Positions 1 through 64,000 of a stretch of 64,000 nt of DNA are shown here, one piece after another (position 1 is the first letter of the stretch; every line of letters starts with the position of its first letter). Under the pieces are notes generated by a model. The model was not told the origin of the DNA, did no database searches, and was given only the letters and a program-made list of their open reading frames with translations. The translations under genes were made by a program, and so were the position numbers. The stretch spans positions 4,158,501 through 4,222,500 of the forward strand of contig NZ_CP120997.1 in NCBI RefSeq assembly GCF_030719295.1. The letters are read 5' to 3'. The DNA comes from Streptomyces sp. Mut1 (lineage in GTDB: Bacteria; Actinomycetota; Actinomycetes; Streptomycetales; Streptomycetaceae).

Positions 1-180
1 CGCGCGTATCTCGTGCCGGGGCGCCCTGCCGCGGCCCTGCGCCGGCTCGCGGTACCCCTTGCCCGTGGATGCCCCCATCGCGCCACCTCCCGGTGGATGC
101 GCGCCGCCCCGCTCCGGGAATCCCGGGACAGCCCCTGGGTTCTGACTACTCGTCGGCGCACACCGGAGTCAAGACGCGCG

Positions 181-209
181 AAAGCCCGGATCCAGGGGAT
201 CCGGGCTTT
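181..209 (-). terminator. Terminator of tRNA-Asp
   Basis: A perfect 13-bp inverted repeat (181-193 with 197-209, loop agg) begins eight bases beyond the 3' end of the minus-strand tRNA-Asp. Read on the minus strand the stem ends in a short T run (GGGCTTT), as expected for an intrinsic terminator. Confidence 0.8.
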
Positions 210-217
210 CGGCACTG

Positions 218-292
218 CGGTCCTGACGGGATTTGAACCCGCGGCCTCCACCTTGACAGGGTGGCGAGCACTCCTAACTGCTCCACAGGACC
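218..292 (-). tRNA. tRNA-Asp(GTC)
   Basis: The minus strand folds into a cloverleaf with acceptor GGTCCTG/CAGGACC, anticodon loop CTGTCAA (anticodon GTC) and T-arm GGGTTCAAATCCC. CCA is not encoded. The sequence is identical to the copies at 24544-24618 and 29438-29512, so the window carries three tRNA-Asp genes on the same strand. It lies just past the 3' end of hrpA. Confidence 0.95.
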
Positions 293-409
293 AGGTTTTC
301 GCGGCTGCCTTGCGGCCTGCTGCGAAGACAGACTGTACAGGAGGCCGGCGGGTGCGGTCGAACTCACTCCTGGTTGCCCGGCCGTCACCCGGACCCGCAC
401 CCGCCGTTC

Positions 410-3400
410 CTACGGCGCCGCCGCGTCGATCGCCTTGACGATCCGCTTGTCCGAGACGGGGAACGCGGTGCCCAGGGCGTGCGCGAAGTAGCTCACCCGC
501 AGCTCCTCGATCATCCAGCGGATGTCCAGCACCTCCTGCGGGACGGGCCTGCCCTTCGGCAGCTGCTCCAGCAGCCAGGCGTACTCGTCCTGCATCTCGT
601 GGACCTTCTCCATGCGCGTGGTGTCGCGCTGGGCGTTGGCCGGCATCTGCTGGAGCCTGCGGTCCTCGGCGACCAGGTAGCGCATCAGGTCGGGCAGCCT
701 GCGCAGCCCGGTCGCGGTGACGAAGCCGGGCGGCATCAGGCGCGCCAGGTGATCGCGTACGTCCGTGACGTTGTTGATCAGCACCAGGCTGTTGGTGGTC
801 TTCAGCCGGCGCTCGCACGCCTGCCAGGCCGCCAGGATCTGCTGCACCTGGCCGATCGTGCGGACGGTCAGGTCCACCAGGTCCGCGCGCACCTTGTCGT
901 ACAGCTTCCGGAACGACGCCTGGTCCCAGGCGGGGCCGCCGTACGCCGCGATCAGCCGGTCGGCGGCCGCCGTCGCGCAGTCGTCGAAGAGCGCCTGGAT
1001 GGAGCCGTGCGGGTTGCGGGACAGGGCCAGCTTCTGCTGGTTCGTCAGCTTGTCCGACGCGAACTTGGCCGGATTGACCGGGATGTTCAGCAGGATCAGC
1101 TTCCGGGTACCGCGCCACATCGCCTGCTGCTGCTCGGCCTCGGTGTCGAAGAGGCGTACGGCGACGGTCGCGCCCTGGTCGACCAGGGCCGGGTACGCCT
1201 TGACCGGCTGGCCGGCCCTCCGCGTTTCGAAGACCTTGTCCAGCGTGCCGATCGTCCAGTCCGTGAGGCCGGAGCGCTCGATGGACTCACCGGTCGGCCC
1301 GGCCGTCGCCGCGGCGGCCTTGGACAGCGCCTGGCGGGCCTTCGGACGCAGCTGTACGCGCAGCGCCTCCAGGTCCTTGTCCTCGGCGACCTTGCGGCGC
1401 CGCTCGTCGACGATCCGGAAGGTGATCTTGAGGTGGTCCGGGACCCGGCCCAGGTCGAAGTCGTCCGCCGTGACCGGGACCCCGACCATCCGCTGGAGCT
1501 CACGGGCGAGCGTCACCGGCAGCGGTTCCTGGAGCGGTACGGCCCGGTCGAGGAACTTGTCCGCGTAGTTCGGCGCGGGCACGTAGTGCCGGCGGATCGG
1601 CTTCGGCAGCGAGCGGATCAGCTCGGTGACGACCTCCTCGCGCAGGCCCGGGATCTGCCAGTCGAAGCCCTCGGACGTGACCTGGTTGAGCACCTGGAGC
1701 GGAATGTGGACGGTCACCCCGTCGGCGTCCGCGCCCGGCTCGAACTGGTAGGTCACCCGGAACTTGAGCTTCCCCTGCCGCCAGGAGTCCGGGTAGTCGT
1801 CCTTGGTGACGGCCCCGGCCTTCTCGTTGATGAGCATCGAGCGCTCGAAGTCGAGCGCGTCCGGCTCGTCCCGGCGCTTGTGCTTCCACCACGAGTCGAA
1901 GTGCGCACCGGAGACGACGTGCTCCGGGACGCGCTGGTCGTAGAAGTCGAACAGCGTTTCGTCGTCCACGAGGATGTCGCGGCGCCGGGCCCGGTGCTCC
2001 AGCTCCTCGACCTCGCCGAGCAGCTTGCGGTTGTCGTGGAAGAACTGGTGGTGCGTGCGCCAGTCGCCCTCGACCAGGGCGTTGCGGATGAAGAGGTCCC
2101 GCGAGGTCTCCTGGTCGATACGGCCGAAATTGATCTTGCGCTGGGCGACGATCGGTACGCCGTACAGCGTGACCCGCTCGTACGCCATCACCGCCGCCTG
2201 GTCCTTCTCCCAGTGCGGCTCGCTGTAGGTGCGCTTCAGCAGGTGCTGGGCCAGCGGCTCGATCCACTCCGGCTCGACCCGGGCGTTGACCCGCGCCCAC
2301 AGCCGGGACGTCTCGACCAGCTCGGCCGACATCACGAACCGCGGCTGCTTCTTGAACAGCGCCGAACCGGGGAAGATCGCGAACTTGGCGCTGCGCGCGC
2401 CCAGGTACTCGTTCTTCTCGGTGTCCTTCAGCCCGATGTGCGACAGCAGACCGGCGAGCAGCGAGGTGTGCACCGACTGCTCGGGAGCATCGTCCTCATT
2501 GATCTCGATCCCCATCTGCTTGGCGACCGTGCGCAGCTGCGCGTAGATGTCCTGCCATTCGCGGATGCGCAGGAAGTTCAGGTACTCCTGTTTGCACATC
2601 CGGCGGAAGCTGGAGGAGCCGCGCTCCTTCTGCTGCTCACGGATGTAGCGCCACAGATTCAGGAACGCCAGGAAGTCGGACGTCTCGTCCTTGAACCGGG
2701 CGTGCTGCTGATCGGCCTGCGTCTGCTTCTCGGAGGGCCGCTCGCGCGGGTCCTGGATGGAGAGCGCGGCGGCGATGACCATGACCTCGCGGACACAGCC
2801 GTTGCGGTCCGCCTCGATGACCATGCGGGCCAGACGCGGGTCCACCGGAAGCTGCGAGAGCTTGCGCCCCAGCGGGGTGAGCCGCTGCCCCTTCTTCCCC
2901 TCCCGGGGGGACTTCTCCTCCTGCTCCAGCGCGCCCAGCTCCTGGAGCAGCTGCACGCCGTCGCGGATGTTGCGGTGGTCCGGCGGGTCGATGAAGGGGA
3001 ACTTCTCGATGTCGCCGAGGCCGGCCGCGGTCATCTGGAGGATGACGGAGGCCAGGTTCGTCCGCAGGATCTCCGCGTCCGTGAACTCCGGGCGGGTCAG
3101 GAAGTCGTCCTCGGAGTACAGCCGGACGCAGATGCCGTCCGACGTACGGCCGCAGCGGCCCTTGCGCTGGTTGGCGCTGGCCTGCGAGATCCGTTCGATC
3201 GGCAGCCGCTGGACCTTGGTGCGGTGGCTGTAGCGGGAGATACGGGCGGTGCCCGGGTCGATCACGTACTTGATGCCGGGGACGGTCAGCGAGGTCTCGG
3301 CGACGTTGGTCGCCAGAACGATCCTGCGTCCCGTGTGGCGCTGGAACACCCGGTGCTGCTCGGCGTGCGACAGGCGCGCGTAGAGGGGGAGTACCTCGGT

Positions 3401-4354
3401 ATGTCTGAGGTTGCGTTTGCCGAGCGCGTCCGCCGTGTCGCGGATCTCGCGCTCGCCGGAGAGGAAGACCAGGACGTCGCCGGGCCCCTCGGACTGGAGC
3501 TCGTCCACGGCGTCGCAGATCGCGGTGATCTGGTCCCGGTCGGCGTCGTCCGTGTCTTCGGCGTCCCCCTCCAGCAGCGGCCGGTAGCGGACCTCCACCG
3601 GATACGTACGCCCGCTGACCTCGACGATCGGCGCGTCGCCGAAGTGGCGCGAGAAGCGCTCCGGGTCGATGGTCGCGGAGGTGACGACGACCTTCAGATC
3701 GGGGCGCTTGGGCAGCAGCCGGGCCAGATAGCCGAGCAGGAAGTCGATGTTCAGCGACCGCTCGTGGGCCTCGTCGATGATGATCGTGTCGTACGCCAGC
3801 AGCTCGCGGTCCGTCTGGATCTCCGCGAGCAGGATGCCGTCCGTCATCAGCTTGACGAAGGTCGAGTCCTGGTTCACCTGGTCGGTGAAGCGGACCTTCC
3901 AGCCGACCGTCTCGCCCAGCGGCGTGTCCAGCTCGTCGGCGATCCGCTCGGCCACCGTGCGCGCGGCGATCCTGCGCGGCTGGGTGTGCCCGATCATGCC
4001 GCGGACGCCACGGCCCAGCTCCATGCAGATCTTGGGGATCTGGGTGGTCTTGCCGGAGCCGGTCTCACCCGCGACGATCACGACCTGGTGGTCGCGTATC
4101 GCCTCCAGGATCTCGTCCTTCTTCTGGCTGACCGGGAGCTGTTCCGGGTACGAGATGCCGGGCATCCGCGCGGCCCGCTGAGTGAGCCGCCCGGCGGCCT
4201 TGCCGGCCTGGGCGGCGATCTCGTCCAGCACGGCCTGCTGGGCCTCGGGCTTGCGGATGCGGCGGGCGCCTTCGAGGCGGCGGCCGAGCCGGTGCGCGTC
4301 GCGGAGCGAGAGCCGCGCGAGCTGGGACTGGAGATCGGCGAAGGAAGTAGACAT
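410..4354 (-). CDS. hrpA: ATP-dependent RNA helicase HrpA (DEAH box)
   Basis: This 1314-residue protein matches the length of actinobacterial HrpA. The Walker A motif GETGSGKT is at about residues 96-103 and the DEAH box (IIIDEAHERS) at about 191-200. Helicase motifs SATID and QRKGRCGRTSDG follow, then the HA2/OB-fold and a long HrpA-specific C-terminal region (roughly 600-1314). HrpA is an SF2 helicase that unwinds RNA; in E. coli it acts on collided ribosomes and fimbrial mRNA. It is transcribed alone toward tRNA-Asp. The upstream region carries five tandem 23-bp repeats beginning about 50 bases before the ATG. Identification is firm; the physiological role in this organism is inferred. Confidence 0.95.
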   Translation of the reverse strand: MSTSFADLQSQLARLSLRDAHRLGRRLEGARRIRKPEAQQAVLDEIAAQAGKAAGRLTQRAARMPGISYPEQLPVSQKKDEILEAIRDHQVVIVAGETGSGKTTQIPKICMELGRGVRGMIGHTQPRRIAARTVAERIADELDTPLGETVGWKVRFTDQVNQDSTFVKLMTDGILLAEIQTDRELLAYDTIIIDEAHERSLNIDFLLGYLARLLPKRPDLKVVVTSATIDPERFSRHFGDAPIVEVSGRTYPVEVRYRPLLEGDAEDTDDADRDQITAICDAVDELQSEGPGDVLVFLSGEREIRDTADALGKRNLRHTEVLPLYARLSHAEQHRVFQRHTGRRIVLATNVAETSLTVPGIKYVIDPGTARISRYSHRTKVQRLPIERISQASANQRKGRCGRTSDGICVRLYSEDDFLTRPEFTDAEILRTNLASVILQMTAAGLGDIEKFPFIDPPDHRNIRDGVQLLQELGALEQEEKSPREGKKGQRLTPLGRKLSQLPVDPRLARMVIEADRNGCVREVMVIAAALSIQDPRERPSEKQTQADQQHARFKDETSDFLAFLNLWRYIREQQKERGSSSFRRMCKQEYLNFLRIREWQDIYAQLRTVAKQMGIEINEDDAPEQSVHTSLLAGLLSHIGLKDTEKNEYLGARSAKFAIFPGSALFKKQPRFVMSAELVETSRLWARVNARVEPEWIEPLAQHLLKRTYSEPHWEKDQAAVMAYERVTLYGVPIVAQRKINFGRIDQETSRDLFIRNALVEGDWRTHHQFFHDNRKLLGEVEELEHRARRRDILVDDETLFDFYDQRVPEHVVSGAHFDSWWKHKRRDEPDALDFERSMLINEKAGAVTKDDYPDSWRQGKLKFRVTYQFEPGADADGVTVHIPLQVLNQVTSEGFDWQIPGLREEVVTELIRSLPKPIRRHYVPAPNYADKFLDRAVPLQEPLPVTLARELQRMVGVPVTADDFDLGRVPDHLKITFRIVDERRRKVAEDKDLEALRVQLRPKARQALSKAAAATAGPTGESIERSGLTDWTIGTLDKVFETRRAGQPVKAYPALVDQGATVAVRLFDTEAEQQQAMWRGTRKLILLNIPVNPAKFASDKLTNQQKLALSRNPHGSIQALFDDCATAAADRLIAAYGGPAWDQASFRKLYDKVRADLVDLTVRTIGQVQQILAAWQACERRLKTTNSLVLINNVTDVRDHLARLMPPGFVTATGLRRLPDLMRYLVAEDRRLQQMPANAQRDTTRMEKVHEMQDEYAWLLEQLPKGRPVPQEVLDIRWMIEELRVSYFAHALGTAFPVSDKRIVKAIDAAAP

Positions 4355-4406
4355 ACGGGTCCCAGGATCTCACCCGGGCCCGAGGAACGGCGAACCTATT
4401 TCGAGC

Positions 4407-4521
4407 GGTCCTGGTCACGATGCTCGTACGTTCCTGGTCACGATGCTCCTACGTCCCCGGTGGCGGTGCACGTACGTTCCCGGGCGCGACGCCCGTACGC
4501 CCCCGGCGGGGGTGCCCGTAC
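4407..4521. repeat. Five tandem 23-bp degenerate repeats
   Basis: Five consecutive 23-bp units start at 4407, 4430, 4453, 4476 and 4499. Each ends in a TAC, usually cgtac, and carries a CCTGG/CCCGG core. The first two units are nearly identical and later ones drift toward higher GC. The array lies between the divergently oriented hrpA start (4354) and the secreted-protein gene (4617), so it may contain spaced regulatory sites or be a simple minisatellite. Confidence 0.8.
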
Positions 4522-4616
4522 GGGCGGGTTTCCGCATGGGCGCGGTGGGAAGCGGCGCGATGACAGGACGTACGATTCCGGGCAGTCGACCATTCCCTGC
4601 CGGAAGGCCCGTCCCC

Positions 4617-4976
4617 GTGTCCCGTTCGCAGTGGTGCTGCCTGGTGCCGGTGCTCGCGGTCGTGCTCGGGCTGTTCTGCGGACCGGCCGTGCGGGCGTCG
4701 GCGGCCGAGGCCCCCGCGCCCGCCTCCGTCGCCGCGTCCGCCGTGGACGGCGGGCAGGGGATTCCGGGCTGCGGCAAGGGCGGCAAGCGCGACGGCACCG
4801 AGCCGTCCACCCCCGCGCGGGCACGGGCCGCCCACGACCAGGCGCCCGGCCTCGCCGAGTGGGGCCTGCCCGCCACCCCTGGAACCGAGCCGGCCGAGGC
4901 GTACGCGCCGATGACGCCGCGCGGACCGGACGAGGCCGCGCCGGGCCCGGTGGAGCTCTCCGTCCTACGGGTGTAG
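4617..4976 (+). CDS. Small secreted protein, first gene of the DsbA-CcdA group
   Basis: A 119-residue protein of unknown function. The chosen GTG (4617) follows GGAAGG at 4602-4607 and opens directly into a signal peptide: basic SRSQW, a hydrophobic core (CCLVPVLAVVLGLF), then small residues RASAAE. An ATG at 4560 in the same frame is possible but would put about 19 extra residues before the signal. The mature part is rich in Ala, Pro and Gly and contains one Cys (about residue 45). It ends 57 bases before the DsbA-like gene on the same strand, which suggests an exported partner or substrate of that thiol system. No family was recognised. Confidence 0.65.
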   Translation: MSRSQWCCLVPVLAVVLGLFCGPAVRASAAEAPAPASVAASAVDGGQGIPGCGKGGKRDGTEPSTPARARAAHDQAPGLAEWGLPATPGTEPAEAYAPMTPRGPDEAAPGPVELSVLRV

Positions 4977-5033
4977 ACGGCGGCCGCCCCCGCCCGTCCA
5001 CTCTCCTCCCGTACCGCCATCCCGGAGTTCCGC

Positions 5034-5870
5034 ATGCCCACGCCCACGTCCAAGCCGTCCCCGAAGTCCCGCGAGAAGTCCCGCGAGAAGGCCCGGGAGC
5101 AGACCCCGGGGAAGGCGCGGGGCAAGGCCCGCGCCACGTCCCGCAAGCCGCTCCTCTACGGCGCCGGAGTCATCGCCGTGGCCGCCCTGCTCGGATACGT
5201 CTCCTACCGCGCCACCGCCCCCGAGCCCCGGAGCGCCGGCTCCTCCGTGGCCGCCGACGTCACGGCGGACCCGCAGGACGGCGTCTACCCCGAACTGGCG
5301 AAGCTCGCCCGCCGCGACTCCGGCGACAAGCTGGCCCTGGGCCGGGCCGACGCGCCCGTCGTCCTCATCGAGTACGCCGACTTCAAGTGCGGCTACTGCG
5401 CGAAGTTCGCCCGCGACACCGAACCGGCCCTCGTGAAGAAGTACGTCGACGAGGGCGTCCTGCGCATCGAGTGGCGCAACTTCCCGATCTTCGGCGCCGA
5501 GTCCGAGGCCGTCGCGCGGGCCTCCTGGGCGGCCGGGCAGCAGGGCCGCTTCTGGGAGTTCCACCGCGCCGCCTACGCGGAGGGCGTCAAGGAGAAGGGG
5601 TTCGGCAAGGACCGCCTGAAGGCGCTCGCACGCCAGGCGGGAGTGACCGACCTCGACCGCTTCGCCCGCGACACCGACGGCCCGGCGGCGGCCGCCGCGG
5701 TCGGCGAGGACCAGGAGCAGGGGTACTCGATCGGCGCGACCTCCACCCCGTCCTTCCTGATCAACGGCCGTCCGATCGCCGGTGCCCAGCCCATCGAGAC
5801 CTTCACCGAGGCCATCGAGCGCGCGGCGGCCGCGGCCGGGTCTTCCGGAACGAAGGGCTCCGCCAAGTGA
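5034..5870 (+). CDS. Membrane-anchored DsbA-family thiol-disulfide protein
   Basis: A 278-residue protein. A basic Lys/Arg-rich N-terminus (1-38) precedes one membrane segment (about 40-60), so the catalytic domain faces the cell exterior. The thioredoxin-fold domain carries the active site C-G-Y-C at residues 119-122, a helical insertion, and the cis-proline region TSTPSFLING near residue 240. This is the DsbA/thioredoxin_4 family (BdbD-like), which forms or isomerises disulfides in exported proteins. Its stop codon overlaps the start of the CcdA-like gene by four bases (GTGA), so the two are translationally coupled. The pairing implies that CcdA supplies reducing equivalents to this thioredoxin, or that both serve a secreted client. 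Confidence 0.88.
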   Translation: MPTPTSKPSPKSREKSREKAREQTPGKARGKARATSRKPLLYGAGVIAVAALLGYVSYRATAPEPRSAGSSVAADVTADPQDGVYPELAKLARRDSGDKLALGRADAPVVLIEYADFKCGYCAKFARDTEPALVKKYVDEGVLRIEWRNFPIFGAESEAVARASWAAGQQGRFWEFHRAAYAEGVKEKGFGKDRLKALARQAGVTDLDRFARDTDGPAAAAAVGEDQEQGYSIGATSTPSFLINGRPIAGAQPIETFTEAIERAAAAAGSSGTKGSAK

Positions 5871-6739
5871 CGGCCGATGTCGGCTACTTCGCCGCGTTCC
5901 TCGGCGGGCTGCTCGCCCTGCTCAGCCCGTGCAGCGCCCTGCTGCTCCCCGCGTTCTTCGCGTACTCCATCGACTCCGCGTCCCGGCTCCTCGCCCGCAC
6001 CGCCATCTTCTACGCGGGCCTGGCCACCACCCTGGTCCCGCTGGGGGCCGCGGGTTCGTACGCCGGGCGGCTGTTCTACCGGCACCGCGACGCCCTCGTC
6101 CTCGGCGCGGGCTGGCTGATCATCGCGCTCGGCGTGGCCCAGATCATCGGCCTGGGCTTCGCCTCGCGCCGGATCGCCGCCCTCAGCGGCCGCATCCGCC
6201 CCACGACCGCCCTGTCGGTCTACGCGCTCGGCGCGGTGTACGGCCTCGCCGGGTTCTGCGCGGGCCCGATCCTGGGCAGCGTGCTGACGGTGGCGGCGGT
6301 CAGCGGCAGCCCGGCGTACGGGGGACTGCTGCTCGCCGTCTACGCCCTGGGCATGGCGGTGCCCCTCTTCGTGCTCGCCCTGCTCTGGGAGCGGTTCGAG
6401 CTGGGCCGGCGCGCCTGGCTGCGGGGCCGGGTCCTGCGGCTCGGGCGCTTCGAGCTGCACACCACGACCCTGCTCTCCGGCCTCTTCTTCATCGCGCTCG
6501 GCGCGCTGTTCCTGGCGTACGACGGGACGACCGCGCTCCCGGGACTGCTGGACGTGGACCAGTCGTTCGCCGTCGAGCAGTGGGCCCAGGGCGTCGGCCG
6601 GCATGTGCCGGACGCGGTGCTGCTCGTCGCGGTGGCGGCGGTGGTGCTGCTGGTGCTCGCGGTACGGGCCGTGCGCCGGCGCCGCTCGGCGGACCAGGAC
6701 GATCCGCGGTCCGGCCGGGACTTCCCCGACAGGGCCTAG
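5867..6739 (+). CDS. ccdA: CcdA/DsbD-type transmembrane thiol reductant carrier
   Basis: A 290-residue polytopic membrane protein starting at a GTG embedded in the stop of the preceding gene. The two CcdA signature regions are visible: LLSPCSALLLPAFF near residues 18-31 and GFCAGPILGSVL near 128-139. Each supplies one Cys of the redox pair that passes electrons from cytoplasmic thioredoxin across the membrane. Several further hydrophobic helices follow, with a last segment near the C-terminus. The family usually serves cytochrome c maturation. Here no ccs genes are adjacent, so the DsbA-like neighbour is the likely acceptor. Confidence 0.88.
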   Translation: MTADVGYFAAFLGGLLALLSPCSALLLPAFFAYSIDSASRLLARTAIFYAGLATTLVPLGAAGSYAGRLFYRHRDALVLGAGWLIIALGVAQIIGLGFASRRIAALSGRIRPTTALSVYALGAVYGLAGFCAGPILGSVLTVAAVSGSPAYGGLLLAVYALGMAVPLFVLALLWERFELGRRAWLRGRVLRLGRFELHTTTLLSGLFFIALGALFLAYDGTTALPGLLDVDQSFAVEQWAQGVGRHVPDAVLLVAVAAVVLLVLAVRAVRRRRSADQDDPRSGRDFPDRA

Positions 6740-6762
6740 CGCCGCGGCCGGGAAACTAGAAT

Positions 6763-6778
6763 CAGCTGCGGACAGCTG
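6763..6778. promoter_or_regulatory. Paired CAGCTG element upstream of arsR
   Basis: CAGCTG-CGGA-CAGCTG lies 39 bases before the ArsR-family start codon. It is both a direct repeat of a 6-bp palindrome and an overall inverted repeat. Its size and position fit an ArsR/SmtB-type operator for autoregulation of the arsR-ATPase pair. This is an inference from position and symmetry only. Confidence 0.45.
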
Positions 6779-6816
6779 GTGGCCGATCGGTCGCCGTTGC
6801 GCGACGGGAGTGGACA

Positions 6817-7206
6817 GTGACGGCACGCACCGACGGGTTCGACCAGCTGCGGGAACCTTCGCAGGAGGTGCTGGAGCGGGCGGCCGAGGCGTTCGGACTG
6901 CTCGCGGCGCCTGCCCGGCTGCACATCATGTGGGTCCTGGCACAGGGCGAGAGCGATGTGACCCACCTTGCCGAGATCGTGGGCGGCAGCCTGCCCGCGG
7001 TGAGCCAGCACCTGTCGAAGCTGAAGCTCGCCGGTCTCGTCCGGGCCCGTCGGGAGGGCCGCCGCCAGGTGTACTTCGTCGACGCCGCCGAGCACGCGTA
7101 CGTGATGACCGTGGTCCAGGTGATGGTCGGACAGCTCTCCGAGCACGCCGCGCAGGCGACAGGGCCGGTCCGACTCGGGCGCGGTCTGCGCCGGGCCGGT
7201 GCCTGA
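6817..7206 (+). CDS. ArsR/SmtB-family metal-responsive repressor
   Basis: A 129-residue winged-helix protein starting at GTG. The family pattern is clear: LAAPARLHIMWVLAQGE (helices 1-2), VTHLAEIVGGSLPAVSQHLSKLKLAGLV (recognition helix-turn-helix), then the RREGRRQVYFV wing. The last helix starts DAAEHAY and contains acidic and His residues (D, E, H, later EH) where alpha-5 metal sites of SmtB/NmtR/KmtR-type sensors lie, but the exact ligand spacing does not match one sensor that I can name. It overlaps the ATPase gene by eight bases and probably represses it until metal binds. Confidence 0.9.
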   Translation: MTARTDGFDQLREPSQEVLERAAEAFGLLAAPARLHIMWVLAQGESDVTHLAEIVGGSLPAVSQHLSKLKLAGLVRARREGRRQVYFVDAAEHAYVMTVVQVMVGQLSEHAAQATGPVRLGRGLRRAGA

Positions 7207-9766
7207 GCACGTCGCTCCGCGCGCGGCCGGAGCCACGAAGGCTCCGCTCGGGCTGCTCGGCGGCGACCTCACCCCGCTGCAAGTGATGCGGGCCCTGGAC
7301 GCCACACCCCGTGGTCTGACCGACGAGGAGGCGGCGCTCCGGCTCACGGCACACGGGCCGAACACACTGCCCGCCCACCGTGCCGCTTCCTGGGCGTTCC
7401 GGCTGGGGCACAGCCTGCGCGATCCGTTCACCGTGGTGCTGCTGGTGCTCGGCCTGGTCTCGGCGGCCGTCGCCTCCTGGGCCACGGCCGCGGTGATCCT
7501 CGTCCTGGTCGTGGTCAGCTGCGTCCTGCGCGCGCTCGGCGAGGACCGGGCCGACCGGAGCATGGCGCGGCTTCGCCGCCTGGTCACGTCGACCGCGAGT
7601 GTGCAGCGGCGCCCCGCCGACGGCGGCGCGCCCCGGGTGCGCGAGGTTCCGGTGGACGATCTCGTGCCGGGCGACGTCGTCCGCCTCGGCCCCGGGGACC
7701 TGGTGCCCGCAGACGTCCGGCTACTGCGCTCGTACGGGCTGACCCTGGACCAGTCGGCCATGACCGGTGAGTCGGCGCCGGTGGTCAAAGAGGCCGCCGA
7801 AATACCCGAGCCCGTCGGTGAGGGGGACTTCTCGGAGCGGCACTTGTGCTTCCACGGCAGCAGCGTCGCCTCCGGCAGCGGCACCGCGGTGGTGATCGCC
7901 ACCGGCCCGCACACCCGGTTCGCCGCCGCGCACGCCTGGAGCGGCCCGCGCCCGTCCACGGCGTTCGACCGCTCGGTCAAGGGAGTGTCCTGGGCGCTGA
8001 TCCGCTTCATGCTGATCACCCCGCCGCTGGTACTGATGGCGAACGCGGCCCTGCGCGGCCGGGGGCTGGAAACGCTGCCGTTCGCTGTGGCGGTCGCGGT
8101 CGGGCTGACCCCGGAGATGCTCCCGGTCATCGTCACCACCTGCCTCGCCCGCGGAGCGGCGCTGCTCGCCCGCGCCCACGACGTGATCGTGCGACGGCTG
8201 CCCGCCCTGCACGACCTCGGTGCCGTCGACGTTCTGTGCCTGGACAAGACGGGCACGCTGACCGAGGACCGGCCCCGGGTGGCCGACGCGGTGGACGCCA
8301 CCGGCCGGCCGACGCCCGACGTGCTCCGCTGGGCGGCGCTCAATGCCTGGTGGACGCTCCAGCTCGCCGAACTCCCCACCCCCGACGCGCTCGACGAGGC
8401 CCTTCTCGCCGCGGCCGACCTCGATGAGGCGATGGCGCACGACCCGGTGGCGGCCCTGTCCTTCGACGCCGGCCGGCGCCTGTCGACCGCGGTCGTCCGC
8501 ACCCCCGGCGCACTCGGCAGCCACACCCTCGTGGTCAAGGGCGAGGCCCAGACCGTCCTGGAACGCTGTGTGCTGGCGGACGACGAGCGCGCCGCCCTGC
8601 TCACCGAGGCCGACCGGCGGGCCCGCGCGGGGGTGCGGCTGCTGGCGGTCGCGACCGGCGAGCGGCCCGCCCGTACGCGCGACTACACCCCGGCCGACGA
8701 ACGCGGCCTGGACTTTCGAGGGTTCGTGACGTTCACCGACACCCTCGTGCCCAGCGCGGGGCCGGCGCTCGCCCGCCTCGTGGAGCACGGAGTCGCCGTC
8801 AAGGTCCTCACCGGCGACCACCCGGCCACGGTCGCCCGGGTCTGCCAGGACCTCGGGCTGCCCCCGGGCGACGTGGTCGGCGCAGAGCGCACGGACTCGC
8901 TCACCGACGCCCAGCTGGCCGCACTCGCCGAGTCCACCACCGTCTTCGCCCGCTGCACCCCCGAGCACAAGGCCAGGATCGCGCTCGCACTGCGCTCGGG
9001 CGGACACACCACCGGGTATCTCGGCGACGGCGTGAACGACCTGCCCGCCCTGCGCGCCGCCGACGTCGGCATCTGCCCGGCGGGCGGCGTCGACGTGGCC
9101 CGCGAGGCAGCCGACGTGGTCCTCGCCGACAAGGACCTCACCGCGATCGGCCACGCGGTCACCGCCGGGCGCCACAGCAGCGGCAACATCTCCACGTACC
9201 TGCGCATCACGCTCTCCTCCAACCTCGGCAACGTGATCGCGATGCTCGTGGCGGGCCTCCTGCTGCCGTTCCTGCCGATGCTGCCCGCACAGGTCCTTCT
9301 CCAGAACCTGTGCTTCGACACCGCCCAGCTGGCCTTCGCCCACGACCGCCCGTCCCCCGACGTGCTGGGCCGCCCCGCCGCCCTCGACCCGCGGGCCCTG
9401 CTGCGCTTCGTCACCGGATTCGGGGTGCTCGGCGCCCTCGCGGACCTCGCCACGTTCGGGGCGCTCGCCCTCACCGCGGGAGCGGCGAGCGACCAGGGCG
9501 CCTTCCACTCCGGCTGGTTCACGGAGAACCTGCTCACCCAGGCCCTTGTCATGCTGCTGCTGCGTACCGGTCTCAGCCCGGCGCCCCGTCCGCTGCGCGC
9601 GGCCGCGGCGCTCCTCGCGCTGATCGGCGTCCTGGCGCCGCTCACGCCGGTGGGGGACCCGTTCGGCCTGACGGCTCTTCCGCTTCCGTACTACGGCGCC
9701 CTCGCGGCGATCCTCGCGCTGTACGCGGGTGCGCTCAAGGTCCTCACCCGGCACACCCGCCGCTGA
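7199..9766 (+). CDS. mgtA: MgtA-like P-type cation-transporting ATPase
   Basis: An 855-residue P-type ATPase. Actuator motif TGES is near residue 189, the phosphorylation motif DKTGTLTED near 348, TGDH near 540 and the hinge GDGVNDLPALRAADVGI near 609. The membrane segment LTPEMLPVIVTTCLARGA matches the P3B (MgtA/MgtB) group, and there is no CPx motif of heavy-metal P1B pumps. The usual substrate is Mg2+. Pairing with an ArsR sensor is atypical for Mg2+ control and leaves another divalent metal possible. The GTG start lies inside the end of arsR with a weak ribosome-binding site, consistent with coupled translation. Confidence 0.8.
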   Translation: MPEHVAPRAAGATKAPLGLLGGDLTPLQVMRALDATPRGLTDEEAALRLTAHGPNTLPAHRAASWAFRLGHSLRDPFTVVLLVLGLVSAAVASWATAAVILVLVVVSCVLRALGEDRADRSMARLRRLVTSTASVQRRPADGGAPRVREVPVDDLVPGDVVRLGPGDLVPADVRLLRSYGLTLDQSAMTGESAPVVKEAAEIPEPVGEGDFSERHLCFHGSSVASGSGTAVVIATGPHTRFAAAHAWSGPRPSTAFDRSVKGVSWALIRFMLITPPLVLMANAALRGRGLETLPFAVAVAVGLTPEMLPVIVTTCLARGAALLARAHDVIVRRLPALHDLGAVDVLCLDKTGTLTEDRPRVADAVDATGRPTPDVLRWAALNAWWTLQLAELPTPDALDEALLAAADLDEAMAHDPVAALSFDAGRRLSTAVVRTPGALGSHTLVVKGEAQTVLERCVLADDERAALLTEADRRARAGVRLLAVATGERPARTRDYTPADERGLDFRGFVTFTDTLVPSAGPALARLVEHGVAVKVLTGDHPATVARVCQDLGLPPGDVVGAERTDSLTDAQLAALAESTTVFARCTPEHKARIALALRSGGHTTGYLGDGVNDLPALRAADVGICPAGGVDVAREAADVVLADKDLTAIGHAVTAGRHSSGNISTYLRITLSSNLGNVIAMLVAGLLLPFLPMLPAQVLLQNLCFDTAQLAFAHDRPSPDVLGRPAALDPRALLRFVTGFGVLGALADLATFGALALTAGAASDQGAFHSGWFTENLLTQALVMLLLRTGLSPAPRPLRAAAALLALIGVLAPLTPVGDPFGLTALPLPYYGALAAILALYAGALKVLTRHTRR

Positions 9767-9779
9767 GCGGTCTCCGGCC

Positions 9780-10266
9780 CGGGTGCGGACGGCGACTTCG
9801 GCGTGGCCGGTGGTTCTGCCGGCACCTCAACGGCAACCTCCACAGCGTCTCGCTGACCGACGGCCGGCGATCGGAGGCACAGACCGGGGCCGACGCCCTC
9901 GGCCTGCCCTTCTCACACCTTGAGCGCGGCGGCACCGGCCCGACCCCGGTGATCGGCGGCGACTGGACCAGCGGCACCGGTTACCCGGGGAGCGGCGCGT
10001 CGCCCGAACCCGCCGGCACCGCGTCGCCGGCCGCGGGAGCCCATGCCCTTACGGCGGACACGTCCGGGACCTGCGCCGAGGTCAGCCCGTACAAGACCGT
10101 CGAGATCAACGGTGTCCCGATGACTCCGGCGCGGGCGTACGTGGCGGCGGGCGACGAGGCCGGCCCCGGTTCCGCTCCGGAGCGGGGGCGTCCCGCCGTG
10201 AGCCTGGAGAAGGCGGAGGCCGACGCCGCGCGGCGACGGCCTCCGCGCGACGCCGACGTGACATGA
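9780..10266 (+). pseudogene. Possible remnant of a secreted-protein gene
   Basis: No convincing intact gene lies between the ATPase and tatA. In one plus frame (closing at 10266) there is continuous protein-like sequence with segments such as HLNGNLHSVSLTDGRR, GADALGLPFSHL and TVEINGVPMTPARAYVA. It has normal Streptomyces codon GC bias but no credible start codon after 9766 and no recognised family. It may be the 3' part of a gene whose 5' end was lost next to mgtA. Coding status is uncertain. Confidence 0.35.
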
Positions 10267-10289
10267 CGTGAGCCCGGCAGGGGCTCACG
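10267..10289 (-). terminator. Terminator after tatA
   Basis: A 9-bp perfect stem (10267-10275 with 10281-10289, loop ggcag) begins eight bases past the tatA stop on the minus strand. The T tract is weak, as is common in Streptomyces. Confidence 0.6.
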
Positions 10290-10296
10290 CCACGGG

Positions 10297-10575
10297 TCAG
10301 CCCGCTGCCTTCTGCTCCGAGGCCGGGCGGGCGGTGGCGCTGTCGCCGGGAGAGGTCCGGATGACGGGCCGGGCCTCGGCCGGCGCGTCATCGGGAGCGG
10401 GTGCGGCCGAAGGGGCGCCTTCGTCGCCCTTCATGGCCTTGGCCTCGCTCTTGAGGATGCGGGCGGACTTGCCGAGCGAACGCGCCATGTCCGGGAGCTT
10501 CTTCGACCCGAACAGCATGATGATCACGATGGCGACGACCAGCAGATGCCAGGGTTCCAGTCCGTTGCGGAGCAT
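10297..10575 (-). CDS. tatA: Twin-arginine translocase subunit TatA (stand-alone)
   Basis: A 92-residue protein beginning [12 protein letters not shown]. The ATG at 10575 follows GAAGGGGTGG and is preferred over an upstream in-frame ATG that would add 33 basic residues. The N-terminal membrane helix [13 protein letters not shown] is followed by the FG hinge and the amphipathic helix [20 protein letters not shown], the classic TatA layout. A disordered Pro/Ala-rich acidic tail completes it. TatA multimerises to form the Tat translocation path. No tatC or tatB is adjacent, so this is probably an extra paralogue of the main TatA. A TTGCGCAA palindrome sits 84 bases upstream of the start. Confidence 0.9.
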
Positions 10576-10658
10576 TGCGCCCACCCCTTCTCGTTGTCTC
10601 GGTGCTCGGCGGAGGCAGGCGCCCGGGACGCGTCGCGACACCCGCCAAGATTGCCGTA

Positions 10659-10666
10659 TTGCGCAA
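10659..10666. promoter_or_regulatory. TTGCGCAA palindrome upstream of tatA
   Basis: Perfect 8-bp palindrome TTGCGCAA within an AT-richer stretch (tattgcgcaactgtac), 84 bases before the tatA ATG. The same octamer recurs 45 bases before the neighbouring minus-strand gene (11058-11065). Confidence 0.4.
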
Positions 10667-10743
10667 CTGTACAAGCCGTGGTCGGGCGAGCGGTTCCCCG
10701 CCGCGCCACCGGCCCCGCGCCGCGTGGGCCGGCGGCGCCGGGA

Positions 10744-11013
10744 CTACGTGCCGCCCGACACCAGCAGTTCGATCCGCTCCGGGTCGAACACGACCCACTG
10801 GGCACGAGCCGATCCGGACATCCGGAGCCGGCACATCGTGACCCCGTCCGGCCGGGCCCACCACCCGAGTACGGTCGCCGGCTGCGGCCAGGGGCCGTCC
10901 CCCCGGACCATCGCGCGGCGGTACGCGGGGGACACCTGGCCCTGGTCGGGCACCCGCTCGCCACCTCGTGGGTCCTTCCGGTGCCATTCCCGGGTGTTCG
11001 CCACATGCGTCAT
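10744..11013 (-). CDS. Small conserved-looking protein of unknown function
   Basis: An 89-residue protein starting MTHVANTREWHRKDPRGG. The ATG at 11013 is preceded by GAGAGG at a suitable distance. An in-frame ATG 15 codons upstream is less well supported. The sequence is compact and balanced (Trp, Val and Arg rich) with a beta-rich C-terminal half (VTMCRLRMSGSARAQWVVFDPERIELL), so it looks like a folded cytoplasmic domain rather than a shadow frame. It has no signal peptide and no recognised family. It lies upstream of tatA on the same strand, 168 bases away, and shares an upstream TTGCGCAA palindrome with it. Confidence 0.6.
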   Translation of the reverse strand: MTHVANTREWHRKDPRGGERVPDQGQVSPAYRRAMVRGDGPWPQPATVLGWWARPDGVTMCRLRMSGSARAQWVVFDPERIELLVSGGT

Positions 11014-11050
11014 TCGGCCGGCCTCTCTGACTAGTGACACCACCAACACT

Positions 11051-11083
11051 TCAATCATTGCGCAATATTCTGGATTATTGAAG
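11051..11083. promoter_or_regulatory. Nested inverted repeats with ATTGCGCAAT core
   Basis: The perfect 10-bp palindrome ATTGCGCAAT (11057-11066) lies within a wider imperfect inverted repeat whose arms are cttcaatca (about 11050-11058) and ttattgaag (about 11075-11083). This AT-rich island precedes the 10744-11013 gene by about 40 bases and is a plausible operator/promoter. Confidence 0.45.
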
Positions 11084-11230
11084 TGCAGATCTTCCGGTGC
11101 GCGTCGAATCGCGCCCACGGCCGACGGCGGGCCGCGCGATCCATGAGGGGCGGGTCCCGCCGGGGCCAGGGCCGATGGCCGTCCTCATGACCCGCCGACG
11201 CGGTCGCCGGACGGTCCACTCCAGGTCCAC

Positions 11231-11283
11231 CACGACGCGAAGGGCGCTCCGGACGAGGTGTCCGAAGCGCCCTTCGCGTCGTG
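11231..11283 (-). terminator. Strong 24-bp terminator hairpin after tRNA relic
   Basis: Arms 11231-11254 and 11260-11283 pair over 24 bp with one mismatch and a 5-base loop. It starts about 12 bases past the 3' end of the tRNA-like sequence at 11295-11362, the same layout as the terminators behind the intact tRNA-Asp and tRNA-Phe genes of this window. It may also end transcripts from the left. Confidence 0.75.
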
Positions 11284-11294
11284 AGGGCAGGGGA

Positions 11295-11362
11295 GGGGCC
11301 GGGACCGAACCGGCGGCCTGTCGCCCTTCCGCAATCGCCCGTACCGGCCGAGCCACCCGGCC
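11295..11362 (-). pseudogene. Decayed tRNA-Phe gene
   Basis: On the minus strand this segment aligns along its whole length with the tRNA-Phe(GAA) genes at 24444-24520 and 29334-29410. The D-arm (GGTAC) and T-arm (CCGGTTCGGTCCCGG) are well preserved. Most differences are A/T to G/C transitions. The anticodon loop has lost one base, and the acceptor stem has two mismatches (GGCCGGG against CCCTCCC). A strong terminator follows. It is therefore read as a tRNA-Phe relic, possibly left by an insertion event, rather than a working tRNA. Confidence 0.7.
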
Positions 11363-11471
11363 ACGCGACGTGCGAGAGCCGTGGCGGTTCGTCCATCAGG
11401 GCCGGCGGGGCCTGTGCGGCATGGCGTTTCGCCGGGTGTCATGGCCGCGTGGCCCGGCTCACCGTTCGTGG

Positions 11472-12098
11472 TCAGCGGTGGCGCAGCAGGTCCATCTGCC
11501 GCGGCGTCAGCGCACTGGTCTCCCGGCCGGACAGCAGCAGCGTCAGCCGGGCAGTCTCCTCGATCTCCTCCACCGCGTCGACCGCCGCCTCCAGCGACGC
11601 CGCAGCCGCGATCGAGCCGTGGTTGGCGAGCAGCGCGCAGCGCGCGTCGGTGGCTTCCAGCGCGTCGGCGAGCCCGGGATCGCCGGGCGGGAAGTATCCG
11701 ATCATCGGCATCCGGCCGACCCGCATCACGTAGTACGCGGTCAGCGGCGGCAGCGGACCGGCGGGGTCGAGACCGCTCAGACACGACACAGCGACCGCAT
11801 GTGTGGAGTGCACGTGCGCGACGGCCGTGACCTCCGTGTGCCGCCGGTAGCAGGCGCGGTGCAGCGGGAGCTCCTTCGTCGGCGGGTCGCCGCCGAGCAA
11901 CTCGCCCTCCAGCGTGACCAGCGAGAGGCGGTCGGGGTCGAGCCGTCCGAGGCACGCGTTGGTCGGTGTCAGCAGCAGGCGGTCACCGAGTCTGACGCTG
12001 AGGTTGCCGGTGCGCCCGTGCGTGATCCCGCGGTCGTACAGCGCGCGCCCCAGGGTGACGATCGCGGCGCGGGCCGGCGCTTCGGTGTCCGAGCTCAT
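11472..12098 (-). CDS. otnC: Class II aldolase-fold decarboxylase OtnC-like
   Basis: A 208-residue class II aldolase/adducin protein. The metal-binding motif VAHVHSTHAVAV (His-x-His) is near residues 93-104, the glycine-rich TGNLSVRLGDRLLLTPTN near 31-48, and a later LLANHGSIAAA near 157-167 supplies the third His. In the family, OtnC decarboxylates 3-oxo-tetronate 4-phosphate to dihydroxyacetone phosphate or an equivalent C3 product. The gene overlaps otnK by four bases (ATGA), so the kinase product is passed to this enzyme. Fuculose-phosphate aldolase is the main alternative, but the otnK partner argues for OtnC. Confidence 0.85.
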   Translation of the reverse strand: MSSDTEAPARAAIVTLGRALYDRGITHGRTGNLSVRLGDRLLLTPTNACLGRLDPDRLSLVTLEGELLGGDPPTKELPLHRACYRRHTEVTAVAHVHSTHAVAVSCLSGLDPAGPLPPLTAYYVMRVGRMPMIGYFPPGDPGLADALEATDARCALLANHGSIAAAASLEAAVDAVEEIEETARLTLLLSGRETSALTPRQMDLLRHR

Positions 12099-13375
12099 CG
12101 CGGCTCGCCCCGAGCTGCGCCGTCCAGGCGGGCGAACGCCTCCAGGAAGAAGTCGTCACCGCCGAAGTTCCCCGACTTGAACGCCAGCGCGAGGCCCGGC
12201 CGTTCGGACACCGTCCAGGGGACGCCGGTGCAGATCTCCGGCCCGATCCGGACCCGGGTGACACCCAGCGCGCGTGCCACCGCGCCCGAGGTCTCGCCGC
12301 CCGCGACCACCAGCCGCCGTACGCCGCGCTCGGTCAGCCCGACCGCCAGCCGCCCCATCGCCTCCTCCACGGCCGAGGCCGCGCGCTCCCGGCCGAGCGT
12401 CCGCTGTGCGGCGGCGACCGCTTCGGGGCGGGTATCGGCCGCCACCATCACCGGGCCGTCACCGAGATGTGCGGCGGCCCATTCCAGGGCGGCGTCCACA
12501 CTGCCGGGTCCGGCGGCGACGTCCTCGGCGGGCAGCCGCAGCAGGGGCCACCGGCGGGCGAACGACTCGACCTGCCGGAGCGTCGCCTGCGAGGCGCTGC
12601 CCACCAGTACCGCCGAGGGCCCGTCCGGCGGTACCGGAGGGGCGGCGCCGCCGGCACCCGTGGCACGGATCAGCGCGGCGCCCCAGGCGGCACCGAACGG
12701 CGCACCGCCCGCCGCCAGCGGCAGTTCGCAGGCGGCCACGGCCGCGGCCAGGTGCTCGATGTCCTCGTCCCGGACGGCGTCCGCGATGACATGAGCCGTC
12801 CCGGCACGTCCCAGGTCCGCCAGGTGCGCGGCGGTCGGCCCGGGCCCGTGCGTCGTGACGTCCAGCGGAAGCGCGCCGACCGCCGCGGGCGTCTGTGAGC
12901 CCAGCACCCGGAGCAGGTCCGGATCACGCATGGGCGTCAGTGGATGGTTCGCCATCCCCGACTCGGAGAGCAGTGACCGCCCGACGAACAGGTGCCCGAG
13001 ATAGACGGTCCGCGCGTTGGCGGGGTACGCGGGGCAGTGCACGGTCAGCGAGGACGCCAGCTCGGCCAGGAGCGCGTCGGTCACCGGGCCGATATTGCCC
13101 TCGGAGGTGGAGTCGAAGGTGCTGCAGTACTTGAGGTACAGCCCCTGAACACCATGGCTCCGCAGCCACCGGCAACTGCGGAGCGACTGCTCGCGGGCCT
13201 CCGCGCTGGTGGCCGTCCGGGTCTTCAGGGCGATGACCACGGCGTCGGCGTCGGTGTCGGGTGGCCCCTCGGGCACCCCGAAGATCTGAGTGGTGGCGAT
13301 GCCCCGGCGCACCAGGGCGCCGGCGAGGTCGGTGGCACCGGTGATGTCGTCGGCGATACAGCCCAGGACAGGCAA
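12095..13375 (-). CDS. otnK: Four-carbon acid sugar kinase OtnK-like (DUF1537)
   Basis: A 426-residue protein of the DUF1537 sugar-acid kinase family, recognisable by the N-terminal LGCIADDITGATDLAGALV, the substrate-site YLKYCSTFDSTSEGNIG and a C-terminal nucleotide domain with VVAGGETSGAVARALGV. OtnK phosphorylates 3-oxo-tetronate at O4. I chose the TTG at 13375 because GGAAGG lies nine bases upstream. An ATG at 13396 has no ribosome-binding site but could serve a leaderless transcript. An operator-like palindrome lies at 13400-13413. The isomerase OtnI and the dehydrogenases that normally feed this step are missing from the cluster. Confidence 0.87.
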   Translation of the reverse strand: MPVLGCIADDITGATDLAGALVRRGIATTQIFGVPEGPPDTDADAVVIALKTRTATSAEAREQSLRSCRWLRSHGVQGLYLKYCSTFDSTSEGNIGPVTDALLAELASSLTVHCPAYPANARTVYLGHLFVGRSLLSESGMANHPLTPMRDPDLLRVLGSQTPAAVGALPLDVTTHGPGPTAAHLADLGRAGTAHVIADAVRDEDIEHLAAAVAACELPLAAGGAPFGAAWGAALIRATGAGGAAPPVPPDGPSAVLVGSASQATLRQVESFARRWPLLRLPAEDVAAGPGSVDAALEWAAAHLGDGPVMVAADTRPEAVAAAQRTLGRERAASAVEEAMGRLAVGLTERGVRRLVVAGGETSGAVARALGVTRVRIGPEICTGVPWTVSERPGLALAFKSGNFGGDDFFLEAFARLDGAARGEPR

Positions 13376-13399
13376 CGTGGCGTTCCTTCCCACCATTTA

Positions 13400-13413
13400 T
13401 GCATACGGATTCG
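13400..13413. promoter_or_regulatory. LacI-type operator, site 1 (otnK promoter)
   Basis: TGCATACGGATTCG, a degraded copy of the palindrome TGCATRCGTATRCG, sits 24 bases before the preferred otnK start and overlaps a -10-like TATGCAT on the minus strand. Confidence 0.55.
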
Positions 13414-13460
13414 TTTTGGATGGGTGTCCGGGCCTGACAGCGGCCTTGGAAGCACCGTTC

Positions 13461-13474
13461 TGCATGCGTATGCG
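13461..13474. promoter_or_regulatory. LacI-type operator, site 2
   Basis: TGCATGCGTATGCG lies midway in the otnK/bicupin divergent region. The central CG and the TGCAT-like half-sites match sites 1, 3 and 4. Confidence 0.55.
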
Positions 13475-13530
13475 ATTAGAGATCCAGAGAAGTACCCATG
13501 TCAAGGGCACATCTTTCGCAAGCTCCAGCC

Positions 13531-13560
13531 TTGCTTGTGTGCGGCAACGGCAGCTAGGTT
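13531..13560 (+). promoter_or_regulatory. Candidate promoter of the bicupin gene
   Basis: TTGCTT (13531-13536) and TAGGTT (13555-13560) are separated by 18 bases and followed directly by operator site 3. This geometry suits repression of the plus-strand gene. Confidence 0.45.
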
Positions 13561-13561
13561 A

Positions 13562-13575
13562 TGCATACGTATACG
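13562..13575. promoter_or_regulatory. LacI-type operator, site 3 (bicupin promoter)
   Basis: TGCATACGTATACG contains the perfect core ATACGTAT and differs at two positions from the perfect palindrome at 20740-20753. It would overlap the transcription start of the bicupin gene, 24 bases before its ATG. Confidence 0.65.
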
Positions 13576-13598
13576 ATTCAGGGAAGGGGAGATCCATC

Positions 13599-14732
13599 AT
13601 GCCGAACGACGTTCATGTCACTCCCGAGGAGATCGAGCGCCGCACCATACGCCGAGCCGAACTGAAGGCGGACAAATCGGCGTTCATCGATACCTGCCTG
13701 CCAGAATGCGTGGGCAAGGAGAACTACGCGCTCATCGGCCCGGGGGTCTCCGAGAACGCTGAGCAGGTGGTGCCGGTGACCGATGCACACGGATTCAACC
13801 TGGGTGTCGCGGCCATGCCCCACGGCATCACCAACTCACTCCATCTGCACTACACAGCCGAGGTCTTCAGCTGCTTCAGCGGCGAGTGGCTGTTCCGTTG
13901 GGGCGTCGGCGGCGACGAGGGCGAGCACGTGATCCGGCCGGGTGACGTCATCTCCATGCCCACCTGGATGTTCCGCGGCTTCACCAACGTCGGCGCGGAC
14001 GACGGCTGGATGTTCTCCTCGCTCGGCATGGACGAGACCGGCGGCATCATCTGGGCGCCCTCCGTCCTGCGGGCGGCGGCGGAGCACGGCAACTACCTCT
14101 CGGCAGACAACCGCCTGATCCGGGGCGTACCGGGGGAACGCCCGGCGGGCGTCGAGCTCACCGAGCCGATGCCCGACGAGGAGGTGCGCAAGCTGCGTCC
14201 GGTCTCCCCCGAGCAGATGCGGCAGCGGCTGGCCACCCCGGAGGACCTGGAATGGTCGGCGACGCCGTTCCTGGACTCGGAACTGCCCGGCGGCGGCGCC
14301 GAACTCGCCCTGGTGGTCGGCTACGGCATCACCGAGGACCGTGACCAGAGCCCGCGGGTGCACAATCCGCACGGTTTCAGCCTCGCCTGGCTGCGCGCCG
14401 AGCCGGGTGCGGGGGTCGGCGCGCACCGCCACGACGCCTCGCAGGTCTTCATGGTCAAGGACGGCCGCTGGCGCGTCACGCTGAACCAGGAGGACCCGGT
14501 GACCTCCGAGCTGGGCCCGTTCGACACCTTCTCCGTACCCAGGGGCGCGTGGCGGAAGCTGGAGAGCATCGGCGAGAGCACCGGCCTCCTCGTCGTCATG
14601 ACCGAGGGCGACGGCCGGGTGCGCGCGGAATGGGATCCGGAGATTCGCCGTGCGGCGTCGGCCCGGGGTACGGCGTACGACACGAACGGCTACCTCGCCC
14701 CCGCCGCGCTGGTCGGGAACGCGCAGCCGTAA
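13599..14732 (+). CDS. Bicupin protein of the catabolic island
   Basis: A 377-residue protein starting at ATG 13599 after GGAAGGGGA. It has two cupin domains. The first (about 60-150) carries a full cupin-1 motif, GITNSLHLHYTAEVFSCFSG, giving His-x-His and Glu. The second (about 265-340) has GVGAHRHDASQVFMVKDG with Gln for Glu. In both, the second cupin motif that normally supplies the third His reads Arg at that place (TWMFRGFTN and GAWRKLES). The fold suggests a sugar isomerase, epimerase or dioxygenase, but the altered metal site prevents a firm call. It is divergent from otnK and controlled by the shared operator region. Confidence 0.75.
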   Translation: MPNDVHVTPEEIERRTIRRAELKADKSAFIDTCLPECVGKENYALIGPGVSENAEQVVPVTDAHGFNLGVAAMPHGITNSLHLHYTAEVFSCFSGEWLFRWGVGGDEGEHVIRPGDVISMPTWMFRGFTNVGADDGWMFSSLGMDETGGIIWAPSVLRAAAEHGNYLSADNRLIRGVPGERPAGVELTEPMPDEEVRKLRPVSPEQMRQRLATPEDLEWSATPFLDSELPGGGAELALVVGYGITEDRDQSPRVHNPHGFSLAWLRAEPGAGVGAHRHDASQVFMVKDGRWRVTLNQEDPVTSELGPFDTFSVPRGAWRKLESIGESTGLLVVMTEGDGRVRAEWDPEIRRAASARGTAYDTNGYLAPAALVGNAQP

Positions 14733-14742
14733 CGGACGCCCG

Positions 14743-14779
14743 CGGGGCCCGTCACCGCGTGAACCGGTGACGGGCCCCG
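14743..14779. terminator. Bidirectional terminator between bicupin and hydrolase genes
   Basis: A perfect 15-bp stem (14743-14757 with 14765-14779, 7-base loop) sits between two convergent genes, 10 bases past the bicupin stop and 16 bases past the hydrolase stop. Confidence 0.75.
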
Positions 14780-14795
14780 GCCGGGTCCGCGGCGT

Positions 14796-15548
14796 TCAAC
14801 AGCCCGCGTCGCGAATGCCCATGGCCTCGTCGGTCAGCCAGCGCACCAGCAGTTCGGTCACCTCGGCCGGACGCTCCAGCGGGGTGAGGTGACCGGTGGC
14901 CGGCAGCGTCTCCAATCGGGCACCGGCCACCGCGTCGGCGATCTCCCGGTGCGCCGCCAGGGGTGCCAGCGGGTCGTCCTCGCCCGCGACCACCAGAGTC
15001 GGGCAGCGCACCTCCCGCAGTCCGGGCCGCAGGTCGGTACGGGAGTGCTGGGCGGCCAGCTGCCGGAGGAAGACATCGGGTCCGGTCCGGTCCGCCATCT
15101 CCAGCACGGTCCCCCTCAGCACCGGGTCGCCCGCGTGCGCCGGGTGCAGCAGGTGGGGGAGCAGCGATTCGGGGGTGATCCGGTCGAACTCGCCCGCCTT
15201 CGTACGCTGCGCCATCGCGTCCCAGCCCGCGCGCTGTTCGGGGCGGGGCGGACGCGCGCTGGTGGACAGCAGCGCCAGCCGGGTGATCCGCTCCGGTGCC
15301 CGCCGGGCCACCGCCATCGCCACGATGCCGCCGAGCGAGAGGCCGGCCAGCGCGAAGCGCGGGCAGGGAAGGCTGAGCACGTCATCGGCCATGGCCTCGA
15401 TGCTGTCCCCCGTCAGCGTGACGGTCCGTACCTCGGTGAGCCGCTCCAGACGCTCGGTCTGGGCGCGCCACAGCAGCCCGGAGCAGAGCATGCCGGGCAG
15501 CAGCACCACCGGTACGGCAGACGGACGGGGTACATCCGTACCGCTCAT
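14796..15548 (-). CDS. Alpha/beta hydrolase
   Basis: A 250-residue alpha/beta hydrolase. The oxyanion region LLPGMLCSGLLW is near residues 17-28, the nucleophile elbow G-L-S-L-G-G at about 68-73 (Ser70), the acid region AGEDDPLAPLA near 197-207 and the catalytic His in LPATGHLTPLERP near 220-232. It resembles enol-lactonases and carboxylesterases of this fold, so it could open a sugar lactone or hydrolyse an ester of the imported substrate. It is the last gene of a six-gene minus-strand operon and overlaps lacI by four bases. No signal peptide is present, so it is cytoplasmic. Confidence 0.82.
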   Translation of the reverse strand: MSGTDVPRPSAVPVVLLPGMLCSGLLWRAQTERLERLTEVRTVTLTGDSIEAMADDVLSLPCPRFALAGLSLGGIVAMAVARRAPERITRLALLSTSARPPRPEQRAGWDAMAQRTKAGEFDRITPESLLPHLLHPAHAGDPVLRGTVLEMADRTGPDVFLRQLAAQHSRTDLRPGLREVRCPTLVVAGEDDPLAPLAAHREIADAVAGARLETLPATGHLTPLERPAEVTELLVRWLTDEAMGIRDAGC

Positions 15549-16621
15549 GCCGCGCCGCCGTCCTCTCCGGGCCGTGCGGCTGCCTGGTGCGTCCCCCGCC
15601 GGACGGTCATGATCGGGTGCACTTGGACGCGGCCCGGACCTTCGTAGCCGGACAGCCGTTCCACCAGCATGGACACGGCGCTTCGCAGCATCGCCTCGAA
15701 CGGGACCCGGACAGTGGTCAGGTTGAACAGGGGCCAGGACGCCTGGTCCAGGTCGTCGAAGCCGACCAGCGCGATGTCCTCCGGAACCCGTACCCCCATC
15801 TCGTGCGCGGAGTTCATCGCGCCGATGGCGATGATGTCGTTCGCGCAGAAGATCGCGGTGGGCGGGTAGCGGCCCTTGAGCAGGGCGGGCAGCGACTCAC
15901 GGCCGTGCGTGAACGCGAAGGGGCCGTAGCGCACGCGTGACTTGGGCAGGCTCACGCCCGCCTCCGCGAGTACGTCCCGGAAGCCCTGCTCACGCATCTG
16001 GCCGGTGCTGGTGTCCGTGGGCCCGAACAGCGCGCCCAGCCGGGTGTGGCCGGAGTCCAGCAGCAGCTGGGCGGAGGCGCGTCCGCCCGCGAGGTTGTCG
16101 GCGACGGCGGCGTCGGCGGAGAGGTCCTCCAGCGCGCGGTTGACCAGGACCACCGGCACCTTCCGCTGGGCGAGCTCCTTGGGCAGCCGGGCGTGCAGGT
16201 GGGCCGAGGTGATGATGACCCCGTCCGCCCAGCCGCTGAGCAGCTTGGTCTCCATGCCCACCGGATCGCCGCGTTCGGCCAGGAGCGTCAACGAGAAGCC
16301 CCGGGACGCGAGTTCGTCGTGTATCTGACCGACGAGCATCGGCCACAGCGGGTTGTCCAGGTCGGCCACCAGCGCGATGCGGCCGGTGGCCCGGGTGGAC
16401 AGGCTGCGGCCCAGTTCATTGGGGATGTAGCCCAGCTTGCGGGCGGCCTCGATGACCTTTTCCCTGGTCCTCGCGGAGATACTGGAGTTGGAACGCAGCG
16501 CACGCGAGACGGTGGCTTGGGAGACACCGGCCTCTCTGGCCACGTCGTGGCTGGTGACTGGAATGGTTCCTCTTAGGTCGGACCGCTGCGCTCTGGCGCG
16601 GTGTTTGGGCGCGGGCGGCAT
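15545..16621 (-). CDS. LacI-family transcriptional regulator of the island
   Basis: A 358-residue LacI/GalR regulator. The DNA-binding headpiece (VTSHDVAREAGVSQATVSRALRS, hinge helix GRSLSTRATG) occupies residues 18-80 and a periplasmic-binding-like effector domain the rest, with the typical ending VGFDDLDQASWPLFNLTTVRVP. The ATG at 16621 overlaps the aldolase stop by one base, and the 3' end overlaps the hydrolase start, so it is co-transcribed with the transporter genes it probably represses. Its likely targets are the four TGCATRCGTATRCG-like palindromes in the two divergent promoter regions, which have the central CG expected of LacI operators. Confidence 0.92.
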   Translation of the reverse strand: MPPAPKHRARAQRSDLRGTIPVTSHDVAREAGVSQATVSRALRSNSSISARTREKVIEAARKLGYIPNELGRSLSTRATGRIALVADLDNPLWPMLVGQIHDELASRGFSLTLLAERGDPVGMETKLLSGWADGVIITSAHLHARLPKELAQRKVPVVLVNRALEDLSADAAVADNLAGGRASAQLLLDSGHTRLGALFGPTDTSTGQMREQGFRDVLAEAGVSLPKSRVRYGPFAFTHGRESLPALLKGRYPPTAIFCANDIIAIGAMNSAHEMGVRVPEDIALVGFDDLDQASWPLFNLTTVRVPFEAMLRSAVSMLVERLSGYEGPGRVQVHPIMTVRRGTHQAAARPGEDGGAA

Positions 16622-17448
16622 CAGTATCCTCCACCGCCGTCCGGCGAGGCCGAACCGTGGAACTCCGAGATCCGCCGTCCGGCCGCCTCGCGCAGCAGCA
16701 CGATGTCGTTGCCCGGGGTGACGAGGTCGTAGCCGATGTCCGCCATCCGCCGCGCGGTCGCGGCGTCGCCGCAGTACACACCGGCCGCGACGCCGGCGGC
16801 GTGGGCGCCGGTCGCGACCCGGGCGAGCGCCTGCTCGACCACCGGCGCCATGGGCACGGTCGCGGGCCGGACCCCCAGGGACAGGGCCAGGTCGTTGGGG
16901 CCGACGTAGACCCCGTCCAGGCCGGGCACCGCCAGGATGGCGTCCAGGTTCTCCAGAGCCGTGGCGGACTCCACCATCGCCCAGACCTGTACGGTGCGGT
17001 CGGCGGCGGCCGGGTAGTCCGGCCCGCCGTAGAGCAGCCCGCGGGCGGGACCGTAACTGCGCCTGCCCAGCGGCGGGTAGCGGCAGGCGGCGACGAGCTC
17101 GGCGCACTGCTGCGGGGTGTCGATGCTCGGGCAGATGATGCCGTACGCGCCCGCGTCGAGCAGTTTGCCGATCTCCGCGGGATCCAGCTGGGTGCAGCGG
17201 ACCATCGGGACCGCGGGCCCGGCGCTCACGCCCTGGAGCAGGGCGATCGCGGTGTCGATGCCGAACATGCCGTGCTGGAGGTCGATGGTGACCGCGTCGT
17301 AGGCACAGTGCGAGAGTGCTTCGGCGGCGTACGGACTGCCGCTGGAGACCCAGGCGTTGACCACCGTCCGGCCGGCGTGGATCAGTTCCTGTACGCGGTT
17401 CGCCCGGATGGAGGGGGCGGGTGTCGTTGTCGGCGGGTTCGGCGTCAT
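16621..17448 (-). CDS. HpcH/HpaI-family 2-keto acid aldolase
   Basis: A 275-residue TIM-barrel protein of the HpcH/HpaI (citrate-lyase beta-like) family. Features are YDAVTIDLQHGMFG near residues 50-63 (catalytic-base region), MVRCTQLDP near 82-90 (catalytic Arg), GAYGIICPSIDTP near 101-113 (metal ligand region) and VYVGPNDLALSLG near 184-196. Such enzymes cleave 2-keto-3-deoxy sugar acids or 4-hydroxy-2-oxo acids to pyruvate plus an aldehyde. Overlap with the upstream permease is four bases. In this cluster it probably cuts the carbon skeleton of the imported compound, on a branch parallel to the OtnK/OtnC route. Confidence 0.87.
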   Translation of the reverse strand: MTPNPPTTTPAPSIRANRVQELIHAGRTVVNAWVSSGSPYAAEALSHCAYDAVTIDLQHGMFGIDTAIALLQGVSAGPAVPMVRCTQLDPAEIGKLLDAGAYGIICPSIDTPQQCAELVAACRYPPLGRRSYGPARGLLYGGPDYPAAADRTVQVWAMVESATALENLDAILAVPGLDGVYVGPNDLALSLGVRPATVPMAPVVEQALARVATGAHAAGVAAGVYCGDAATARRMADIGYDLVTPGNDIVLLREAAGRRISEFHGSASPDGGGGY

Positions 17449-18359
17449 CCCTTGAGGGCTCCTCCGGTCAGACCCGCCACGAAGTAGCGGCGGGCGAAGA
17501 TGGTGATCAGGATGATCGGCACGGCCAGGGCGAGGCTGCACGCCGCCAGCACCTGGAAGGCCATGATGTCGTCCGCACCGGACTGTGCCGCGACGAACAC
17601 CGGGATGGTCACCGCGTCGTTCTGCGTGAGCGTCAGCGCGACCAGGTACTCCTGGAAGGCCAGCAGGAAGGCGAACAGTCCGGCCGTGACCAGGCCCGGT
17701 CCGGTGAGCGGCAGGATCACCCGGCGGAAGGTCTGCAACGGGGTGCAGCCGTCCACCATGGCCGCCTCGTCCAGTTCCTCGGGCAGCTCGCGGAAGAAGC
17801 CGGTGAGCAGCAGCACGGTGAACGGCATGTTCACCGCGGTGAAGGCGACGACCAGGGCCAGGTTGGTGTCGTAGACGCCGATGGCGCGGGACGCCTCGTA
17901 GAAGGGCAGCACGACCGCGAAACGGGGCAGCGCGCGGAAGACCAGGGCCAGTACCAGCAGGGCGGGGCCGATGCGGCCGCGGTAGCGGGCGAACGCGTAG
18001 GCCGCGGGCGCCCCGACCAGCAGGCTCACCACCACCGAACATGCCGCCACCAGCGTGGTGTTGAGCAGCGTCTCGGCGAAGACGGTGGACTGCCACAGTT
18101 CCCTGAAGGTGTCGAGCTGCGGTGTGAAGGTCCACACCGGCGGATTGCGAAAGGCGTCCACGAAGGGCTTGAGCGCGGTGAGTCCGGCCCACAGGAAGGG
18201 GGTCATCATCGCCAGCGAGACGAGACACATGGCGGCGAAGCCGATCTTGGTGCCGCGTGGGTCGTCGTGGCCGGACCGGCGGCGCGGCCGGGGCGGTGCC
18301 GCCGTGGGCGGTTCGGGCCCGCTGTCCGCGGGTGTGGCGGGGGTGTCGGTGACGGTCAT
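17445..18359 (-). CDS. Carbohydrate ABC transporter permease (MalG type)
   Basis: A 304-residue inner-membrane permease. A disordered Pro/Ala-rich start (1-35) is followed by six hydrophobic segments. The cytoplasmic EAA loop EELDEAAMVDGCTPLQTFRRVILP (about 200-223) contacts the ATPase subunit. The C-terminal LTGGALKG is typical of MalG/UgpE-type proteins. The ATG at 18359 overlaps the partner permease stop by four bases. No ATP-binding subunit is encoded nearby, so it probably shares a general ATPase such as MsiK, as many Streptomyces sugar importers do. Confidence 0.92.
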   Translation of the reverse strand: MTVTDTPATPADSGPEPPTAAPPRPRRRSGHDDPRGTKIGFAAMCLVSLAMMTPFLWAGLTALKPFVDAFRNPPVWTFTPQLDTFRELWQSTVFAETLLNTTLVAACSVVVSLLVGAPAAYAFARYRGRIGPALLVLALVFRALPRFAVVLPFYEASRAIGVYDTNLALVVAFTAVNMPFTVLLLTGFFRELPEELDEAAMVDGCTPLQTFRRVILPLTGPGLVTAGLFAFLLAFQEYLVALTLTQNDAVTIPVFVAAQSGADDIMAFQVLAACSLALAVPIILITIFARRYFVAGLTGGALKG

Positions 18360-19222
18360 GAGATCCCCCTTGCTTCGCGCCACGAGGAGCGCAGGAACGG
18401 GAAGAGCAGGACGATGGTGACGAGGATGGTCAGCACGTTCACCGCGCTGCCGATCCCCAGCCGGTAGCTGTCGTTGAGCGCGATCTGGTAGACGTACGTC
18501 ATCAGCGACTCGGTGCCCAGCTGGGAGGCGGCCGGCGTGATGATGCGGATGGAGTCGAAGATCTTCAGCGCGTCCATGATGCCGATCATGCAGACGAACG
18601 AGATCATCCTGCTGAGCCCGGGAATGACGACATAGCGCTGCTTCTGCCACCAACTGGCGCCGTCCAGTTCGGCAGCCTCCAGGGGCTCCTTGGGCAGCGA
18701 CTGGAGCCCGGCGAAGAGGATGAGCACGGCGAACGGGATCTCGTGCCAGAGCATGTGCATGGCCACGAGCGTCCGGGCCGGCCACTCGCTGACCAGCCAG
18801 TCGATGTGGATGCCGAACACCTCCAGCAGCCGGTTGGCAGGGCCGCCGAAGACGTCGTTGAAGAGCCAGGAGAAGTCCAGGGCGCCGACGACGGTGGGCA
18901 CGACGTAGGTGGAGAGCAGCAGCCCGAGGAAGACGGCGCGGCCGCGGCGCACCTTGTTGAGCAGCATCGCGAGCAGATAGCCGAACACCAGCTTCAGCGT
19001 CGTCACCACGAGGGCGAAGACGACGGTGAAGGCGGCAGCTCGCCCGAAGCGTGGGTTGGTGAGCAATTGCGTGTAGTTGTGCAGCCCGTTGAAGGTGCCG
19101 GGCTTGCCGACCGGGACATTCTGGAAACTCCAGACCAACGTGGCGGTCAGCGGGGCGATCAGCAGTGCCGCCATCAGCAGGATGGCGGGTGCCGACAGGG
19201 CGAAGAAGGTGCGGGGGCGCAA
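18356..19222 (-). CDS. Carbohydrate ABC transporter permease (MalF type)
   Basis: A 288-residue permease with six hydrophobic segments. The EAA loop KEPLEAAELDGASWWQKQRYVVIP (about 182-205) is intact and the N-terminal PAILLMAALLIAPLTATLVWSF helix is typical of MalF/UgpA-type subunits. It forms a heterodimer channel with the following permease. A perfect 14-bp hairpin separates it from the binding-protein gene, a common way to make more binding protein than membrane subunit. Confidence 0.92.
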   Translation of the reverse strand: MRPRTFFALSAPAILLMAALLIAPLTATLVWSFQNVPVGKPGTFNGLHNYTQLLTNPRFGRAAAFTVVFALVVTTLKLVFGYLLAMLLNKVRRGRAVFLGLLLSTYVVPTVVGALDFSWLFNDVFGGPANRLLEVFGIHIDWLVSEWPARTLVAMHMLWHEIPFAVLILFAGLQSLPKEPLEAAELDGASWWQKQRYVVIPGLSRMISFVCMIGIMDALKIFDSIRIITPAASQLGTESLMTYVYQIALNDSYRLGIGSAVNVLTILVTIVLLFPFLRSSWREARGIS

Positions 19223-19244
19223 GGGAGGGCTCCTCTCTCGGTCG

Positions 19245-19280
19245 CCGCCTCGCCGGCCGACGGAGCGGCCGGCGAGGCGG
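19245..19280 (-). terminator. Intra-operon hairpin between binding protein and permeases
   Basis: A perfect 14-bp GC-rich stem (19245-19258 with 19267-19280, 8-base loop) lies in the 66-base gap after the binding-protein stop. There is no T run, so it is more likely an attenuator or 3'-end stabiliser than a full terminator. Confidence 0.65.
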
Positions 19281-19288
19281 ACGGGGGT

Positions 19289-20650
19289 CTACTTCGCGTA
19301 GCCCGCCGCGTCGATGGCCTCGACCGCCGCGCTCTGGGCCTCGTCCAGCGCGGCCTTGACCGGCTTCTTGCCGGAGATGGCGTCGCCGACCGGCGCGCCG
19401 ATCACGCTGTAGACGTCCGCCATGTACGGCACCGGGGTCAGAGGCTGCGGGTCGACCTTCCGCAGCGTCTCCAGTGCGTTCGCCGCGTACGGGATGTCGG
19501 TGTTCTTGAGCAGGTCCAACCGGGAAGGCAGCGCCTGGGGCAGCGCGGACTCGGCGGTCTGCCTGCTGGTCGCCACCGCCGCCAGCTGGAACAGCAGCTC
19601 GGGGTCGGCCTTGGAGTTCTTCGTGACCGCGAATCCGTCGGTGGACAGGAACGACAACGGTTTGCCGCCCTTCTCGATCGACGGCGGTGTGGCGAAGCCG
19701 AAGTCCGCGGCGTGCGGTGACTTCGACGTGTCGGTGAGCGGTTCGAGACGGCCCGTGACCAGCATGCCCATGGCGGCCTGCCCGGTCTGGAGCTGCGTGG
19801 TGACCTCGGGTGAGGAGAAGCTCAGCGCCTGCGGCGACATCAGCGGCATCAGGCTGCGGATCTCGTTGACGGCCTTCACACCGGCGGGAGTGTTCAGCGT
19901 CGGGACCGGCTTGTCCTTCTCGAAGTACTCGCCACCGAGCGACCGGATCGCCTGCCCGAAAAGTCCCTGGATGTCATTCTCCGGAGCCATCGGCACAGCC
20001 AGCGGGTACTTGACCAGACCGGACTCTTCGATCTTCTTGCCCGTCGCGCGCAGTTCGGCGAAGGTCGTGGGCGGCTTGAGGCCCAGTTTGTCGAAGATGT
20101 CCTTGCGGTACACGAGGTGGTTGACGCTCCAGTACGTGGGCAGGCCGTACTGCTTTCCCTTGTACTGGTGGGTGGCCATCAGCTTGGGGTCGATGTCCCG
20201 CAGGTCGTACCGGTCGGAGTTCGCGGCTATGAGGTCGTCCAGCGGCACGGTCCAGCCGCGGTCGGCGTAGAGCGGGAAGACGGTGCCGAACTGCTCGACC
20301 AGGTCGTAACTGGCGCTCTTCCCCGACATGGACTGCACCGCGCGCTGCTTCTGCCCGGTCAGATCGGTGGCGGGATGGTTGATCTTGAGTGTGTCGGCCC
20401 TGCAGTTCCCCGTCACCGCGTTGGTGAAGGGGTCCGTGGCGCTGCTGTTGTACGCCAGGATGTTGACGGTGACCTGCTGTTTCGGGCGGTCGATGTCGCA
20501 GGGCACGGACGCCTTCGACTCGCCTACCTTGGCGCCCGCCCCGCAGGCCGTCGCCGCGAGGGACAGCGCCACGACGGTGGCGGCAGACGCTGTCCAGCGA
20601 CGACTCCTGGAGGCGCGCGAACGAGTGCGGGGGTGGGGAAATTCAGCCAC
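19289..20650 (-). CDS. Sugar ABC transporter substrate-binding lipoprotein
   Basis: A 453-residue family 1 extracellular binding protein. The GTG at 20650 follows AGGAG at a proper distance. A longer in-frame extension upstream would place over 60 non-secretory residues before the signal. The signal peptide runs through VVALSLAATAC, with the lipidated Cys at about residue 36. Later landmarks are NILAYNSSATDPF, YWSVNHLVYRKDIFDKLGLKPPTTF and a C-terminal helix-rich lobe. It delivers the cluster's unknown substrate to the two downstream permeases. Its promoter region contains the best operator palindrome (20740-20753). Confidence 0.9.
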   Translation of the reverse strand: MAEFPHPRTRSRASRSRRWTASAATVVALSLAATACGAGAKVGESKASVPCDIDRPKQQVTVNILAYNSSATDPFTNAVTGNCRADTLKINHPATDLTGQKQRAVQSMSGKSASYDLVEQFGTVFPLYADRGWTVPLDDLIAANSDRYDLRDIDPKLMATHQYKGKQYGLPTYWSVNHLVYRKDIFDKLGLKPPTTFAELRATGKKIEESGLVKYPLAVPMAPENDIQGLFGQAIRSLGGEYFEKDKPVPTLNTPAGVKAVNEIRSLMPLMSPQALSFSSPEVTTQLQTGQAAMGMLVTGRLEPLTDTSKSPHAADFGFATPPSIEKGGKPLSFLSTDGFAVTKNSKADPELLFQLAAVATSRQTAESALPQALPSRLDLLKNTDIPYAANALETLRKVDPQPLTPVPYMADVYSVIGAPVGDAISGKKPVKAALDEAQSAAVEAIDAAGYAK

Positions 20651-20739
20651 AGCGAGACTCCTGACAACTGTACGGGCGGCCGTCTGACGGGCCCGGAAGT
20701 GACTGGCCCGAGAGGGCTGGCGTAACTTCCAGCCACTCG

Positions 20740-20753
20740 TGTATACGTATACA
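20740..20753. promoter_or_regulatory. LacI-type operator, site 4 (perfect palindrome)
   Basis: TGTATACGTATACA is a perfect 14-bp palindrome in the 187-base divergent region between the binding-protein gene (minus) and the SnoaL-fold gene (plus). It resembles the three sites in the otnK/bicupin region. Confidence 0.7.
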
Positions 20754-20837
20754 AGACGTCGGTCGTCGCCGAAGTCAAGAGGCTGGCGGTAACGACAGCA
20801 ACCGCGAATGAAACGCGACAGAAAGGCGTGAGCGCGT

Positions 20838-21839
20838 ATGGAGATCACCCCCACCGCCTATGCACCCTTCGAAAGTCCCGAGGAGTACATCCTTCGCTGG
20901 ACGGACCAGATCTGGGAGGAGTACGGGCTGGGCCGGCTGCACGAGCACTATGCGCCGGACATGGTCGTGCACGGCGCCTACGGGCCGATCCGGGGCATGG
21001 AGACGGTGTTGCGGGGCTCTCTGGTGAAGAAGGGCGCCTTCCCGAACCGAATCGGCACGGCCGAGGACGTCATCTGCGAGTCTCGCGGCGAGAACGCCTT
21101 CATCAGCCACCACCGGGTCTTCCACTCCGGGCCACAGCAGGGCATCTGGTCCTACGGCCCTCCCTCGGTCAGGAACTCCGAGTCGCGCAACATCGCGATC
21201 TGCCTGGTGAAGGACGGCCTGGTCGTCGAGGAGTGGGTGGTACGGGACGAGTACCGGGTGGTGACCACGCTCGGTTACGACCCCGAGGAGGTGGCCCGCA
21301 CCCTGGCCTTCACGGACGAGCCGGAGGGCCTGTTCGGCACCACCGCCCCCGCTGACGTGGTGCGGCTGGGCGAGTCCGGGCCGCGACCGGAGACCCACGA
21401 GGCGGAGGCGTCCTTCATCCGCGAGTTCCTGGACGAGGTCTGGGGGAAGCGCCACCTGGAGCGGGTCCCGGAGTTCACCCAGCGGGACCTGTTCCTGGAG
21501 ACCACCCGTGCCCGGGTGCACACCCGCGCGAAGAACTACCAGATCGACCTCAACCAGATGCTGGCGCCGTTCCCCGACGCCACGATCGAGGTCCGGGACA
21601 TCGCGGTGAACACCGCGGACGAGCAGGGCACCCGGATCGGTGTGCTCTGGCGGCTGAACGGCACCTACGACGGAGCGCCGCTGTACGGCCCGGTCACCCA
21701 CTCACCGATCGAGATTCTGGGCTCGTCCCAGTTCCTGCTGCGCAAGGGCAAGATCATCCGCGAGTGGCGGGTCTTCGACGAGGTCGCCGTCATGGCTCAG
21801 GTCGCCAAGGCGCGCGGCGACGAGCCCGTCGCCGGCTGA
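20838..21839 (+). CDS. Double SnoaL/NTF2-fold protein
   Basis: A 333-residue protein built from two SnoaL-like (NTF2-fold) domains, about 15-150 and 185-325. Each begins with a helix such as IWEEYGLGRLHEHYAPDMVVHG or FLDEVWGKRHLERVPEFTQRD and ends with strands containing the WVVRDEY or EWRVFDE signature. SnoaL-like proteins include polyketide cyclases, ester cyclases, isomerases and dehydratases. In a catabolic operon a dehydratase or isomerase role on the sugar acid is plausible but unproven. It is divergent from the binding-protein gene and shares its operator. The asparaginase-aspartase gene follows 108 bases later on the same strand. Confidence 0.72.
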   Translation: MEITPTAYAPFESPEEYILRWTDQIWEEYGLGRLHEHYAPDMVVHGAYGPIRGMETVLRGSLVKKGAFPNRIGTAEDVICESRGENAFISHHRVFHSGPQQGIWSYGPPSVRNSESRNIAICLVKDGLVVEEWVVRDEYRVVTTLGYDPEEVARTLAFTDEPEGLFGTTAPADVVRLGESGPRPETHEAEASFIREFLDEVWGKRHLERVPEFTQRDLFLETTRARVHTRAKNYQIDLNQMLAPFPDATIEVRDIAVNTADEQGTRIGVLWRLNGTYDGAPLYGPVTHSPIEILGSSQFLLRKGKIIREWRVFDEVAVMAQVAKARGDEPVAG

Positions 21840-21947
21840 TCCGCGGCCCCGCAGCCCGCGTCCCGCGTCCACGGGCCGGTGTCCCGCCCTCCGGGCGCGG
21901 GAGCCGTGCCCGTGCCGTAGCCCGCCCATCCGAGAGGAGCCCTGGCA

Positions 21948-24356
21948 TTGACCGGAGCCCAGGCCGCCCGGCCACCGGAGATCATCCTGTGCAGCCTGGG
22001 CGGCACCGTCCAGTGCACCGCCGCGCCCGACGGCGCGGCGGTGCCCGACCGCGACGCGGGACTGCTGCTCGTCGCCCCCGGCACGGTGCCGGAGGGCGTG
22101 CGGGTGTGCGAACTCCCCCTCGCCGCCGTACCGTCCGCCGCGCTCGACCTGCCGGACATCGTCGGCGCGCTGCGTGCGGTGGAGCGTCTGGTCGACGCGG
22201 GGGCGGCCGGGGCGGTGCTCACCATGGGCACGGACATGCTTGAGGAGGCTGCCTTCGCGGCCGACCTGCTGTGGCGGCGCGCCGAGCCGCTGGTCGTGAC
22301 CGCCGCGATGCGTGCTCCGGAGAAACCCGGCGCGGACGGCCCGGCCAACCTGCGCGCCGCCTTGCTGGTCGCCGCACACCCGGCTGCCCGCCACACGGGC
22401 TGCCTGGTGGTCCTCAATGACGAAGTGCACGCGGCCTGGCAGGTACGCAAGACCCACAGCAGCAGTCCGGCGGCCTTCCGGTCGGCACACTCGGGCCCGC
22501 TCGGTACCGTCACCGAGGGCCGGGTGCGCATCACGGCTCGGCCCATGGACCGCCCGCGGCTGAGCCTGCCGGAGGACGCCCGGTTCCCGCGGGTCGCGCT
22601 GCTACGGGCCGCGCTGGGCGACGACGGCGCGCTGCTGGACGCACTGGACGGAGCGGTCGCGGCAGGCTCACCCCCGGGCACCGCGGCCGGGCCGCTCGGG
22701 CGGGGCTTCGCCGGGGCGGTGATCGAGGCCGCGGGCGGTGGCTCCGTCCCGCCGGCGTGGTGCGAGGGGCTTGCCCGGGCAACGCGGCGGATGCCCGTCG
22801 TCTACGCCAGCCGTACCGGTGACGGTCCCACGTTCCAGACCACCTACGGCGGTTCGGGATCCGAACGTGACCTGATCGCCATGGGGCTGCGGTCCGCCGG
22901 CCTGCTGGACGGGCTGAAGACGCGTGTGCTGCTCCGGCTGCTGCTCGCGGCCGGAGCCGGGCGCCAGCGGATCGCGGAGGCCTTCCGCGCCTTCGACGAA
23001 CCCACCCACCGCACGGCCGTGCCCCGCACCGGCCCCGCACAACCTCGTACCCGCCCAGAAGCGATCCGGAGAGAGACTGCCATGACCGGCCCCACTCGCA
23101 CCCCCGCCGCCGACCCGGCCCGCCCGCGCCTCTACGGCGCGCAGACCGAGCTGGCGCTGGCCAACTTCCCCGGCTCCGGGCGCCGGCTCCGGGATGTTCC
23201 GGAGCTGGTACGCGCCTACGGCTGGACCAAGGCGGCCGCCGCCCGCGCGAACATGGATCTGGGGGTGCTCGACGCGGAGCGCGGCACGGCGATCGTCGAG
23301 GCCGCACGGGAGGTGGCGGACGGCCGCCACGACGAGGACCTGCCGACCGCGCTCGTCCAGGGCGGCGGCGGCACCTCGACCAACATGAACCTCAACGAGG
23401 TGCTGGCGGCCCGTGCCACCCAGCTGCTGCGGGAGCGCGGTAGTGAACTGACCGTGCACCCCAACGACCACGTCAACCGCTCCCAGTCCACCAACGACAC
23501 CTATCCGACGGCGATGGCGCTGGCCCTGCGCGAACTGGCCGAGCCGACGCTGCGCGCCCTGGACCGGCTGGACCAAAGCCTTCGGTCCAAGGCCGAGACC
23601 TACGACCGGCTGGAGCGCCTGGGCCGCACCTGTCTCCAGGACGCGGTGCCGCTGACGGTCGGCCAGACCCACCGGGCCCAGGCGGTCGCGGTCCGCCGCA
23701 GCGCGGAGGGGCTGCGGCGGACCGCCGACGCCCTGGCCGCGGTGCCGCTGGGCGCGACGGCCGTCGGCTCCGGAGCGGGTGCACCGGACGGATTCACCGA
23801 CGCCGCCGTACGCCATCTCGCCCGCTTCTGCGGGATGAGCGTCACAGCCTCCGAAGATTTCTTCGACTCGATGGCCCATCTGGACCCGTACTCCGCGCTG
23901 GCCGCCGCCTGCGCCCGGGCCGCCACCCTGCTGGCCAAGATCGCGGCCGACCTGCGGCTGCTCTCCTCCGGTCCGGCCGGAGGCCTGGGCGAGGTCGGTC
24001 TGCCGGTACGCCAGGCCGGGTCGTCGATCATGCCGGGCAAGGTGAATCCGGTCATCCCGGAGCTGGTCATGCAGCTGAGCTACCGGATCCGGGGCGCTGC
24101 GGCCACGGTGGATCTCGGTGTGGCGGCGGGGGAACTCGAGCTCAACATCATGGAGCCGGTCATCCTGGACGCCCTGGTGACGGCGCTGCGCGATCTGCGG
24201 GACGCGGCGGACTCGTTCGCGGAGAAGTGCGTCGACGGACTTGTCTGGCACGAGGCCGCCCTCGAACGCAATCTGCGCGGCTCGCTCCTCAGCGCGGTGG
24301 AGGCAGCCGCGGCCCACGGATACGAGCGGGCGGGATGCGGCGCGACCGAGGGGTGA
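21948..24356 (+). CDS. In-frame asparaginase-aspartate ammonia-lyase fusion
   Basis: An 802-residue open frame from TTG 21948 (GAGAGGAG eight bases upstream). Residues 1-345 are an L-asparaginase: LGGTVQ at 17-22 with Thr20, and MGTDMLEEAAF at 93-103 carrying Thr-Asp. Residues 379-802 are an aspartase/fumarase-superfamily lyase: QSTNDTYPTAM, then the signature GSSIMPGKVNP near 691-701. The linker (about 345-378) is Pro/Arg rich. An internal GGAGAG and ATG at 23082 could start the lyase separately. Together the activities would convert asparagine to aspartate and then fumarate, releasing two NH3. The lyase part (424 residues if started internally) is somewhat shorter than E. coli AspA. Confidence 0.85.
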   Translation: MTGAQAARPPEIILCSLGGTVQCTAAPDGAAVPDRDAGLLLVAPGTVPEGVRVCELPLAAVPSAALDLPDIVGALRAVERLVDAGAAGAVLTMGTDMLEEAAFAADLLWRRAEPLVVTAAMRAPEKPGADGPANLRAALLVAAHPAARHTGCLVVLNDEVHAAWQVRKTHSSSPAAFRSAHSGPLGTVTEGRVRITARPMDRPRLSLPEDARFPRVALLRAALGDDGALLDALDGAVAAGSPPGTAAGPLGRGFAGAVIEAAGGGSVPPAWCEGLARATRRMPVVYASRTGDGPTFQTTYGGSGSERDLIAMGLRSAGLLDGLKTRVLLRLLLAAGAGRQRIAEAFRAFDEPTHRTAVPRTGPAQPRTRPEAIRRETAMTGPTRTPAADPARPRLYGAQTELALANFPGSGRRLRDVPELVRAYGWTKAAAARANMDLGVLDAERGTAIVEAAREVADGRHDEDLPTALVQGGGGTSTNMNLNEVLAARATQLLRERGSELTVHPNDHVNRSQSTNDTYPTAMALALRELAEPTLRALDRLDQSLRSKAETYDRLERLGRTCLQDAVPLTVGQTHRAQAVAVRRSAEGLRRTADALAAVPLGATAVGSGAGAPDGFTDAAVRHLARFCGMSVTASEDFFDSMAHLDPYSALAAACARAATLLAKIAADLRLLSSGPAGGLGEVGLPVRQAGSSIMPGKVNPVIPELVMQLSYRIRGAAATVDLGVAAGELELNIMEPVILDALVTALRDLRDAADSFAEKCVDGLVWHEAALERNLRGSLLSAVEAAAAHGYERAGCGATEG

Positions 24357-24401
24357 CGGCCAGTTACCCGTGCCCGACAGCTGCACCCTGACCGGCAAAA
24401 G

Positions 24402-24439
24402 GAGAACGTCCCGGACGGCATGCCGTCCGGGACGTTCTC
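24402..24439. terminator. Terminator shared by tRNA-Phe and the ansA-aspA gene
   Basis: A fully palindromic hairpin of about 19 bp per arm begins five bases past the encoded CCA of tRNA-Phe on the minus strand and is followed there by CTTTTG. On the plus strand it can end the asparaginase-aspartase transcript. A near-identical copy is at 29292-29329. Confidence 0.85.
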
Positions 24440-24443
24440 ACGA

Positions 24444-24520
24444 TGGTGGCTGGGGCCGGGATCGAACCGGCGACCTATCGCTTTTCAGGCGATCGCTCGT
24501 ACCAACTGAGCTACCCAGCC
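24444..24520 (-). tRNA. tRNA-Phe(GAA), copy A
   Basis: Minus-strand cloverleaf with acceptor GGCTGGG/CCCAGCC, anticodon loop CTGAAAA (GAA) and encoded CCA. Identical to the copy at 29334-29410. It follows tRNA-Asp copy A in a two-gene transcript. Confidence 0.95.
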
Positions 24521-24543
24521 ACGCAGCTCGTACGGGCTGCAAG

Positions 24544-24618
24544 CGGTCCTGACGGGATTTGAACCCGCGGCCTCCACCTTGACAGGGTGGCGAGCACTCC
24601 TAACTGCTCCACAGGACC
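24544..24618 (-). tRNA. tRNA-Asp(GTC), copy A
   Basis: Identical to the tRNA-Asp genes at 218-292 and 29438-29512, anticodon GTC. It lies 23 bases upstream of tRNA-Phe copy A. Confidence 0.95.
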
Positions 24619-24767
24619 AAGCATCGCTCGACCAAGTGTCGCACAGGTTTCGTGTGCCCCCAACGAGATACGGACCCCGGCACCGAGCGGGCGATCTCAC
24701 CGTTCCCCTCACGGTGAAAGTCGCCTTGGGCTACGGTCGCCACGCAGGCGGCGAAGGGAGTGTGCCG

Positions 24768-26561
24768 ATGCCCCGCCATGTGTTGACCGCGGTCGGCGTC
24801 GGGGGCGAACCGATCGGGCGGGAGGCCCGCGACACGACGCCCCCGCTGGCGCTGGTCGCCTCGTACGGCGACCTGCACGCGTGCGACTACGTGACCGTGA
24901 CCCAGGACGCGGCAGTGAGCCTCTACGCCCGCGACCCCGACGGGATCTGGTGCGTCGTGTGCGCCGGCACCGACGCCGTGACCGCCGACGAGATGCGCCT
25001 CTGGTTCGACCTCACCCACCACTTCCCGGGCCCCGGCAGGACAGCCGAAAGCCATCCGCTCGGCCGGGCTCCCGCCACGGGAGCCGGCGGGAGCATCGAC
25101 GCGGCGGGCGCCGTCGCCCTGGTCCGGGAACACATCGAAGCCCGCGGTCCGGACTATCCGTCCCAGGGGCTGGAGGCGGACCGGTTCGCCGCCGGGTGGA
25201 GCGTGTACGCGCCCGTCGACATCGATGACAGCGACCCCATGGCCTTCCTCGACCTGCCGCTCGACCGATCGGTGTTCCTGATCAGCGACGCGGGGCGGAT
25301 CAAGGAGGTCACCACGGCGATCCCACCCGAACAGGCACGGACCCTGTTCACCGCCGAGGAGGCCTTCGTACGGCGCGCACCCGTCGAGGAGTCCTTCATG
25401 AACAGCTTCAAGGAGGAGTTCGAGCGCCTCGACGCCCTGTCGGGGCGGCCGAGCGCCATCGCGGACTTCACCGTCGTCTCCACCCCGCCCGAGGAGCTGA
25501 TCGCGGGCCGCGTAGCCGCACTCGCCCAGGAGACCGCGCAGCAGCTGGCCCTGCTCGGACCGGCGCAGTGGCAACGCATGACCGCGGTCTTCTCGTGCGC
25601 GGTGTCCGCCGAGAGGGCCGGAGCGTCCTTCTGGGACCATGAGCAGCCCCTGGACGCGCGGGTCCCGGAACAGGTCGCGCTCCTCGTACGCCGCCAGCGG
25701 CACCTCGCCGCCGCCATGCCGGCCGGACCGTGGCTGCGCATGCTGCTCACCGTCACCAAGGGCGCGGACGGGCGCGCGCAGGTCGCCACCGAGTACGACT
25801 ACGGGGACGAGCGGCTGGCCGACGCCCACCTGCTGGCTCCGGCGCACTACCGCAACGACCTCGCCGCCTACCCGCGGGCCGAGGTGCCGGCATGGCTGAC
25901 GCGCTATGCCGCAGGACGTGGACCGCGTGCGGAGCGCGCGGGGGCGGAACCTTCGCCTGCGCGGCCCGCGCGGGCGGAGCCTCCGCGTCCCGCACCGGCC
26001 GAGCGGCCCTTCGTGGAGAGCAGGGTCGGCAGGTCCTCCCTGGTCGCCGACCGGCACCGCGTCAGCTACGGGCAGGACACGCTCGACTGGGACGAGGCCG
26101 ACTGGATCCGGTATCCGGTCTCCCGGATGAAGCACCAGGGCTTCCTGTTTCCGTCCCTCTACACCAACACCTACGCCTTCGGCGTGGGCACGTACGGAGA
26201 CTCCCCGAAGAACCTGGGACATATCAGCTGGAACAACGGCGGGAAGAAGTCCAGGCCGCCCGAGGAGTGGCTGGCCCTCGTCGACTTCGTCCAGCGCGTG
26301 GTCGAACCCCGGCTCCTGGCGCAGCACCTCGCCCTCATCCGGCGGGGCGGGTCGTTCACCATCGGCGAGGTGCGCGTGCACCGTGACGGGCTCACGCTGC
26401 GCGGGGTCATGGACGCCGACTGGCGCGCGCTCACCGATATCGAGGTCGCGCACGGCCTGGTATCCGTCCACGAGCAGGGCCGGTCGCAGCCATTGAGGGT
26501 GTCGCTCGACAGTCCCAACGCCGTGCTGCTGCCGCGCGTCGTGGCGGCCATGACCGGGTGA
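24768..26561 (+). CDS. 597-aa mosaic protein with immunity-like modules
   Basis: No single family covers this protein. ATG 24768 follows GAAGGGA. The N-terminal part (1-220) includes ALVREHIEARGPDYPS...GWSVYAPVDIDD...FLISDAGRI, which resembles YrhB/Imm35-type immunity domains. The middle (about 225-385) has QWQRMTAVFSCAVSAE, LLTVTKGADGRAQVATEYDYGDE and LLAPAHYRNDLAAYPRAEVP, resembling YezG-like (DUF600) immunity proteins. After a Pro/Ala-rich linker, the C-terminal 165 residues (SRVGRSSLVADRHRVSYG...) look like a conserved beta-rich domain. It lies between the tRNA repeats and has no toxin gene beside it. The module assignments are by eye and tentative. Confidence 0.6.
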   Translation: MPRHVLTAVGVGGEPIGREARDTTPPLALVASYGDLHACDYVTVTQDAAVSLYARDPDGIWCVVCAGTDAVTADEMRLWFDLTHHFPGPGRTAESHPLGRAPATGAGGSIDAAGAVALVREHIEARGPDYPSQGLEADRFAAGWSVYAPVDIDDSDPMAFLDLPLDRSVFLISDAGRIKEVTTAIPPEQARTLFTAEEAFVRRAPVEESFMNSFKEEFERLDALSGRPSAIADFTVVSTPPEELIAGRVAALAQETAQQLALLGPAQWQRMTAVFSCAVSAERAGASFWDHEQPLDARVPEQVALLVRRQRHLAAAMPAGPWLRMLLTVTKGADGRAQVATEYDYGDERLADAHLLAPAHYRNDLAAYPRAEVPAWLTRYAAGRGPRAERAGAEPSPARPARAEPPRPAPAERPFVESRVGRSSLVADRHRVSYGQDTLDWDEADWIRYPVSRMKHQGFLFPSLYTNTYAFGVGTYGDSPKNLGHISWNNGGKKSRPPEEWLALVDFVQRVVEPRLLAQHLALIRRGGSFTIGEVRVHRDGLTLRGVMDADWRALTDIEVAHGLVSVHEQGRSQPLRVSLDSPNAVLLPRVVAAMTG

Positions 26562-26645
26562 GGCCCCGCTCCGTACCAGGGCCCGGCGCGGAGCGGGGAC
26601 CCGGCGGCGCACCCGCGTGACGAGTCGGCGTCGTCCGGTGCCCCG

Positions 26646-29099
26646 TTACTCGGGGAGGCGGGATCCGGTCCGTGCGCCGGCCGGCGGGCCCGCCGCGGCA
26701 GCGGCCGTGATCAGCGCCGCCGCGCAGAGGCCCGCGACGAAGGTGAGCCCGGCGGCGCCGAACAGGGCACTGGTGCCGGTGCCTCCCCAGACGGGGGCCC
26801 CGGCGCCGAACAAGGCGGCGCCGAGGGCCGTGCCCAGCTGGAGAGCGGTGGTGGCCACCGCCGCGGCACCGCCCCGGCCCCGGTCCGTCGCGTCCCCCAC
26901 GGCGATGGAGAACAGCGGCGCCATGGCCGTACCCAGGCCGAGTCCCGCCAACACCGAGCCGGCCAGCACCAGGGCGAACGTCCCGCCGTTTCCGATGGCG
27001 CCCAGGGGCAGCAGCCCGACGGCGGCCGGCAGCAGGCCCGCCGCGATCAGCTTTCGTGGCGCGACGCGTCGCAGGCCCGGGGCGATCCGGGTGGCACCGA
27101 TGACGAAGGCGATGCCCGCCGGCAGCACCGCCACACCGGCCGCTGCCTGCGAGAGGCCCGAGACGGGTCCCAGGACGAGCGCGAGCGCGGGAAAGAGCGC
27201 GAACAGGCCCGCCGCGCCCAGACACAGCACCACCAGGCCGACGATCCGGTCCCGATCGCGGGCGGACGCGCGGGCGGCGTGCGGAACGCCCGCGGCCGCG
27301 AGCAGGAGGACGCCGATGCCGAGCGGGCCCAGGAGCGAAGCGGCTGTCCAGCCGTGCGGGCGCGCCTCGTACAGTCCGTAGCTCGTGAGCAGGGCGCCCA
27401 CGGAGCCAAGCAGCAGGCCCGGCGTCGTGAGCCCGCCCCGGCCGGGCTCCGCATGGTCCCGCACCCGGGTGGCGGCGGCGACGAGGGCGATCAGTACGAG
27501 GAGCACGTCGGCGAACAGGCAGGTGCGCCAGCTCACGGACTCGGTCATCACCGCGCCCCAGGCCAGCCCCGCGGGCCAGCCGCCGACCGCGACCGCGGCG
27601 TAGACACCGAGGGCCCGGCCGCGCTCCCCGGGCTCGACGAAGCGGGCCGAGACCAGCGCGAGCACGGCGGGTGTCACCAGCGCGGCACCGGCGCCCTGAA
27701 GGGCAAGGGCCGCGATGAGTACGCCGGCAGTCGGGGCGAACGCGCCGACAACGGCGGCCACCGCCACCGCGGACAGCCCCGTCATGAGCGTCCGCCGGCC
27801 GCCCACCCGGTCCACGAGGTGTCCCCCGAGCAGCAACAGCGCGCCCAGGGCCACGCCGTAGGCGGTGAACAGCGAGTACGTGGTGCGCATAGCGAGGTCG
27901 CCGGCGAGGGAGGGGGCGGCCGCGTGCAGACTCGCGGCGTCGAGGACCACGACGAACTGTGCGAACACCGCGGCGGCCAGGCCCCGCCATCGGCGCGGAT
28001 CCGGCGCCCGGCCCGGGGCGGGCGCCGGGCGTGCGGGGTGCCCGGCCGTGCCCGGGGGCGGACCGAGGGCGGGCGGGGCGCCGGGGTGCGCGGCGGGGGT
28101 GGGTGTGTACAGGTCCCGCGGGGAGACGGACGGCTGGAGCCGGCCGAGCCGTACGGGCGGGTTCGACGGCGGCCCGTCCGGAGCGGGACCGGCGGGGGCC
28201 TGGGGCGCGAAGTCCAGCAACTGGGCGGCGTGGCGGCCCAGCTGGGCCAGGATCGCGCTCGGCAGCCAGACCTCGTCGGCGCCCGAGGCGGTCCGGTCGG
28301 CGACCTCCTGGAGGGTGGGGCGCTCGGCCGGGTCCTTGGCGAGGCACGCGCCGACGAGATCCCGCAGCGACTCGGGGACCCCGGTCAGGTCCGCCGCTTC
28401 CTCGGCGACCCGGAACAGGTGGGCGTTGAGGCCGGTGTCCGCGGCACCGAACAGCAGCCGCCCCGTGGCGGCGTACACGAGAACCGCGCCCAGGCAGAAC
28501 ACATCGCTGGCAGCGGTGAGTTCGAGTCCGCGCACTTGCTCGGGCGACATGAAGCCCGGGGACCCGATCAGCATGCCGGTGCGCGTGAGTAGGCTCTGTG
28601 GCGCGAGCGTGTCCATGGCCCGCGCGATCCCGAAGTCGATCACGCGCGGCCCGTCCACGGTCACCAGGACATTGGACGGCTTGAGGTCCCGGTGGATCAG
28701 GCCCGCGCCGTGCACCGCGGCCAGGGCGAGCGCGAGGCGATGGGCCAGGACCCGCACGGAGTCCTCGGGCAACGGCCCGAAGTCACGTCCCACCACACGG
28801 GTCAGGTCGGGCCCGGGAACGTACCGCGTCGCCACCCAGGGGACGGCGGCGTCGGTGTCGGCGTCGAGCACGGCAGCGGTCCACTCGCCGCCCACCCGCC
28901 GGGCGGCGGCCACCTCGCGGGCGAACCGCCGGCGGAATTCCGGATGCTGGGCGTGCTCCGCCCGGACGACCTTGACGGCGACCGTGCGCCCGTCGTCCGA
29001 GCGGCCCAGGTACACCAGTCCCATCCCTCCCTCACCCAGCCGGGCGATCGGACGGTACGGGCCTATCCGGGCAGGGTCTTGGGGAGTCAGCTGATCCAC
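26646..29099 (-). CDS. Ser/Thr protein kinase fused to an MFS transporter
   Basis: An 817-residue fusion. Residues 10-270 are a complete PknB-type kinase: GEGGMG loop, VAVKVV lysine, HRDLKPSN catalytic loop, DFGIA and GSPGFMSPEQ activation segment. A Pro-rich linker (about 300-370) leads to an EmrB/QacA-type major facilitator domain (about 375-805) with roughly 14 hydrophobic segments and the motif HLVDRVGGRRTLM. Kinase signalling may gate or sense export, or the transporter may be the sensor. The GTG at 29099 is the best start because the kinase begins ten residues later, although the ribosome-binding site is weak. It converges with the mosaic gene between the two tRNA repeats. Confidence 0.88.
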   Translation of the reverse strand: MDQLTPQDPARIGPYRPIARLGEGGMGLVYLGRSDDGRTVAVKVVRAEHAQHPEFRRRFAREVAAARRVGGEWTAAVLDADTDAAVPWVATRYVPGPDLTRVVGRDFGPLPEDSVRVLAHRLALALAAVHGAGLIHRDLKPSNVLVTVDGPRVIDFGIARAMDTLAPQSLLTRTGMLIGSPGFMSPEQVRGLELTAASDVFCLGAVLVYAATGRLLFGAADTGLNAHLFRVAEEAADLTGVPESLRDLVGACLAKDPAERPTLQEVADRTASGADEVWLPSAILAQLGRHAAQLLDFAPQAPAGPAPDGPPSNPPVRLGRLQPSVSPRDLYTPTPAAHPGAPPALGPPPGTAGHPARPAPAPGRAPDPRRWRGLAAAVFAQFVVVLDAASLHAAAPSLAGDLAMRTTYSLFTAYGVALGALLLLGGHLVDRVGGRRTLMTGLSAVAVAAVVGAFAPTAGVLIAALALQGAGAALVTPAVLALVSARFVEPGERGRALGVYAAVAVGGWPAGLAWGAVMTESVSWRTCLFADVLLVLIALVAAATRVRDHAEPGRGGLTTPGLLLGSVGALLTSYGLYEARPHGWTAASLLGPLGIGVLLLAAAGVPHAARASARDRDRIVGLVVLCLGAAGLFALFPALALVLGPVSGLSQAAAGVAVLPAGIAFVIGATRIAPGLRRVAPRKLIAAGLLPAAVGLLPLGAIGNGGTFALVLAGSVLAGLGLGTAMAPLFSIAVGDATDRGRGGAAAVATTALQLGTALGAALFGAGAPVWGGTGTSALFGAAGLTFVAGLCAAALITAAAAAGPPAGARTGSRLPE

Positions 29100-29291
29100 G
29101 GCGGCACGGTAGTCCCATGTTCCGGGGCCGTCATGGCACGCGATGGGTTCCCCGCGCAAGGCTCACGAATGGACCCTTCGCTTCCGGTTCGCGCCACGGG
29201 TACGCGCCGCTGCGCCTCGGGCTCGCCGGCTCCGGTGGGCCTTCTCCGGGCGTACAGGCTCCGGGGCATACGGACTCCGGGGCATACAAAC

Positions 29292-29329
29292 GAGAACGTC
29301 CCGGACGGGATGCCGTCCGGGACGTTCTC
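29292..29329 (-). terminator. Terminator of the Glu-Asp-Phe tRNA operon
   Basis: A palindromic hairpin four bases beyond the CCA of tRNA-Phe, followed on the minus strand by GTTTG. One base differs from the copy at 24402-24439. Confidence 0.85.
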
Positions 29330-29333
29330 AGGG

Positions 29334-29410
29334 TGGTGGCTGGGGCCGGGATCGAACCGGCGACCTATCGCTTTTCAGGCGATCGCTCGTACCAACTGAG
29401 CTACCCAGCC
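29334..29410 (-). tRNA. tRNA-Phe(GAA), copy B
   Basis: Anticodon loop CTGAAAA, CCA encoded, last gene of the Glu-Asp-Phe operon. Identical to copy A. Confidence 0.95.
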
Positions 29411-29437
29411 ACGCAGTTCACCGAAGTGAGCTGCAAG

Positions 29438-29512
29438 CGGTCCTGACGGGATTTGAACCCGCGGCCTCCACCTTGACAGGGTGGCGAGCACTCCTAACTG
29501 CTCCACAGGACC
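29438..29512 (-). tRNA. tRNA-Asp(GTC), copy B
   Basis: Anticodon GTC, CCA not encoded. Middle gene of the Glu-Asp-Phe operon. Confidence 0.95.
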
Positions 29513-29550
29513 AAGAACTATGCAAAGTGCCTACTGCATAGGGTGATGCG

Positions 29551-29623
29551 TGCCCCCAACGGGATTCGAACCCGTGCTACCGCCTTGAAAGGGCGGCGTC
29601 CTGGGCCACTAGACGATGAGGGC
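29551..29623 (-). tRNA. tRNA-Glu(TTC)
   Basis: Minus-strand cloverleaf with anticodon stem CCGCC/GGCGG, loop CTTTCAA (anticodon TTC), T-arm GGGTTCGAATCCC and acceptor starting GCCCTCA. First gene of the three-tRNA operon. CCA is not encoded. Confidence 0.95.
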
Positions 29624-29806
29624 AGAACTGCTGTTACAGCTTGCTTCCGCGTCTGTTACCACGAGGCCCGAGGGAACGTGAGAAGCATGTGACTCCGCTT
29701 CCCCCTGGAGGTTCCGCTTCTTCCTTCACCCCTGGAGGTTTCAGAACGGTCAAGTCCCGACCGGCGCCCTTGGGCACGTGGGAGACTGTACTACGGCGTT
29801 TCCGCG

Positions 29807-31312
29807 TCAGCCAAACCGAATAGGGGAGGGCGACGCGTCGGGGTGGTCGTCCGCCGGCAGATGGCGGCTGACCTCAGCAGTCGTCAGCCCGAGACCGCCC
29901 AGGGTGATCTCGTCCCAGGCCCGGAGCCGGCGCGTGGAGCGGTCCAGATAGAGCACCGACGCGAGCACCTGTTCCGGCTTCTTGTTCTGTACGGCCCGCA
30001 GCCCGCCGCCACCCGTGGAGCCCTCCACCATCAGCCGGGTGCCGCCCTTCAGGACCTCGTTCTGCCGGTGGTGCACATGGCCGGCCAGGGCCAGCGGGAC
30101 CTCGCCGTCCGTCTCCTCCGCCGCCTCCGGTTCGTGGGCGACGGCGATGTCTGCGGGCGTGCCGGACCGCTGCTGCTCGCGCAGGGCGGCGGCGAGCGTG
30201 CGGCCCGCCACGCGCTGGACGTCCTCGGACTGCTCGGGTCCCGCCCGGTCCGGGGTGAACTGCGGGTCCCCGACGCCGGCGACCCGCAGCCCGCCGACGG
30301 TGACGGTCCGGCCCTGGTCCAGGACGTGCACGTTCTTGAAGCGCTTCTTGTTCTCCAGGTACTTCTGCGTCACCGACGAGTCGTGGTTCCCGCGCACCCA
30401 GACGTACGGGGCGCCGAGGTCGGCGATGGGGTCCAGGAAGCCGTTCTCGACGGCGGTGCCGTGGTCCATGGTGTCGCCCGAGTCGATGATCACGTCGATG
30501 TCGTACTGCTCGACGAGCGAGCCGATGATGTGCCACGCGGCCGGGTTGAGGTGGATGTCGGAGACGTGCAGGACGCGCAGGGTCGCCGGGTTCGGGCTGT
30601 AGACGGGGAGCGTCGATGTGGCGTCGTACAGCTTGGTGACGTTGGTGACCAGCCGGGCCAGCTCCTGCTGGTAGACGTCGAAGTCCGTGACGATCGAGCG
30701 GGCGTCGCCGACGACGGAGGGGGCGCTGGAGAGCAGCCCGGAGAACTTGGGCTCCAGGACCGATTTGGGGTTCCAGGTGGCGTACGCGCCGACGCCGGAC
30801 GCGGCCAGCAGCGCGAGGGCGAGTCCGCCGGCCGCCAGGGCCCGGCGCGGCCTGCGGTAGACGGCCAGACCGAGCGCGGTGGCCCCGGTGACGACCGCCA
30901 CGCAGGAGCGCAGGGCGAGCTCGCGGGTGCCGGACGCGACATCCGCGGTGACCTCGTCCTCCAGGCCCGACAGTCGTTCCGGATGCTGGACCAGGGCCTC
31001 GGAGCGGACCGGGTCGAGCCGGTCCACGTCGACGTCGAGCCGGACCGGTGCGTGGTGCGAGTCCAGCTCCAGGGCGCCGAGCGGCGAGACGTTGATCTTG
31101 GTGCCGCCGCTGAGCGAGGGCCGCAGGGTCATCGTCGTGTCCATCGGCCCCACGGGCGTACGGACGCTGCCGACGGCCAGCAGCCCCAGCCAGGCGCCGA
31201 ACAGCACGACGACGACCAGGCCCAGCGCCCGGACGAAGGGCCGGGGCGAGGTGAGGGGCCCGCCGGTGGTGGGGCGGGTCGGCGGGCGGAGGAGGTGACG
31301 GGCGCGGGCCAT
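29807..31312 (-). CDS. Membrane-anchored metallophosphoesterase
   Basis: A 501-residue protein with one N-terminal membrane segment (about 28-50, ALGLVVVVLFGAWLGLL) and a second around 165-210. The calcineurin-like phosphoesterase domain lies at about 260-460 with the metal motifs VSDIHL, DSGDTMDHG, VRGNHDS and GHVHH in order. Such enzymes hydrolyse phosphomonoesters or diesters; the substrate is not evident. Topology places the catalytic domain after the second helix, probably outside the cytoplasm. The ATG at 31312 is preferred over a longer shadow extension. It is divergent from the small metallopeptidase gene. Confidence 0.88.
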   Translation of the reverse strand: MARARHLLRPPTRPTTGGPLTSPRPFVRALGLVVVVLFGAWLGLLAVGSVRTPVGPMDTTMTLRPSLSGGTKINVSPLGALELDSHHAPVRLDVDVDRLDPVRSEALVQHPERLSGLEDEVTADVASGTRELALRSCVAVVTGATALGLAVYRRPRRALAAGGLALALLAASGVGAYATWNPKSVLEPKFSGLLSSAPSVVGDARSIVTDFDVYQQELARLVTNVTKLYDATSTLPVYSPNPATLRVLHVSDIHLNPAAWHIIGSLVEQYDIDVIIDSGDTMDHGTAVENGFLDPIADLGAPYVWVRGNHDSSVTQKYLENKKRFKNVHVLDQGRTVTVGGLRVAGVGDPQFTPDRAGPEQSEDVQRVAGRTLAAALREQQRSGTPADIAVAHEPEAAEETDGEVPLALAGHVHHRQNEVLKGGTRLMVEGSTGGGGLRAVQNKKPEQVLASVLYLDRSTRRLRAWDEITLGGLGLTTAEVSRHLPADDHPDASPSPIRFG

Positions 31313-31418
31313 TGGGTGCCTGTGCCCCGGGCCCGGGGCGGATATGCCCTTTCCGGAGGCTTTCCGGGGGCTTTCCGGGGCCGAGGCGTGTGCGGTGCCC
31401 GTACGGGACAATGGCCGG

Positions 31419-31769
31419 GTGCTGGAGATGACGAGGGAAGCGTTCGAGGAACTGGTCGCCGAGGCGCTGGACCGGATTCCGCCGGAGCTGACCCGGCTGA
31501 TGGACAACGTCGCGGTGTTCGTCGAGGACGAACCGGAATCCGATGATCCGGAACTGCTCGGTCTGTACGAGGGCACGCCGCTGACCGAGCGCGGTGAGTG
31601 GTACGCGGGCGTGCTCCCGGACCGGATCACCATCTACCGGGGGCCGACGCTGCGGATGTGCGAGACGCGCGAGGACGTCGTGGCCGAGACCGAGATCACG
31701 GTCGTCCACGAGATCGCCCATCACTTCGGCATCGACGACGAGAGGCTGCACGCGCTGGGCTACGGGTGA
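31419..31769 (+). CDS. Minimal zinc metallopeptidase family protein
   Basis: A 116-residue protein with HExxH (VVHEIAHHFGI) near residues 98-108 and the N-terminal pattern TREAFEELVAEALDRIPPEL of the actinobacterial metallopeptidase-family/zincin-like group (DUF1025). The GTG at 31419 is used. An ATG three codons later (31428) is also possible. No signal peptide is visible, so it is cytoplasmic. Its peptidase activity is assumed from the motif only. Confidence 0.85.
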   Translation: MLEMTREAFEELVAEALDRIPPELTRLMDNVAVFVEDEPESDDPELLGLYEGTPLTERGEWYAGVLPDRITIYRGPTLRMCETREDVVAETEITVVHEIAHHFGIDDERLHALGYG

Positions 31770-31929
31770 GCCTCCGGGGGCCGTCACCTGTGAACGAGGT
31801 GTGCGGACCGGCCGGGCGGGCGTGTCCCCGGCGGGTCGGCGGGAGTTGGGCACGGCACACCCGGCTCGTTCATGTCAGGAATGCCAGACCGGCCGGCCCG
31901 TCCTCCCTCGTGCCCCCGGAGGTGCCCCC

Positions 31930-32529
31930 GTGCGCCAGTTGCCCGTCCCCGTCCGCTGGGCGGCCGTCACCGCTGTGACGCTCGCCACCTCCACCGGCTG
32001 TATGAGCGTCGGCTCCGACGGTGCGGAGCCCGTGTCCTCGCGGTCCGCCGACGAGAAGGGCGCCGCGGTCGAGCCGAACGGCACCACGGTGACGGGCACC
32101 GGCAGCTCCGGCGCGGGCGGCGCCGGGGCGCAGTCGCAGCGGCGGAGCGCCGGTCCGGGCGCCCCGAGCGCCTCCGCGTCACCGACCGGGAGCCCCGCGT
32201 CCGAGGAGTCCCGGCCGGACGGGGACCGCGACCGGGCCGGCCGCCCGTCCGGGCCGGAGGCGTCGGCCGCCCCGGGGACGGGCGGGCAGCCGGAGCCCCC
32301 GGGCCCCTCCGACCCGGACCCGGGGCCGGACCCGGAGGACACCCCGGGGCCGCCGGACCCGCCGGAGCCCGAGCCGGAGCCCTCGAAGCCCGATGAGCCC
32401 TCGGAGCCCGAGCAGCCGGCACCCTCGGCGTCCCCGGCCGCGCAGTTCCGGACCGACGCGATGGGGTGGCCGGACGAGGTGGACATGCTGCGGACACCGG
32501 AGGCATCACCGCAGGCGGGACCCGCTTGA
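31930..32529 (+). CDS. Proline-rich secreted lipoprotein
   Basis: A 199-residue protein from GTG 31930 with GGAGG at 31918-31922. The short signal VRWAAVTAVTLATSTGC ends in a lipobox with Cys at about residue 21. The mature part is disordered and dominated by Ser/Gly/Ala, then by acidic Pro repeats (DPDPGPDPED, PEPEPEP), ending with a short FRTDAMGWPDEVDML segment. The composition suggests a surface-tethered spacer. Function unknown; it is not a recognised family. Confidence 0.72.
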   Translation: MRQLPVPVRWAAVTAVTLATSTGCMSVGSDGAEPVSSRSADEKGAAVEPNGTTVTGTGSSGAGGAGAQSQRRSAGPGAPSASASPTGSPASEESRPDGDRDRAGRPSGPEASAAPGTGGQPEPPGPSDPDPGPDPEDTPGPPDPPEPEPEPSKPDEPSEPEQPAPSASPAAQFRTDAMGWPDEVDMLRTPEASPQAGPA

Positions 32530-32739
32530 GGGGCCGGCCGCAGGGAGGCGGTTTGCGCGATGTGGGGGAGAGTGCGTATGGTGGTAGATCGTTTGATCCC
32601 ATTGCCCGGCGCCGACACAGAAGAGCGCCGTGTGGCGCGTACTCTCCCTTGCCGTGGCTGGACCGCATTGAGGCGGTCGAAATTGCGAATCACGGAGTTA
32701 CGGGCGCGTGCCGAGACTCCGGAAGGTTTCGCATTTCGC
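32530..32739 (+). other. Structured 5' leader of the DEAD-box helicase gene
   Basis: About 210 bases separate the lipoprotein stop from the helicase ATG. The stretch holds several short self-complementary segments (for example gcgccgtgtggcgc near 32625 and gaccgcattgaggcggtc near 32660) and is AT-richer near its end. Long leaders are common on cold-responsive helicase genes. No riboswitch class was recognised. Confidence 0.35.
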
Positions 32740-34887
32740 ATGTCAATTTCCAGTTCTGACCACACCGTCATGCCCGAGCACGTCGAGAACGACGAGCTCA
32801 CCGAGGTCACCGCAGTCGCGGAGGCCGTCGTCGAGTCCGCCGCGTCCGAGGCCGCGGACGCCGAGCCGACCATCTCCTTCGCCGACCTGGGCCTGCCCGA
32901 GGGCATCGTCCGCAAGCTCGCGCAGAATGGTGTGACCGCGCCCTTCCCGATCCAGGCGGCGACCATCCCGGACGCCCTGGCCGGCAAGGACATCCTCGGC
33001 CGTGGCCGTACCGGCTCCGGCAAGACCCTCTCCTTCGGTCTGCCGACCCTGTCCGCCCTGGCCGGCGGGCACACCGAGAAGAAGAAGCCCCGCGCGATCA
33101 TCCTCACCCCGACCCGCGAGCTCGCGATGCAGGTCGCGGACGCGCTCCAGCCGTACGGCGACGTGCTCGGCCTGAAGATGAAGGTCGTCTGCGGCGGTAC
33201 GTCGATGGGCAACCAGATCTACGCGCTGGAGCGCGGTGTCGACGTCCTCGTCGCCACCCCGGGCCGGCTGCGCGACATCATCAACCGGGGCGCCTGCTCC
33301 CTGGAGAACGTCCAGGTCGCCGTCCTCGACGAGGCCGACCAGATGTCCGACCTGGGCTTCCTGCCCGAGGTCACCGAGCTGCTCGACCAGATCCCCGGCG
33401 GCGGCCAGCGCATGCTCTTCTCCGCCACCATGGAGAACGAGATCGGCACCCTGGTCAAGCGCTACCTGAGCAACCCGGTCACCCACGAGGTCGACTCCGC
33501 CCAGGGCAACGTCTCGACCATGTCCCACCACGTCCTCGTCGTGAAGCCGAAGGACAAGGCGCCGGTCACCTCCGCCATCGCCGCCCGCAAGGGCCGCACC
33601 ATCATCTTCGTCCGCACCCAGCTGGGCGCCGACCGCATCGCCGAGCAGCTCGTCGACGCGGGCGTCAAAGCGGACGCGCTGCACGGCGGCATGACCCAGG
33701 GCGCGCGCACCCGCGTCCTGGAGGACTTCAAGAAGGGCTACGTCAACGCGCTCGTCGCGACCGACGTCGCCGCGCGCGGTATCCACGTCGACGGCATCGA
33801 CCTGGTCCTGAACGTGGACCCGGCCGGTGACCACAAGGACTACCTGCACCGCTCGGGCCGTACCGCCCGTGCCGGCAAGTCCGGGGTCGTCGTCTCGCTG
33901 GCCCTGCCGCACCAGCGCCGCCAGATCTTCCGCCTGATGGAGGACGCGGGCGTCGACGCCTCGCGTCACATCGTCCAGGGCGCGGGCGTCTTCGAGCCGG
34001 AGGTCGCCGAGATCACCGGCGCCCGCTCGCTCACCGAGGTCCAGGCCGACTCCGCGAACAACGCCGCCAAGCAGGCCGAGCGCGAGGCCGCCGAGCTGAG
34101 CAAGCAGCTGGAGCGCGTCCAGCGCCGTGCCGTGGAGCTCCGCGAGGAGGCCGGGCGTCTGGTCGCCCGCGCGGCGCGCGAGCGGGGCGACGACCCCGAG
34201 GCCGCCGTGGCCGAGGTCACCGCCGAGGCCGAGGCCGCCCTCGCGGCCGCCGCCGTTCCGGAGCAGCCGGCCGCGCGCGAGGAACGCCGCGACGAGCGGG
34301 GCAACTACGAGCGCCGCGACAACCGCGGTGGCTACCGGGGCAACGACCGCCGCGACGACCGTGTCGGCGAGCGCTCCGGCCGTCCCGCCGGCCAGAGCGG
34401 CTACCGGGGCAGCAGCGACCGCCCCTCGTTCCGCAGCAGCAACGACCGTCGTGACGACCGTCCCTCGGGCGGCTTCCGCTCGGGTGGCGGCGACCGTCGC
34501 GACGACCGTGGTGGCCGTTCCTTCGAGCGCCGCGACGAGCGCCCCTCGTTCAACCGTGACCGTCGTGACGACCGTCCCTCGGGCGGCTTCCGCTCGGGTG
34601 GCGGCGACCGTCGCGACGACCGTGGTGGCCGTTCCTTCGAGCGCCGCGACGAGCGCCCCTCGTTCAACCGTGACCGTCGTGACGACCGTCCCTCCGGCGG
34701 CTTCCGCTCCGGTGGCGGCGACCGTCCGTTCAACCGCGACCGTCGTGACGACCGCCCCTCGGGCGGCTTCCGCTCCGGCGGCGGCGACCGCCCGACCGGC
34801 CGCCGTGACGACCACCGTTCGACCGGCACCAGCACCGGCTCCTTCGGCCGCCGCGACGACAAGCCGCGCTGGAAGCGCAACGGCTGA
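32740..34887 (+). CDS. DEAD-box RNA helicase with RGG-like repeat tail
   Basis: A 715-residue SF2 helicase. The Q motif region (ISFADLGLPEGIV...APFPIQ) is near residues 45-70, Walker A GRGRTGSGKT near 87-96, PTRELAMQ, TPGRLRD, DEADQMSDLGF (DEAD box), SATMENE, then the second domain with ATDVAARGIHVDGIDLV and HRSGRTARAG. A Glu/Ala coiled stretch (about 440-510) leads to an Arg/Asp/Gly-rich tail built on a 38-residue repeat (114 bp of DNA). It resembles RhlE/CsdA-like helicases of Streptomyces, with a role in RNA structure remodelling or ribosome assembly. ATG 32740 is used; another ATG lies at 32770. Confidence 0.92.
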   Translation: MSISSSDHTVMPEHVENDELTEVTAVAEAVVESAASEAADAEPTISFADLGLPEGIVRKLAQNGVTAPFPIQAATIPDALAGKDILGRGRTGSGKTLSFGLPTLSALAGGHTEKKKPRAIILTPTRELAMQVADALQPYGDVLGLKMKVVCGGTSMGNQIYALERGVDVLVATPGRLRDIINRGACSLENVQVAVLDEADQMSDLGFLPEVTELLDQIPGGGQRMLFSATMENEIGTLVKRYLSNPVTHEVDSAQGNVSTMSHHVLVVKPKDKAPVTSAIAARKGRTIIFVRTQLGADRIAEQLVDAGVKADALHGGMTQGARTRVLEDFKKGYVNALVATDVAARGIHVDGIDLVLNVDPAGDHKDYLHRSGRTARAGKSGVVVSLALPHQRRQIFRLMEDAGVDASRHIVQGAGVFEPEVAEITGARSLTEVQADSANNAAKQAEREAAELSKQLERVQRRAVELREEAGRLVARAARERGDDPEAAVAEVTAEAEAALAAAAVPEQPAAREERRDERGNYERRDNRGGYRGNDRRDDRVGERSGRPAGQSGYRGSSDRPSFRSSNDRRDDRPSGGFRSGGGDRRDDRGGRSFERRDERPSFNRDRRDDRPSGGFRSGGGDRRDDRGGRSFERRDERPSFNRDRRDDRPSGGFRSGGGDRPFNRDRRDDRPSGGFRSGGGDRPTGRRDDHRSTGTSTGSFGRRDDKPRWKRNG
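34444..34800 (+). repeat. 114-bp tandem repeat in the helicase tail
   Basis: Units beginning gaccgtcgtgacgaccg start at 34444, 34558, 34672 and 34738. The first two intervals are exactly 114 bp, and the third is shortened to 66 bp by loss of 48 bp (16 codons). All changes keep the frame, coding for repeated Arg-Arg-Asp-Asp-Arg / Gly-Gly-Phe-Arg-Ser modules. Confidence 0.9.
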
Positions 34888-34921
34888 GCGTGTGCTGAAG
34901 ACCTGCTGAAGGTCTGTTGAG

Positions 34922-34955
34922 AGCGGGCCCGTCCTCCATGGACGGGCCCGCTTTC
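34922..34955 (+). terminator. Terminator of the DEAD-box helicase gene
   Basis: A perfect 13-bp stem (34922-34934 with 34940-34952, loop tccat) followed by TTTC, 35 bases past the helicase stop. Confidence 0.85.
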
Positions 34956-35160
34956 GCATGGGCCGGAAGAGGCCTGCCGACCTGCACGGCCCGGCCCTTT
35001 TGAACGAGTTCGAAATGGGCGTTGGCGTGTCCGCGACTGCTGTTATGGTCACCGCATCTGCGCGGGGGTGGGTGCGCGCGGCAACTGCCGCACCGCGAAG
35101 GCCGGATGTGATCTCCGCCGGCCTCTCCCCGCGCCTTGTTCCTGGGGAGGGACCTTCAAC

Positions 35161-38100
35161 GTGACCCGCTCTTCCAACGGGTGGAGACACCGGCGCGCCT
35201 CCGCGCGCATCGCTCTTCTGACCACCTTGGCGATGACCGCCGGGGCGAGCGCGATGGCCACAGGCACAGCCGTCGCCGATACGGCCGCCGAGACCGTGAT
35301 CGTGAAGCCGGGCGCCCGCTTCGTACCCCGCGAGACACGCGTGCTGAACGCCGGTGACACGGGCTTCCTGACGGCCAGTGAGGGCGACGACGGCCTGCGC
35401 TGGATCGACTACGCGTCCGGTAAGCAGACCGTGCTGCCCGACCGGCTTCCGAAGGCGCCGGAGTACGACCCCGAGGCGGTCCGCCCCCGTGGCGACTGGC
35501 CCACCGGATTCGGGCACGGCTCCGACACCGTGGCGGTCTACGCGGAGAGCCCGAGCCCGCATGTGACGCTGCGACAGGGCGCGGGCGGCGGACCGGTCAC
35601 GAGCATCGCGATCCCGGAGGGCCAGACGTATGTGGGGACGTACGGCACGACCGTCGTCACCCGCACCGGCACCGAGAGCGCGGTGACCGGCCTCCACCTG
35701 CTGCGGACCGCGAACGGCGAGGTCGAGGACCAGCGGCTGGAGGGGCTTCCCGAGGGGTGGAACCTGTCGGTCTCCGACGGGGACGCCCGCTCGGTCGTGG
35801 TCCGGGGAATCTCCTGGGAGGGCACCACCATGGCCCAGGGCTGGTGGCTCCTCGACCTGGCGAGCGGGACGCTCCAGGCCCTGGACAAGCATGCCTCGGA
35901 CGTCACTCTGGGCACGGACACCGTGCTGCAAGTGGGCTCCTACGCCGCCCAGCTGTTCGACCGCGAGGATCTGTCGGCCGAACCCCGGTCGTTCGACCTG
36001 CGGAACTACGCGCACGACTCGACCTTCAGGATGCTCGGGAACTCCCTCGTCGGGGTCGCGCCCGTCAACACCGGCAACAACGAGTACCGCGGCGACAACC
36101 TGGTGCGCATCTCCGACGACGGCAGGACCACCGGGAACCTGCTGGCCGTCGCCCACCCCGACCTGGCCCGGACACCGGACGGCTCCCTCCTGGTCGCGGG
36201 CGCCGAGACCCGGACCGCCGAGGGCCCTCTCGACTGGGGCTACTACCGGTTCACGGAAGCCGCCGACGGGACCGTGAAGCGCACGCGCGTCGCGGACATC
36301 GAGGACATGCCCGCCCGGCCCGCGGGCATCGCCCTGGGCAGCGGCATCCTCACCACGGCGGACGACTCCCGCCTGTTCCAGCCGGGCACGTACATCGGCG
36401 CGTACCGGAGCACGTGGCTCAAGACGACCGGCCGCCCCGACGAGGTCCGTACGACCGTGGACGGCCTCACCAGCGGGCGGGACGCGGACTGTGGCTGGGG
36501 CGGCGACGATCCGTACTGCGTGACCATGTTCGCGAGCGGCGACGGGCTCCACGGCCGCGAGGAGGGCACCGAACGCGGTCAGACGATGCTCTTCCGCAAC
36601 GGCGCCGAGGAATGGGGCCCGCAGCTCACCACGGGCCTGATGACTCCCCAGCTGATCGACCTCTCCGGCCGGTTCGGCGTGGTGAACGAGGCGTCGGGCG
36701 CCGGTCAGAAGGTCGTCGAGTTCCAGGGGAGCACCGACTCGGGCAAGGTGCTGGAGACCCGGTCGCAAACGGTCGCGGCGCTGTGGGGCAACACGCTGTG
36801 GAGCAATCTCCCCGGCTCGCCCACCGTCGCGTCGAAGACCCTGACGACCGGCGCGGCCGGCGCCTCGTTCACCACACCCAACCAGTGCGTTCCCACCGAG
36901 TTGCAGGCCGTGGGCCGCTGGGTGCACTGGCTGTGCCGGGACGGGGGCTGGGTCAAGGGCGCGGGCGTCTACGACCGGCAGACCGGCCGCTTCGTGACCG
37001 CACCCGACGACGACACCCTCCTCGCCGACGGCTACTTCGTCACTCACGAGGAGGGCGGCGGACTCACCCTCTTCGACCTGCACAACGGCCTGCCGGCCGG
37101 CGGGACGTACGCCGATCTGCCGCAGCGGACACTGGTGGACGCGGCGGACCTGGGCCGGAGCACCGTGCGCCGCTCAGGCTGGACCGTGGACCGCTTCGGC
37201 GGCCACGTCGCGTACACCGGGGACGACCGGCGGGTGCGCATCGTTCCCACGGGCATCCCCGCCTCGGCCCTGACCGTCATCGACGCCGAGGCACCGGGCG
37301 GCTCGCTCGACCTGCGGGCGTCCGCCCCGCACTGGCAGGGCTCCTGGTGGCTGTCCAAGCCCGCCGCCTCCTGGCAGCTGACGCTGAGGAACACGGCGTC
37401 GGGCGCCGCGGTGCGCACCCTCTCCGGCGGTGAGGCGCGTGGTCTGGTGACGGCCTCGTGGGACGGCAGGACCGCCGCCGGCGCGTACGCCCCCAACGGC
37501 GCCTACACCTGGACCCTCACCGCCGCGCCCGCCGACGGCGTGGGCGCCGCCCTGACCACCTCCGGGACCGTCGAGCTGACCGGTGGGGCGGCCGTGGCCC
37601 GGGACTTCGTCGGGAACGACGGCTTCGGCGACCTCCTGGCCTTCACCTCGGCCGGCACCGCCGACTGGCGTGCGGGCACGGGCACCGGGACCGGGCGGGT
37701 CGAGGACAAGGTGTCGGCCACCGGCTGGACGGGCGACAACACCGTGACCGCCGCCGTGCCGTTCGAGGACATCGACGGCGACCGCTGCAACGACGTGCTG
37801 GTCCGTACGAAGGCCGGCGAGCTGCGCGCGTACAAGCCGGCCTGCGGCGCCGCGTTCAAGCCCTCCACGCCGTACACGAGGATCGGCGCCGGCTGGAACA
37901 TGTTCGACGCCCTGACCTCGCCCGGCGACATGACGGGCGACGGCCACGCGGACCTGCTCGGCCGGACGCCCGAGGGCGACCTGTACTTCTACCGCGGCAG
38001 GGGCAACGGCCTCTTCGAGCCCCGGGTGAAGATCGGCTACAGCTGGCACGGCTATCTCCTGGCCGGCATGGGCGACCTCGACGGCGACGGCAACGGCGAC

Positions 38101-38367
38101 CTGCTGGCCCGGGACCGCTCGGGCCTGGTCTGGCGCTACCCGTCCACCGGCAACGGCACGCTCGGCACCCGCGTTCAGGTCGGTTACGGCTGGACCATGT
38201 ACGACACGATGGTCGGCTCCGGCGACCTGAACGGCGACGGCAGGGCGGACCTGCTCGCGCGGGACGCGTCCGGGGTGCTGTGGAGCTACCGGGGCGACGG
38301 CAAGGGCGCCCTGGCCGCGCGGGTGAAGGTCGGCGGCAGCTGGCAGATGTACCAGCACCTCTTCTGA
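35161..38367 (+). CDS. Large secreted FG-GAP/VCBS repeat protein
   Basis: A 1068-residue exported protein from GTG 35161, preceded by GGGGAGGGA. The signal peptide (about 1-41) ends ATGTAVADT. Most of the length (about 45-700) is beta-propeller-like repeats with no catalytic motif seen. A FlgD/Ig-like segment (WDGRTAAGAYAPNGAYTWTL, near 765-785) follows. The C-terminal 250 residues carry four FG-GAP/VCBS calcium-binding repeats: DIDGDRCNDVL, DMTGDGHADLL, DLDGDGNGDLL and DLNGDGRADLL. Related Streptomyces proteins are extracellular; the ligand and function are unknown. It is monocistronic, between the helicase terminator and tRNA-Lys. Confidence 0.85.
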   Translation: MTRSSNGWRHRRASARIALLTTLAMTAGASAMATGTAVADTAAETVIVKPGARFVPRETRVLNAGDTGFLTASEGDDGLRWIDYASGKQTVLPDRLPKAPEYDPEAVRPRGDWPTGFGHGSDTVAVYAESPSPHVTLRQGAGGGPVTSIAIPEGQTYVGTYGTTVVTRTGTESAVTGLHLLRTANGEVEDQRLEGLPEGWNLSVSDGDARSVVVRGISWEGTTMAQGWWLLDLASGTLQALDKHASDVTLGTDTVLQVGSYAAQLFDREDLSAEPRSFDLRNYAHDSTFRMLGNSLVGVAPVNTGNNEYRGDNLVRISDDGRTTGNLLAVAHPDLARTPDGSLLVAGAETRTAEGPLDWGYYRFTEAADGTVKRTRVADIEDMPARPAGIALGSGILTTADDSRLFQPGTYIGAYRSTWLKTTGRPDEVRTTVDGLTSGRDADCGWGGDDPYCVTMFASGDGLHGREEGTERGQTMLFRNGAEEWGPQLTTGLMTPQLIDLSGRFGVVNEASGAGQKVVEFQGSTDSGKVLETRSQTVAALWGNTLWSNLPGSPTVASKTLTTGAAGASFTTPNQCVPTELQAVGRWVHWLCRDGGWVKGAGVYDRQTGRFVTAPDDDTLLADGYFVTHEEGGGLTLFDLHNGLPAGGTYADLPQRTLVDAADLGRSTVRRSGWTVDRFGGHVAYTGDDRRVRIVPTGIPASALTVIDAEAPGGSLDLRASAPHWQGSWWLSKPAASWQLTLRNTASGAAVRTLSGGEARGLVTASWDGRTAAGAYAPNGAYTWTLTAAPADGVGAALTTSGTVELTGGAAVARDFVGNDGFGDLLAFTSAGTADWRAGTGTGTGRVEDKVSATGWTGDNTVTAAVPFEDIDGDRCNDVLVRTKAGELRAYKPACGAAFKPSTPYTRIGAGWNMFDALTSPGDMTGDGHADLLGRTPEGDLYFYRGRGNGLFEPRVKIGYSWHGYLLAGMGDLDGDGNGDLLARDRSGLVWRYPSTGNGTLGTRVQVGYGWTMYDTMVGSGDLNGDGRADLLARDASGVLWSYRGDGKGALAARVKVGGSWQMYQHLF

Positions 38368-38466
38368 GCCCACCGAGCCCGCCCCCACCCCGATGACGGG
38401 GCCGCGCAGCTGATACCCGATCGGCTGCGCGGCCGGGGCGGGCTATGCTCGTGGGTGATTCGCCGA

Positions 38467-38540
38467 GGGCCGTTAGCTCAATTGGTCAGAGCAGCGGACT
38501 TTTAATCCGTTGGTTGTGGGTTCGAGTCCCACACGGCCTA
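38467..38540 (+). tRNA. tRNA-Lys(TTT)
   Basis: Cloverleaf with acceptor GGGCCGT/ACGGCCT, anticodon stem-loop GGACTTTTAATCC (anticodon TTT) and T-arm GTGGGTTCGAGTCCCAC. CCA is not encoded. A 14-bp hairpin terminator follows. Confidence 0.95.
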
Positions 38541-38546
38541 CCTCGT

Positions 38547-38579
38547 GGCCCCGGACCGGCACATCGCCGGTCCGGGGCC
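38547..38579 (+). terminator. Terminator of tRNA-Lys
   Basis: Perfect 14-bp stem (38547-38560 with 38566-38579, loop acatc) starting seven bases past the tRNA. Confidence 0.75.
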
Positions 38580-38662
38580 GCCGTGCGTTCCCGTGCGGGC
38601 CCGGACCGCTGTCGGTGCCCTCCGCTACCGTTGACGGTCAACACGGCGTTGAGGGGGCCGCA

Positions 38663-40171
38663 TTGACTCGGGTCACGACGGTCGGCGGGGGGATCGCGGG
38701 CCTGGCCGCCGCGCTGTTCCTGGCGCGCAGGGGGCACACGGTCACGGTGCTGGAGCGTGATGCGTACCGGCCCGGGGCCGATCTCGACGCGGACTTCCGC
38801 GCCTGGCGGCGGCCGGGCGTGCCCCAGGCCGTCCAGCCGCACGGGCTCCTGGCGCCGGTGCGCACCGTGCTGCGCGCGCAGGCCCCGGACGTGTACGAGG
38901 CGATGCTGCGCCGGGGCGCCCGTGAGCGCAACGAGATGGAGTGGTTCACCGAGACCGTGCCCGTCCGGCCGGGCGACGAGGACCTGGTCACCGTGCAGGC
39001 GCGGCGCATCGTGCTGGAGGCCGCGCTGCACGACGCCGCGCACCGCGAGCCCGGCGTCGACGTGCGGCTCGGGGAGCCCGCCGAAGGGCTCCTCGTCGAG
39101 CGGGGCGGTGCCGTTCCCCGGGTGACGGGGGTCCGGACGGCGGCCGGGCGGTACGACGCCGATCTGGTGCTGGACGCCGGCGGGCGGCGCTCCCCGGTGC
39201 CCGGCTGGCTGGCTGGTGCGGGGTGCCGGGACGTGGCCGTGGAGAACCACCGCATCGGCATCGCGTACTTCAGCCGCTGGTACCGGCTGCCGCCGGACGG
39301 GCCGAGGGATCCGGGGCGGGTCAAGGCGGGTTCGGTGGCGGCGTTCGCGGTCGGCGGGGTCTTCCCCTCCGACAACGGGATATTCGCCGTGCTCCTGACC
39401 GTGTCCACCGCCGACCCCACACGCGGCGCGCTCATGGACCCCGAGGTGTTCGACCGGGCGGCCCGGACGTTCCCCGCCGTCGCGGCCTGGCTGGCGCTGC
39501 GCCCGGAGCCGGTGTCCGGGGTCCTCGCGATGGGCGGCCTCGACAACCGCTGGACCGCGTTGGCCGACGCGGAAGGGCCGGTGGTCACCGGCCTGGTCGG
39601 CGTCGGGGACGCGACGACGCACACCAATCCGACGCTGGGACAGGGGGTGTCCCTGGCCCTGTGGGCGGCCCAGTGGGTGGCCGGCAACGCCGGCGCCGCG
39701 GCGGACGACCCGGCGTCGTTCGCGGACGCCTACCACCGCTGGGCCGGGCGCCGGCTGCGCCCGTGGTTCGACGTCCAGGTCGCGACGGACCGGGCCAACG
39801 AGGCCCGGCTGAAGAACCTCGGGCGGGAACCGGACCGCACACCGACGGGCGGGGTCCGGGGAGCGGCGGACGGGGAGGGAGGCCGGGAAAGTGTCCGGGA
39901 GAAGGCCGCCCTGTCCGCGTGTTCCTGGGAGGACCCGGTCGTGATGCGGGCCCGCGCCCGTGTCCGCCATCTCGTCGAGACCGCCGACCGGGCCTACGGC
40001 ACCGAGGAGGTGCGGGCCCGGCTGGCGGTCTGGCTGGCGGACCACCCGGACTTCACGCCCGGGACCGACGGCCCCGGGCGTGACGAGTGGGAGTCGGCCG
40101 TGCGCACCGTGCGGCGGCCCGGCGTCAGACCAGGATCCTCGACTTCGCCCGCTGGTACTCCTCCTCGGTGA
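38663..40171 (+). CDS. FAD-dependent oxidoreductase
   Basis: A 502-residue flavoprotein starting at TTG 38663 with GAGGGGG six bases upstream. The dinucleotide-binding motif VGGGIAGLAAALFLARRGHTVTVLERD opens the protein. The second FAD contact GVGDATTHTNPTLGQGVSLAL is near residues 312-332, the GD motif typical of aromatic-hydroxylase-like (PHBH-fold) monooxygenases and halogenase relatives. The substrate is unknown and no biosynthetic partner is adjacent. The 3' end overlaps the convergent SHOCT gene by 47 bases, so the extreme C-terminus may be shorter in reality. Confidence 0.85.
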   Translation: MTRVTTVGGGIAGLAAALFLARRGHTVTVLERDAYRPGADLDADFRAWRRPGVPQAVQPHGLLAPVRTVLRAQAPDVYEAMLRRGARERNEMEWFTETVPVRPGDEDLVTVQARRIVLEAALHDAAHREPGVDVRLGEPAEGLLVERGGAVPRVTGVRTAAGRYDADLVLDAGGRRSPVPGWLAGAGCRDVAVENHRIGIAYFSRWYRLPPDGPRDPGRVKAGSVAAFAVGGVFPSDNGIFAVLLTVSTADPTRGALMDPEVFDRAARTFPAVAAWLALRPEPVSGVLAMGGLDNRWTALADAEGPVVTGLVGVGDATTHTNPTLGQGVSLALWAAQWVAGNAGAAADDPASFADAYHRWAGRRLRPWFDVQVATDRANEARLKNLGREPDRTPTGGVRGAADGEGGRESVREKAALSACSWEDPVVMRARARVRHLVETADRAYGTEEVRARLAVWLADHPDFTPGTDGPGRDEWESAVRTVRRPGVRPGSSTSPAGTPPR

Positions 40172-40544
40172 GCGCGCCCTTGTCCTTGAGGTCGGAGAGC
40201 CTCGACAGGTCCTCGACGTGGCTGCCCCCGCGGGTGCCGTCCCGACCGTCCCGGCCGTCCGTGCCGGCCGCCTCTCTCACGTACGCCTTGAAGGCGGCCT
40301 CGCGCTCCTTGGCCTCCCGGGCGTCGCGCTTGCTCATGGACCTGCCGCGGGCGACCACGTAGATGAGAACGCCCAGGTAGGGCAGGACCAGCACCAGGAT
40401 CAGCCAGCCGGCCTTGGCCAGGCCACCGAGGTCGTGGCTGCGGAAGACGTCCATGATGACCCGGAAGAGCAGGAAGAGCCACATGATCCAGAGGAAGAAC
40501 CAGAGCATCGTCCAGAACAGGTTGAGCAGCGGATAGTCGTCCAT
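40125..40544 (-). CDS. Membrane protein with PLDc_N and SHOCT domains
   Basis: A 139-residue protein starting MDDYPLLNLFWTMLWFFLWIMW (ATG 40544 after GGGAG). Two hydrophobic segments (about 6-30 and 43-66, the second GWLILVLVLPYLGVLIYVVARG) form a PLDc_N-type hairpin. A charged linker and a C-terminal SHOCT domain (LSDLKDKGALTEEEYQRAKSRIL, about 113-136) follow. The combination is common in actinobacterial envelope proteins of unknown function. It converges with the FAD gene, overlapping its 3' end. Confidence 0.88.
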   Translation of the reverse strand: MDDYPLLNLFWTMLWFFLWIMWLFLLFRVIMDVFRSHDLGGLAKAGWLILVLVLPYLGVLIYVVARGRSMSKRDAREAKEREAAFKAYVREAAGTDGRDGRDGTRGGSHVEDLSRLSDLKDKGALTEEEYQRAKSRILV

Positions 40545-40711
40545 CGTCCACTCCCGGAGCCGTGCCGAATGGCTGAATCTGAAACCAGTCATATCACCAC
40601 ATTCACCCCATTGCTCGTTGATGTGGAGCGAGGAGGTCCGCGCATCCGCCGGGGTGGGGCCGCTCGGTGGTCATCAAGGCCGTGAACATGCCGTAGAGTT
40701 GCATTCAACGA

Positions 40712-40785
40712 CGCGGGGTGGAGCAGCTCGGTAGCTCGCTGGGCTCATAACCCAGAGGTCGCAGGTTCAAATCCTGTCCCCGCTA
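40712..40785 (+). tRNA. Initiator tRNA-fMet(CAT)
   Basis: Cloverleaf starting CGCGGGG with an unpaired first base opposite T72, three G-C pairs at the base of the anticodon stem (GGGCTCATAACCC) and anticodon CAT. These are initiator-tRNA hallmarks. CCA is not encoded. Confidence 0.95.
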
Positions 40786-40792
40786 CTGAAGG

Positions 40793-40829
40793 ATCAGGCC
40801 CGGCACGCATGAAGCGTGCCGGGCCTGAT
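40793..40829 (+). terminator. Terminator of tRNA-fMet
   Basis: Perfect 16-bp stem (40793-40808 with 40814-40829, loop atgaa), eight bases after the tRNA. Confidence 0.85.
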
Positions 40830-40887
40830 GCGTTTCCCGGGGGCCCTCAGCCCCATCGCTAGCCCCATCGGCCGACGAGGAGTCGCC

Positions 40888-42132
40888 GTGCGGCCGGGAT
40901 GCGGTGAGTCTGGGGAGTGGTGCGCGGTACCGTCCGCGGCCGTGGTGGCGCCGGGCAGGAGACCGCAGGTGGGGAAGTGGCAGCGACGGTGGCGGAGGCG
41001 CGGCGGCGTGCCGAACCGCCGGCTCGTCCGGACCCTGCCCGCCGCGATGATCCTCGTGGGGGTGGTGTTCGACTTCTTCACCCCGCCCGCCTTCACCGCC
41101 GTCCCGATGTTCGCGGCCGCCCCGCTGCTCGCCGCACCCTTCTTCGGCCTGGGCGCGACCATCCGGATCGGGGCCGCCGCGATGGTCGCCATGGTGGCCA
41201 TGCGGCTGTACAGGGGGGCGCTGCCGGGTGTGGTCCCGTTCATCGAACTGCTCACCGTCTTCACGGTCTTCGTCCAGGCGTGCGTGATCAACCGGGTCGT
41301 CCAGCGGAGCAACGAGCGGCTGGCCTCCGCCCGGGTCATCGCGGAGACCGCCATGCGGGCGGTGCTGCCGACGCCGGCCGAGCGGATCGGCGGGCTGCAC
41401 GTGGCCGCGCGGTACGAGGCGGCGCAGGCGGACGAGTTCGTCGGGGGTGACCTGTTCTCGGCGACCGACACCCCGTACGGCGTGCGGCTGGTGCTCGGGG
41501 ACGTACGCGGGAAGGGGCTGGACGCGGTGGCCGCGGTGGCGGTGGTCATCGGGGCGTTCCGGGAAGCGGCCGAGCAGGAGAAGTCGCTGGAGGGGGTGGC
41601 GCAGCGGCTGGAGCGCGCGCTGGAGCGGGAGTCGACCCGGGACAGCGGCTTCGACACGTTCGAGGAGTTCGTCACCGCCGTGGTCGCGGAGATTCCGCCG
41701 GGTGCGCAACGGGTGCGGATCGTGAACCGAGGCCACCCCGAACCGCTGCTGCTGAGTCAGGACGGGGCGGTGGAGACGCTGACGCCTTCGGAGCCCGCGC
41801 TGCCGCTGGGCATGGGTCTGGTGGTGCGGCCGGACCGGGCGGACGAGTGGGAGCTGCCGGACGGGGGGACGCTCCTGTTCTACACGGACGGGCTGTCCGA
41901 GGCCCGTGACGCCGAGGGTGTCTTCTACGACCCGGTGGAGCGGCTGCGCGGACGGCTCTTCCCCGAGCCCGAGGAGCTGCTCTCCGCGCTCAGCGACGAC
42001 GTGAGGCTGCATACGGGGGGCAAGGCGACCGACGACATGGCGCTGCTCGCGGTCCTGCGGCCGGCGAAGGGGCAGCCCGACCGGCGCAGGACGGTCAAGA
42101 TCATCAAACGGGATGCCACCCTCCGTGACTGA
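40888..42132 (+). CDS. Membrane PP2C/SpoIIE-type serine phosphatase
   Basis: A 414-residue protein. The GTG at 40888 follows GAGGAG. The N-terminal part holds about four hydrophobic segments (about 48-140, RTLPAAMILVGVVFDFF onward). The C-terminal SpoIIE/PP2C domain (about 170-400) shows GGDLFSATDT, LGDVRGKGLDA, NRGHPEPLLL, LLFYTDGLSEARD and ATDDMALLAV, the metal-binding order of Rsb-type phosphatases. It probably dephosphorylates an anti-anti-sigma factor in an SpoIIAA/RsbV-like partner switch. No sensor other than the membrane region is present. Confidence 0.9.
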   Translation: MRPGCGESGEWCAVPSAAVVAPGRRPQVGKWQRRWRRRGGVPNRRLVRTLPAAMILVGVVFDFFTPPAFTAVPMFAAAPLLAAPFFGLGATIRIGAAAMVAMVAMRLYRGALPGVVPFIELLTVFTVFVQACVINRVVQRSNERLASARVIAETAMRAVLPTPAERIGGLHVAARYEAAQADEFVGGDLFSATDTPYGVRLVLGDVRGKGLDAVAAVAVVIGAFREAAEQEKSLEGVAQRLERALERESTRDSGFDTFEEFVTAVVAEIPPGAQRVRIVNRGHPEPLLLSQDGAVETLTPSEPALPLGMGLVVRPDRADEWELPDGGTLLFYTDGLSEARDAEGVFYDPVERLRGRLFPEPEELLSALSDDVRLHTGGKATDDMALLAVLRPAKGQPDRRRTVKIIKRDATLRD

Positions 42133-42334
42133 AGGGCGTCGCTCCGCATAACATTTGACACACCGTCAGAAATTGGACGATGCCCGGATGGCAAGCAACT
42201 CGCCCGCTTCCACCCGGTTGTGTCCCGTAAAGTCCAGGCCAAGGACGTGAACGATCAGCGGGAACAGCTTGGAATCGGGCCCGCCTGTCTATTAACGTTC
42301 GATAACGCAGCGCGGTTGTCCCAGCCGCCGTCAG

Positions 42335-42485
42335 TGGCGGCACCGTGCGCGAGCGCCGAATTCCGCAAGGGAACCGGGGAACCACCTACATGGGGTGAAT
42401 CGGGCATCTCTGTCTTCGTAAGAGGCGGAGGAGCCCGTAGGAGACCTTCCTGCTCCGAACCCGTCAGCTAACCCGGTAGGCGAGA
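42335..42485 (+). promoter_or_regulatory. c-di-AMP (ydaO/yuaA) riboswitch
   Basis: The leader of the M23 peptidase gene carries the conserved blocks of the ydaO class in order: cgccgaattccgcaaggg, aaccggggaaccac, atggggtgaatcggg, ggagaccttcctgctccgaa and cccgtcagctaacccggtag. The class binds cyclic di-AMP and turns off cell-wall hydrolase genes in actinobacteria. The element ends about 20 bases before the GTG start, so it could control transcription elongation or access to the AAAGGAG site. Confidence 0.9.
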
Positions 42486-42508
42486 AGGAAGGAAAGGAGT
42501 GCGCCCGC

Positions 42509-43744
42509 GTGGCGTCCAACAAGCCTGCCCCCGAATCCCCTTCCAGGTTCGTGCCCGAGTACGGCCCCGGCTTCGCCCCGGTCCCCGGCACCGCGTACGT
42601 CCCGGAGCAGGGAAGCGGCTACGCGACCGATCCGGGCAACGGCTTTGCCGGCGGCACCGTCTTTGCCGACGGCACCGGCCCGGACTTCGGCACTGGCCCC
42701 GACTTCGGCACCGGGCCCGACTTCGGCACCGGCTTCCGCGCGGACGCGGGTGACGCCGGTTCCGACCGGACCTGGGAGGAATGGAACCCCACCGAGGAGT
42801 CCGTCCGCCCCGTCCGAGGCAAGCACCGCGTCGCCAAGCAGCGCAATGGTCTGGCCCGTAGCTCCACCGTCCTCGGCGTCGGTGTCATCGCGGCCGTCGG
42901 CGCGGGTGGCATGGCCACTGCGCAGAGCAAACCGCCGGTCTCCATCTCTCTTCCCGATTCCATCGCGGACAATCTCCCCGACGCCAAGTCCCTCCCCGGC
43001 GTGGGCGCGTTGTTCTCCGGTGAGGCCGAGGCCGACACCCCGGCCACCGCGACCGCCGCCGCCCCGCTGACGACCGCCGGCATCACCACCGCCGAGGCCG
43101 AGCAGGGCACCACGGACGCCGGTGAGGCGCTGCGCGCCCGCATCCTCCAGCAGGCCGAGCAGCAGCAGGGCGCCGCCGACGCCGAGGCCAAGGCGGCCGA
43201 GGAGAAGGCCGCGGCGGAGAAGGCCGCCGCCGAGGCGAAGAAGCAGCAGGACGAGGCCGAGGCCAAGGCAGCCGCCGAGAAGAAGAAGGCGGAGGAGGAG
43301 GCGAAGAAGAAGGCCGAGGCCCTGCGCCTGGCCAAGCTCGCCGCCAGCTACGCCATCCCGACCTCCTCGTACACGATCACCTCGACGTTCGGCGAAGCCG
43401 GTTCGATGTGGTCCTCCGGTTACCACACGGGCCTCGACTTCGCGGCGCCGACCGGTACCCCGATCAAGGCCATCCACACCGGCACCATCAAGTCGGCCGG
43501 CTGGTCCGGCGCCTACGGCTACCGCACGGTGCTGGAGCTGGACGACGGTACGGAGCTGTGGTTCTGCCACCAGTCCTCGATCGGCGTCACCGTCGGCCAG
43601 AAGGTCACCACCGGCGACACCATCGGACGCGTCGGCGCGACCGGCAATGTCACCGGCCCGCACCTCCACCTGGAGGTCCACACCCCGGACGGCACCGGCA
43701 TCGACCCGATGGCCTGGCTCCGCGCCCGTGGCCTGACCGTCTGA
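42509..43744 (+). CDS. Secreted M23 peptidoglycan endopeptidase
   Basis: A 411-residue protein from GTG 42509 with AAAGGAG nine bases upstream. The N-terminus (1-110) is disordered and includes a GPDFGT repeat. A hydrophobic segment (about 115-135, RSSTVLGVGVIAAVGAGGMATA) serves as a non-cleaved signal or anchor. A long Ala/Glu/Lys coiled coil (about 210-275) precedes the LytM/M23 domain (about 290-411), whose zinc site shows HTGLDFAAP and HLHLEVH. It is predicted to cut cross-links in peptidoglycan during growth or sporulation. The c-di-AMP riboswitch upstream fits cell-wall control. Confidence 0.92.
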   Translation: MASNKPAPESPSRFVPEYGPGFAPVPGTAYVPEQGSGYATDPGNGFAGGTVFADGTGPDFGTGPDFGTGPDFGTGFRADAGDAGSDRTWEEWNPTEESVRPVRGKHRVAKQRNGLARSSTVLGVGVIAAVGAGGMATAQSKPPVSISLPDSIADNLPDAKSLPGVGALFSGEAEADTPATATAAAPLTTAGITTAEAEQGTTDAGEALRARILQQAEQQQGAADAEAKAAEEKAAAEKAAAEAKKQQDEAEAKAAAEKKKAEEEAKKKAEALRLAKLAASYAIPTSSYTITSTFGEAGSMWSSGYHTGLDFAAPTGTPIKAIHTGTIKSAGWSGAYGYRTVLELDDGTELWFCHQSSIGVTVGQKVTTGDTIGRVGATGNVTGPHLHLEVHTPDGTGIDPMAWLRARGLTV

Positions 43745-43843
43745 CACCCCTTCCGCTCCGGCGCGCCCCCTCGCGTTCACACGCGCCGCGGCGCGCCCCC
43801 GCACGGCCGCTCCGCGGCCACCGAACCCCGGCAGTCCTGGCGC

Positions 43844-45412
43844 TCACCCCCCGACGTCAGGGCTGCCGGTCTGCTGTGGTGCGGTGTACGGCGGCTGCGC
43901 GTACGGCTGGTAGGCGTACGGCTGTTGGCCGTGGGCGCCGGGGCCGTACGGCTGCGCCGGGTACGCGTAGGGGCCGGGGCCGTACGGGCCGGTGGGCCCG
44001 CGCGCTCCGTACCACGGGTAAGGGCCCGGCGGCGGGGCGGCGCGGCGGGCGCGCACGCGCTGCGTGACCTGGGCGGCGTAGGCCAGGGCGGGGCCCGCGA
44101 CATCCCGGCGCTGCCACAGGTGGTGCAGCAGCTCCAGCTCGCGCGCGGCGAAGTCCGGGTCCGCCGTGCCCCGGCGGACCTGCCGGCGCAGGAAGGCCAG
44201 GGACGTCGCGAACGCCTCGTACTCGGCGACCGTCCGCGCCGCCGCCCTGCCGCGCTCCCTGGCCGCGGCCGGTGCGGACGAGGCGGCGTGCGCCGGGTGG
44301 TGGCCGCCGTACGGGCGGACCGCTACCTCGTACCGTCGCCGCGCCGCGTTCCTCGCCAGGGCGCGGGCCCGCATCGAGGCGAGGGTGAGAGGTTCGGCGG
44401 GCGCCAGCCAGCCGGCCTCCGCGTACACCGGGAGCTCGACGGCGAGCGTGCGCAGCTCGTTGCGGCGCGACCGGACGGCCAGCCAGGTCACCAGGCCGAA
44501 GACCGGGACCATGAAGGCCCCGTACACGACGTAGAAGCCGTACCGGCCGAAGGTCGGCGAGCCGTTCCACAGGGAGTGCATGCCCATCGCGAGGAGCAGG
44601 CCGAGCAGCGGCGCCGCGACGCGCCTGAACCGCCGGTGCGGCGGGCTGCTCGCGGCGATCCCGAGCCCTATGCCGGTCAGCACGGTGAAGAGCGGATGCG
44701 CGAACGGCGTCATCACCGCCCGGACGAGGAAGGTCATCACGGTCACCGCCGCGAAGCCGGAGCCCAGCTGCTGGTCCTCGCCGAAGGCGTTGCCCAGATA
44801 GAGGATGTTCTCGGTGAAGGCGAACCCCGTCGCGGTGAAACCGGCGGCGACGACGCCGCTGACGATCCCGGTGAACTGCCGCCCGCGGAAGAGGAAGAGC
44901 AGCAGGACGGCCGCCGCCTTGGCGCTCTCCTCGACCACGGGGGCTATGACCGTGGCGCCCAGGGTGTCCGCATTGCCCGGGTCGGCGGTGGCGATCCACC
45001 GGGTCGCGAAGGAGTTGGCGATGATCGCGACGAGCGCCGCCGCGCACGCGCCCCACGCGAAGGCGAACAGCAGGTTGCGCCACGGCCCCGGGTCGACCCG
45101 GTCCAGCCAGCGGAAGGCCGTCATCAGCACCGGGACCGGCAGCACGGCCAGGCCCAGACCGACGAGGAACCCCTCGGTCCCCGTCTCGTCGCGCACCAGG
45201 GCCAGGATCACCACCCCGCAGAGCGCCAGCAGCGTGAAGACGGCGACCACGCGGAACGTACGGCTCCGCCACACCACGCCGACGCGGCGCGGCCGGTATC
45301 GCCACTGGCTCCGCTCCGGAACGGCGGCCAGGACCTCGCCGACCCGCCGCTCCCCGAGCACCGGGACGGCCGGCTGCTCCTGCCGTTGTCGCTGAACAGA
45401 CCCGTCGGACAC
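43844..45412 (-). CDS. PrsW-family intramembrane metalloprotease
   Basis: A 522-residue protein with about eight membrane helices between residues 55 and 310. The family motifs appear in order: VVEESAKA (EExxK), GFAFTENILY, MTPFAHPLFT and AMGMHSLWNGSP. A cytoplasmic C-terminal region (about 320-522) ends in a Tyr/Pro/Gly-rich tail (GPYGPGPYAY). PrsW cleaves anti-sigma factors in Bacillus; the client here is unknown, although a membrane-tethered ECF sigma is encoded in the same neighbourhood (56803-58902). Confidence 0.88.
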   Translation of the reverse strand: MSDGSVQRQRQEQPAVPVLGERRVGEVLAAVPERSQWRYRPRRVGVVWRSRTFRVVAVFTLLALCGVVILALVRDETGTEGFLVGLGLAVLPVPVLMTAFRWLDRVDPGPWRNLLFAFAWGACAAALVAIIANSFATRWIATADPGNADTLGATVIAPVVEESAKAAAVLLLFLFRGRQFTGIVSGVVAAGFTATGFAFTENILYLGNAFGEDQQLGSGFAAVTVMTFLVRAVMTPFAHPLFTVLTGIGLGIAASSPPHRRFRRVAAPLLGLLLAMGMHSLWNGSPTFGRYGFYVVYGAFMVPVFGLVTWLAVRSRRNELRTLAVELPVYAEAGWLAPAEPLTLASMRARALARNAARRRYEVAVRPYGGHHPAHAASSAPAAARERGRAAARTVAEYEAFATSLAFLRRQVRRGTADPDFAARELELLHHLWQRRDVAGPALAYAAQVTQRVRARRAAPPPGPYPWYGARGPTGPYGPGPYAYPAQPYGPGAHGQQPYAYQPYAQPPYTAPQQTGSPDVGG

Positions 45413-45485
45413 CCCATGACCCTAACGAGCGGCACTGACAACGGCCATGGCGCGGGGCGCGGCCCCCAGGGGCGAGCCGGGCCGG

Positions 45486-46340
45486 TCAGCGGCGGGCGAA
45501 GAGCAGGTCGTGCACCACATGGCCCTTGTCCAGGCCCTGCCCCTCGAACCGGGTCAGCGGCCGGAACGCGGGGCGCGGGGCGTAACCGCCGTCGGCCGCG
45601 GTGTTCTCGAAGCGGGGGTGCGCGGTCAGCACATCGAGCATCTGCTCGGCATACGGCTCCCAGTCGGTCGCGCAGTGCACGATCGCCCCGGGCTTCAGCC
45701 GCCCCGCCACCAGGTCCAGGAACTCCGGCTGGATCAGCCGCCGCTTGTGGTGGCGGGTCTTGGGCCACGGGTCGGGGAAGTACACCCGCAGCCCGTCCAG
45801 CGAGTCCGGCTCCAGCATTTCGCGGAGCAGGATGATCGCGTCCCCGTTGGCGACCCGGATGTTGGACGACCCGTTCCGGTCGGCGAGACCGAGCAGGTTG
45901 CCCTGGCCGGGCGTGTGGACGTCGACGGCGAGGATGCCGGTGGCCGGGTCGTCGGCCGCCATCCGCGCGGTGGCCTCACCCATGCCGAAGCCGATCTCCA
46001 GGACCACCGGGAGCCCGTCGAACATCGCGGGCAGGTCGAGGACGCGCAGCCCGTCGATGTCCAGGCCCCACTTGGGCCAGAGCCGCTCCAGGGCGTCCTG
46101 CTGGCCGGGCGTGACCCGGCTGCGGCGCGGCTGGAAGCTGCGGATGCGGCGCTCGTGGTGCGAGCCGGCCGGGTCGGCGGCGGGGCCGCCGGGGAAGCGG
46201 GGCTCCTGGCGCAGCCGGCGCGCGCGGTCCAGCGACGCGGCACGCAGATCGTCCGGGATCCCGGCGGTGGAGGACACGGCGCCGTCCGGCGCGGCGGCCT
46301 CGCCGGGCGTCGGGCGGGAGGGGTTCAAGGGCTCAGACAC
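45486..46340 (-). CDS. trmB: tRNA (guanine-N7-)-methyltransferase TrmB
   Basis: A 284-residue Rossmann methyltransferase starting at GTG 46340. S-adenosylmethionine motif I is VVLEIGFGMGEATARMA (about 104-120). NGDAIILLREM and YFPDPWPKTRHHKRRLIQPEFLD are the TrmB signatures. It forms m7G46 in tRNA variable loops. A disordered N-terminal extension of about 60 residues is usual in Streptomyces. It stands alone on the minus strand, 74 bases past the PrsW gene start. Confidence 0.93.
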   Translation of the reverse strand: MSEPLNPSRPTPGEAAAPDGAVSSTAGIPDDLRAASLDRARRLRQEPRFPGGPAADPAGSHHERRIRSFQPRRSRVTPGQQDALERLWPKWGLDIDGLRVLDLPAMFDGLPVVLEIGFGMGEATARMAADDPATGILAVDVHTPGQGNLLGLADRNGSSNIRVANGDAIILLREMLEPDSLDGLRVYFPDPWPKTRHHKRRLIQPEFLDLVAGRLKPGAIVHCATDWEPYAEQMLDVLTAHPRFENTAADGGYAPRPAFRPLTRFEGQGLDKGHVVHDLLFARR

Positions 46341-46447
46341 AATGCCCTGATTCTACGGGGCCGCCCGCGCACGGGTCACTCGGCGACGGCGCGCACGGGC
46401 CGCCCGGCGTCCGCACGCACAGGCGCCCGGCGGGCTCCGGCGGAGGG

Positions 46448-47698
46448 TCACTCGACGGACTCCAGGGTGGGCGGCTTCCACCCGGCCGCCCGAGCCCGGA
46501 GCAGCGCCCGGCGGGCCACCTCCCGGCCGATGGGCAGGGACGCGGTGGCGGCGGGGGACGGGGCGTTCAGCACGTGCACGGTGTGCGGGGCCTCGCGGAT
46601 CAGGAAGTCGTCCACCAGGGTGCCGTCCCGCAGCACGGCCTGGGCCCGGACACCGGCCGGCGAGGGGCGCAGGTCGTCCTCCGTGACGCCGGGCAGGAGC
46701 CGCCGCACGGCCTGGGTGAACGCTCCCTTCGACAGCGAGCGGTGCACCTCGCCCGCCCCGTACCGCCAGTGTCTTCGGGCGATCCGCCAGGAGCCCGGCC
46801 AGGCCAGCGTGTCCAGCAGCTCCCGGGGGCGGACGACCGGCCAGCCGTACCCCTCGCGGGCCGCCGCCGGGACCGCGTTGGGTCCGACGTGGACGGAGCC
46901 GTCGTGGCCGCGGGTCAGGTGCACGCCGAGGAAGGGGAACGCCGGGTCGGGCACCGGATAGACCAGACCGCGCACCAGCTCGGGCCGGGCCAGCTCGTAG
47001 TACTCCCCCCGGAACGGCACGATCCGCATGCCCGGGTCGTCGCCGGCCAGCCGCGCGACGCGGTCGCAGTGCAGTCCCGCGCAGTTGACCAGCACCCGGG
47101 CCCGCACCACCAGACCGTCGGCCGTGCGCACGGCCACGCCCCAGGGGCGCCGGTCTATCGCGGTGACCTCTGCGCCGAGCCTGATCAGGCCGCCCGCGCC
47201 GCGCACCTCGTCGGCGAGGCGCCCGGCGACCGCCCGGAAGTCGCACACCCCGGTCGTGCCCACCCGGATCGCGGCCAGGCCCCGCACCCTCGGCTCGTAC
47301 TCGGCGATCTGCGCGGGCCCCAGCTCGCGCACCGGCAGCCCGTGCTCGCGGCCGCGCTGGACCAGGGCGTGCAGCCGGGGCAGCTCGGCGCGGTCCGTCG
47401 CGACGATCAGCTTTCCGGTCACGGCGTGCGCGATGCCGTGGTCCCGGCAGAAGTCGACCATCTCCGCGGCGCCGCGGAGCGCGTACCGGGCCTTGAGGGA
47501 GCCCGGCGGGTAGTAGATCCCGCTGTGGATCACTCCGCTGTTGCGCCCGGTCTGGTGGAGCGCCGGAGCACGCTCCTTCTCCAGCACGGTCACCCGCGTG
47601 CCCGGCGCGGTCCGCGTGAGCGCGTACGCGGCCGACAGGCCGACGATCCCGCCGCCGATCACCAGCACATCGCAGTCGTACGCCGCGTGCGTCATCAT
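46448..47698 (-). CDS. lhgO: L-2-hydroxyglutarate oxidase LhgO
   Basis: A 416-residue FAD-dependent DAO-family oxidase. The ATG at 47698 (MMTHAAYDCDV) has GGAGGT six bases upstream. The Rossmann motif VLVIGGGIVGLSAAYALTR is near residues 10-28, QTGRNSGVIHSGIYYPPGSLKA near 50-71 and NAPSPAATASLPIG near the end, all typical of LhgO. The enzyme oxidises L-2-hydroxyglutarate to 2-oxoglutarate, passing electrons to the membrane quinone pool. No glutarate hydroxylase is adjacent, so a metabolite-repair role is likely. Confidence 0.9.
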   Translation of the reverse strand: MMTHAAYDCDVLVIGGGIVGLSAAYALTRTAPGTRVTVLEKERAPALHQTGRNSGVIHSGIYYPPGSLKARYALRGAAEMVDFCRDHGIAHAVTGKLIVATDRAELPRLHALVQRGREHGLPVRELGPAQIAEYEPRVRGLAAIRVGTTGVCDFRAVAGRLADEVRGAGGLIRLGAEVTAIDRRPWGVAVRTADGLVVRARVLVNCAGLHCDRVARLAGDDPGMRIVPFRGEYYELARPELVRGLVYPVPDPAFPFLGVHLTRGHDGSVHVGPNAVPAAAREGYGWPVVRPRELLDTLAWPGSWRIARRHWRYGAGEVHRSLSKGAFTQAVRRLLPGVTEDDLRPSPAGVRAQAVLRDGTLVDDFLIREAPHTVHVLNAPSPAATASLPIGREVARRALLRARAAGWKPPTLESVE

Positions 47699-47780
47699 CA
47701 CGCCACCTCCCACCCCGATAGTGCACTGACCCACTGACAACGCACTCAAACCAGTACGGGCGAGCGTGGCGCTTCTTCCC

Positions 47781-47812
47781 GGGGGCGGGCGGCCCGGGGC
47801 CCGTCCGCCCCC
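47781..47812 (-). terminator. Terminator after the TPR regulator gene
   Basis: GC-rich stem of 10 bp with one G-T pair (47781-47790 with 47803-47812), 18 bases past the stop of the minus-strand TPR gene. No T run. Confidence 0.5.
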
Positions 47813-47829
47813 GACCCGCCGGAGGGGCC

Positions 47830-49434
47830 CTACGCCGGGGCGACCAGCAGGGGACGGGCGCGCTCGCGCAGCTCGGCGACGCGCGGCTCGTCACCGTACG
47901 GTTCCAGCCGGTGCAGCAGGTCGCGCACGTACTCGGTGGTCCGCGCCGAGGAGATGCGGCCGGCCACCTCCACGGCCCGGGTGCCCGCCGCGCAGGCCGC
48001 GTCCAGATTGCCCGACTCCAGCTCGGCGACCGCCGACACCACGAGCCGCAGCCCGTGCGAGCGGACGAATTCCTCGGTGGGCCGGGACAGCGCCTGCTCG
48101 GTGAAGCGCCGCACCTGGCGGGGCGCCTTCAGGTCGAGGTGGCACTCCGCGGCGTCGGCCGCGAATCTGTCGTACGAGTAGAAGCCCAGCCAGGCGGGGT
48201 CGGCGTCGCCGTCCCGGGAACGCTCCAGCCAGCTCTCGGACGCCTTGAGCGCGGCCCCCGCGGCCGGCGCGTCATTCGCCTTCGCGTGGGCGCGGGCCTC
48301 GACCAGACGGAAGAAGCTCATCGTGCGGGCCGTCGCGAGACCTCGGTTGCGCTCGACGGCGGCCTGCGCGAGGTCGACGCCCTCGTCGGCGAAGCCGCGG
48401 TAGGTCGCCTGGAGCGACATCGACGCCAGTACGTAACCGCCGAGCGGCACATCGGCCGCCGCCCGCGCCAGGCGCAGCGCCTGGATGTAGTAGCGCTGTG
48501 CCGCCTCCTGCTGGCCGGTGTCGAAGGCCATCCAGCCGGCCAGCCGGGTCAGCTCGGCCGCCGCGCCGAACAGCGCCCGGCCGACCTCGTCGCTGTACGA
48601 ACCGAGCAGCAGCGGCGCCGCGTCGACGCGTAAGCACTCCGGAACCATCGAGGAACGCCAGTCCCCGCCGCCGTACTTGGAGTCCCAGCGGCGCGCGTCC
48701 TGGGCCGCCTCGCGCAGCTTGGACACATCGCTGTGGCCCACGCGCAGCGAGGAGGCGTCGGGCCCCGACTCGGGACCGGGCTGGGCCGGGATCACCAGAC
48801 TGTGCCCGGGGGCCGGGAGCGCGCCGCCGCCCTGGGCGGGCGGGGCGAGGGCCGTGCCGGGAAGCCCCTGGGTCCCGGCCGCCGCCGATGCACTGTGCGC
48901 CCCCGATGCGCCCTGTGCGCCCTGGGTGCCGGGCGGCGGGGCCGTGACGGCTGCCGAGGTACGGGCCACCGACGCGTCGGCGGGGGATATCAGCCAGCGG
49001 GACGCGGGGGTGGCGTACGCGCTCACGGAGAAGGAGCCCGCGAGCGACTGCCAGATCCCGCCGCTGCCGGCCCGCCGCCCGGCCAGATCCAGCCGGTACA
49101 ACTCCGTGGCCGAGCGCACCGCCTCGCCCACGTTGCGCGGGAAGGCCAGCCCGACCTCCGGCGCCGGATCGGCGTCGGCGAGCCCGATCTCGTGCAGCGG
49201 AACGGGCCGGCCGAGCTTGGCACCGATCGCCGCGGCGATGAGATGGGGCGCGGCGCCCTGCGGCACCATGCCCTTGGAGACCCACCGGGCGACCGACGTC
49301 TTGTCGTACCGGAGGGTCAGACCGCGCTGCGCCCCGAGGTCGTTGACCCGCCGGGCGAGCCCGGCGTTACTGATTCCCGCGAGGGCGAGAACGGTGCCGA
49401 GCTTCTCGTTCGGTCCGCGTTGCTCCCTGGACAT
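47830..49434 (-). CDS. NsdA-like TPR regulator, sporulation-associated
   Basis: A 534-residue cytoplasmic protein. An N-terminal helix-turn-helix-like region (about 10-60, [22 protein letters not shown]...[11 protein letters not shown]) is followed by an Ala/Gly/Pro linker (about 150-210) and a C-terminal array of TPR-like helices (about 270-530, for example [19 protein letters not shown]). This layout matches the Streptomyces NsdA family, whose founder represses sporulation and antibiotic production, and a sporulation-associated protein that I recall at the same locus in S. coelicolor. The 1.27-kb gap upstream is unusually long and probably contains its promoter. Confidence 0.8.
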
Positions 49435-50699
49435 GGGCCACCCCTCGACACACAGACGGCAGCCGCGTCACCGTCACGGCGCGCGGCATTCGTACCGTGT
49501 TCTCCCCAGGGACGAACCCCGTCACTCCGCCCGCACACGCATTTGGCCGTGCCCCGGGGAATATGCCGCCCTGCTGAGAACATCAGTCAACCCAGCGTAG
49601 TTCGTCGCATCCCTACCGTTAAGGGCCGGACGTCCGTATGGCGGGATTGTTGTCCGTCCCGGCCGCTCGCGGGGAGTCGTGTGGCGGATGAGAACGATAG
49701 AGGTCTACGGGACGGCAGGGGCGAACGCAAGACGGAGGAAGCGAGGAGGGAGGGCGGGGGAAGTGCGGGGGAGCGGCGGAGGGTGCGTGGAGGCTTCCGG
49801 GGCGGGGCGCCGGCCCGGCCCCCGCGGCCGTCGACGGAGTGCGCGGGGTCCGCGGCGGCCGCCCCGTGCGTGGAGTCCGGCGCGGAACCGCCCGCCGACC
49901 AGCGCGGACGGGCGCCGGGGGGCGTACGGGCGGGCTGTGTTCCCGGTGGCCCCGGCGGCTTTCCCGAGGCCGGTTCCGGGGTGCTCGCGCGTGCACCCCG
50001 GTGTGTGGCCGTGCGCCCGTACGTGCGCTCTGGCCCGGCCACCGGGCCGGCGCTTGCATGGGTGCTGCGTGGATCGGCCCGCTGTGCTGGACACAGGGGC
50101 TGGGGGATATCGCCGCCCCATTCCCCGCGGGCGGTGGACCGGTCCGGGAGGCGAAGCCCGCCTCCCGGGCCGTGAGTTCCGGGTCTCGCGGGGGCGTTCC
50201 ACAGGCGTTTGCCGGGCGTGCGGGGGATCGGGGGCGCCGCCCGGCAAAGCGTCGCACGAACATGGAGGAATGCGGATGAGCGAGGCAATCCGCCGTCTCC
50301 CCGTCGGTTCCCTTCCGTTCGAAAATTGGCCGGATGTCGATGGTCGGATGAGGTTGGGCCGAGGGACGCGCGGACATTCCCGCGGCTGCTCGCGCCGCCC
50401 GATGGGGGTGGCCGGAACCGGGCCGTTCACGCGGAGCGGGTGCGGGGAACGCAACGCCCGGAATACGCAACTCCGTTGACGGCACGCGCGACGCGCGCGG
50501 GCCGTTCGGGGGCCGGTCGAACCGGCGGCCGCCCTGCGGCCTTTGCCAGGGGCGCATGCGCTCACGACGTGCGCCGTCCGTAGCCACTCCTGCGCGCCGT
50601 TGTCGTGGCAGCATGTCCGCAACGGCGCCGACCGCCACCGGAGTTCTCCGGGTGCTTCCTTGCCGCGCCGTTTTTTGTCCACAGCCTGTGGAGGCGGCG
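49435..50699. other. Long intergenic region without a supported gene
   Basis: About 1.27 kb between two divergently transcribed genes. Open frames here lack codon bias or ribosome-binding sites and look like shadows of high-GC DNA. What can be seen: AT-richer patches near 49600-49700 and 50325-50345, a DnaA box at 50675-50683 and a perfect inverted repeat TCCACAG-C-CTGTGGA (50678-50692) directly before the downstream start codon. A small RNA or small-protein gene cannot be excluded. Confidence 0.5.
50675..50683 (+). promoter_or_regulatory. DnaA box TTGTCCACA in the leader of the AsnB-like gene
   Basis: TTGTCCACA is the preferred Streptomyces DnaA box. It overlaps the inverted repeat TCCACAG-C-CTGTGGA (50678-50692) and lies 17 bases before the ATG at 50700, next to the GGAGG site. 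Confidence 0.55.
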
Positions 50700-52811
50700 A
50701 TGCGTTGGTTGGTGGGTTGGAGCAGTATCGCCGCGAGCTTCGGCACGGCCGGTGCGGTGGGCGGCGGTGACGACGGGCGCACGATGCATCCCGTGGGCTC
50801 CCAGCTCCTGTGGGGGGACCCCGATCCGCTCTGGGCGGTCGGCGACTGGCGGCCCGACGAGATCCGCACCGTCCGGGTGGACACCACCGAGGGCGCCCCC
50901 ACCGTCCGGCTCGCCGTGCTCGGCTGCTGCGGCGCCACCGACGAGCAACTCCGCGTCGGCCTGCTCGCCGCCCGGGGCGGCGCCCTGCGCCACCTCACCG
51001 CCTGGACCGGCAGCTACACGGCCGTCGTCCAGATCGGCCGCCGGATCACCGTCGTCGGCGACCTCGCCGGAGCCCGGCCCGTCTTCTACACACCCTGGGC
51101 CGGCGGCACGGCGTACGCCACCGCCGCGCTCCCCCTCGCCGACCTCATCGAGGCACAGCTGGACATCGGCCACCTGGCCGCGCTGCTCGCCTGCCCCGAG
51201 ACCCCGGAGGCGCTGCGCGACGGCACCCCCTACGCGGGCGTGAAGCGCATCCCGCCCGGCCACGCCCTGATCCTCCGCGAGGGCTCGCGGGAGATCACCG
51301 GGTACGAGGCCGTGGCCTCCCTCGCCGTGGCCGCCCCCGAACTCGACCCGGTGAGCGCCGTCGAAGGGGTGCGCGACGCCCTGGTCGAAGCGGTACGTGC
51401 CCGGCTGCTGGCCCCGCGCCACGCCCCGGAGACCCTGCCGCCCGACCCGGGCCCGGTCCCCGGCATGGGCCCGGCCGAACGCCGCGCCGCCCGGGGCGCG
51501 CCCGTGCCCGGCATCGGCGCCGACCTCTCCGGGGGCAGCGCGTCGGCGACCCTCGCCCTGCTGGCCGCCGGCCTCCCCGGACTTCCCGGCACGATCCTCG
51601 GCCACGGCACCGGGGCGGGCGAACGGCTCCTCGCCGTCACCTTCAACGACCTGACCACCCGCGCCCACGAGGCCGAACTCGAACGGGCCCGCGCCATCGC
51701 GGCCAACCCCCGCCTGCACCACGTCGTCGTCGCCGCGGGTGAAGAGGCCCTGCCCTACGCCGAACTGGGCGCCGGCGCGCTCACCGACGAACCGGCCCCC
51801 TCCCTCGTCCTCGCCGAACGCCACCGGCGCCGGCTCTCCGCGGGCAGCGCCGACCACTTCGTGGGGGCCGGCGCCCGGCAGGTGCTCGACGCCCACCCGG
51901 CCCGCCTCGCCGACCTGCTGATGGACCGGCGCCGACGCCACCTGCTGCGCCCGGTCGCCGCCCTCGCCAAGGCCGAAGGGCCCTCCGCGCACTCCTTGTT
52001 CGTCCCGCTGACGGTCTACCGGGCGGCCCGCCGGCTCGCCCGTACGTCCTACCGCACCGGCCTCGAAGCGGCGGCCGGCCGGCTGCCCGACGCCAACCGT
52101 CTCGCGCCCGGACTCGACACCCCGGCCGACGCCTCGCTCGCCGCGCTCGCCTGGTCCAGGCCGGGGCCCGCCGCCCGGTGGCTGACCGGGGAGGCACTCG
52201 CTGAAGTATCGGTTCGCCTCCAGGAGGCGGCGATCCGCCCGTCGTCCGTCCAGCGCCCCGGCGAGGCCCGTGCCCGAGCCGCCCTCGCCCGCAGCGCCGC
52301 CGACCACCGCGTCCTGGAGCAGGCCGCCGAGATCCGCAGCCAGCGGCTGCACGCCCCCTTCCTCGACAACCAGGTCGTACGCGCCGCCCGCGCGCTTCCC
52401 GAGTCCCTGCGGGTCCAGCCGGGCGCCCGCGCGGCGATCCTGCGCCGGGTCCTGGCCGGTGCGGGCATCCACGAGCTGCCGCCCGGCTGGGGCGCCCCCT
52501 CCCAGGCCGGCTCGACCGAAGTCACCCGGACCGGCCTGCGCACCGCCCTGCCCGAGCTGATCGCCCTCTTCGACGCCCCCCTGCTGGCCGACGCGGGCCT
52601 GGTCGAGGCCCGCGTCGTACGCAAGGCCCTGCGCGCGGCCTCCGAGGGCGAGCCGCTCCCCCTGGACGGGCTCGCCGACCTCGCCTCCACCGAACTGTGG
52701 CTGCGCCGCCTCGTCTCGCGGCGCGGAACCTGCTGGACGGGCACGGCGGCCCCCCGCCAGCGCGCGGTCGCCGGGGGCGTCGTCCCGGCGCGCCGCTCGT
52801 TGCAGGGCTGA
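50700..52811 (+). CDS. Degenerate asparagine-synthase-like protein
   Basis: A 703-residue protein starting MRWLVGWSS after GGAGG. It has an N-terminal Ntn-like domain (about 1-210, VVGDLAGARPVFYT) and a C-terminal asparagine synthase domain (about 225-640, ending RLHAPFLDNQVVRAARALPESL). The residue after Met is Arg rather than the catalytic Cys, so glutaminase activity is not expected. The pyrophosphate loop reads LSGGSASATLA near residue 276, where active synthetases have SGGxDS. It may bind but not use ATP normally, or act as a macrolactam-type enzyme as in lasso peptide cyclases. No precursor peptide gene was found nearby. Confidence 0.8.
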   Translation: MRWLVGWSSIAASFGTAGAVGGGDDGRTMHPVGSQLLWGDPDPLWAVGDWRPDEIRTVRVDTTEGAPTVRLAVLGCCGATDEQLRVGLLAARGGALRHLTAWTGSYTAVVQIGRRITVVGDLAGARPVFYTPWAGGTAYATAALPLADLIEAQLDIGHLAALLACPETPEALRDGTPYAGVKRIPPGHALILREGSREITGYEAVASLAVAAPELDPVSAVEGVRDALVEAVRARLLAPRHAPETLPPDPGPVPGMGPAERRAARGAPVPGIGADLSGGSASATLALLAAGLPGLPGTILGHGTGAGERLLAVTFNDLTTRAHEAELERARAIAANPRLHHVVVAAGEEALPYAELGAGALTDEPAPSLVLAERHRRRLSAGSADHFVGAGARQVLDAHPARLADLLMDRRRRHLLRPVAALAKAEGPSAHSLFVPLTVYRAARRLARTSYRTGLEAAAGRLPDANRLAPGLDTPADASLAALAWSRPGPAARWLTGEALAEVSVRLQEAAIRPSSVQRPGEARARAALARSAADHRVLEQAAEIRSQRLHAPFLDNQVVRAARALPESLRVQPGARAAILRRVLAGAGIHELPPGWGAPSQAGSTEVTRTGLRTALPELIALFDAPLLADAGLVEARVVRKALRAASEGEPLPLDGLADLASTELWLRRLVSRRGTCWTGTAAPRQRAVAGGVVPARRSLQG

Positions 52812-52874
52812 CCCGCGGGCGGTGCGCCCGTTCGGGCACTGCTGACCCGGCAGCGGGCAGGACACAATGGTGGG

Positions 52875-55800
52875 GTGCGGTATCTGATCCTGGGCGCCAC
52901 CGAGGCGCGAGACGAGAACGGCGGCCTGCTGCCCCTCGGCGGCAGCAGGCTGCGCGCCCTTCTCGCCGCCCTCGCGCTGCGGCCGGGGCGACCCGTCACC
53001 GTCGCCGAGCTGGTCGACGACGTCTGGGCGGACGATCCCCCCGCCGACGCGCCCGCCGCGCTCCAGGCCCTCGTCGGGCGGCTGCGCCGGGTGCTCGGCA
53101 AGGAGGCGCTGGCCAGCACCCCGGGCGGCTACCGCCTCACCGCGGGCCCGGACGACGTCGACCTGTACGTGTTCGAGCACCTGGCCGGGCGGGGCGGGGC
53201 CGAACTGGAGGCCGGCGCCCCGGACACGGCCGCCCGCACACTGCGGACCGCCCTCGCCCTGTGGCGCGGCCCCGCCCTGGCCGATCTGCCCGACGGGGAC
53301 CACGGCCACGCCCTCCGCCCCGAGGCCCAGCGCCTGGCCGCCCTGGAACGCCGCATCGAGGCCGACCTGCGCCGCGCGACGGGGGAGGGGCGGGGCGGCG
53401 CCGTGCAGGGCACGGGGGTCGCTCCCTCGAACGGCGCCGTGCAGGGCACGGGGGTCGCTCCCTCGAACGGCGCCCATCCCGGGACCGCGGGCCTTACGAC
53501 GGCCGCAGCCTCCGGGGGTGCGGGCCTCACGACGGCCGCTTCCGGCGCTGCTGGCTCCGCTACGGCCGCTTCCGGCGCTGCTGACTCCGCGACGGCCGCC
53601 TCCGGTACCGCTGGCCCGGCCGTCTCCGGCGCTGCTGGTCCCGCGACGGCCGTCTCCCGCACCGCGAGCGCGTCCGTGGCGGCCGAGGCCGCCCCGACCC
53701 CGGGTGACGGGCCCAACAACGTCCACCGCCCCGGCAACGGGCCTCCCGCCACCGGCAGCGCCGCCAACGGGACTGTCACCGGGACCGCCACCGGGACCGC
53801 CACCCCCAACGGCCCAGGTCCCCACACCATGGCCGCCTCCCACGGCCCCGCGACCACACCCAACGCCGCCTCCTCCAACGCCGCCTCCTCCAACGCCGCC
53901 GGCCCCCACGCGGCCGGCGTCCACGCCTCCGCCCCCCGCCCCGCCGCGCTTGCCGCCGAGCTGACAGAGCTGATCGCCGCCCACCCGTACGACGAGCGCT
54001 TCCGGGCTCAGCTCATACGGGCCCTGCGCGCCGACGGCCGGCAGGCCGACGCGCTCGCGGCCTACGAGGACGCCCGCCGCGCCCTCGCCGACGGGCTCGG
54101 CACCGACCCCGGCCCCGAACTCACCGCCCTGCACCGCGAACTACTCGCTCCCGCACCGCCCGCACCTGCCGAAACCGGCGTGTTTCACGTGAAACCCGCC
54201 CGGGGTAACCTGCGCCCCCGGCTCACCTCCTTCGTAGGACGCGAGCCCGAACTGCGTGCCATCCACGACGACCTGACCCGGTCACGGCTGGTCACCCTCA
54301 CCGGCCCCGGCGGTTCCGGGAAGACCCGCCTCGCCGAGGAGTCCGCGGCATGCCAGGCCCCCGCCGGCACCACTCCGCCGGACGTCTGGATCGCCGAACT
54401 CGCCCCCGTGGAGGCCCCCGACGCCGTCCCGGGCGCCGTGCTCTCCGCGCTCGGGCTGCGCGAGACCGCGCTCCTGCGGGACAACAGCCTCGACGGCACC
54501 CTCCCGCGCACCGACCCGGTCGATCTGCTGGTCGACCGCCTCGGACACGGTTCCCGCCCCGCGCCCGTGCTCCTCATCCTCGACAACTGCGAGCACGTCA
54601 TCGGCGCCGCCGCAGCACTTGCGGAGACCCTGCTCACCCGCTGCCCGCAGCTGCGCATCCTCGCCACCAGCCGGGAGCCGCTCGCGGTCCCCGGCGAGTC
54701 CGTACGGCCGGTCGACCCGCTGCCCGCCGATCCCGCCCACCGCCTGTTCACCGAACGCGCCAGGGCCGTACGCCCGGGGTTCGACCCCGACCACGAACCC
54801 GCGCACGACCCGGACGCCGTCGCGGAGATCTGCCGCCGGCTGGACGGACTGCCGCTCGCGATCGAGCTGGCCGCCGCCCGGCTGCGGCTGCTGGGACCGC
54901 GGCAGATCGCGGACCGGCTGGACGACCGGTTCCGCCTGCTGACGGGCGGCAGCCGGACCGTGCTGCCCCGCCAGCAGACCCTGCGGGCCGTGGTCGACTG
55001 GTCCTGGGACCTCCTGGACGAGGACGAACGCACCGCCCTGAGGCAGGTCTCCGTCTTCGCGGGCGGCTGGGACCTGACGGCCGCCGAAGCCGTCATCAGG
55101 ACATCGGAGGGCGCCGGCCGTCCCGCCGCCGCCACCGCCGACCTGCTCGGCGCGCTGGTCGACAAGTCCCTGGTCGTCGCCGCCCCGGCCGTGGACGGCG
55201 CGATGCGCTACCGCCTCCTGGAGACGATCCACGAGTACGCCGTCGAGCGGTGCGCCGAGGCCCCGCAGGTGCGTGCCGCAGCCGAGAGCGCACACACCGC
55301 GTACTTCCTCGGGTTCGTGGAGGAGGCCGAACCGCGCCTGCGCTCCGGCGACCAGCTCCCCTGGATCCAGCGCCTGGAGACGGACCTCGACAACATCCGC
55401 GCCGCTCTCCAGCGCACCACCGCCTCGGGCCTCTCCGAACCGGAGGCGGCGCGCCTGGTACTGGGCATGGGCTGGTTCTGGTGGCTGCGCAACTACCGCT
55501 CCGAGGGCCTGGCCTGGACCCAGAAGGCCCGCACACTCGGCCCCGAGCCCACCGACGAGTCGGACCCCCGGTACTGGCCCCGGATGAACCTCCACCTGCT
55601 GTGGTTCTTCTTCGCGGCGGAGAGCGGTCAGTCCGAGATCGCCCAGGCCGACGCCAGGACCCATGAGCTCGTGAACCGGGTGGCCGACGCGTTCGCCGCC
55701 TCCCATTCGCACAGCGTCCGCTTCCCCGGACTGCTCTGGCCGATGACCTCGTACCTCACCGGAACCACGGAGGACACCCGGGAGAAAATCGACGAGGCCG

Positions 55801-56732
55801 TCGACAACGCCCGCGAGCACGGTGGTGCCTGGGAGTACGGCGTCATCCTGATGTTCCGCGCACACATGCTGGTCGACATGCCCGGCGGCATGCCCGGCAT
55901 CGATGACGACCTCGCCGAACTGCGTGCCCTGAGCCGTCGCGTCGGCGACCGCTGGATGCGCGCCCAGGTCGCCTCCGCCGCGGCGGAGGCGGGCATGATG
56001 CGCGGACGCTACGACGAGGCGAGCACCGCCTACGAGGAGGCGCTGCTGCTCGCCCGCGAGGTCGGCGCCCACGCCGAGGCCCCGTTCCTCCTGGCCCGGC
56101 TCGCCGAGCTCTCCTACCGCACCGGCGACCTGGCCGCCGCCCACCAGAGGCTGGACAGTTCGGAGGCCGAGGCGGAACGCCACCAGGCGCACGACGCCAC
56201 CGCCTACACCCACTACCTGCGCGCCACCATGGCGTTCCACCGGGGCGACATCGCGGACGCCCGGCGGATGCTCACCGTCGCCCAGGAGCAGGCCGGCCGC
56301 GGCGGCCCGCCGTCGCACTTCACCGTGGCGATGAGCGGCCTGTCGGCCCGGATCACCGTCCACGAGCCCGGCCCCGACGGCGGAACCGACGCCGGGGCGC
56401 GCGGGCTGACCGAGGCCCTGGTCGCGGCGAAGGAGGCGCAGTGCGCCGAGATCGTCACCGGTCACCTGGCCGACGGCGCGGTGACCGTCCTGTCGAAGCT
56501 CGGCCACCACGCGGCCGTCGTCCGCATCCTCGCCGCCGCCGACAACTGGCGACACCTGTCGAGCCCCAGGACCGAGGGGGAGCAGGCCGAGATCGACGCG
56601 GTCGAGCGACTGTGCCGCGAGGAACTGGGCGCGCGGCGTTACGAGGAGGAGCGCGCCGCCGGCGTCGCGCTGACCCTCGGCGACGTCATCGACGTTCTGA
56701 AGGGCATCGTCGCGGACCTACCGGTCCCGTAA
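52875..56732 (+). CDS. Giant SARP/AfsR-type regulator
   Basis: A 1285-residue regulator from GTG 52875. Residues 1-90 are the OmpR-like DNA-binding domain (GGSRLRALLAALALRPGRPV...GRLRRVLG). The BTAD domain begins at about 95 but is interrupted by an Ala/Gly/Thr-rich low-complexity insert (about 172-354) before resuming at AALAAELTELIAAHPYDERFR. An NB-ARC/AAA ATPase follows (Walker A GPGGSGKT near 476-483, LLILDNCEHV near 560), then TPR-like helices to the end. It belongs to the AfsR group of antibiotic regulators. A consensus parS site lies in codons 436-440. Confidence 0.9.
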   Translation: MRYLILGATEARDENGGLLPLGGSRLRALLAALALRPGRPVTVAELVDDVWADDPPADAPAALQALVGRLRRVLGKEALASTPGGYRLTAGPDDVDLYVFEHLAGRGGAELEAGAPDTAARTLRTALALWRGPALADLPDGDHGHALRPEAQRLAALERRIEADLRRATGEGRGGAVQGTGVAPSNGAVQGTGVAPSNGAHPGTAGLTTAAASGGAGLTTAASGAAGSATAASGAADSATAASGTAGPAVSGAAGPATAVSRTASASVAAEAAPTPGDGPNNVHRPGNGPPATGSAANGTVTGTATGTATPNGPGPHTMAASHGPATTPNAASSNAASSNAAGPHAAGVHASAPRPAALAAELTELIAAHPYDERFRAQLIRALRADGRQADALAAYEDARRALADGLGTDPGPELTALHRELLAPAPPAPAETGVFHVKPARGNLRPRLTSFVGREPELRAIHDDLTRSRLVTLTGPGGSGKTRLAEESAACQAPAGTTPPDVWIAELAPVEAPDAVPGAVLSALGLRETALLRDNSLDGTLPRTDPVDLLVDRLGHGSRPAPVLLILDNCEHVIGAAAALAETLLTRCPQLRILATSREPLAVPGESVRPVDPLPADPAHRLFTERARAVRPGFDPDHEPAHDPDAVAEICRRLDGLPLAIELAAARLRLLGPRQIADRLDDRFRLLTGGSRTVLPRQQTLRAVVDWSWDLLDEDERTALRQVSVFAGGWDLTAAEAVIRTSEGAGRPAAATADLLGALVDKSLVVAAPAVDGAMRYRLLETIHEYAVERCAEAPQVRAAAESAHTAYFLGFVEEAEPRLRSGDQLPWIQRLETDLDNIRAALQRTTASGLSEPEAARLVLGMGWFWWLRNYRSEGLAWTQKARTLGPEPTDESDPRYWPRMNLHLLWFFFAAESGQSEIAQADARTHELVNRVADAFAASHSHSVRFPGLLWPMTSYLTGTTEDTREKIDEAVDNAREHGGAWEYGVILMFRAHMLVDMPGGMPGIDDDLAELRALSRRVGDRWMRAQVASAAAEAGMMRGRYDEASTAYEEALLLAREVGAHAEAPFLLARLAELSYRTGDLAAAHQRLDSSEAEAERHQAHDATAYTHYLRATMAFHRGDIADARRMLTVAQEQAGRGGPPSHFTVAMSGLSARITVHEPGPDGGTDAGARGLTEALVAAKEAQCAEIVTGHLADGAVTVLSKLGHHAAVVRILAAADNWRHLSSPRTEGEQAEIDAVERLCREELGARRYEEERAAGVALTLGDVIDVLKGIVADLPVP
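53400..53471 (+). repeat. 36-bp tandem repeat in the SARP insert
   Basis: Two exact 36-bp units start at 53400 and 53436 (gccgtgcagggcacgggggt... in each), in frame. They are followed to about 53660 by further imperfect Ala/Ser/Gly-coding repeats such as gcttccggcgctgctg. Confidence 0.85.
54182..54195. promoter_or_regulatory. parS: parS centromere site inside the SARP gene
   Basis: GTTTCACGTGAAAC is the exact 14-bp palindromic core of the ParB binding site. It encodes Val-Phe-His-Val-Lys in the linker before the ATPase domain, breaking the local codon bias (ttt and aaa codons). Streptomyces parS sites cluster within a few hundred kilobases of oriC, in agreement with the core position suggested by the gene order. 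Confidence 0.85.
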
Positions 56733-56802
56733 CGCGCGGGCATCCCGGCCCGTACGAGTCCACCGGCACAAGCACCAGCACCGGGCCGGCCCTGCCCGCC
56801 CC

Positions 56803-58902
56803 TCAGCGGCAGCTGATCCGCGACTCGGCCCAGTCGGCGAGGGCCACCCTGCCGAACGGGTGCTCCGGCTCCACGACGAGCCGAATCCGCTTCTGGCCCT
56901 CGATGTTCACCCCGACGGGCACGGCGGGGTCGCCGCCGCGCATCACGGGGGACCGCCACAGCCGCACCCCGTCCCCGTTGAAGACCGAGAACCGCACCGC
57001 GCCGAGCCCCCTGGTGAGGTCGTCGACGCCGGCCATCGCCTCGTAGCGGGTGCACTGGCGGTTCAGCTGGATGACCACCGAGGAGCGGCTGTGGACGGTC
57101 ACCCCGTGCGCGTACCGCGTGCCGCCGATCGACATGCCGGAACGCTGCCAGACCCAGCCGCTCTCACCGAGCACCACCTCGGGGGCGCTGTGGTCGCCGA
57201 ACAGCGTGTAGGCCAGCTCACTGACCTGGTAGACCTCCGGCTCCGGTGCGGGAGGCGGTGGCGGAGTCGGCGTGGGGGGCGGCGGTGCGGGCTTCGGCGG
57301 CGGCGTGGGCGTCGGGGTGGGCGTGGGCGTCGGGGTCGGAGTCGGCGTCGGGGTCGGCTTCGGCGGTGTGGGGGCCGGCGGTGCGGGCTTCGGCGGCGGC
57401 GTCGGCTCGGGCTCCGGAGGCGTGGGCGTGGGCGAGGGCACCGCGGGCGCCATCGCCGGAGGCTTGGGGACCGGCTTCGCCTCGGGCCGGGGCTGGTCGT
57501 CGCCCACCAGCGCCCAGACGAGCCCGGCGGCCGCCGCGACGGCGACCGCGGCCGCGATCCCGGCCTTCGCGGGCAGGCCGAGCCCCTCGGAGGCCGCGGC
57601 ACCACCGGCCGAGCCCGCGGACGAGCCTCCTCCGGTCGCCGCGGCGGCAGCCCCCGCCCCAGCGGCACCGGCGGCGCCTCCCGCCACGATCCCGGCCGCC
57701 TTGAGCGAGTACCCGGCGGCGAACCAGCCGATGACCGCGACCGGGAGCAGCGCGGGGATGCCGGCGTTGACATGGGCCAACTCACCCGCCGCGACGCGGC
57801 ACTTCGCGCACTCGTCCAGGTGCCCACGCAGCCCCCGCTCGGCGCGCATCCGCAGCCCGCCCCGGGCATAGGCGCCGAGCCGGTCGGCGTAGCGCGCGCA
57901 GTCGCCGCCCGAGGTGAGCGCCTGGCTCACATGGGCCTGCAAGTAGGCCTGCTTGAGGCCTTCGCGGGCCCGGCTGGCCAGGACCGACGTCGCGTTCGCG
58001 GTCAGCCCGAAGAGCGGGGCGATGTCGCTGGGCGACTCCTCCTCGACGGTGGTGTGCCACAGCACGGCCTGCCAGCGCTCCGGGAGGCTCCGGAAGGCCT
58101 GCATGGCCATCGACTGCTCGGCCTCGTGCATCGCGAGCACATCGGCGCCCAGGTCGAGGGTGTCCGCGTCCGACACCTCCGACGAGTGGGCAGCCTGAGC
58201 GGCGAACGCGGCGAAGTCGTCGACCAGTTGCTCGCGCCTCGCGGTCTTCGTCCACGCGGCGGCGACATGCCGCACCGCCGTCATCAAATAGGCGCGCACC
58301 GCCTCTTCCGGCCCCTTGCCGCCCCGTACCGCCTGCAAGGTCCTGGCGAAGACCTCGGCCGTCAGGTCGTCGGCGGTGTGGCCGTCCCGGCAGCAGGTGC
58401 GGGCGTAGCGGCGCACCGCCTGCGCGTGGCGCCGGAACAACTCGTCGTACGCGAGGTCGTCGCCCGCGCGCATCCGCTCGATCAGCTGCGCGTCGGACGG
58501 CCCCGGCGCGACGCTCTCCGCGGCCCCCGAGCCCCGGCCCGCCCGCTGCATCGGCACGGCAGGCGCCACATCGACCGCTTCCGCACCCGGGGCCCCCGCC
58601 TCGGCCACTCCCGCCGGGCCCGCGTCCTCGGCCGGTGCGGGCGCCCATGGACCGGGCAGGACCGTTCCTCCACCGTCGGCGTCATCGGAGCCCCGACGCT
58701 CGGGAGCGCCGGCGGATCCGGGGCGTCCGTCCTGTTGTCCGTCCCGGCGTCCGGAACCGGTCCGGTGTCCTGGACCGGCGGCCCGGTGTCCGGGGGCAGC
58801 CTGGCTCGGCACCTGGTGCCCGGGAGGACCGCCCGGCTCCGTACCGTCGCCCGCGGTGGACACACCGTCGTACGACTCTTCCTTCTGCCCGTCACCGCTC
58901 AT
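56803..58902 (-). CDS. ECF sigma factor fused to zinc finger, membrane helix and NPCBM domain
   Basis: A 699-residue one-piece sigma/anti-sigma/sensor. Residues 1-135 are disordered, and the true start may be internal (for example Met118). Sigma region 2 is at about 145-215 (AYDELFRRHAQAVRRYAR...LTAEVFARTL) and region 4 at about 265-325. A zinc-binding anti-sigma motif H-LDE-C-AK-C lies at 361-368. Hydrophobic segments are at about 383-400 and 446-466. A Pro/Thr repeat stalk (about 471-560) leads to an NPCBM-like carbohydrate-binding domain (565-699) outside the cell. The layout suggests that binding of a surface glycan controls a membrane-tethered sigma. Confidence 0.88.
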   Translation of the reverse strand: MSGDGQKEESYDGVSTAGDGTEPGGPPGHQVPSQAAPGHRAAGPGHRTGSGRRDGQQDGRPGSAGAPERRGSDDADGGGTVLPGPWAPAPAEDAGPAGVAEAGAPGAEAVDVAPAVPMQRAGRGSGAAESVAPGPSDAQLIERMRAGDDLAYDELFRRHAQAVRRYARTCCRDGHTADDLTAEVFARTLQAVRGGKGPEEAVRAYLMTAVRHVAAAWTKTARREQLVDDFAAFAAQAAHSSEVSDADTLDLGADVLAMHEAEQSMAMQAFRSLPERWQAVLWHTTVEEESPSDIAPLFGLTANATSVLASRAREGLKQAYLQAHVSQALTSGGDCARYADRLGAYARGGLRMRAERGLRGHLDECAKCRVAAGELAHVNAGIPALLPVAVIGWFAAGYSLKAAGIVAGGAAGAAGAGAAAAATGGGSSAGSAGGAAASEGLGLPAKAGIAAAVAVAAAAGLVWALVGDDQPRPEAKPVPKPPAMAPAVPSPTPTPPEPEPTPPPKPAPPAPTPPKPTPTPTPTPTPTPTPTPTPPPKPAPPPPTPTPPPPPAPEPEVYQVSELAYTLFGDHSAPEVVLGESGWVWQRSGMSIGGTRYAHGVTVHSRSSVVIQLNRQCTRYEAMAGVDDLTRGLGAVRFSVFNGDGVRLWRSPVMRGGDPAVPVGVNIEGQKRIRLVVEPEHPFGRVALADWAESRISCR

Positions 58903-59227
58903 CGCGGACGCCCCCGTATGCGCCATCGGACCCAATACCGGGCGCCAGCGTGCCACAGAGCACCGAGACAGCGGGCGCTCAGCCCCGCCAACCACTCATC
59001 CGAGGCCTTCCTCCGAATGTGAGCACTAGCGAGCACTCATTCGGGGAAGGAGTAGCCGGGTGGTGGGTTGACGCGACAGCGGGGAGGGCAAGGCACCCCC
59101 CGCACACCGAAGGCCGAAGCCCACGCCATCCCCCGCCCGCTCCCCTCCGCTCGGGCCGCCCGCTCCCCTCCCGCTCGGGCCGTACTCGCGCCTCCGCTCG
59201 GGGCGCACCCGGGCTCCTTCCCGGGCC
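58903..59227. other. Intergenic region with reiterated ctcgggcc motifs
   Basis: The 325 bases between the ECF sigma start and the atrA stop contain no credible gene. Four imperfect copies of ccgctcgggccg-like sequence occur between about 59148 and 59240. An AT-richer patch with gagcactagcgagcactcattc (about 59020-59042) may hold the sigma gene promoter. Confidence 0.45.
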
Positions 59228-60106
59228 TCACTCGGGCCGGGAGCGCAGCCCCTCCAACAGGATGTCCAGCAGCCGTGAAGAGGCCGCCGCCTGCTGAGCC
59301 GCGTCCGGCAGCGAAGGGGCCGCCGTCGCGATGACCAGCAGCACATCCGACACCGTCACATCGCGGCGCAGCTCACCCGAGGTCCGCGCCCGGTCGACCA
59401 GCCGGCCCACGACCTCCAGCAGTTCGGCCGCTCCGGCGCCCAGGTCCTCGCCGCCGGTCTCCCGGTCGGACCGGGGACCGGCCGCCCGTGGCGCGCCCGC
59501 CTCCTGCCGCTGCTGGGGCACCCGGGGCTCGTCCCCAGTCGACTCCGGCACAGCACCCGCCGCGCCGCCGACCGCCGGATCATCGGACTCCACACCCACC
59601 CGCAGTATCTGCGGGGGCAGCAGCCGCCCCGCTCCCGAGGCCACCGAGGTCCGCAGGAAGCGCGAGAGCGCCGACCACGGCTCGTCCTCCTGCCCCAGCG
59701 CGGACCGGGCCTGGTCGGTCAGCCGGGAGGTCTCCTCCTCGGCTATCCGGCGCACCAGCACATCCTTGCTGGGAAAGCGCCGGTAGACCGTGCCGACACC
59801 GACCCTGGCCCGGCGCGCCACGTCCTCCATCGGGGCTCCGTACCCCAGCTCCCCGAACACCTCGCGCGCGGCCCGCAGCACGTGCTCCAGATTGCGCTGC
59901 GCGTCCACCCGCAACGGGGCCGACCGCACATGCGCGGAAGCGACACCGGACGGGGCGCCGAGCGCTCCGCTCAGCGTGTTCACCGCTGTCGAAGCCGAGG
60001 CGGCCGTGGTGGTCCCCACTCCGTTGAGAGTGCCAACTGCCCTGATGTGTCCGGATTCTTCTGGCGCGACAGCAGTAGCCGGCCAATGCGATTCCTGAAT
60101 ATTCAT
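59228..60106 (-). CDS. atrA: TetR-family regulator AtrA
   Basis: A 292-residue TetR regulator. A disordered N-terminal extension (1-65) precedes the DNA-binding helices RNLEHVLRAAREVFGELGYGAPMEDVARRARVGVGTVYRRFPSKDVLV (about 70-118). The ligand domain contains a Glu/Pro/Arg-rich insertion (about 175-225). The order TetR then divergent type II NADH dehydrogenase then PP2C matches the atrA locus I recall for S. coelicolor. There AtrA activates actII-ORF4 and other antibiotic genes. GGGGGAAC precedes the ATG at 60106. Confidence 0.82.
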   Translation of the reverse strand: MNIQESHWPATAVAPEESGHIRAVGTLNGVGTTTAASASTAVNTLSGALGAPSGVASAHVRSAPLRVDAQRNLEHVLRAAREVFGELGYGAPMEDVARRARVGVGTVYRRFPSKDVLVRRIAEEETSRLTDQARSALGQEDEPWSALSRFLRTSVASGAGRLLPPQILRVGVESDDPAVGGAAGAVPESTGDEPRVPQQRQEAGAPRAAGPRSDRETGGEDLGAGAAELLEVVGRLVDRARTSGELRRDVTVSDVLLVIATAAPSLPDAAQQAAASSRLLDILLEGLRSRPE

Positions 60107-60195
60107 AACTGTTCCCCCGGTTATGACGTCTCCCCCCGGAGACTCCCGCCGTGTCAGTCGAGGGTGGACCGATGGTCACCGTCCGGCACCCCGAC

Positions 60196-60225
60196 GACAT
60201 ACGAACATAGTTGAGCCAGGGTCAA
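60196..60225 (-). promoter_or_regulatory. Candidate atrA promoter
   Basis: On the minus strand TTGACC (60225-60220) and TATGTC (60201-60196) are spaced by 18 bases, leaving a leader of about 80 bases before the atrA ATG. The -35 box is good and the -10 box weak. Confidence 0.45.
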
Positions 60226-60405
60226 TTCAGAAGGGGGCAGTTCCGCCCCGAGCGCCCCCCGATCGGAGCAAGGACCGGTTGGTCACCGATCGGCCTCCCG
60301 CCCCTGACCCGTACCGCAATGCCTGACCTGCGGGACTGGCCCGCCACGGAGCCGTCCCGCACCACCCGCCCGTCCGGAACCTCCGGTCACACAATTTGCC
60401 GGGGC

Positions 60406-60414
60406 TGTGGACAA
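60406..60414 (-). promoter_or_regulatory. DnaA box upstream of ndh
   Basis: TGTGGACAA on the plus strand, the reverse complement of the consensus TTGTCCACA, 32 bases before the ndh ATG. Confidence 0.5.
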
Positions 60415-60445
60415 ACTCCGGTGCACGTTGCGTCATGGGGTGGTG

Positions 60446-61843
60446 ATGGCTTCAGCTTCCGGGGGAACACCCCCCGGCCCCCCGCCGGGCACCCGCATTC
60501 TCGTGGTCGGCGGAGGCTACGTCGGGATGTACACAGCGCTGCGCCTCCAGCGGAAGCTGAAGCAGAGACTGAGAAGCGGTGACACCGAGATCGTCGTCGT
60601 CGCGCCCGAGCCATATATGACGTATCAGCCTTTCCTCCCGGAAGCCGCCGCCGGCTCGATCTCGCCGCGCCACGTCGTCGTACCGCTGCGCCACGTCCTG
60701 CCGCACTGCACCATCGTCATCGGCGAGGCCCGGAGCATCGACCACACCAAGCGCACCGCCACCGTCACCACCCTCGCCAGCGGCGAGGACGGCATGGGCG
60801 CCCTGGAGATCGAGTACGACGAACTCGTCCTCGCCCCCGGCTCCGTCTCGCGCACCCTCCCCGTCCCCGGCCTCGCCGATCACGGCGTCGGTTTCAAGAC
60901 GATCGAGGAGGCCATCGGACTGCGCAACCACGTCATCGAGCAGATGGACATCGCCTCCGCCACCCGCGACCCCGCCGTCCGCGACGCCGCCCTGACCTTC
61001 GTCTTCGTCGGCGGCGGCTACGCCGGCGTGGAGGCGCTCGCCGAGCTGGAGGACATGGCCCGCTACACCGCGCGGTACTACCACAACATCAAGGCCGAAG
61101 ACCTGAAATGGATCCTCGTCGAGGCCACCGGCCGCATCCTGCCCGAGGTCGGCGAATCGCTCGGCCTGTACGCCGTACGGGAACTGCGCGGCCGCAACAT
61201 CGACGTACGCCTCGACACCCGGCTCGACTCCTGCGAGTCCCGGATCGCGGTGCTCAGCGACGGTTCCCGCTTCCCCACCCGCACCCTCGTGTGGACCGCC
61301 GGCGTCAAACCCGCCCCGCTGCTCGCCGCCACCGGCCTGCCCCTCGACGAACGCGGCAGGCTCCGCTGCACCGCCCGTCTCACCGTCGAGGGCACCGAGC
61401 ACGCCTGGGCCGCCGGGGACGCCGCGGCCGTACCCGACCTGACCGCCGCCGAACCGGGCCGCACCACCGCACCCAACGCCCAGCACGCCCTCCGCCAGGC
61501 AAAGGTCCTCGCGGACAACGTCGTCGCCGCGCTCGACGGCGGACCGCTCACCGAATACCGCCACAGCTACGCGGGCTCCGTCGCCTCGCTCGGCCTCCAC
61601 AAGGGCGTCGCGCACATCTACGGACGCAGGCTCAAGGGCTACCCGGCGTGGCTGATCCACCGCATGTATCACCTCAGCCGGGTCCCCACCTTCAACCGGA
61701 AGGCACGCGTCCTGGCCGAATGGACGCTCGCCGGCCTCTTCAAACGCGAAATCGTCTCCCTCGGCTCCCTGGAACACCCCAGGGCCGAGTTCGAACTCGC
61801 CGCGGGCCGGCGCCCACGGCCCGGCGGGGACGACTGTCAGTAG
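60446..61843 (+). CDS. ndh: Type II NADH dehydrogenase
   Basis: A 465-residue flavoprotein. FAD motif RILVVGGGYVGMYTALRLQ is near residues 16-34, the NADH motif TFVFVGGGYAGVEALAELEDMAR near 189-211 and the ATG-like TLVWTAGVKPAPLL near 289-302, with AWAAGDAAAVPD near 335. The enzyme oxidises NADH with a quinone without pumping protons, attached to the membrane by its C-terminal helices. ATG 60446 follows GGGG. A GTG at 60407 in frame would add 13 residues. It is divergent from atrA, and a DnaA box lies in the shared promoter region. Confidence 0.92.
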   Translation: MASASGGTPPGPPPGTRILVVGGGYVGMYTALRLQRKLKQRLRSGDTEIVVVAPEPYMTYQPFLPEAAAGSISPRHVVVPLRHVLPHCTIVIGEARSIDHTKRTATVTTLASGEDGMGALEIEYDELVLAPGSVSRTLPVPGLADHGVGFKTIEEAIGLRNHVIEQMDIASATRDPAVRDAALTFVFVGGGYAGVEALAELEDMARYTARYYHNIKAEDLKWILVEATGRILPEVGESLGLYAVRELRGRNIDVRLDTRLDSCESRIAVLSDGSRFPTRTLVWTAGVKPAPLLAATGLPLDERGRLRCTARLTVEGTEHAWAAGDAAAVPDLTAAEPGRTTAPNAQHALRQAKVLADNVVAALDGGPLTEYRHSYAGSVASLGLHKGVAHIYGRRLKGYPAWLIHRMYHLSRVPTFNRKARVLAEWTLAGLFKREIVSLGSLEHPRAEFELAAGRRPRPGGDDCQ

Positions 61844-62034
61844 GGTCCGACACACTGGACGTGTGACCATGGGTGGGCCCGCATCTGCACAGAGTGACCC
61901 GGCCGGCAGCAACCGACAGTGACCAGCGAAAGACCGTCCCAGGGGCGACGAACGTCCCACGACAGGTGGGACGCCCCGGCAGAGGAAGCAGCCCGCCCGA
62001 GCGGACCAGACCGACACACGAGGCCAGAAATTCC

Positions 62035-63696
62035 GTGAACTTCACGCGTTGGAGCGCCCGCCTCCCCGGTACGCAGCGTCGCGCCGCCCGGGAGGACCAC
62101 AGCTCCGTACCGGCGGCCCGCGCCGAGTACGCCCGGCCCGAGCCCGGGGCCGGCCCGCCGAAGGACGGGCCCGGCGGCATCCCCCTGCCCTCGGCGCCCG
62201 ATCTGGAGGATCTCTCCGCCCGCGACATCCTGGGCCGGCTGCCCGCCCTCGTCGCCCTGGTGCACGGCCCCGACCACCGCATCGCGTACGTCAACGACGC
62301 CTACACCACCGCCTTCGGCCCGCGCCCCTGCGGAGCGCCCGCCGCCGAGGCCATGCCCGAGCTCGCCGACCTCAGCCTGCTCCCCCTCATGGACCAGGTC
62401 CTGCGCAGCGGCACCCCGCGCACGGTCAAGTCCCGCAAGGCCGCCGACGGCCGCTCGTACACCGTGACGTGCTCGCCCGTGCGACAGGACAGGGAGAAGC
62501 GGCGCGACAGCGGAGTCCTCGTCTACGCGGCCGACGTCACCGACCACGCCGAAGCGGCCGAACGGCTGCGCGCCAGCGAGGGCCGCCACCGCGAAACCGC
62601 CGTCACGCTCCAGCGCTCACTGCTCCCGCAGGAGCTGGAACAGCCCGACGACCTGCGGATCGCCGCTACCTACCAGCCCGGCGGCACGGACGCGGCGGTA
62701 GGCGGCGACTGGTACGACGTCATCACCCTCGGCGCGGGCCGCACCGCGCTCGTCATCGGGGACGTGATGGGCCGCGGGGTGCGCGCCGCAGCCGTCATGG
62801 GCCAGCTGCGCACAGCCGTACGGGCCTACGCCCGCCTGGATCTCCCGCCGCACGAGGTGCTCCAGCTGCTCGACGGGCTCGCCGCCGAGATCGACGCCAG
62901 CCAGATCGCCACCTGCGCCTACGCCGTCCACGACCCCAACGAGGGACTGCTCGTCTACGCCTCCGCCGGCCATCTGCCGATCCTGGTGCGCGACGAGGAG
63001 GGCACGGTGCACCGGGCGGAGGACCCGATCGGCCCGCCGCTCGGCACCGGCGGCTGGATCCACACCTCGGGCACCATCCCGCTGCCCCCCGGCTCCACCG
63101 CCGTCCTCTACACGGACGGACTCGTCGAGCGCCGCAGCGAGGACATCGACGAGGGTGTTGCCGCGCTGGAGAGAGCGCTGTCCGGCGCGAAGGGCGCACC
63201 GCAGGTGGTCTGCGACCGGCTGATCCGCTCCCTCAACGTCACCGCGGAGCACGATGACGACGTGGCGGTCCTGGTCGTGCAGCACCCCGCCCGCACGGGC
63301 CCCGCCGCGGAGCTCTTCCACAACGCCTCGCTCGACCTGCTCGGCGGCATCGAGGCGGCCCCTCGCGCCCGCGCCTTCGCGACGGGCGTGCTCACGTCAT
63401 GGCGATTCCCGGTGGAGCTGTGCGATCTCGGCGTCCTCGCCGCGGGCGAGCTGGTCGCGAACTCCCTGCAACACGGGACCCCGCCCATGCGCCTGGGCCT
63501 GCGCCGCACCGACCGCCGGCTGATCATCGAGGTGACGGACGGCGACGACCACCTGCCGCGCCGCCGCCGCGCCGACCCGGCGGACGAGGCGGGCCGGGGC
63601 ATCTCGATCGTCGCCTCGATCGCCACGTCGTGGGGAAGCCGCCGCACCCCCGACGGCGGCAAGGCGGTGTGGTGCGAATTCGCCCTGCCGCGGTAG
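62035..63696 (+). CDS. PAS/PP2C (SpoIIE) phosphatase with HATPase domain
   Basis: A 553-residue regulator from GTG 62035 (VNFTRWSARL; weak GAGG upstream, longer extensions unlikely). After a disordered start, a PAS domain (about 60-175, LPALVALVHGPDHRIAYVNDAY) precedes a SpoIIE/PP2C domain (about 195-420, GGDWYDVITL, GDVMGRGVRAAAVMGQ, VLYTDGLVERR, HDDDVAVLVV). A C-terminal anti-sigma-type ATPase follows (about 430-553, GELVANSLQHG N-box, RGISIV G-box). It thus combines sensor, phosphatase and RsbW-like kinase, typical of Streptomyces partner-switch regulators of sigma factors. It follows ndh on the same strand. Confidence 0.9.
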   Translation: MNFTRWSARLPGTQRRAAREDHSSVPAARAEYARPEPGAGPPKDGPGGIPLPSAPDLEDLSARDILGRLPALVALVHGPDHRIAYVNDAYTTAFGPRPCGAPAAEAMPELADLSLLPLMDQVLRSGTPRTVKSRKAADGRSYTVTCSPVRQDREKRRDSGVLVYAADVTDHAEAAERLRASEGRHRETAVTLQRSLLPQELEQPDDLRIAATYQPGGTDAAVGGDWYDVITLGAGRTALVIGDVMGRGVRAAAVMGQLRTAVRAYARLDLPPHEVLQLLDGLAAEIDASQIATCAYAVHDPNEGLLVYASAGHLPILVRDEEGTVHRAEDPIGPPLGTGGWIHTSGTIPLPPGSTAVLYTDGLVERRSEDIDEGVAALERALSGAKGAPQVVCDRLIRSLNVTAEHDDDVAVLVVQHPARTGPAAELFHNASLDLLGGIEAAPRARAFATGVLTSWRFPVELCDLGVLAAGELVANSLQHGTPPMRLGLRRTDRRLIIEVTDGDDHLPRRRRADPADEAGRGISIVASIATSWGSRRTPDGGKAVWCEFALPR

Positions 63697-63705
63697 CGGC
63701 CCCCG

Positions 63706-64000
63706 TCAGTGCACGGCGGCAACCGGAGCCGGTACCTCCGCAGCCGCCTCCTGCGGCACCGACACGGCCACCACCCGCGACGGCACGTTCGCGAGCGAGG
63801 GCTGGTCCTGAACGGGGGTGAGCCGCCGGCCGAGCCGCAGCGCCAGCGCGGTGATGCCCAGCGAGAACAGGACGAACGTGACGATGTACGGGCCGTGCAG
63901 CGAGGCCCCCATCGGCCCGCCCACGGCGGGACCGACCGCCAGCGCGAGCTGCTTGCACAGGGCGAACGCCGAGTTGTACTGCCCGACCATCGCCTCCGGC
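63706..64000 (-). CDS. MFS transporter, C-terminal fragment (runs off window)
   Basis: The last 98 or so codons of a minus-strand gene whose 5' end is beyond position 64000. Visible are the final two membrane segments (FALCKQLALAVGPAVGGPMGA and YIVTFVLFSLGITALALRLG) and a short tail ending PAPVAAVH. The pattern is that of a drug-type major facilitator. It converges on the PP2C gene with only nine bases between stops. Confidence 0.75.
   Translation of the reverse strand, partial: PEAMVGQYNSAFALCKQLALAVGPAVGGPMGASLHGPYIVTFVLFSLGITALALRLGRRLTPVQDQPSLANVPSRVVAVSVPQEAAAEVPAPVAAVH

Follow-up and report, generated by a model that had tools for sequence, protein, structure and literature searches.

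A probable LacI regulon in Streptomyces as a rare version of a widespread bicupin-hydrolase-aldolase cluster with exchangeable putative C4 modules

We describe a catabolic island at positions 11472-24356 of a 64,000-nt stretch of DNA (the window) from the 7.99 Mb genome of Streptomyces sp. Mut1, and find that it belongs, as an uncommon variant, to a widespread and apparently undescribed type of gene cluster. The constant core of this cluster consists of a bicupin, an alpha/beta hydrolase and an HpaI-type aldolase, around which several modules are exchanged. We propose, with a probability of about one half, that the island is a LacI-controlled system of uptake and degradation in which the core yields a C4 unit at keto level, and that this unit is disposed of by an exchangeable module without a tetronate dehydrogenase.

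Every gene that had been named from the letters of the window is present in the block. On the minus strand lie OtnC (11472..12098; PF00596, Aldolase_II) and the 3-oxo-tetronate kinase OtnK (12095..13396; DUF1537, SBD_N and NBD_C domains), followed further along by the alpha/beta hydrolase (14796..15548; PF12697), a LacI-family regulator (15545..16543; PF00356 and PF13377), the HpcH/HpaI-family aldolase (16621..17448; PF03328), two CUT1-type ABC permeases (17445..18365 and 18356..19222; both PF00528) and an extracellular solute-binding protein (19289..20572; PF01547); an ATP-binding subunit of the importer was not found among the island genes. The plus strand carries the bicupin (13599..14732; Cupin_2 twice), a double SnoaL (NTF2-like) protein (20838..21839; two stretches of PF07366) and an asparaginase fused in frame to a lyase of the aspartase/fumarase superfamily (21948..24356; asparaginase at about residues 1-350). 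The description of this block as one of overlapping genes holds within two minus-strand runs, OtnK-OtnC and binding protein to hydrolase, in which genes overlap or are parted by short gaps, but not for the plus-strand units; because the bicupin and the SnoaL/asparaginase-lyase genes are such units, the island is not one operon, and its genes very probably form one LacI regulon.

This regulon is marked by a candidate operator. With at most one mismatch, TGYATACGTATRCA occurs at two places in the genome, both of them island promoters, and the operator core has two sites in the 64 kb of the window, where 0.00 are expected. One of the two genomic places is the LacI operator candidate TGCATACGTATACG (13562..13575, one mismatch), before the bicupin. 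The perfect palindrome TGTATACGTATACA (20740..20753), likewise a candidate operator, lies between the binding-protein and SnoaL genes, and the identical 14 bases stand at the identical place in two Humibacillus loci (L060 and L061), whose binding proteins are 68% and 72% identical to that of the window. An operator-like site, TGCATGCGTATGCG (13461..13474, one mismatch to the consensus), is found between OtnK and the bicupin, and a weak one, TGCATACGGATTCG (13400..13413, two mismatches), at the start of OtnK.

OtnK passes its NCBIfam cut-off with 487 bits against 350 (NF043035) and OtnC, by a narrow margin, with 257 against 250 (NF043034). The HxH, Glu and NHG motifs of OtnC, presumably involved in metal binding, are conserved in an alignment of eight sequences, and OtnK is the sole DUF1537 gene found in the genome (one match in a PF07005 search). 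The sequence-only reading had missed in the window the usual feeders of these enzymes, OtnI with LtnD or with DenD, the alternative dehydrogenase to LtnD in the four-step L-threonate/D-erythronate pathway; at the level of the model cut-offs, the absence extends to the whole genome. The best of all 11 AP_endonuc_2 matches reaches 168 bits as OtnI against a cut-off of 325, and scores higher as hydroxypyruvate isomerase (307 bits, cut-off 353). The best LtnD match has 186 bits against 350 and the best DenD match 60.6 against 325, a cut-off that none of the control genomes passed either. A search by way of the operator brought up no feeders of the same regulon elsewhere in the genome, a finding that the reading had named as one that would refute its own claim. 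We therefore take the missing feeders to be real at these cut-offs, although a dehydrogenase of another family may be encoded elsewhere in the genome. LtnD reached its cut-off in none of six other sources of OtnK-type clusters, of which two are genomes whose completeness is not stated and four are plasmids only, as against one of 14 control genomes. The premise that OtnK and OtnC are fed by OtnI is itself dated, as the available part of PMC12540250 gives an OtnI-free route with an OtnC of the F_bP_aldolase type; this route does not explain the window, because the OtnC found there is of the Aldolase_II type.

A neighborhood search shows the same set of genes together in distantly related genera. 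A bicupin, an alpha/beta hydrolase and an HpaI or RraA aldolase within 10 kb, as in the window, define a cluster that was found in Actinomycetota and in Alpha- and Gammaproteobacteria; a conjugative Klebsiella plasmid is among its carriers (10 of 27 plasmid records were examined, with incomplete gene tables). RraA, another pyruvate-aldolase family, replaces HpaI in two more distant clusters, L170 and L173, where HpaI was not found. Bicupin homologs number 1,877 at E <= 1e-20 among 8,000 scored. Our counts refer to 79 loci, the best 80 of 232 confirmed bicupin stretches minus L111, which overlaps L110 on one contig; L056-L059 lie outside the count, and L056 and L082 are the same sequence. The hydrolase is present in 77 of these 79, the aldolase in 73, both together in 73 and LacI in 71, on contigs that are in some cases short and by tblastn at 1e-12, which can count paralogs, of the hydrolase and of amide hydrolases above all. 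A gene caller trained on the codon use of the island missed genes in low-GC loci, six of which were redone, and absences of asparaginase, lyase, HpaI, HisD, OtnI and SnoaL relatives in the plasmid loci were rechecked by tblastn, those of HisD and of OtnI or SnoaL in L166-L169 only. Among the titles and abstracts covered, which leave out most subscription papers, none described the cluster.

What varies around the core is the module for presumed C4 disposal. HisD, mostly with an SDR, is present in 70 of the 79 best loci, and no kinase was found in any of these 70; a search of 10 kinase-type loci likewise yielded no HisD. The other modules are OtnI with OtnK and OtnC; a DUF1537 kinase with an F_bP_aldolase; and OtnK and OtnC with the double-SnoaL protein in place of OtnI, as in the window, two Humibacillus loci and Ensifer. 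Four loci (L133, L166, L167 and L169) combine bicupin, HpaI, hydrolase, OtnK and OtnC with an OtnI-family gene and no LtnD. Two of these OtnI-family genes pass the cut-off of 325 bits (L167, 337; L169, 333), and the two below it (L133, 319; L166, 279) score better as OtnI than as hydroxypyruvate isomerase. Since OtnI is present there and LtnD absent, its substrate should come from the core. In L058 and L125 the core is joined to another DUF1537 kinase, which does not reach the cut-off for D-threonate kinase (84 bits against 450 in L058, no score listed for L125), with an F_bP_aldolase as well in L058; in the available part of PMC12540250, enzymes of these two kinds are reported to start from 2-oxo-threonate. 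The Halomonas loci L120 and L122 have the core with no C4 module nearby.

The candidate operator recurs in other loci. Of 78 loci from the best 80 of 232 (L110 and L111 both included; bicupin starts from our own gene caller), 59 carry ahead of the bicupin, with at most two mismatches, a LacI-type site, TGYATNCGNATRCA, to which the window site at 13562-13575 has one mismatch; 4.0 are expected. Because it precedes the bicupin in HisD-type and OtnK-type loci (L060, L061) alike, it suggests that the operator-bearing loci of both types share an inducer. When 394 genomes of the class were searched for a binding protein of the type seen in the window, there was, beside the genome itself, one match (G601), in a HisD-type locus. 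The proteobacterial OtnK-type clusters fall outside the claim of a shared inducer because their operators, and in part their regulators, differ: they have no TGYATNCGNATRCA-type operator and some have no LacI, those of Vibrio and Salinivibrio carrying a DeoR gene and L133 a LysR gene, and the Ensifer cluster has a different palindrome, TGCATTCGAATGCA.

The suggestion that the bicupin or the SnoaL protein replaces the isomerase or oxidation steps fits in one respect. Among eight OtnK+OtnC loci, not all of them independent, four have OtnI without SnoaL and four SnoaL without OtnI, and the two never occur together; the double-SnoaL protein may thus stand in for OtnI. The fit is complete for these loci, but double-SnoaL proteins are present in 66 of the 79 best loci, most HisD-type clusters included, and so may act in an upstream reaction shared by all of these clusters. 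Between the Ensifer and window SnoaL proteins, identity is only 25%.

The bicupin has one predicted metal site, in its N-terminal cupin (H82, H84 and E88, with R126 in the position of the fourth ligand), whose residues are invariant in 16 homologs, while those of the C-terminal site are not; a structure model (pLDDT 87) was too generic to point to a reaction. The hydrolase keeps the GxSxG, Asp and His positions, and among NCBIfam models it scores best, though far short of the cut-off, on those of enol-lactonase (PcaD) type (NF051488, 121 bits against 390). The aldolase scores 157 bits on TIGR02311, below the cut-off of 369, and its nearest solved chains, at about 179 bits, are named HpcH/HpaI or hydroxyketoacid aldolase. 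The latter, which we take to use hydroxypyruvate, would suit an aldolase running in reverse, so that hydroxypyruvate and formaldehyde give 2-oxo-tetronate and, via OtnI/OtnK/OtnC, dihydroxyacetone phosphate; with no obvious source of formaldehyde among the cluster genes, and an aldolase retained in Halomonas without a kinase module nearby, we consider this very improbable. An import of a C4 tetronate or its lactone, which the hydrolase would open, with either the bicupin or the SnoaL protein replacing LtnD/DenD as an unusual oxidizing or oxido-isomerizing enzyme, is unlikely but deserves more weight: it would leave the aldolase, present in 73 of the 79 best loci, without a task, and we know of no cupin that oxidizes hydroxy acids to the corresponding keto acids. 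In its favor, the nearest solved relatives of the TRAP binding proteins in the Vibrio and Saccharospirillum clusters include 4p47, 4pdh, 4p9k and 4nq8; according to the available part of PMC11668362, two neighbors of a related TRAP protein are open (4P47 among them), while the others contain pantoate or erythronate that was in many cases co-purified. As pointers to the substrate, relatives of the binding proteins gave weak hints only. Breakdown of pantoate or pantothenate would fit HisD, SDR and amidases, but pantoate cannot become 3-oxo-tetronate, and cleavage of ascorbate to oxalate and threonate was rejected as the main idea because threonate would need LtnD.

The fused asparaginase-lyase is an accessory that shares the regulon. 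It is a single continuous frame of 802 residues, although the lyase part has its own internal ATG (23082) behind GGAGAGA, and a second fused homolog, P0122, has 832 residues and 83% identity across the asparaginase part. The lyase ends about 50 residues before the aspartases (profile end 423 of 474); the Humibacillus homolog also stops early (432 of 474), which suggests a feature of the subfamily and not decay. With its C-terminal part absent it scores below the curated aspartase cut-offs (426 bits against 510 for PRK12273, 355 against 681 for aspA); the nearest solved chains are aspartases, with fumarases close behind. A substrate that is an Asn/Asp conjugate or another sugar-acid amide, deamidated by the asparaginase and relieved of fumarate by the lyase, would agree with the place of the fused gene after the operator-bearing SnoaL gene, with a stand-alone lyase homolog (64%) directly after SnoaL, between it and OtnK, in L060, and with amide hydrolases of the tested families in 46 of the 79 best loci and amidase genes in L172 and L173. 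No relative of the window asparaginase was found in the 79 loci or in L058 and L164-L173, however, which means that the core chemistry must work without it; in L061 and L168, which keep the importer, SnoaL, OtnK, OtnC and the bicupin, no homolog of the asparaginase or of the lyase was found in the stretch searched; and a plain route from Asn to fumarate is equally possible. The conjugate, as the sequence-only reading had offered it, is thus a weak idea and in our view rather improbable.

The catabolic block lies on a tRNA-Phe-linked insertion that is absent from a genome of the same species, G233. The tRNA-Phe gene (ARAGORN; 24444..24520, minus strand) forms the right border, with the alignment to G233 resuming at 24442; left of the block, a degraded tRNA-Phe-like sequence (11295..11362, minus strand) was found by local alignment with that gene, ARAGORN calling no tRNA there. 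In plasmids, window DNA has only two short matches. Such a setting might have brought a remnant of tetronate catabolism, an Asn operon and an importer together by chance, but the operator is shared and the set without the asparaginase recurs in Humibacillus and Ensifer, which makes a chance neighborhood scarcely credible.

Our data suggest a model for the keto-level reading proposed at the outset. The importer would take up a sugar-acid-like compound under LacI control, and the core, acting through its pyruvate-type aldolase, would cleave it to pyruvate or hydroxypyruvate, as the C3 2-oxo acid, and a C4 unit. Upstream of OtnK, where we infer every substrate and product, the exchange of modules around a constant core makes 2-oxo- or 3-oxo-tetronate the likely intermediate and narrows the search for the substrate; released already at keto level, the C4 unit would need no tetronate dehydrogenase (LtnD/DenD). 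In the window, OtnK-OtnC would then convert this unit to dihydroxyacetone phosphate and CO2, and the OtnI isomerization would probably fall to the double-SnoaL protein; elsewhere, disposal would be by OtnI-OtnK-OtnC, by a DUF1537 kinase with an F_bP_aldolase (2-OtnK/2-OtnC type), or by HisD and SDR. It counts against this reading of the core that we could establish no route in which the carbons balance and which starts from a known natural compound. Cleavage of a C7 2-keto-3-deoxy-heptarate, for example the Dha unit of rhamnogalacturonan II, by HpaI into pyruvate and a C4 aldehydic acid that is isomerized to 3-oxo-tetronate, is a specific case of the same reading. Its carbon arithmetic fits and the HpaI family includes 2-keto-3-deoxy-glucarate aldolase (137 bits for the window protein, cut-off 393), but it leaves the bicupin and hydrolase without a clear task, the OtnI-type clusters suggest entry as 2-oxo-tetronate, and no such pathway is among the titles listed in our literature search, so that we hold it to be quite improbable. 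Opening of a cyclic, shikimate-like C7 ring had arithmetic alone in its favor and was set aside. More tentatively, and with the odds against it, the keto-level reading may hold in full, as an undescribed yet widespread pathway in which a bicupin whose metal site is of the 2-His-1-Glu-plus-Arg kind, an enol-lactonase-like hydrolase and a pyruvate-type aldolase give 2-oxo- or 3-oxo-tetronate free of any dehydrogenase, with the double-SnoaL protein a new, non-homologous 2-oxo-tetronate isomerase and four unrelated modules acting on the same C4 intermediate. The odd gene list of one genome becomes a testable pathway, which would give functions to large unnamed families (bicupin, HpaI subfamily, hydrolase and double-SnoaL proteins), and the candidate LacI operator offers a handle for finding the inducer.

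The island resembles several known systems in part. Like fructose-asparagine (fra) utilization, which sets an asparaginase-family enzyme beside a sugar-type catabolic set, it has such an enzyme beside sugar-type genes, but with no deglycase-type gene among them and with the asparaginase fused to a lyase. The glucarate/galactarate pathway uses 2-keto-3-deoxy-glucarate aldolase and then handles tartronate semialdehyde; the island would follow the same logic, in which an HpaI-family aldolase acts first and the second fragment is dealt with afterwards, but would dispose of a C4 unit by OtnK/OtnC and has a bicupin and a hydrolase. The three-step L-threonate bypass of LtnD, 2-OtnK and a 2-OtnC with an F_bP_aldolase domain (Guo et al. 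2024, as given in the available part of PMC12540250) resembles the island in working without OtnI, and its types of kinase and F_bP_aldolase are found together in the related L058 cluster; the bypass differs in having LtnD and in its type of OtnC, which in the window is PF00596. Compared with the four-step L-threonate/D-erythronate pathway of LtnD, OtnI, 3-OtnK and 3-OtnC (Zhang et al. 2016, via the same part of PMC12540250), the island and its genome have no dehydrogenase or OtnI at cut-off, and the island regulon adds a bicupin, a hydrolase and an HpaI-family aldolase.

Our study places the catabolic island of Streptomyces sp. Mut1 (window 11472-24356) in a single regulon that is also a variant of a conserved bicupin gene cluster, a reading to which we give a probability of about 0.95; it represents a rare version of a widespread and apparently undescribed pathway. 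Searches for the bicupin and its neighbourhood recovered this cluster, with the OtnK and OtnC form in seven further loci. At E <= 1e-20 there are 1,877 bicupin homologues among the 8,000 scored, and the best 80 of the 232 stretches from a genome scan were counted as 79 distinct loci. In this best-80 set the bicupin is accompanied by the alpha/beta hydrolase (77/79), HpaI-family aldolase (73/79), LacI (71/79), HisD-family dehydrogenase (70/79), double-SnoaL protein (66/79) and SDR (64/79), and, in 46/79, by an amide hydrolase belonging to one of the tested families; OtnK is found in 3/79 and another DUF1537 type in 1/79. Few genomes of the genus carry the bicupin: at E <= 1e-60 it occurs in 14 of 392, its own included. 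Next to the bicupin cluster, many HisD-type loci (for example L062 2024-6544 and L072 from 143) often have an additional HisD and/or a more distant 'ester cyclase' of the double-SnoaL kind, together with a CN_hydrolase and a LysR gene. The bicupin of one locus (L059 9307-10427, genome G021) is broken across two frames, possibly as a pseudogene or through a sequencing error.

The regulon is marked by a palindrome, TGTATACGTATACA, in the stretch that separates the binding-protein gene from SnoaL (20740-20753), and by an operator-like sequence, TGCATACGTATACG, upstream of the bicupin (13562-13575), with weaker copies near OtnK (13461 and 13400). The core TATACGTATA has two sites in the window at up to one mismatch, against 0.00 expected from 100 shuffles, and a whole-genome scan with TGYATACGTATRCA at the same stringency finds only these two, while its reversed control pattern does not occur in the genome. 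Humibacillus loci L060 and L061 carry the identical palindrome at the same promoter and close variants ahead of their bicupins; 59 of the 78 loci examined have the operator upstream of the bicupin at up to two mismatches, where random 400-bp pieces drawn from these loci would lead one to expect 4.0. Because the sites are shared, unique in the genome and recurrent in Humibacillus, the importer, bicupin, SnoaL protein and the asparaginase-lyase downstream of SnoaL are very probably under one regulator, for which the island's LacI is the candidate.

All the genes listed for the island in the sequence-only reading are present there. The importer is made up of a binding protein and two permeases of the CUT1 type; no ATPase could be identified among the genes of the island. 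The absence of OtnI, LtnD and DenD, the usual feeders of OtnK and OtnC in described tetronate pathways, extends at model cut-offs to the entire 7.99 Mb genome, in which the island's DUF1537 gene is the only one found. The genome has 11 AP_endonuc_2 matches, all of which were scored with NCBIfam models; none reaches the OtnI cut-off (best 168 bits against 325), and the best scorer resembles hydroxypyruvate isomerase more closely (307 bits, likewise below its cut-off of 353). Whole-genome searches give at best 186 bits against 350 for LtnD (1 of 14 control genomes above cut-off) and 60.6 against 325 for DenD (0 of 14). At these cut-offs the three enzymes are really missing, and the operator scan found no OtnI or LtnD elsewhere in the genome with a TGYATACGTATRCA site at up to one mismatch. 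The genome's single HisD-family match is far from the island and is presumably the histidine enzyme, so that the HisD disposal route is also absent.

The island enzymes look intact on sequence comparison: the aldolase has the His, Arg, Glu and Asp residues that its family conserves, the Ser-Asp-His positions of the hydrolase are kept, and OtnK and OtnC retain their conserved motifs. Among solved structures the aldolase is closest to HpcH/HpaI aldolases, one of which is also called hydroxyketoacid aldolase. In the bicupin, H82, H84, E88 and R126 are invariant across 16 bicupins from three bacterial classes, and the C-terminal cupin site shows no conservation among them; one metal site is predicted, with Arg at the position of many cupins' fourth ligand. 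Its AlphaFold model (pLDDT 87) resembles oxalate decarboxylase, quercetinase and seed globulins to about the same degree, and thus the structure does not tell its reaction.

The asparaginase and lyase form an in-frame fusion (21948-24356; a single open frame of 802 aa). A second homologue, P0122, on one 37.6-kb contig, has 832 aa and an asparaginase part 83% identical; the fused frame is conserved, since P0122 has the same domain order across a longer in-frame linker holding an Arg/Thr-rich expansion. The matches listed in the fused-protein search are these two and one lacking the lyase domain (3 of 8,000 scored). The lyase part has its own start behind a ribosome-binding-like GGAGAGA, and translation as two separate proteins is possible. 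It is related to aspartases and fumarases, its C-terminus is short, and its GRTxLQDA motif has Cys where the two solved aspartases shown have Gln or His. L060 has a free-standing relative (64%) placed between its SnoaL and OtnK genes, yet L061 and Ensifer yielded none, and the asparaginase-lyase is therefore probably an accessory part of the regulon, which may serve to free nitrogen from Asn or an amide.

The genome G233, labelled as the same species, lacks window 6707-24441 at this place: matches stop at 6706 and restart at 24442, the 3' end of a tRNA-Phe, and these ends are 64 bases apart in G233. A degraded tRNA-Phe-like sequence (11295-11362) lies left of the catabolic block. From these borders we place the island on a tRNA-linked insertion of 17.7 kb. 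The insertion also carries a gene that appears P-type ATPase-like (7199-9766). A tRNA-Phe/tRNA-Asp pair occurs twice, about 4.9 kb apart (24444-24618 and 29334-29512), with an additional tRNA-Asp at 217-292; the region is possibly an integration hot spot.

Around the core of bicupin, hydrolase and aldolase, the module proposed to dispose of a four-carbon (C4) fragment varies. The commonest is HisD, mostly with SDR (for example L057 and L077; also Pantoea). One such cluster (L165 2953-10176) is on a Klebsiella michiganensis plasmid of a conjugative type (IncFIB), a sign that conjugation may spread it. HisD is found in 0/10 kinase-type loci. The OtnK and OtnC form occurs in the window, L060, L061 and Saccharospirillum L133, and plasmids from Thioclava, Vibrio, Ensifer and Salinivibrio carry it too. 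A different DUF1537 kinase occurs in L058, with an F_bP_aldolase, and in L125; L124 has an F_bP_aldolase relative and no matched kinase. Halomonas L120 combines the core with a TRAP importer, and L122 with genes of the same sizes. The more distant bicupins (33-35% identical) of Octadecabacter L170 (9004-12505) and Sinorhizobium L173 (8995-10844) are accompanied by an RraA-family gene, and a search for HpaI relatives found none there; the L170 cluster also holds a MetE-like gene. The proteobacterial OtnK-type clusters have DeoR, LysR or GntR regulators, and in Ensifer the cluster has a LacI but another palindrome, which argues against one inducer for all forms.

Four of the eight OtnK and OtnC loci have an OtnI-family gene without SnoaL, two scoring above the cut-off of 325 (L167, 337; L169, 333) and two below it (L133, 319; L166, 279); the other four have SnoaL without OtnI (the window, L060, in a stretch of only 9.8 kb, L061 and Ensifer L168). 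No LtnD match reaches cut-off in the two genomes and four plasmids that contain such loci. On the simplest reading, bicupin, hydrolase and aldolase would yield a C4 unit that is at the keto level from the outset, and we somewhat favour its arriving already oxidised. The entry metabolite of the OtnI-bearing clusters should be 2-oxo-tetronate; the window form would then need another isomerase from the 2-oxo to the 3-oxo form, or direct release of the latter. The double-SnoaL protein would be the obvious candidate, and to this extent the proposal in the sequence-only reading that a bicupin or SnoaL protein may replace the isomerase or oxidation steps is supported in part; we consider that role rather unlikely because SnoaL proteins are also found in HisD clusters. 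In the part of the literature consulted, a route from LtnD through 2-OtnK to an F_bP_aldolase-type 2-OtnC also proceeds via 2-oxo-threonate (PMC12540250). LtnD was not found in the OtnI-bearing and L058-type clusters, and the enzyme kinds of L058 match those of this route as far as that source describes it.
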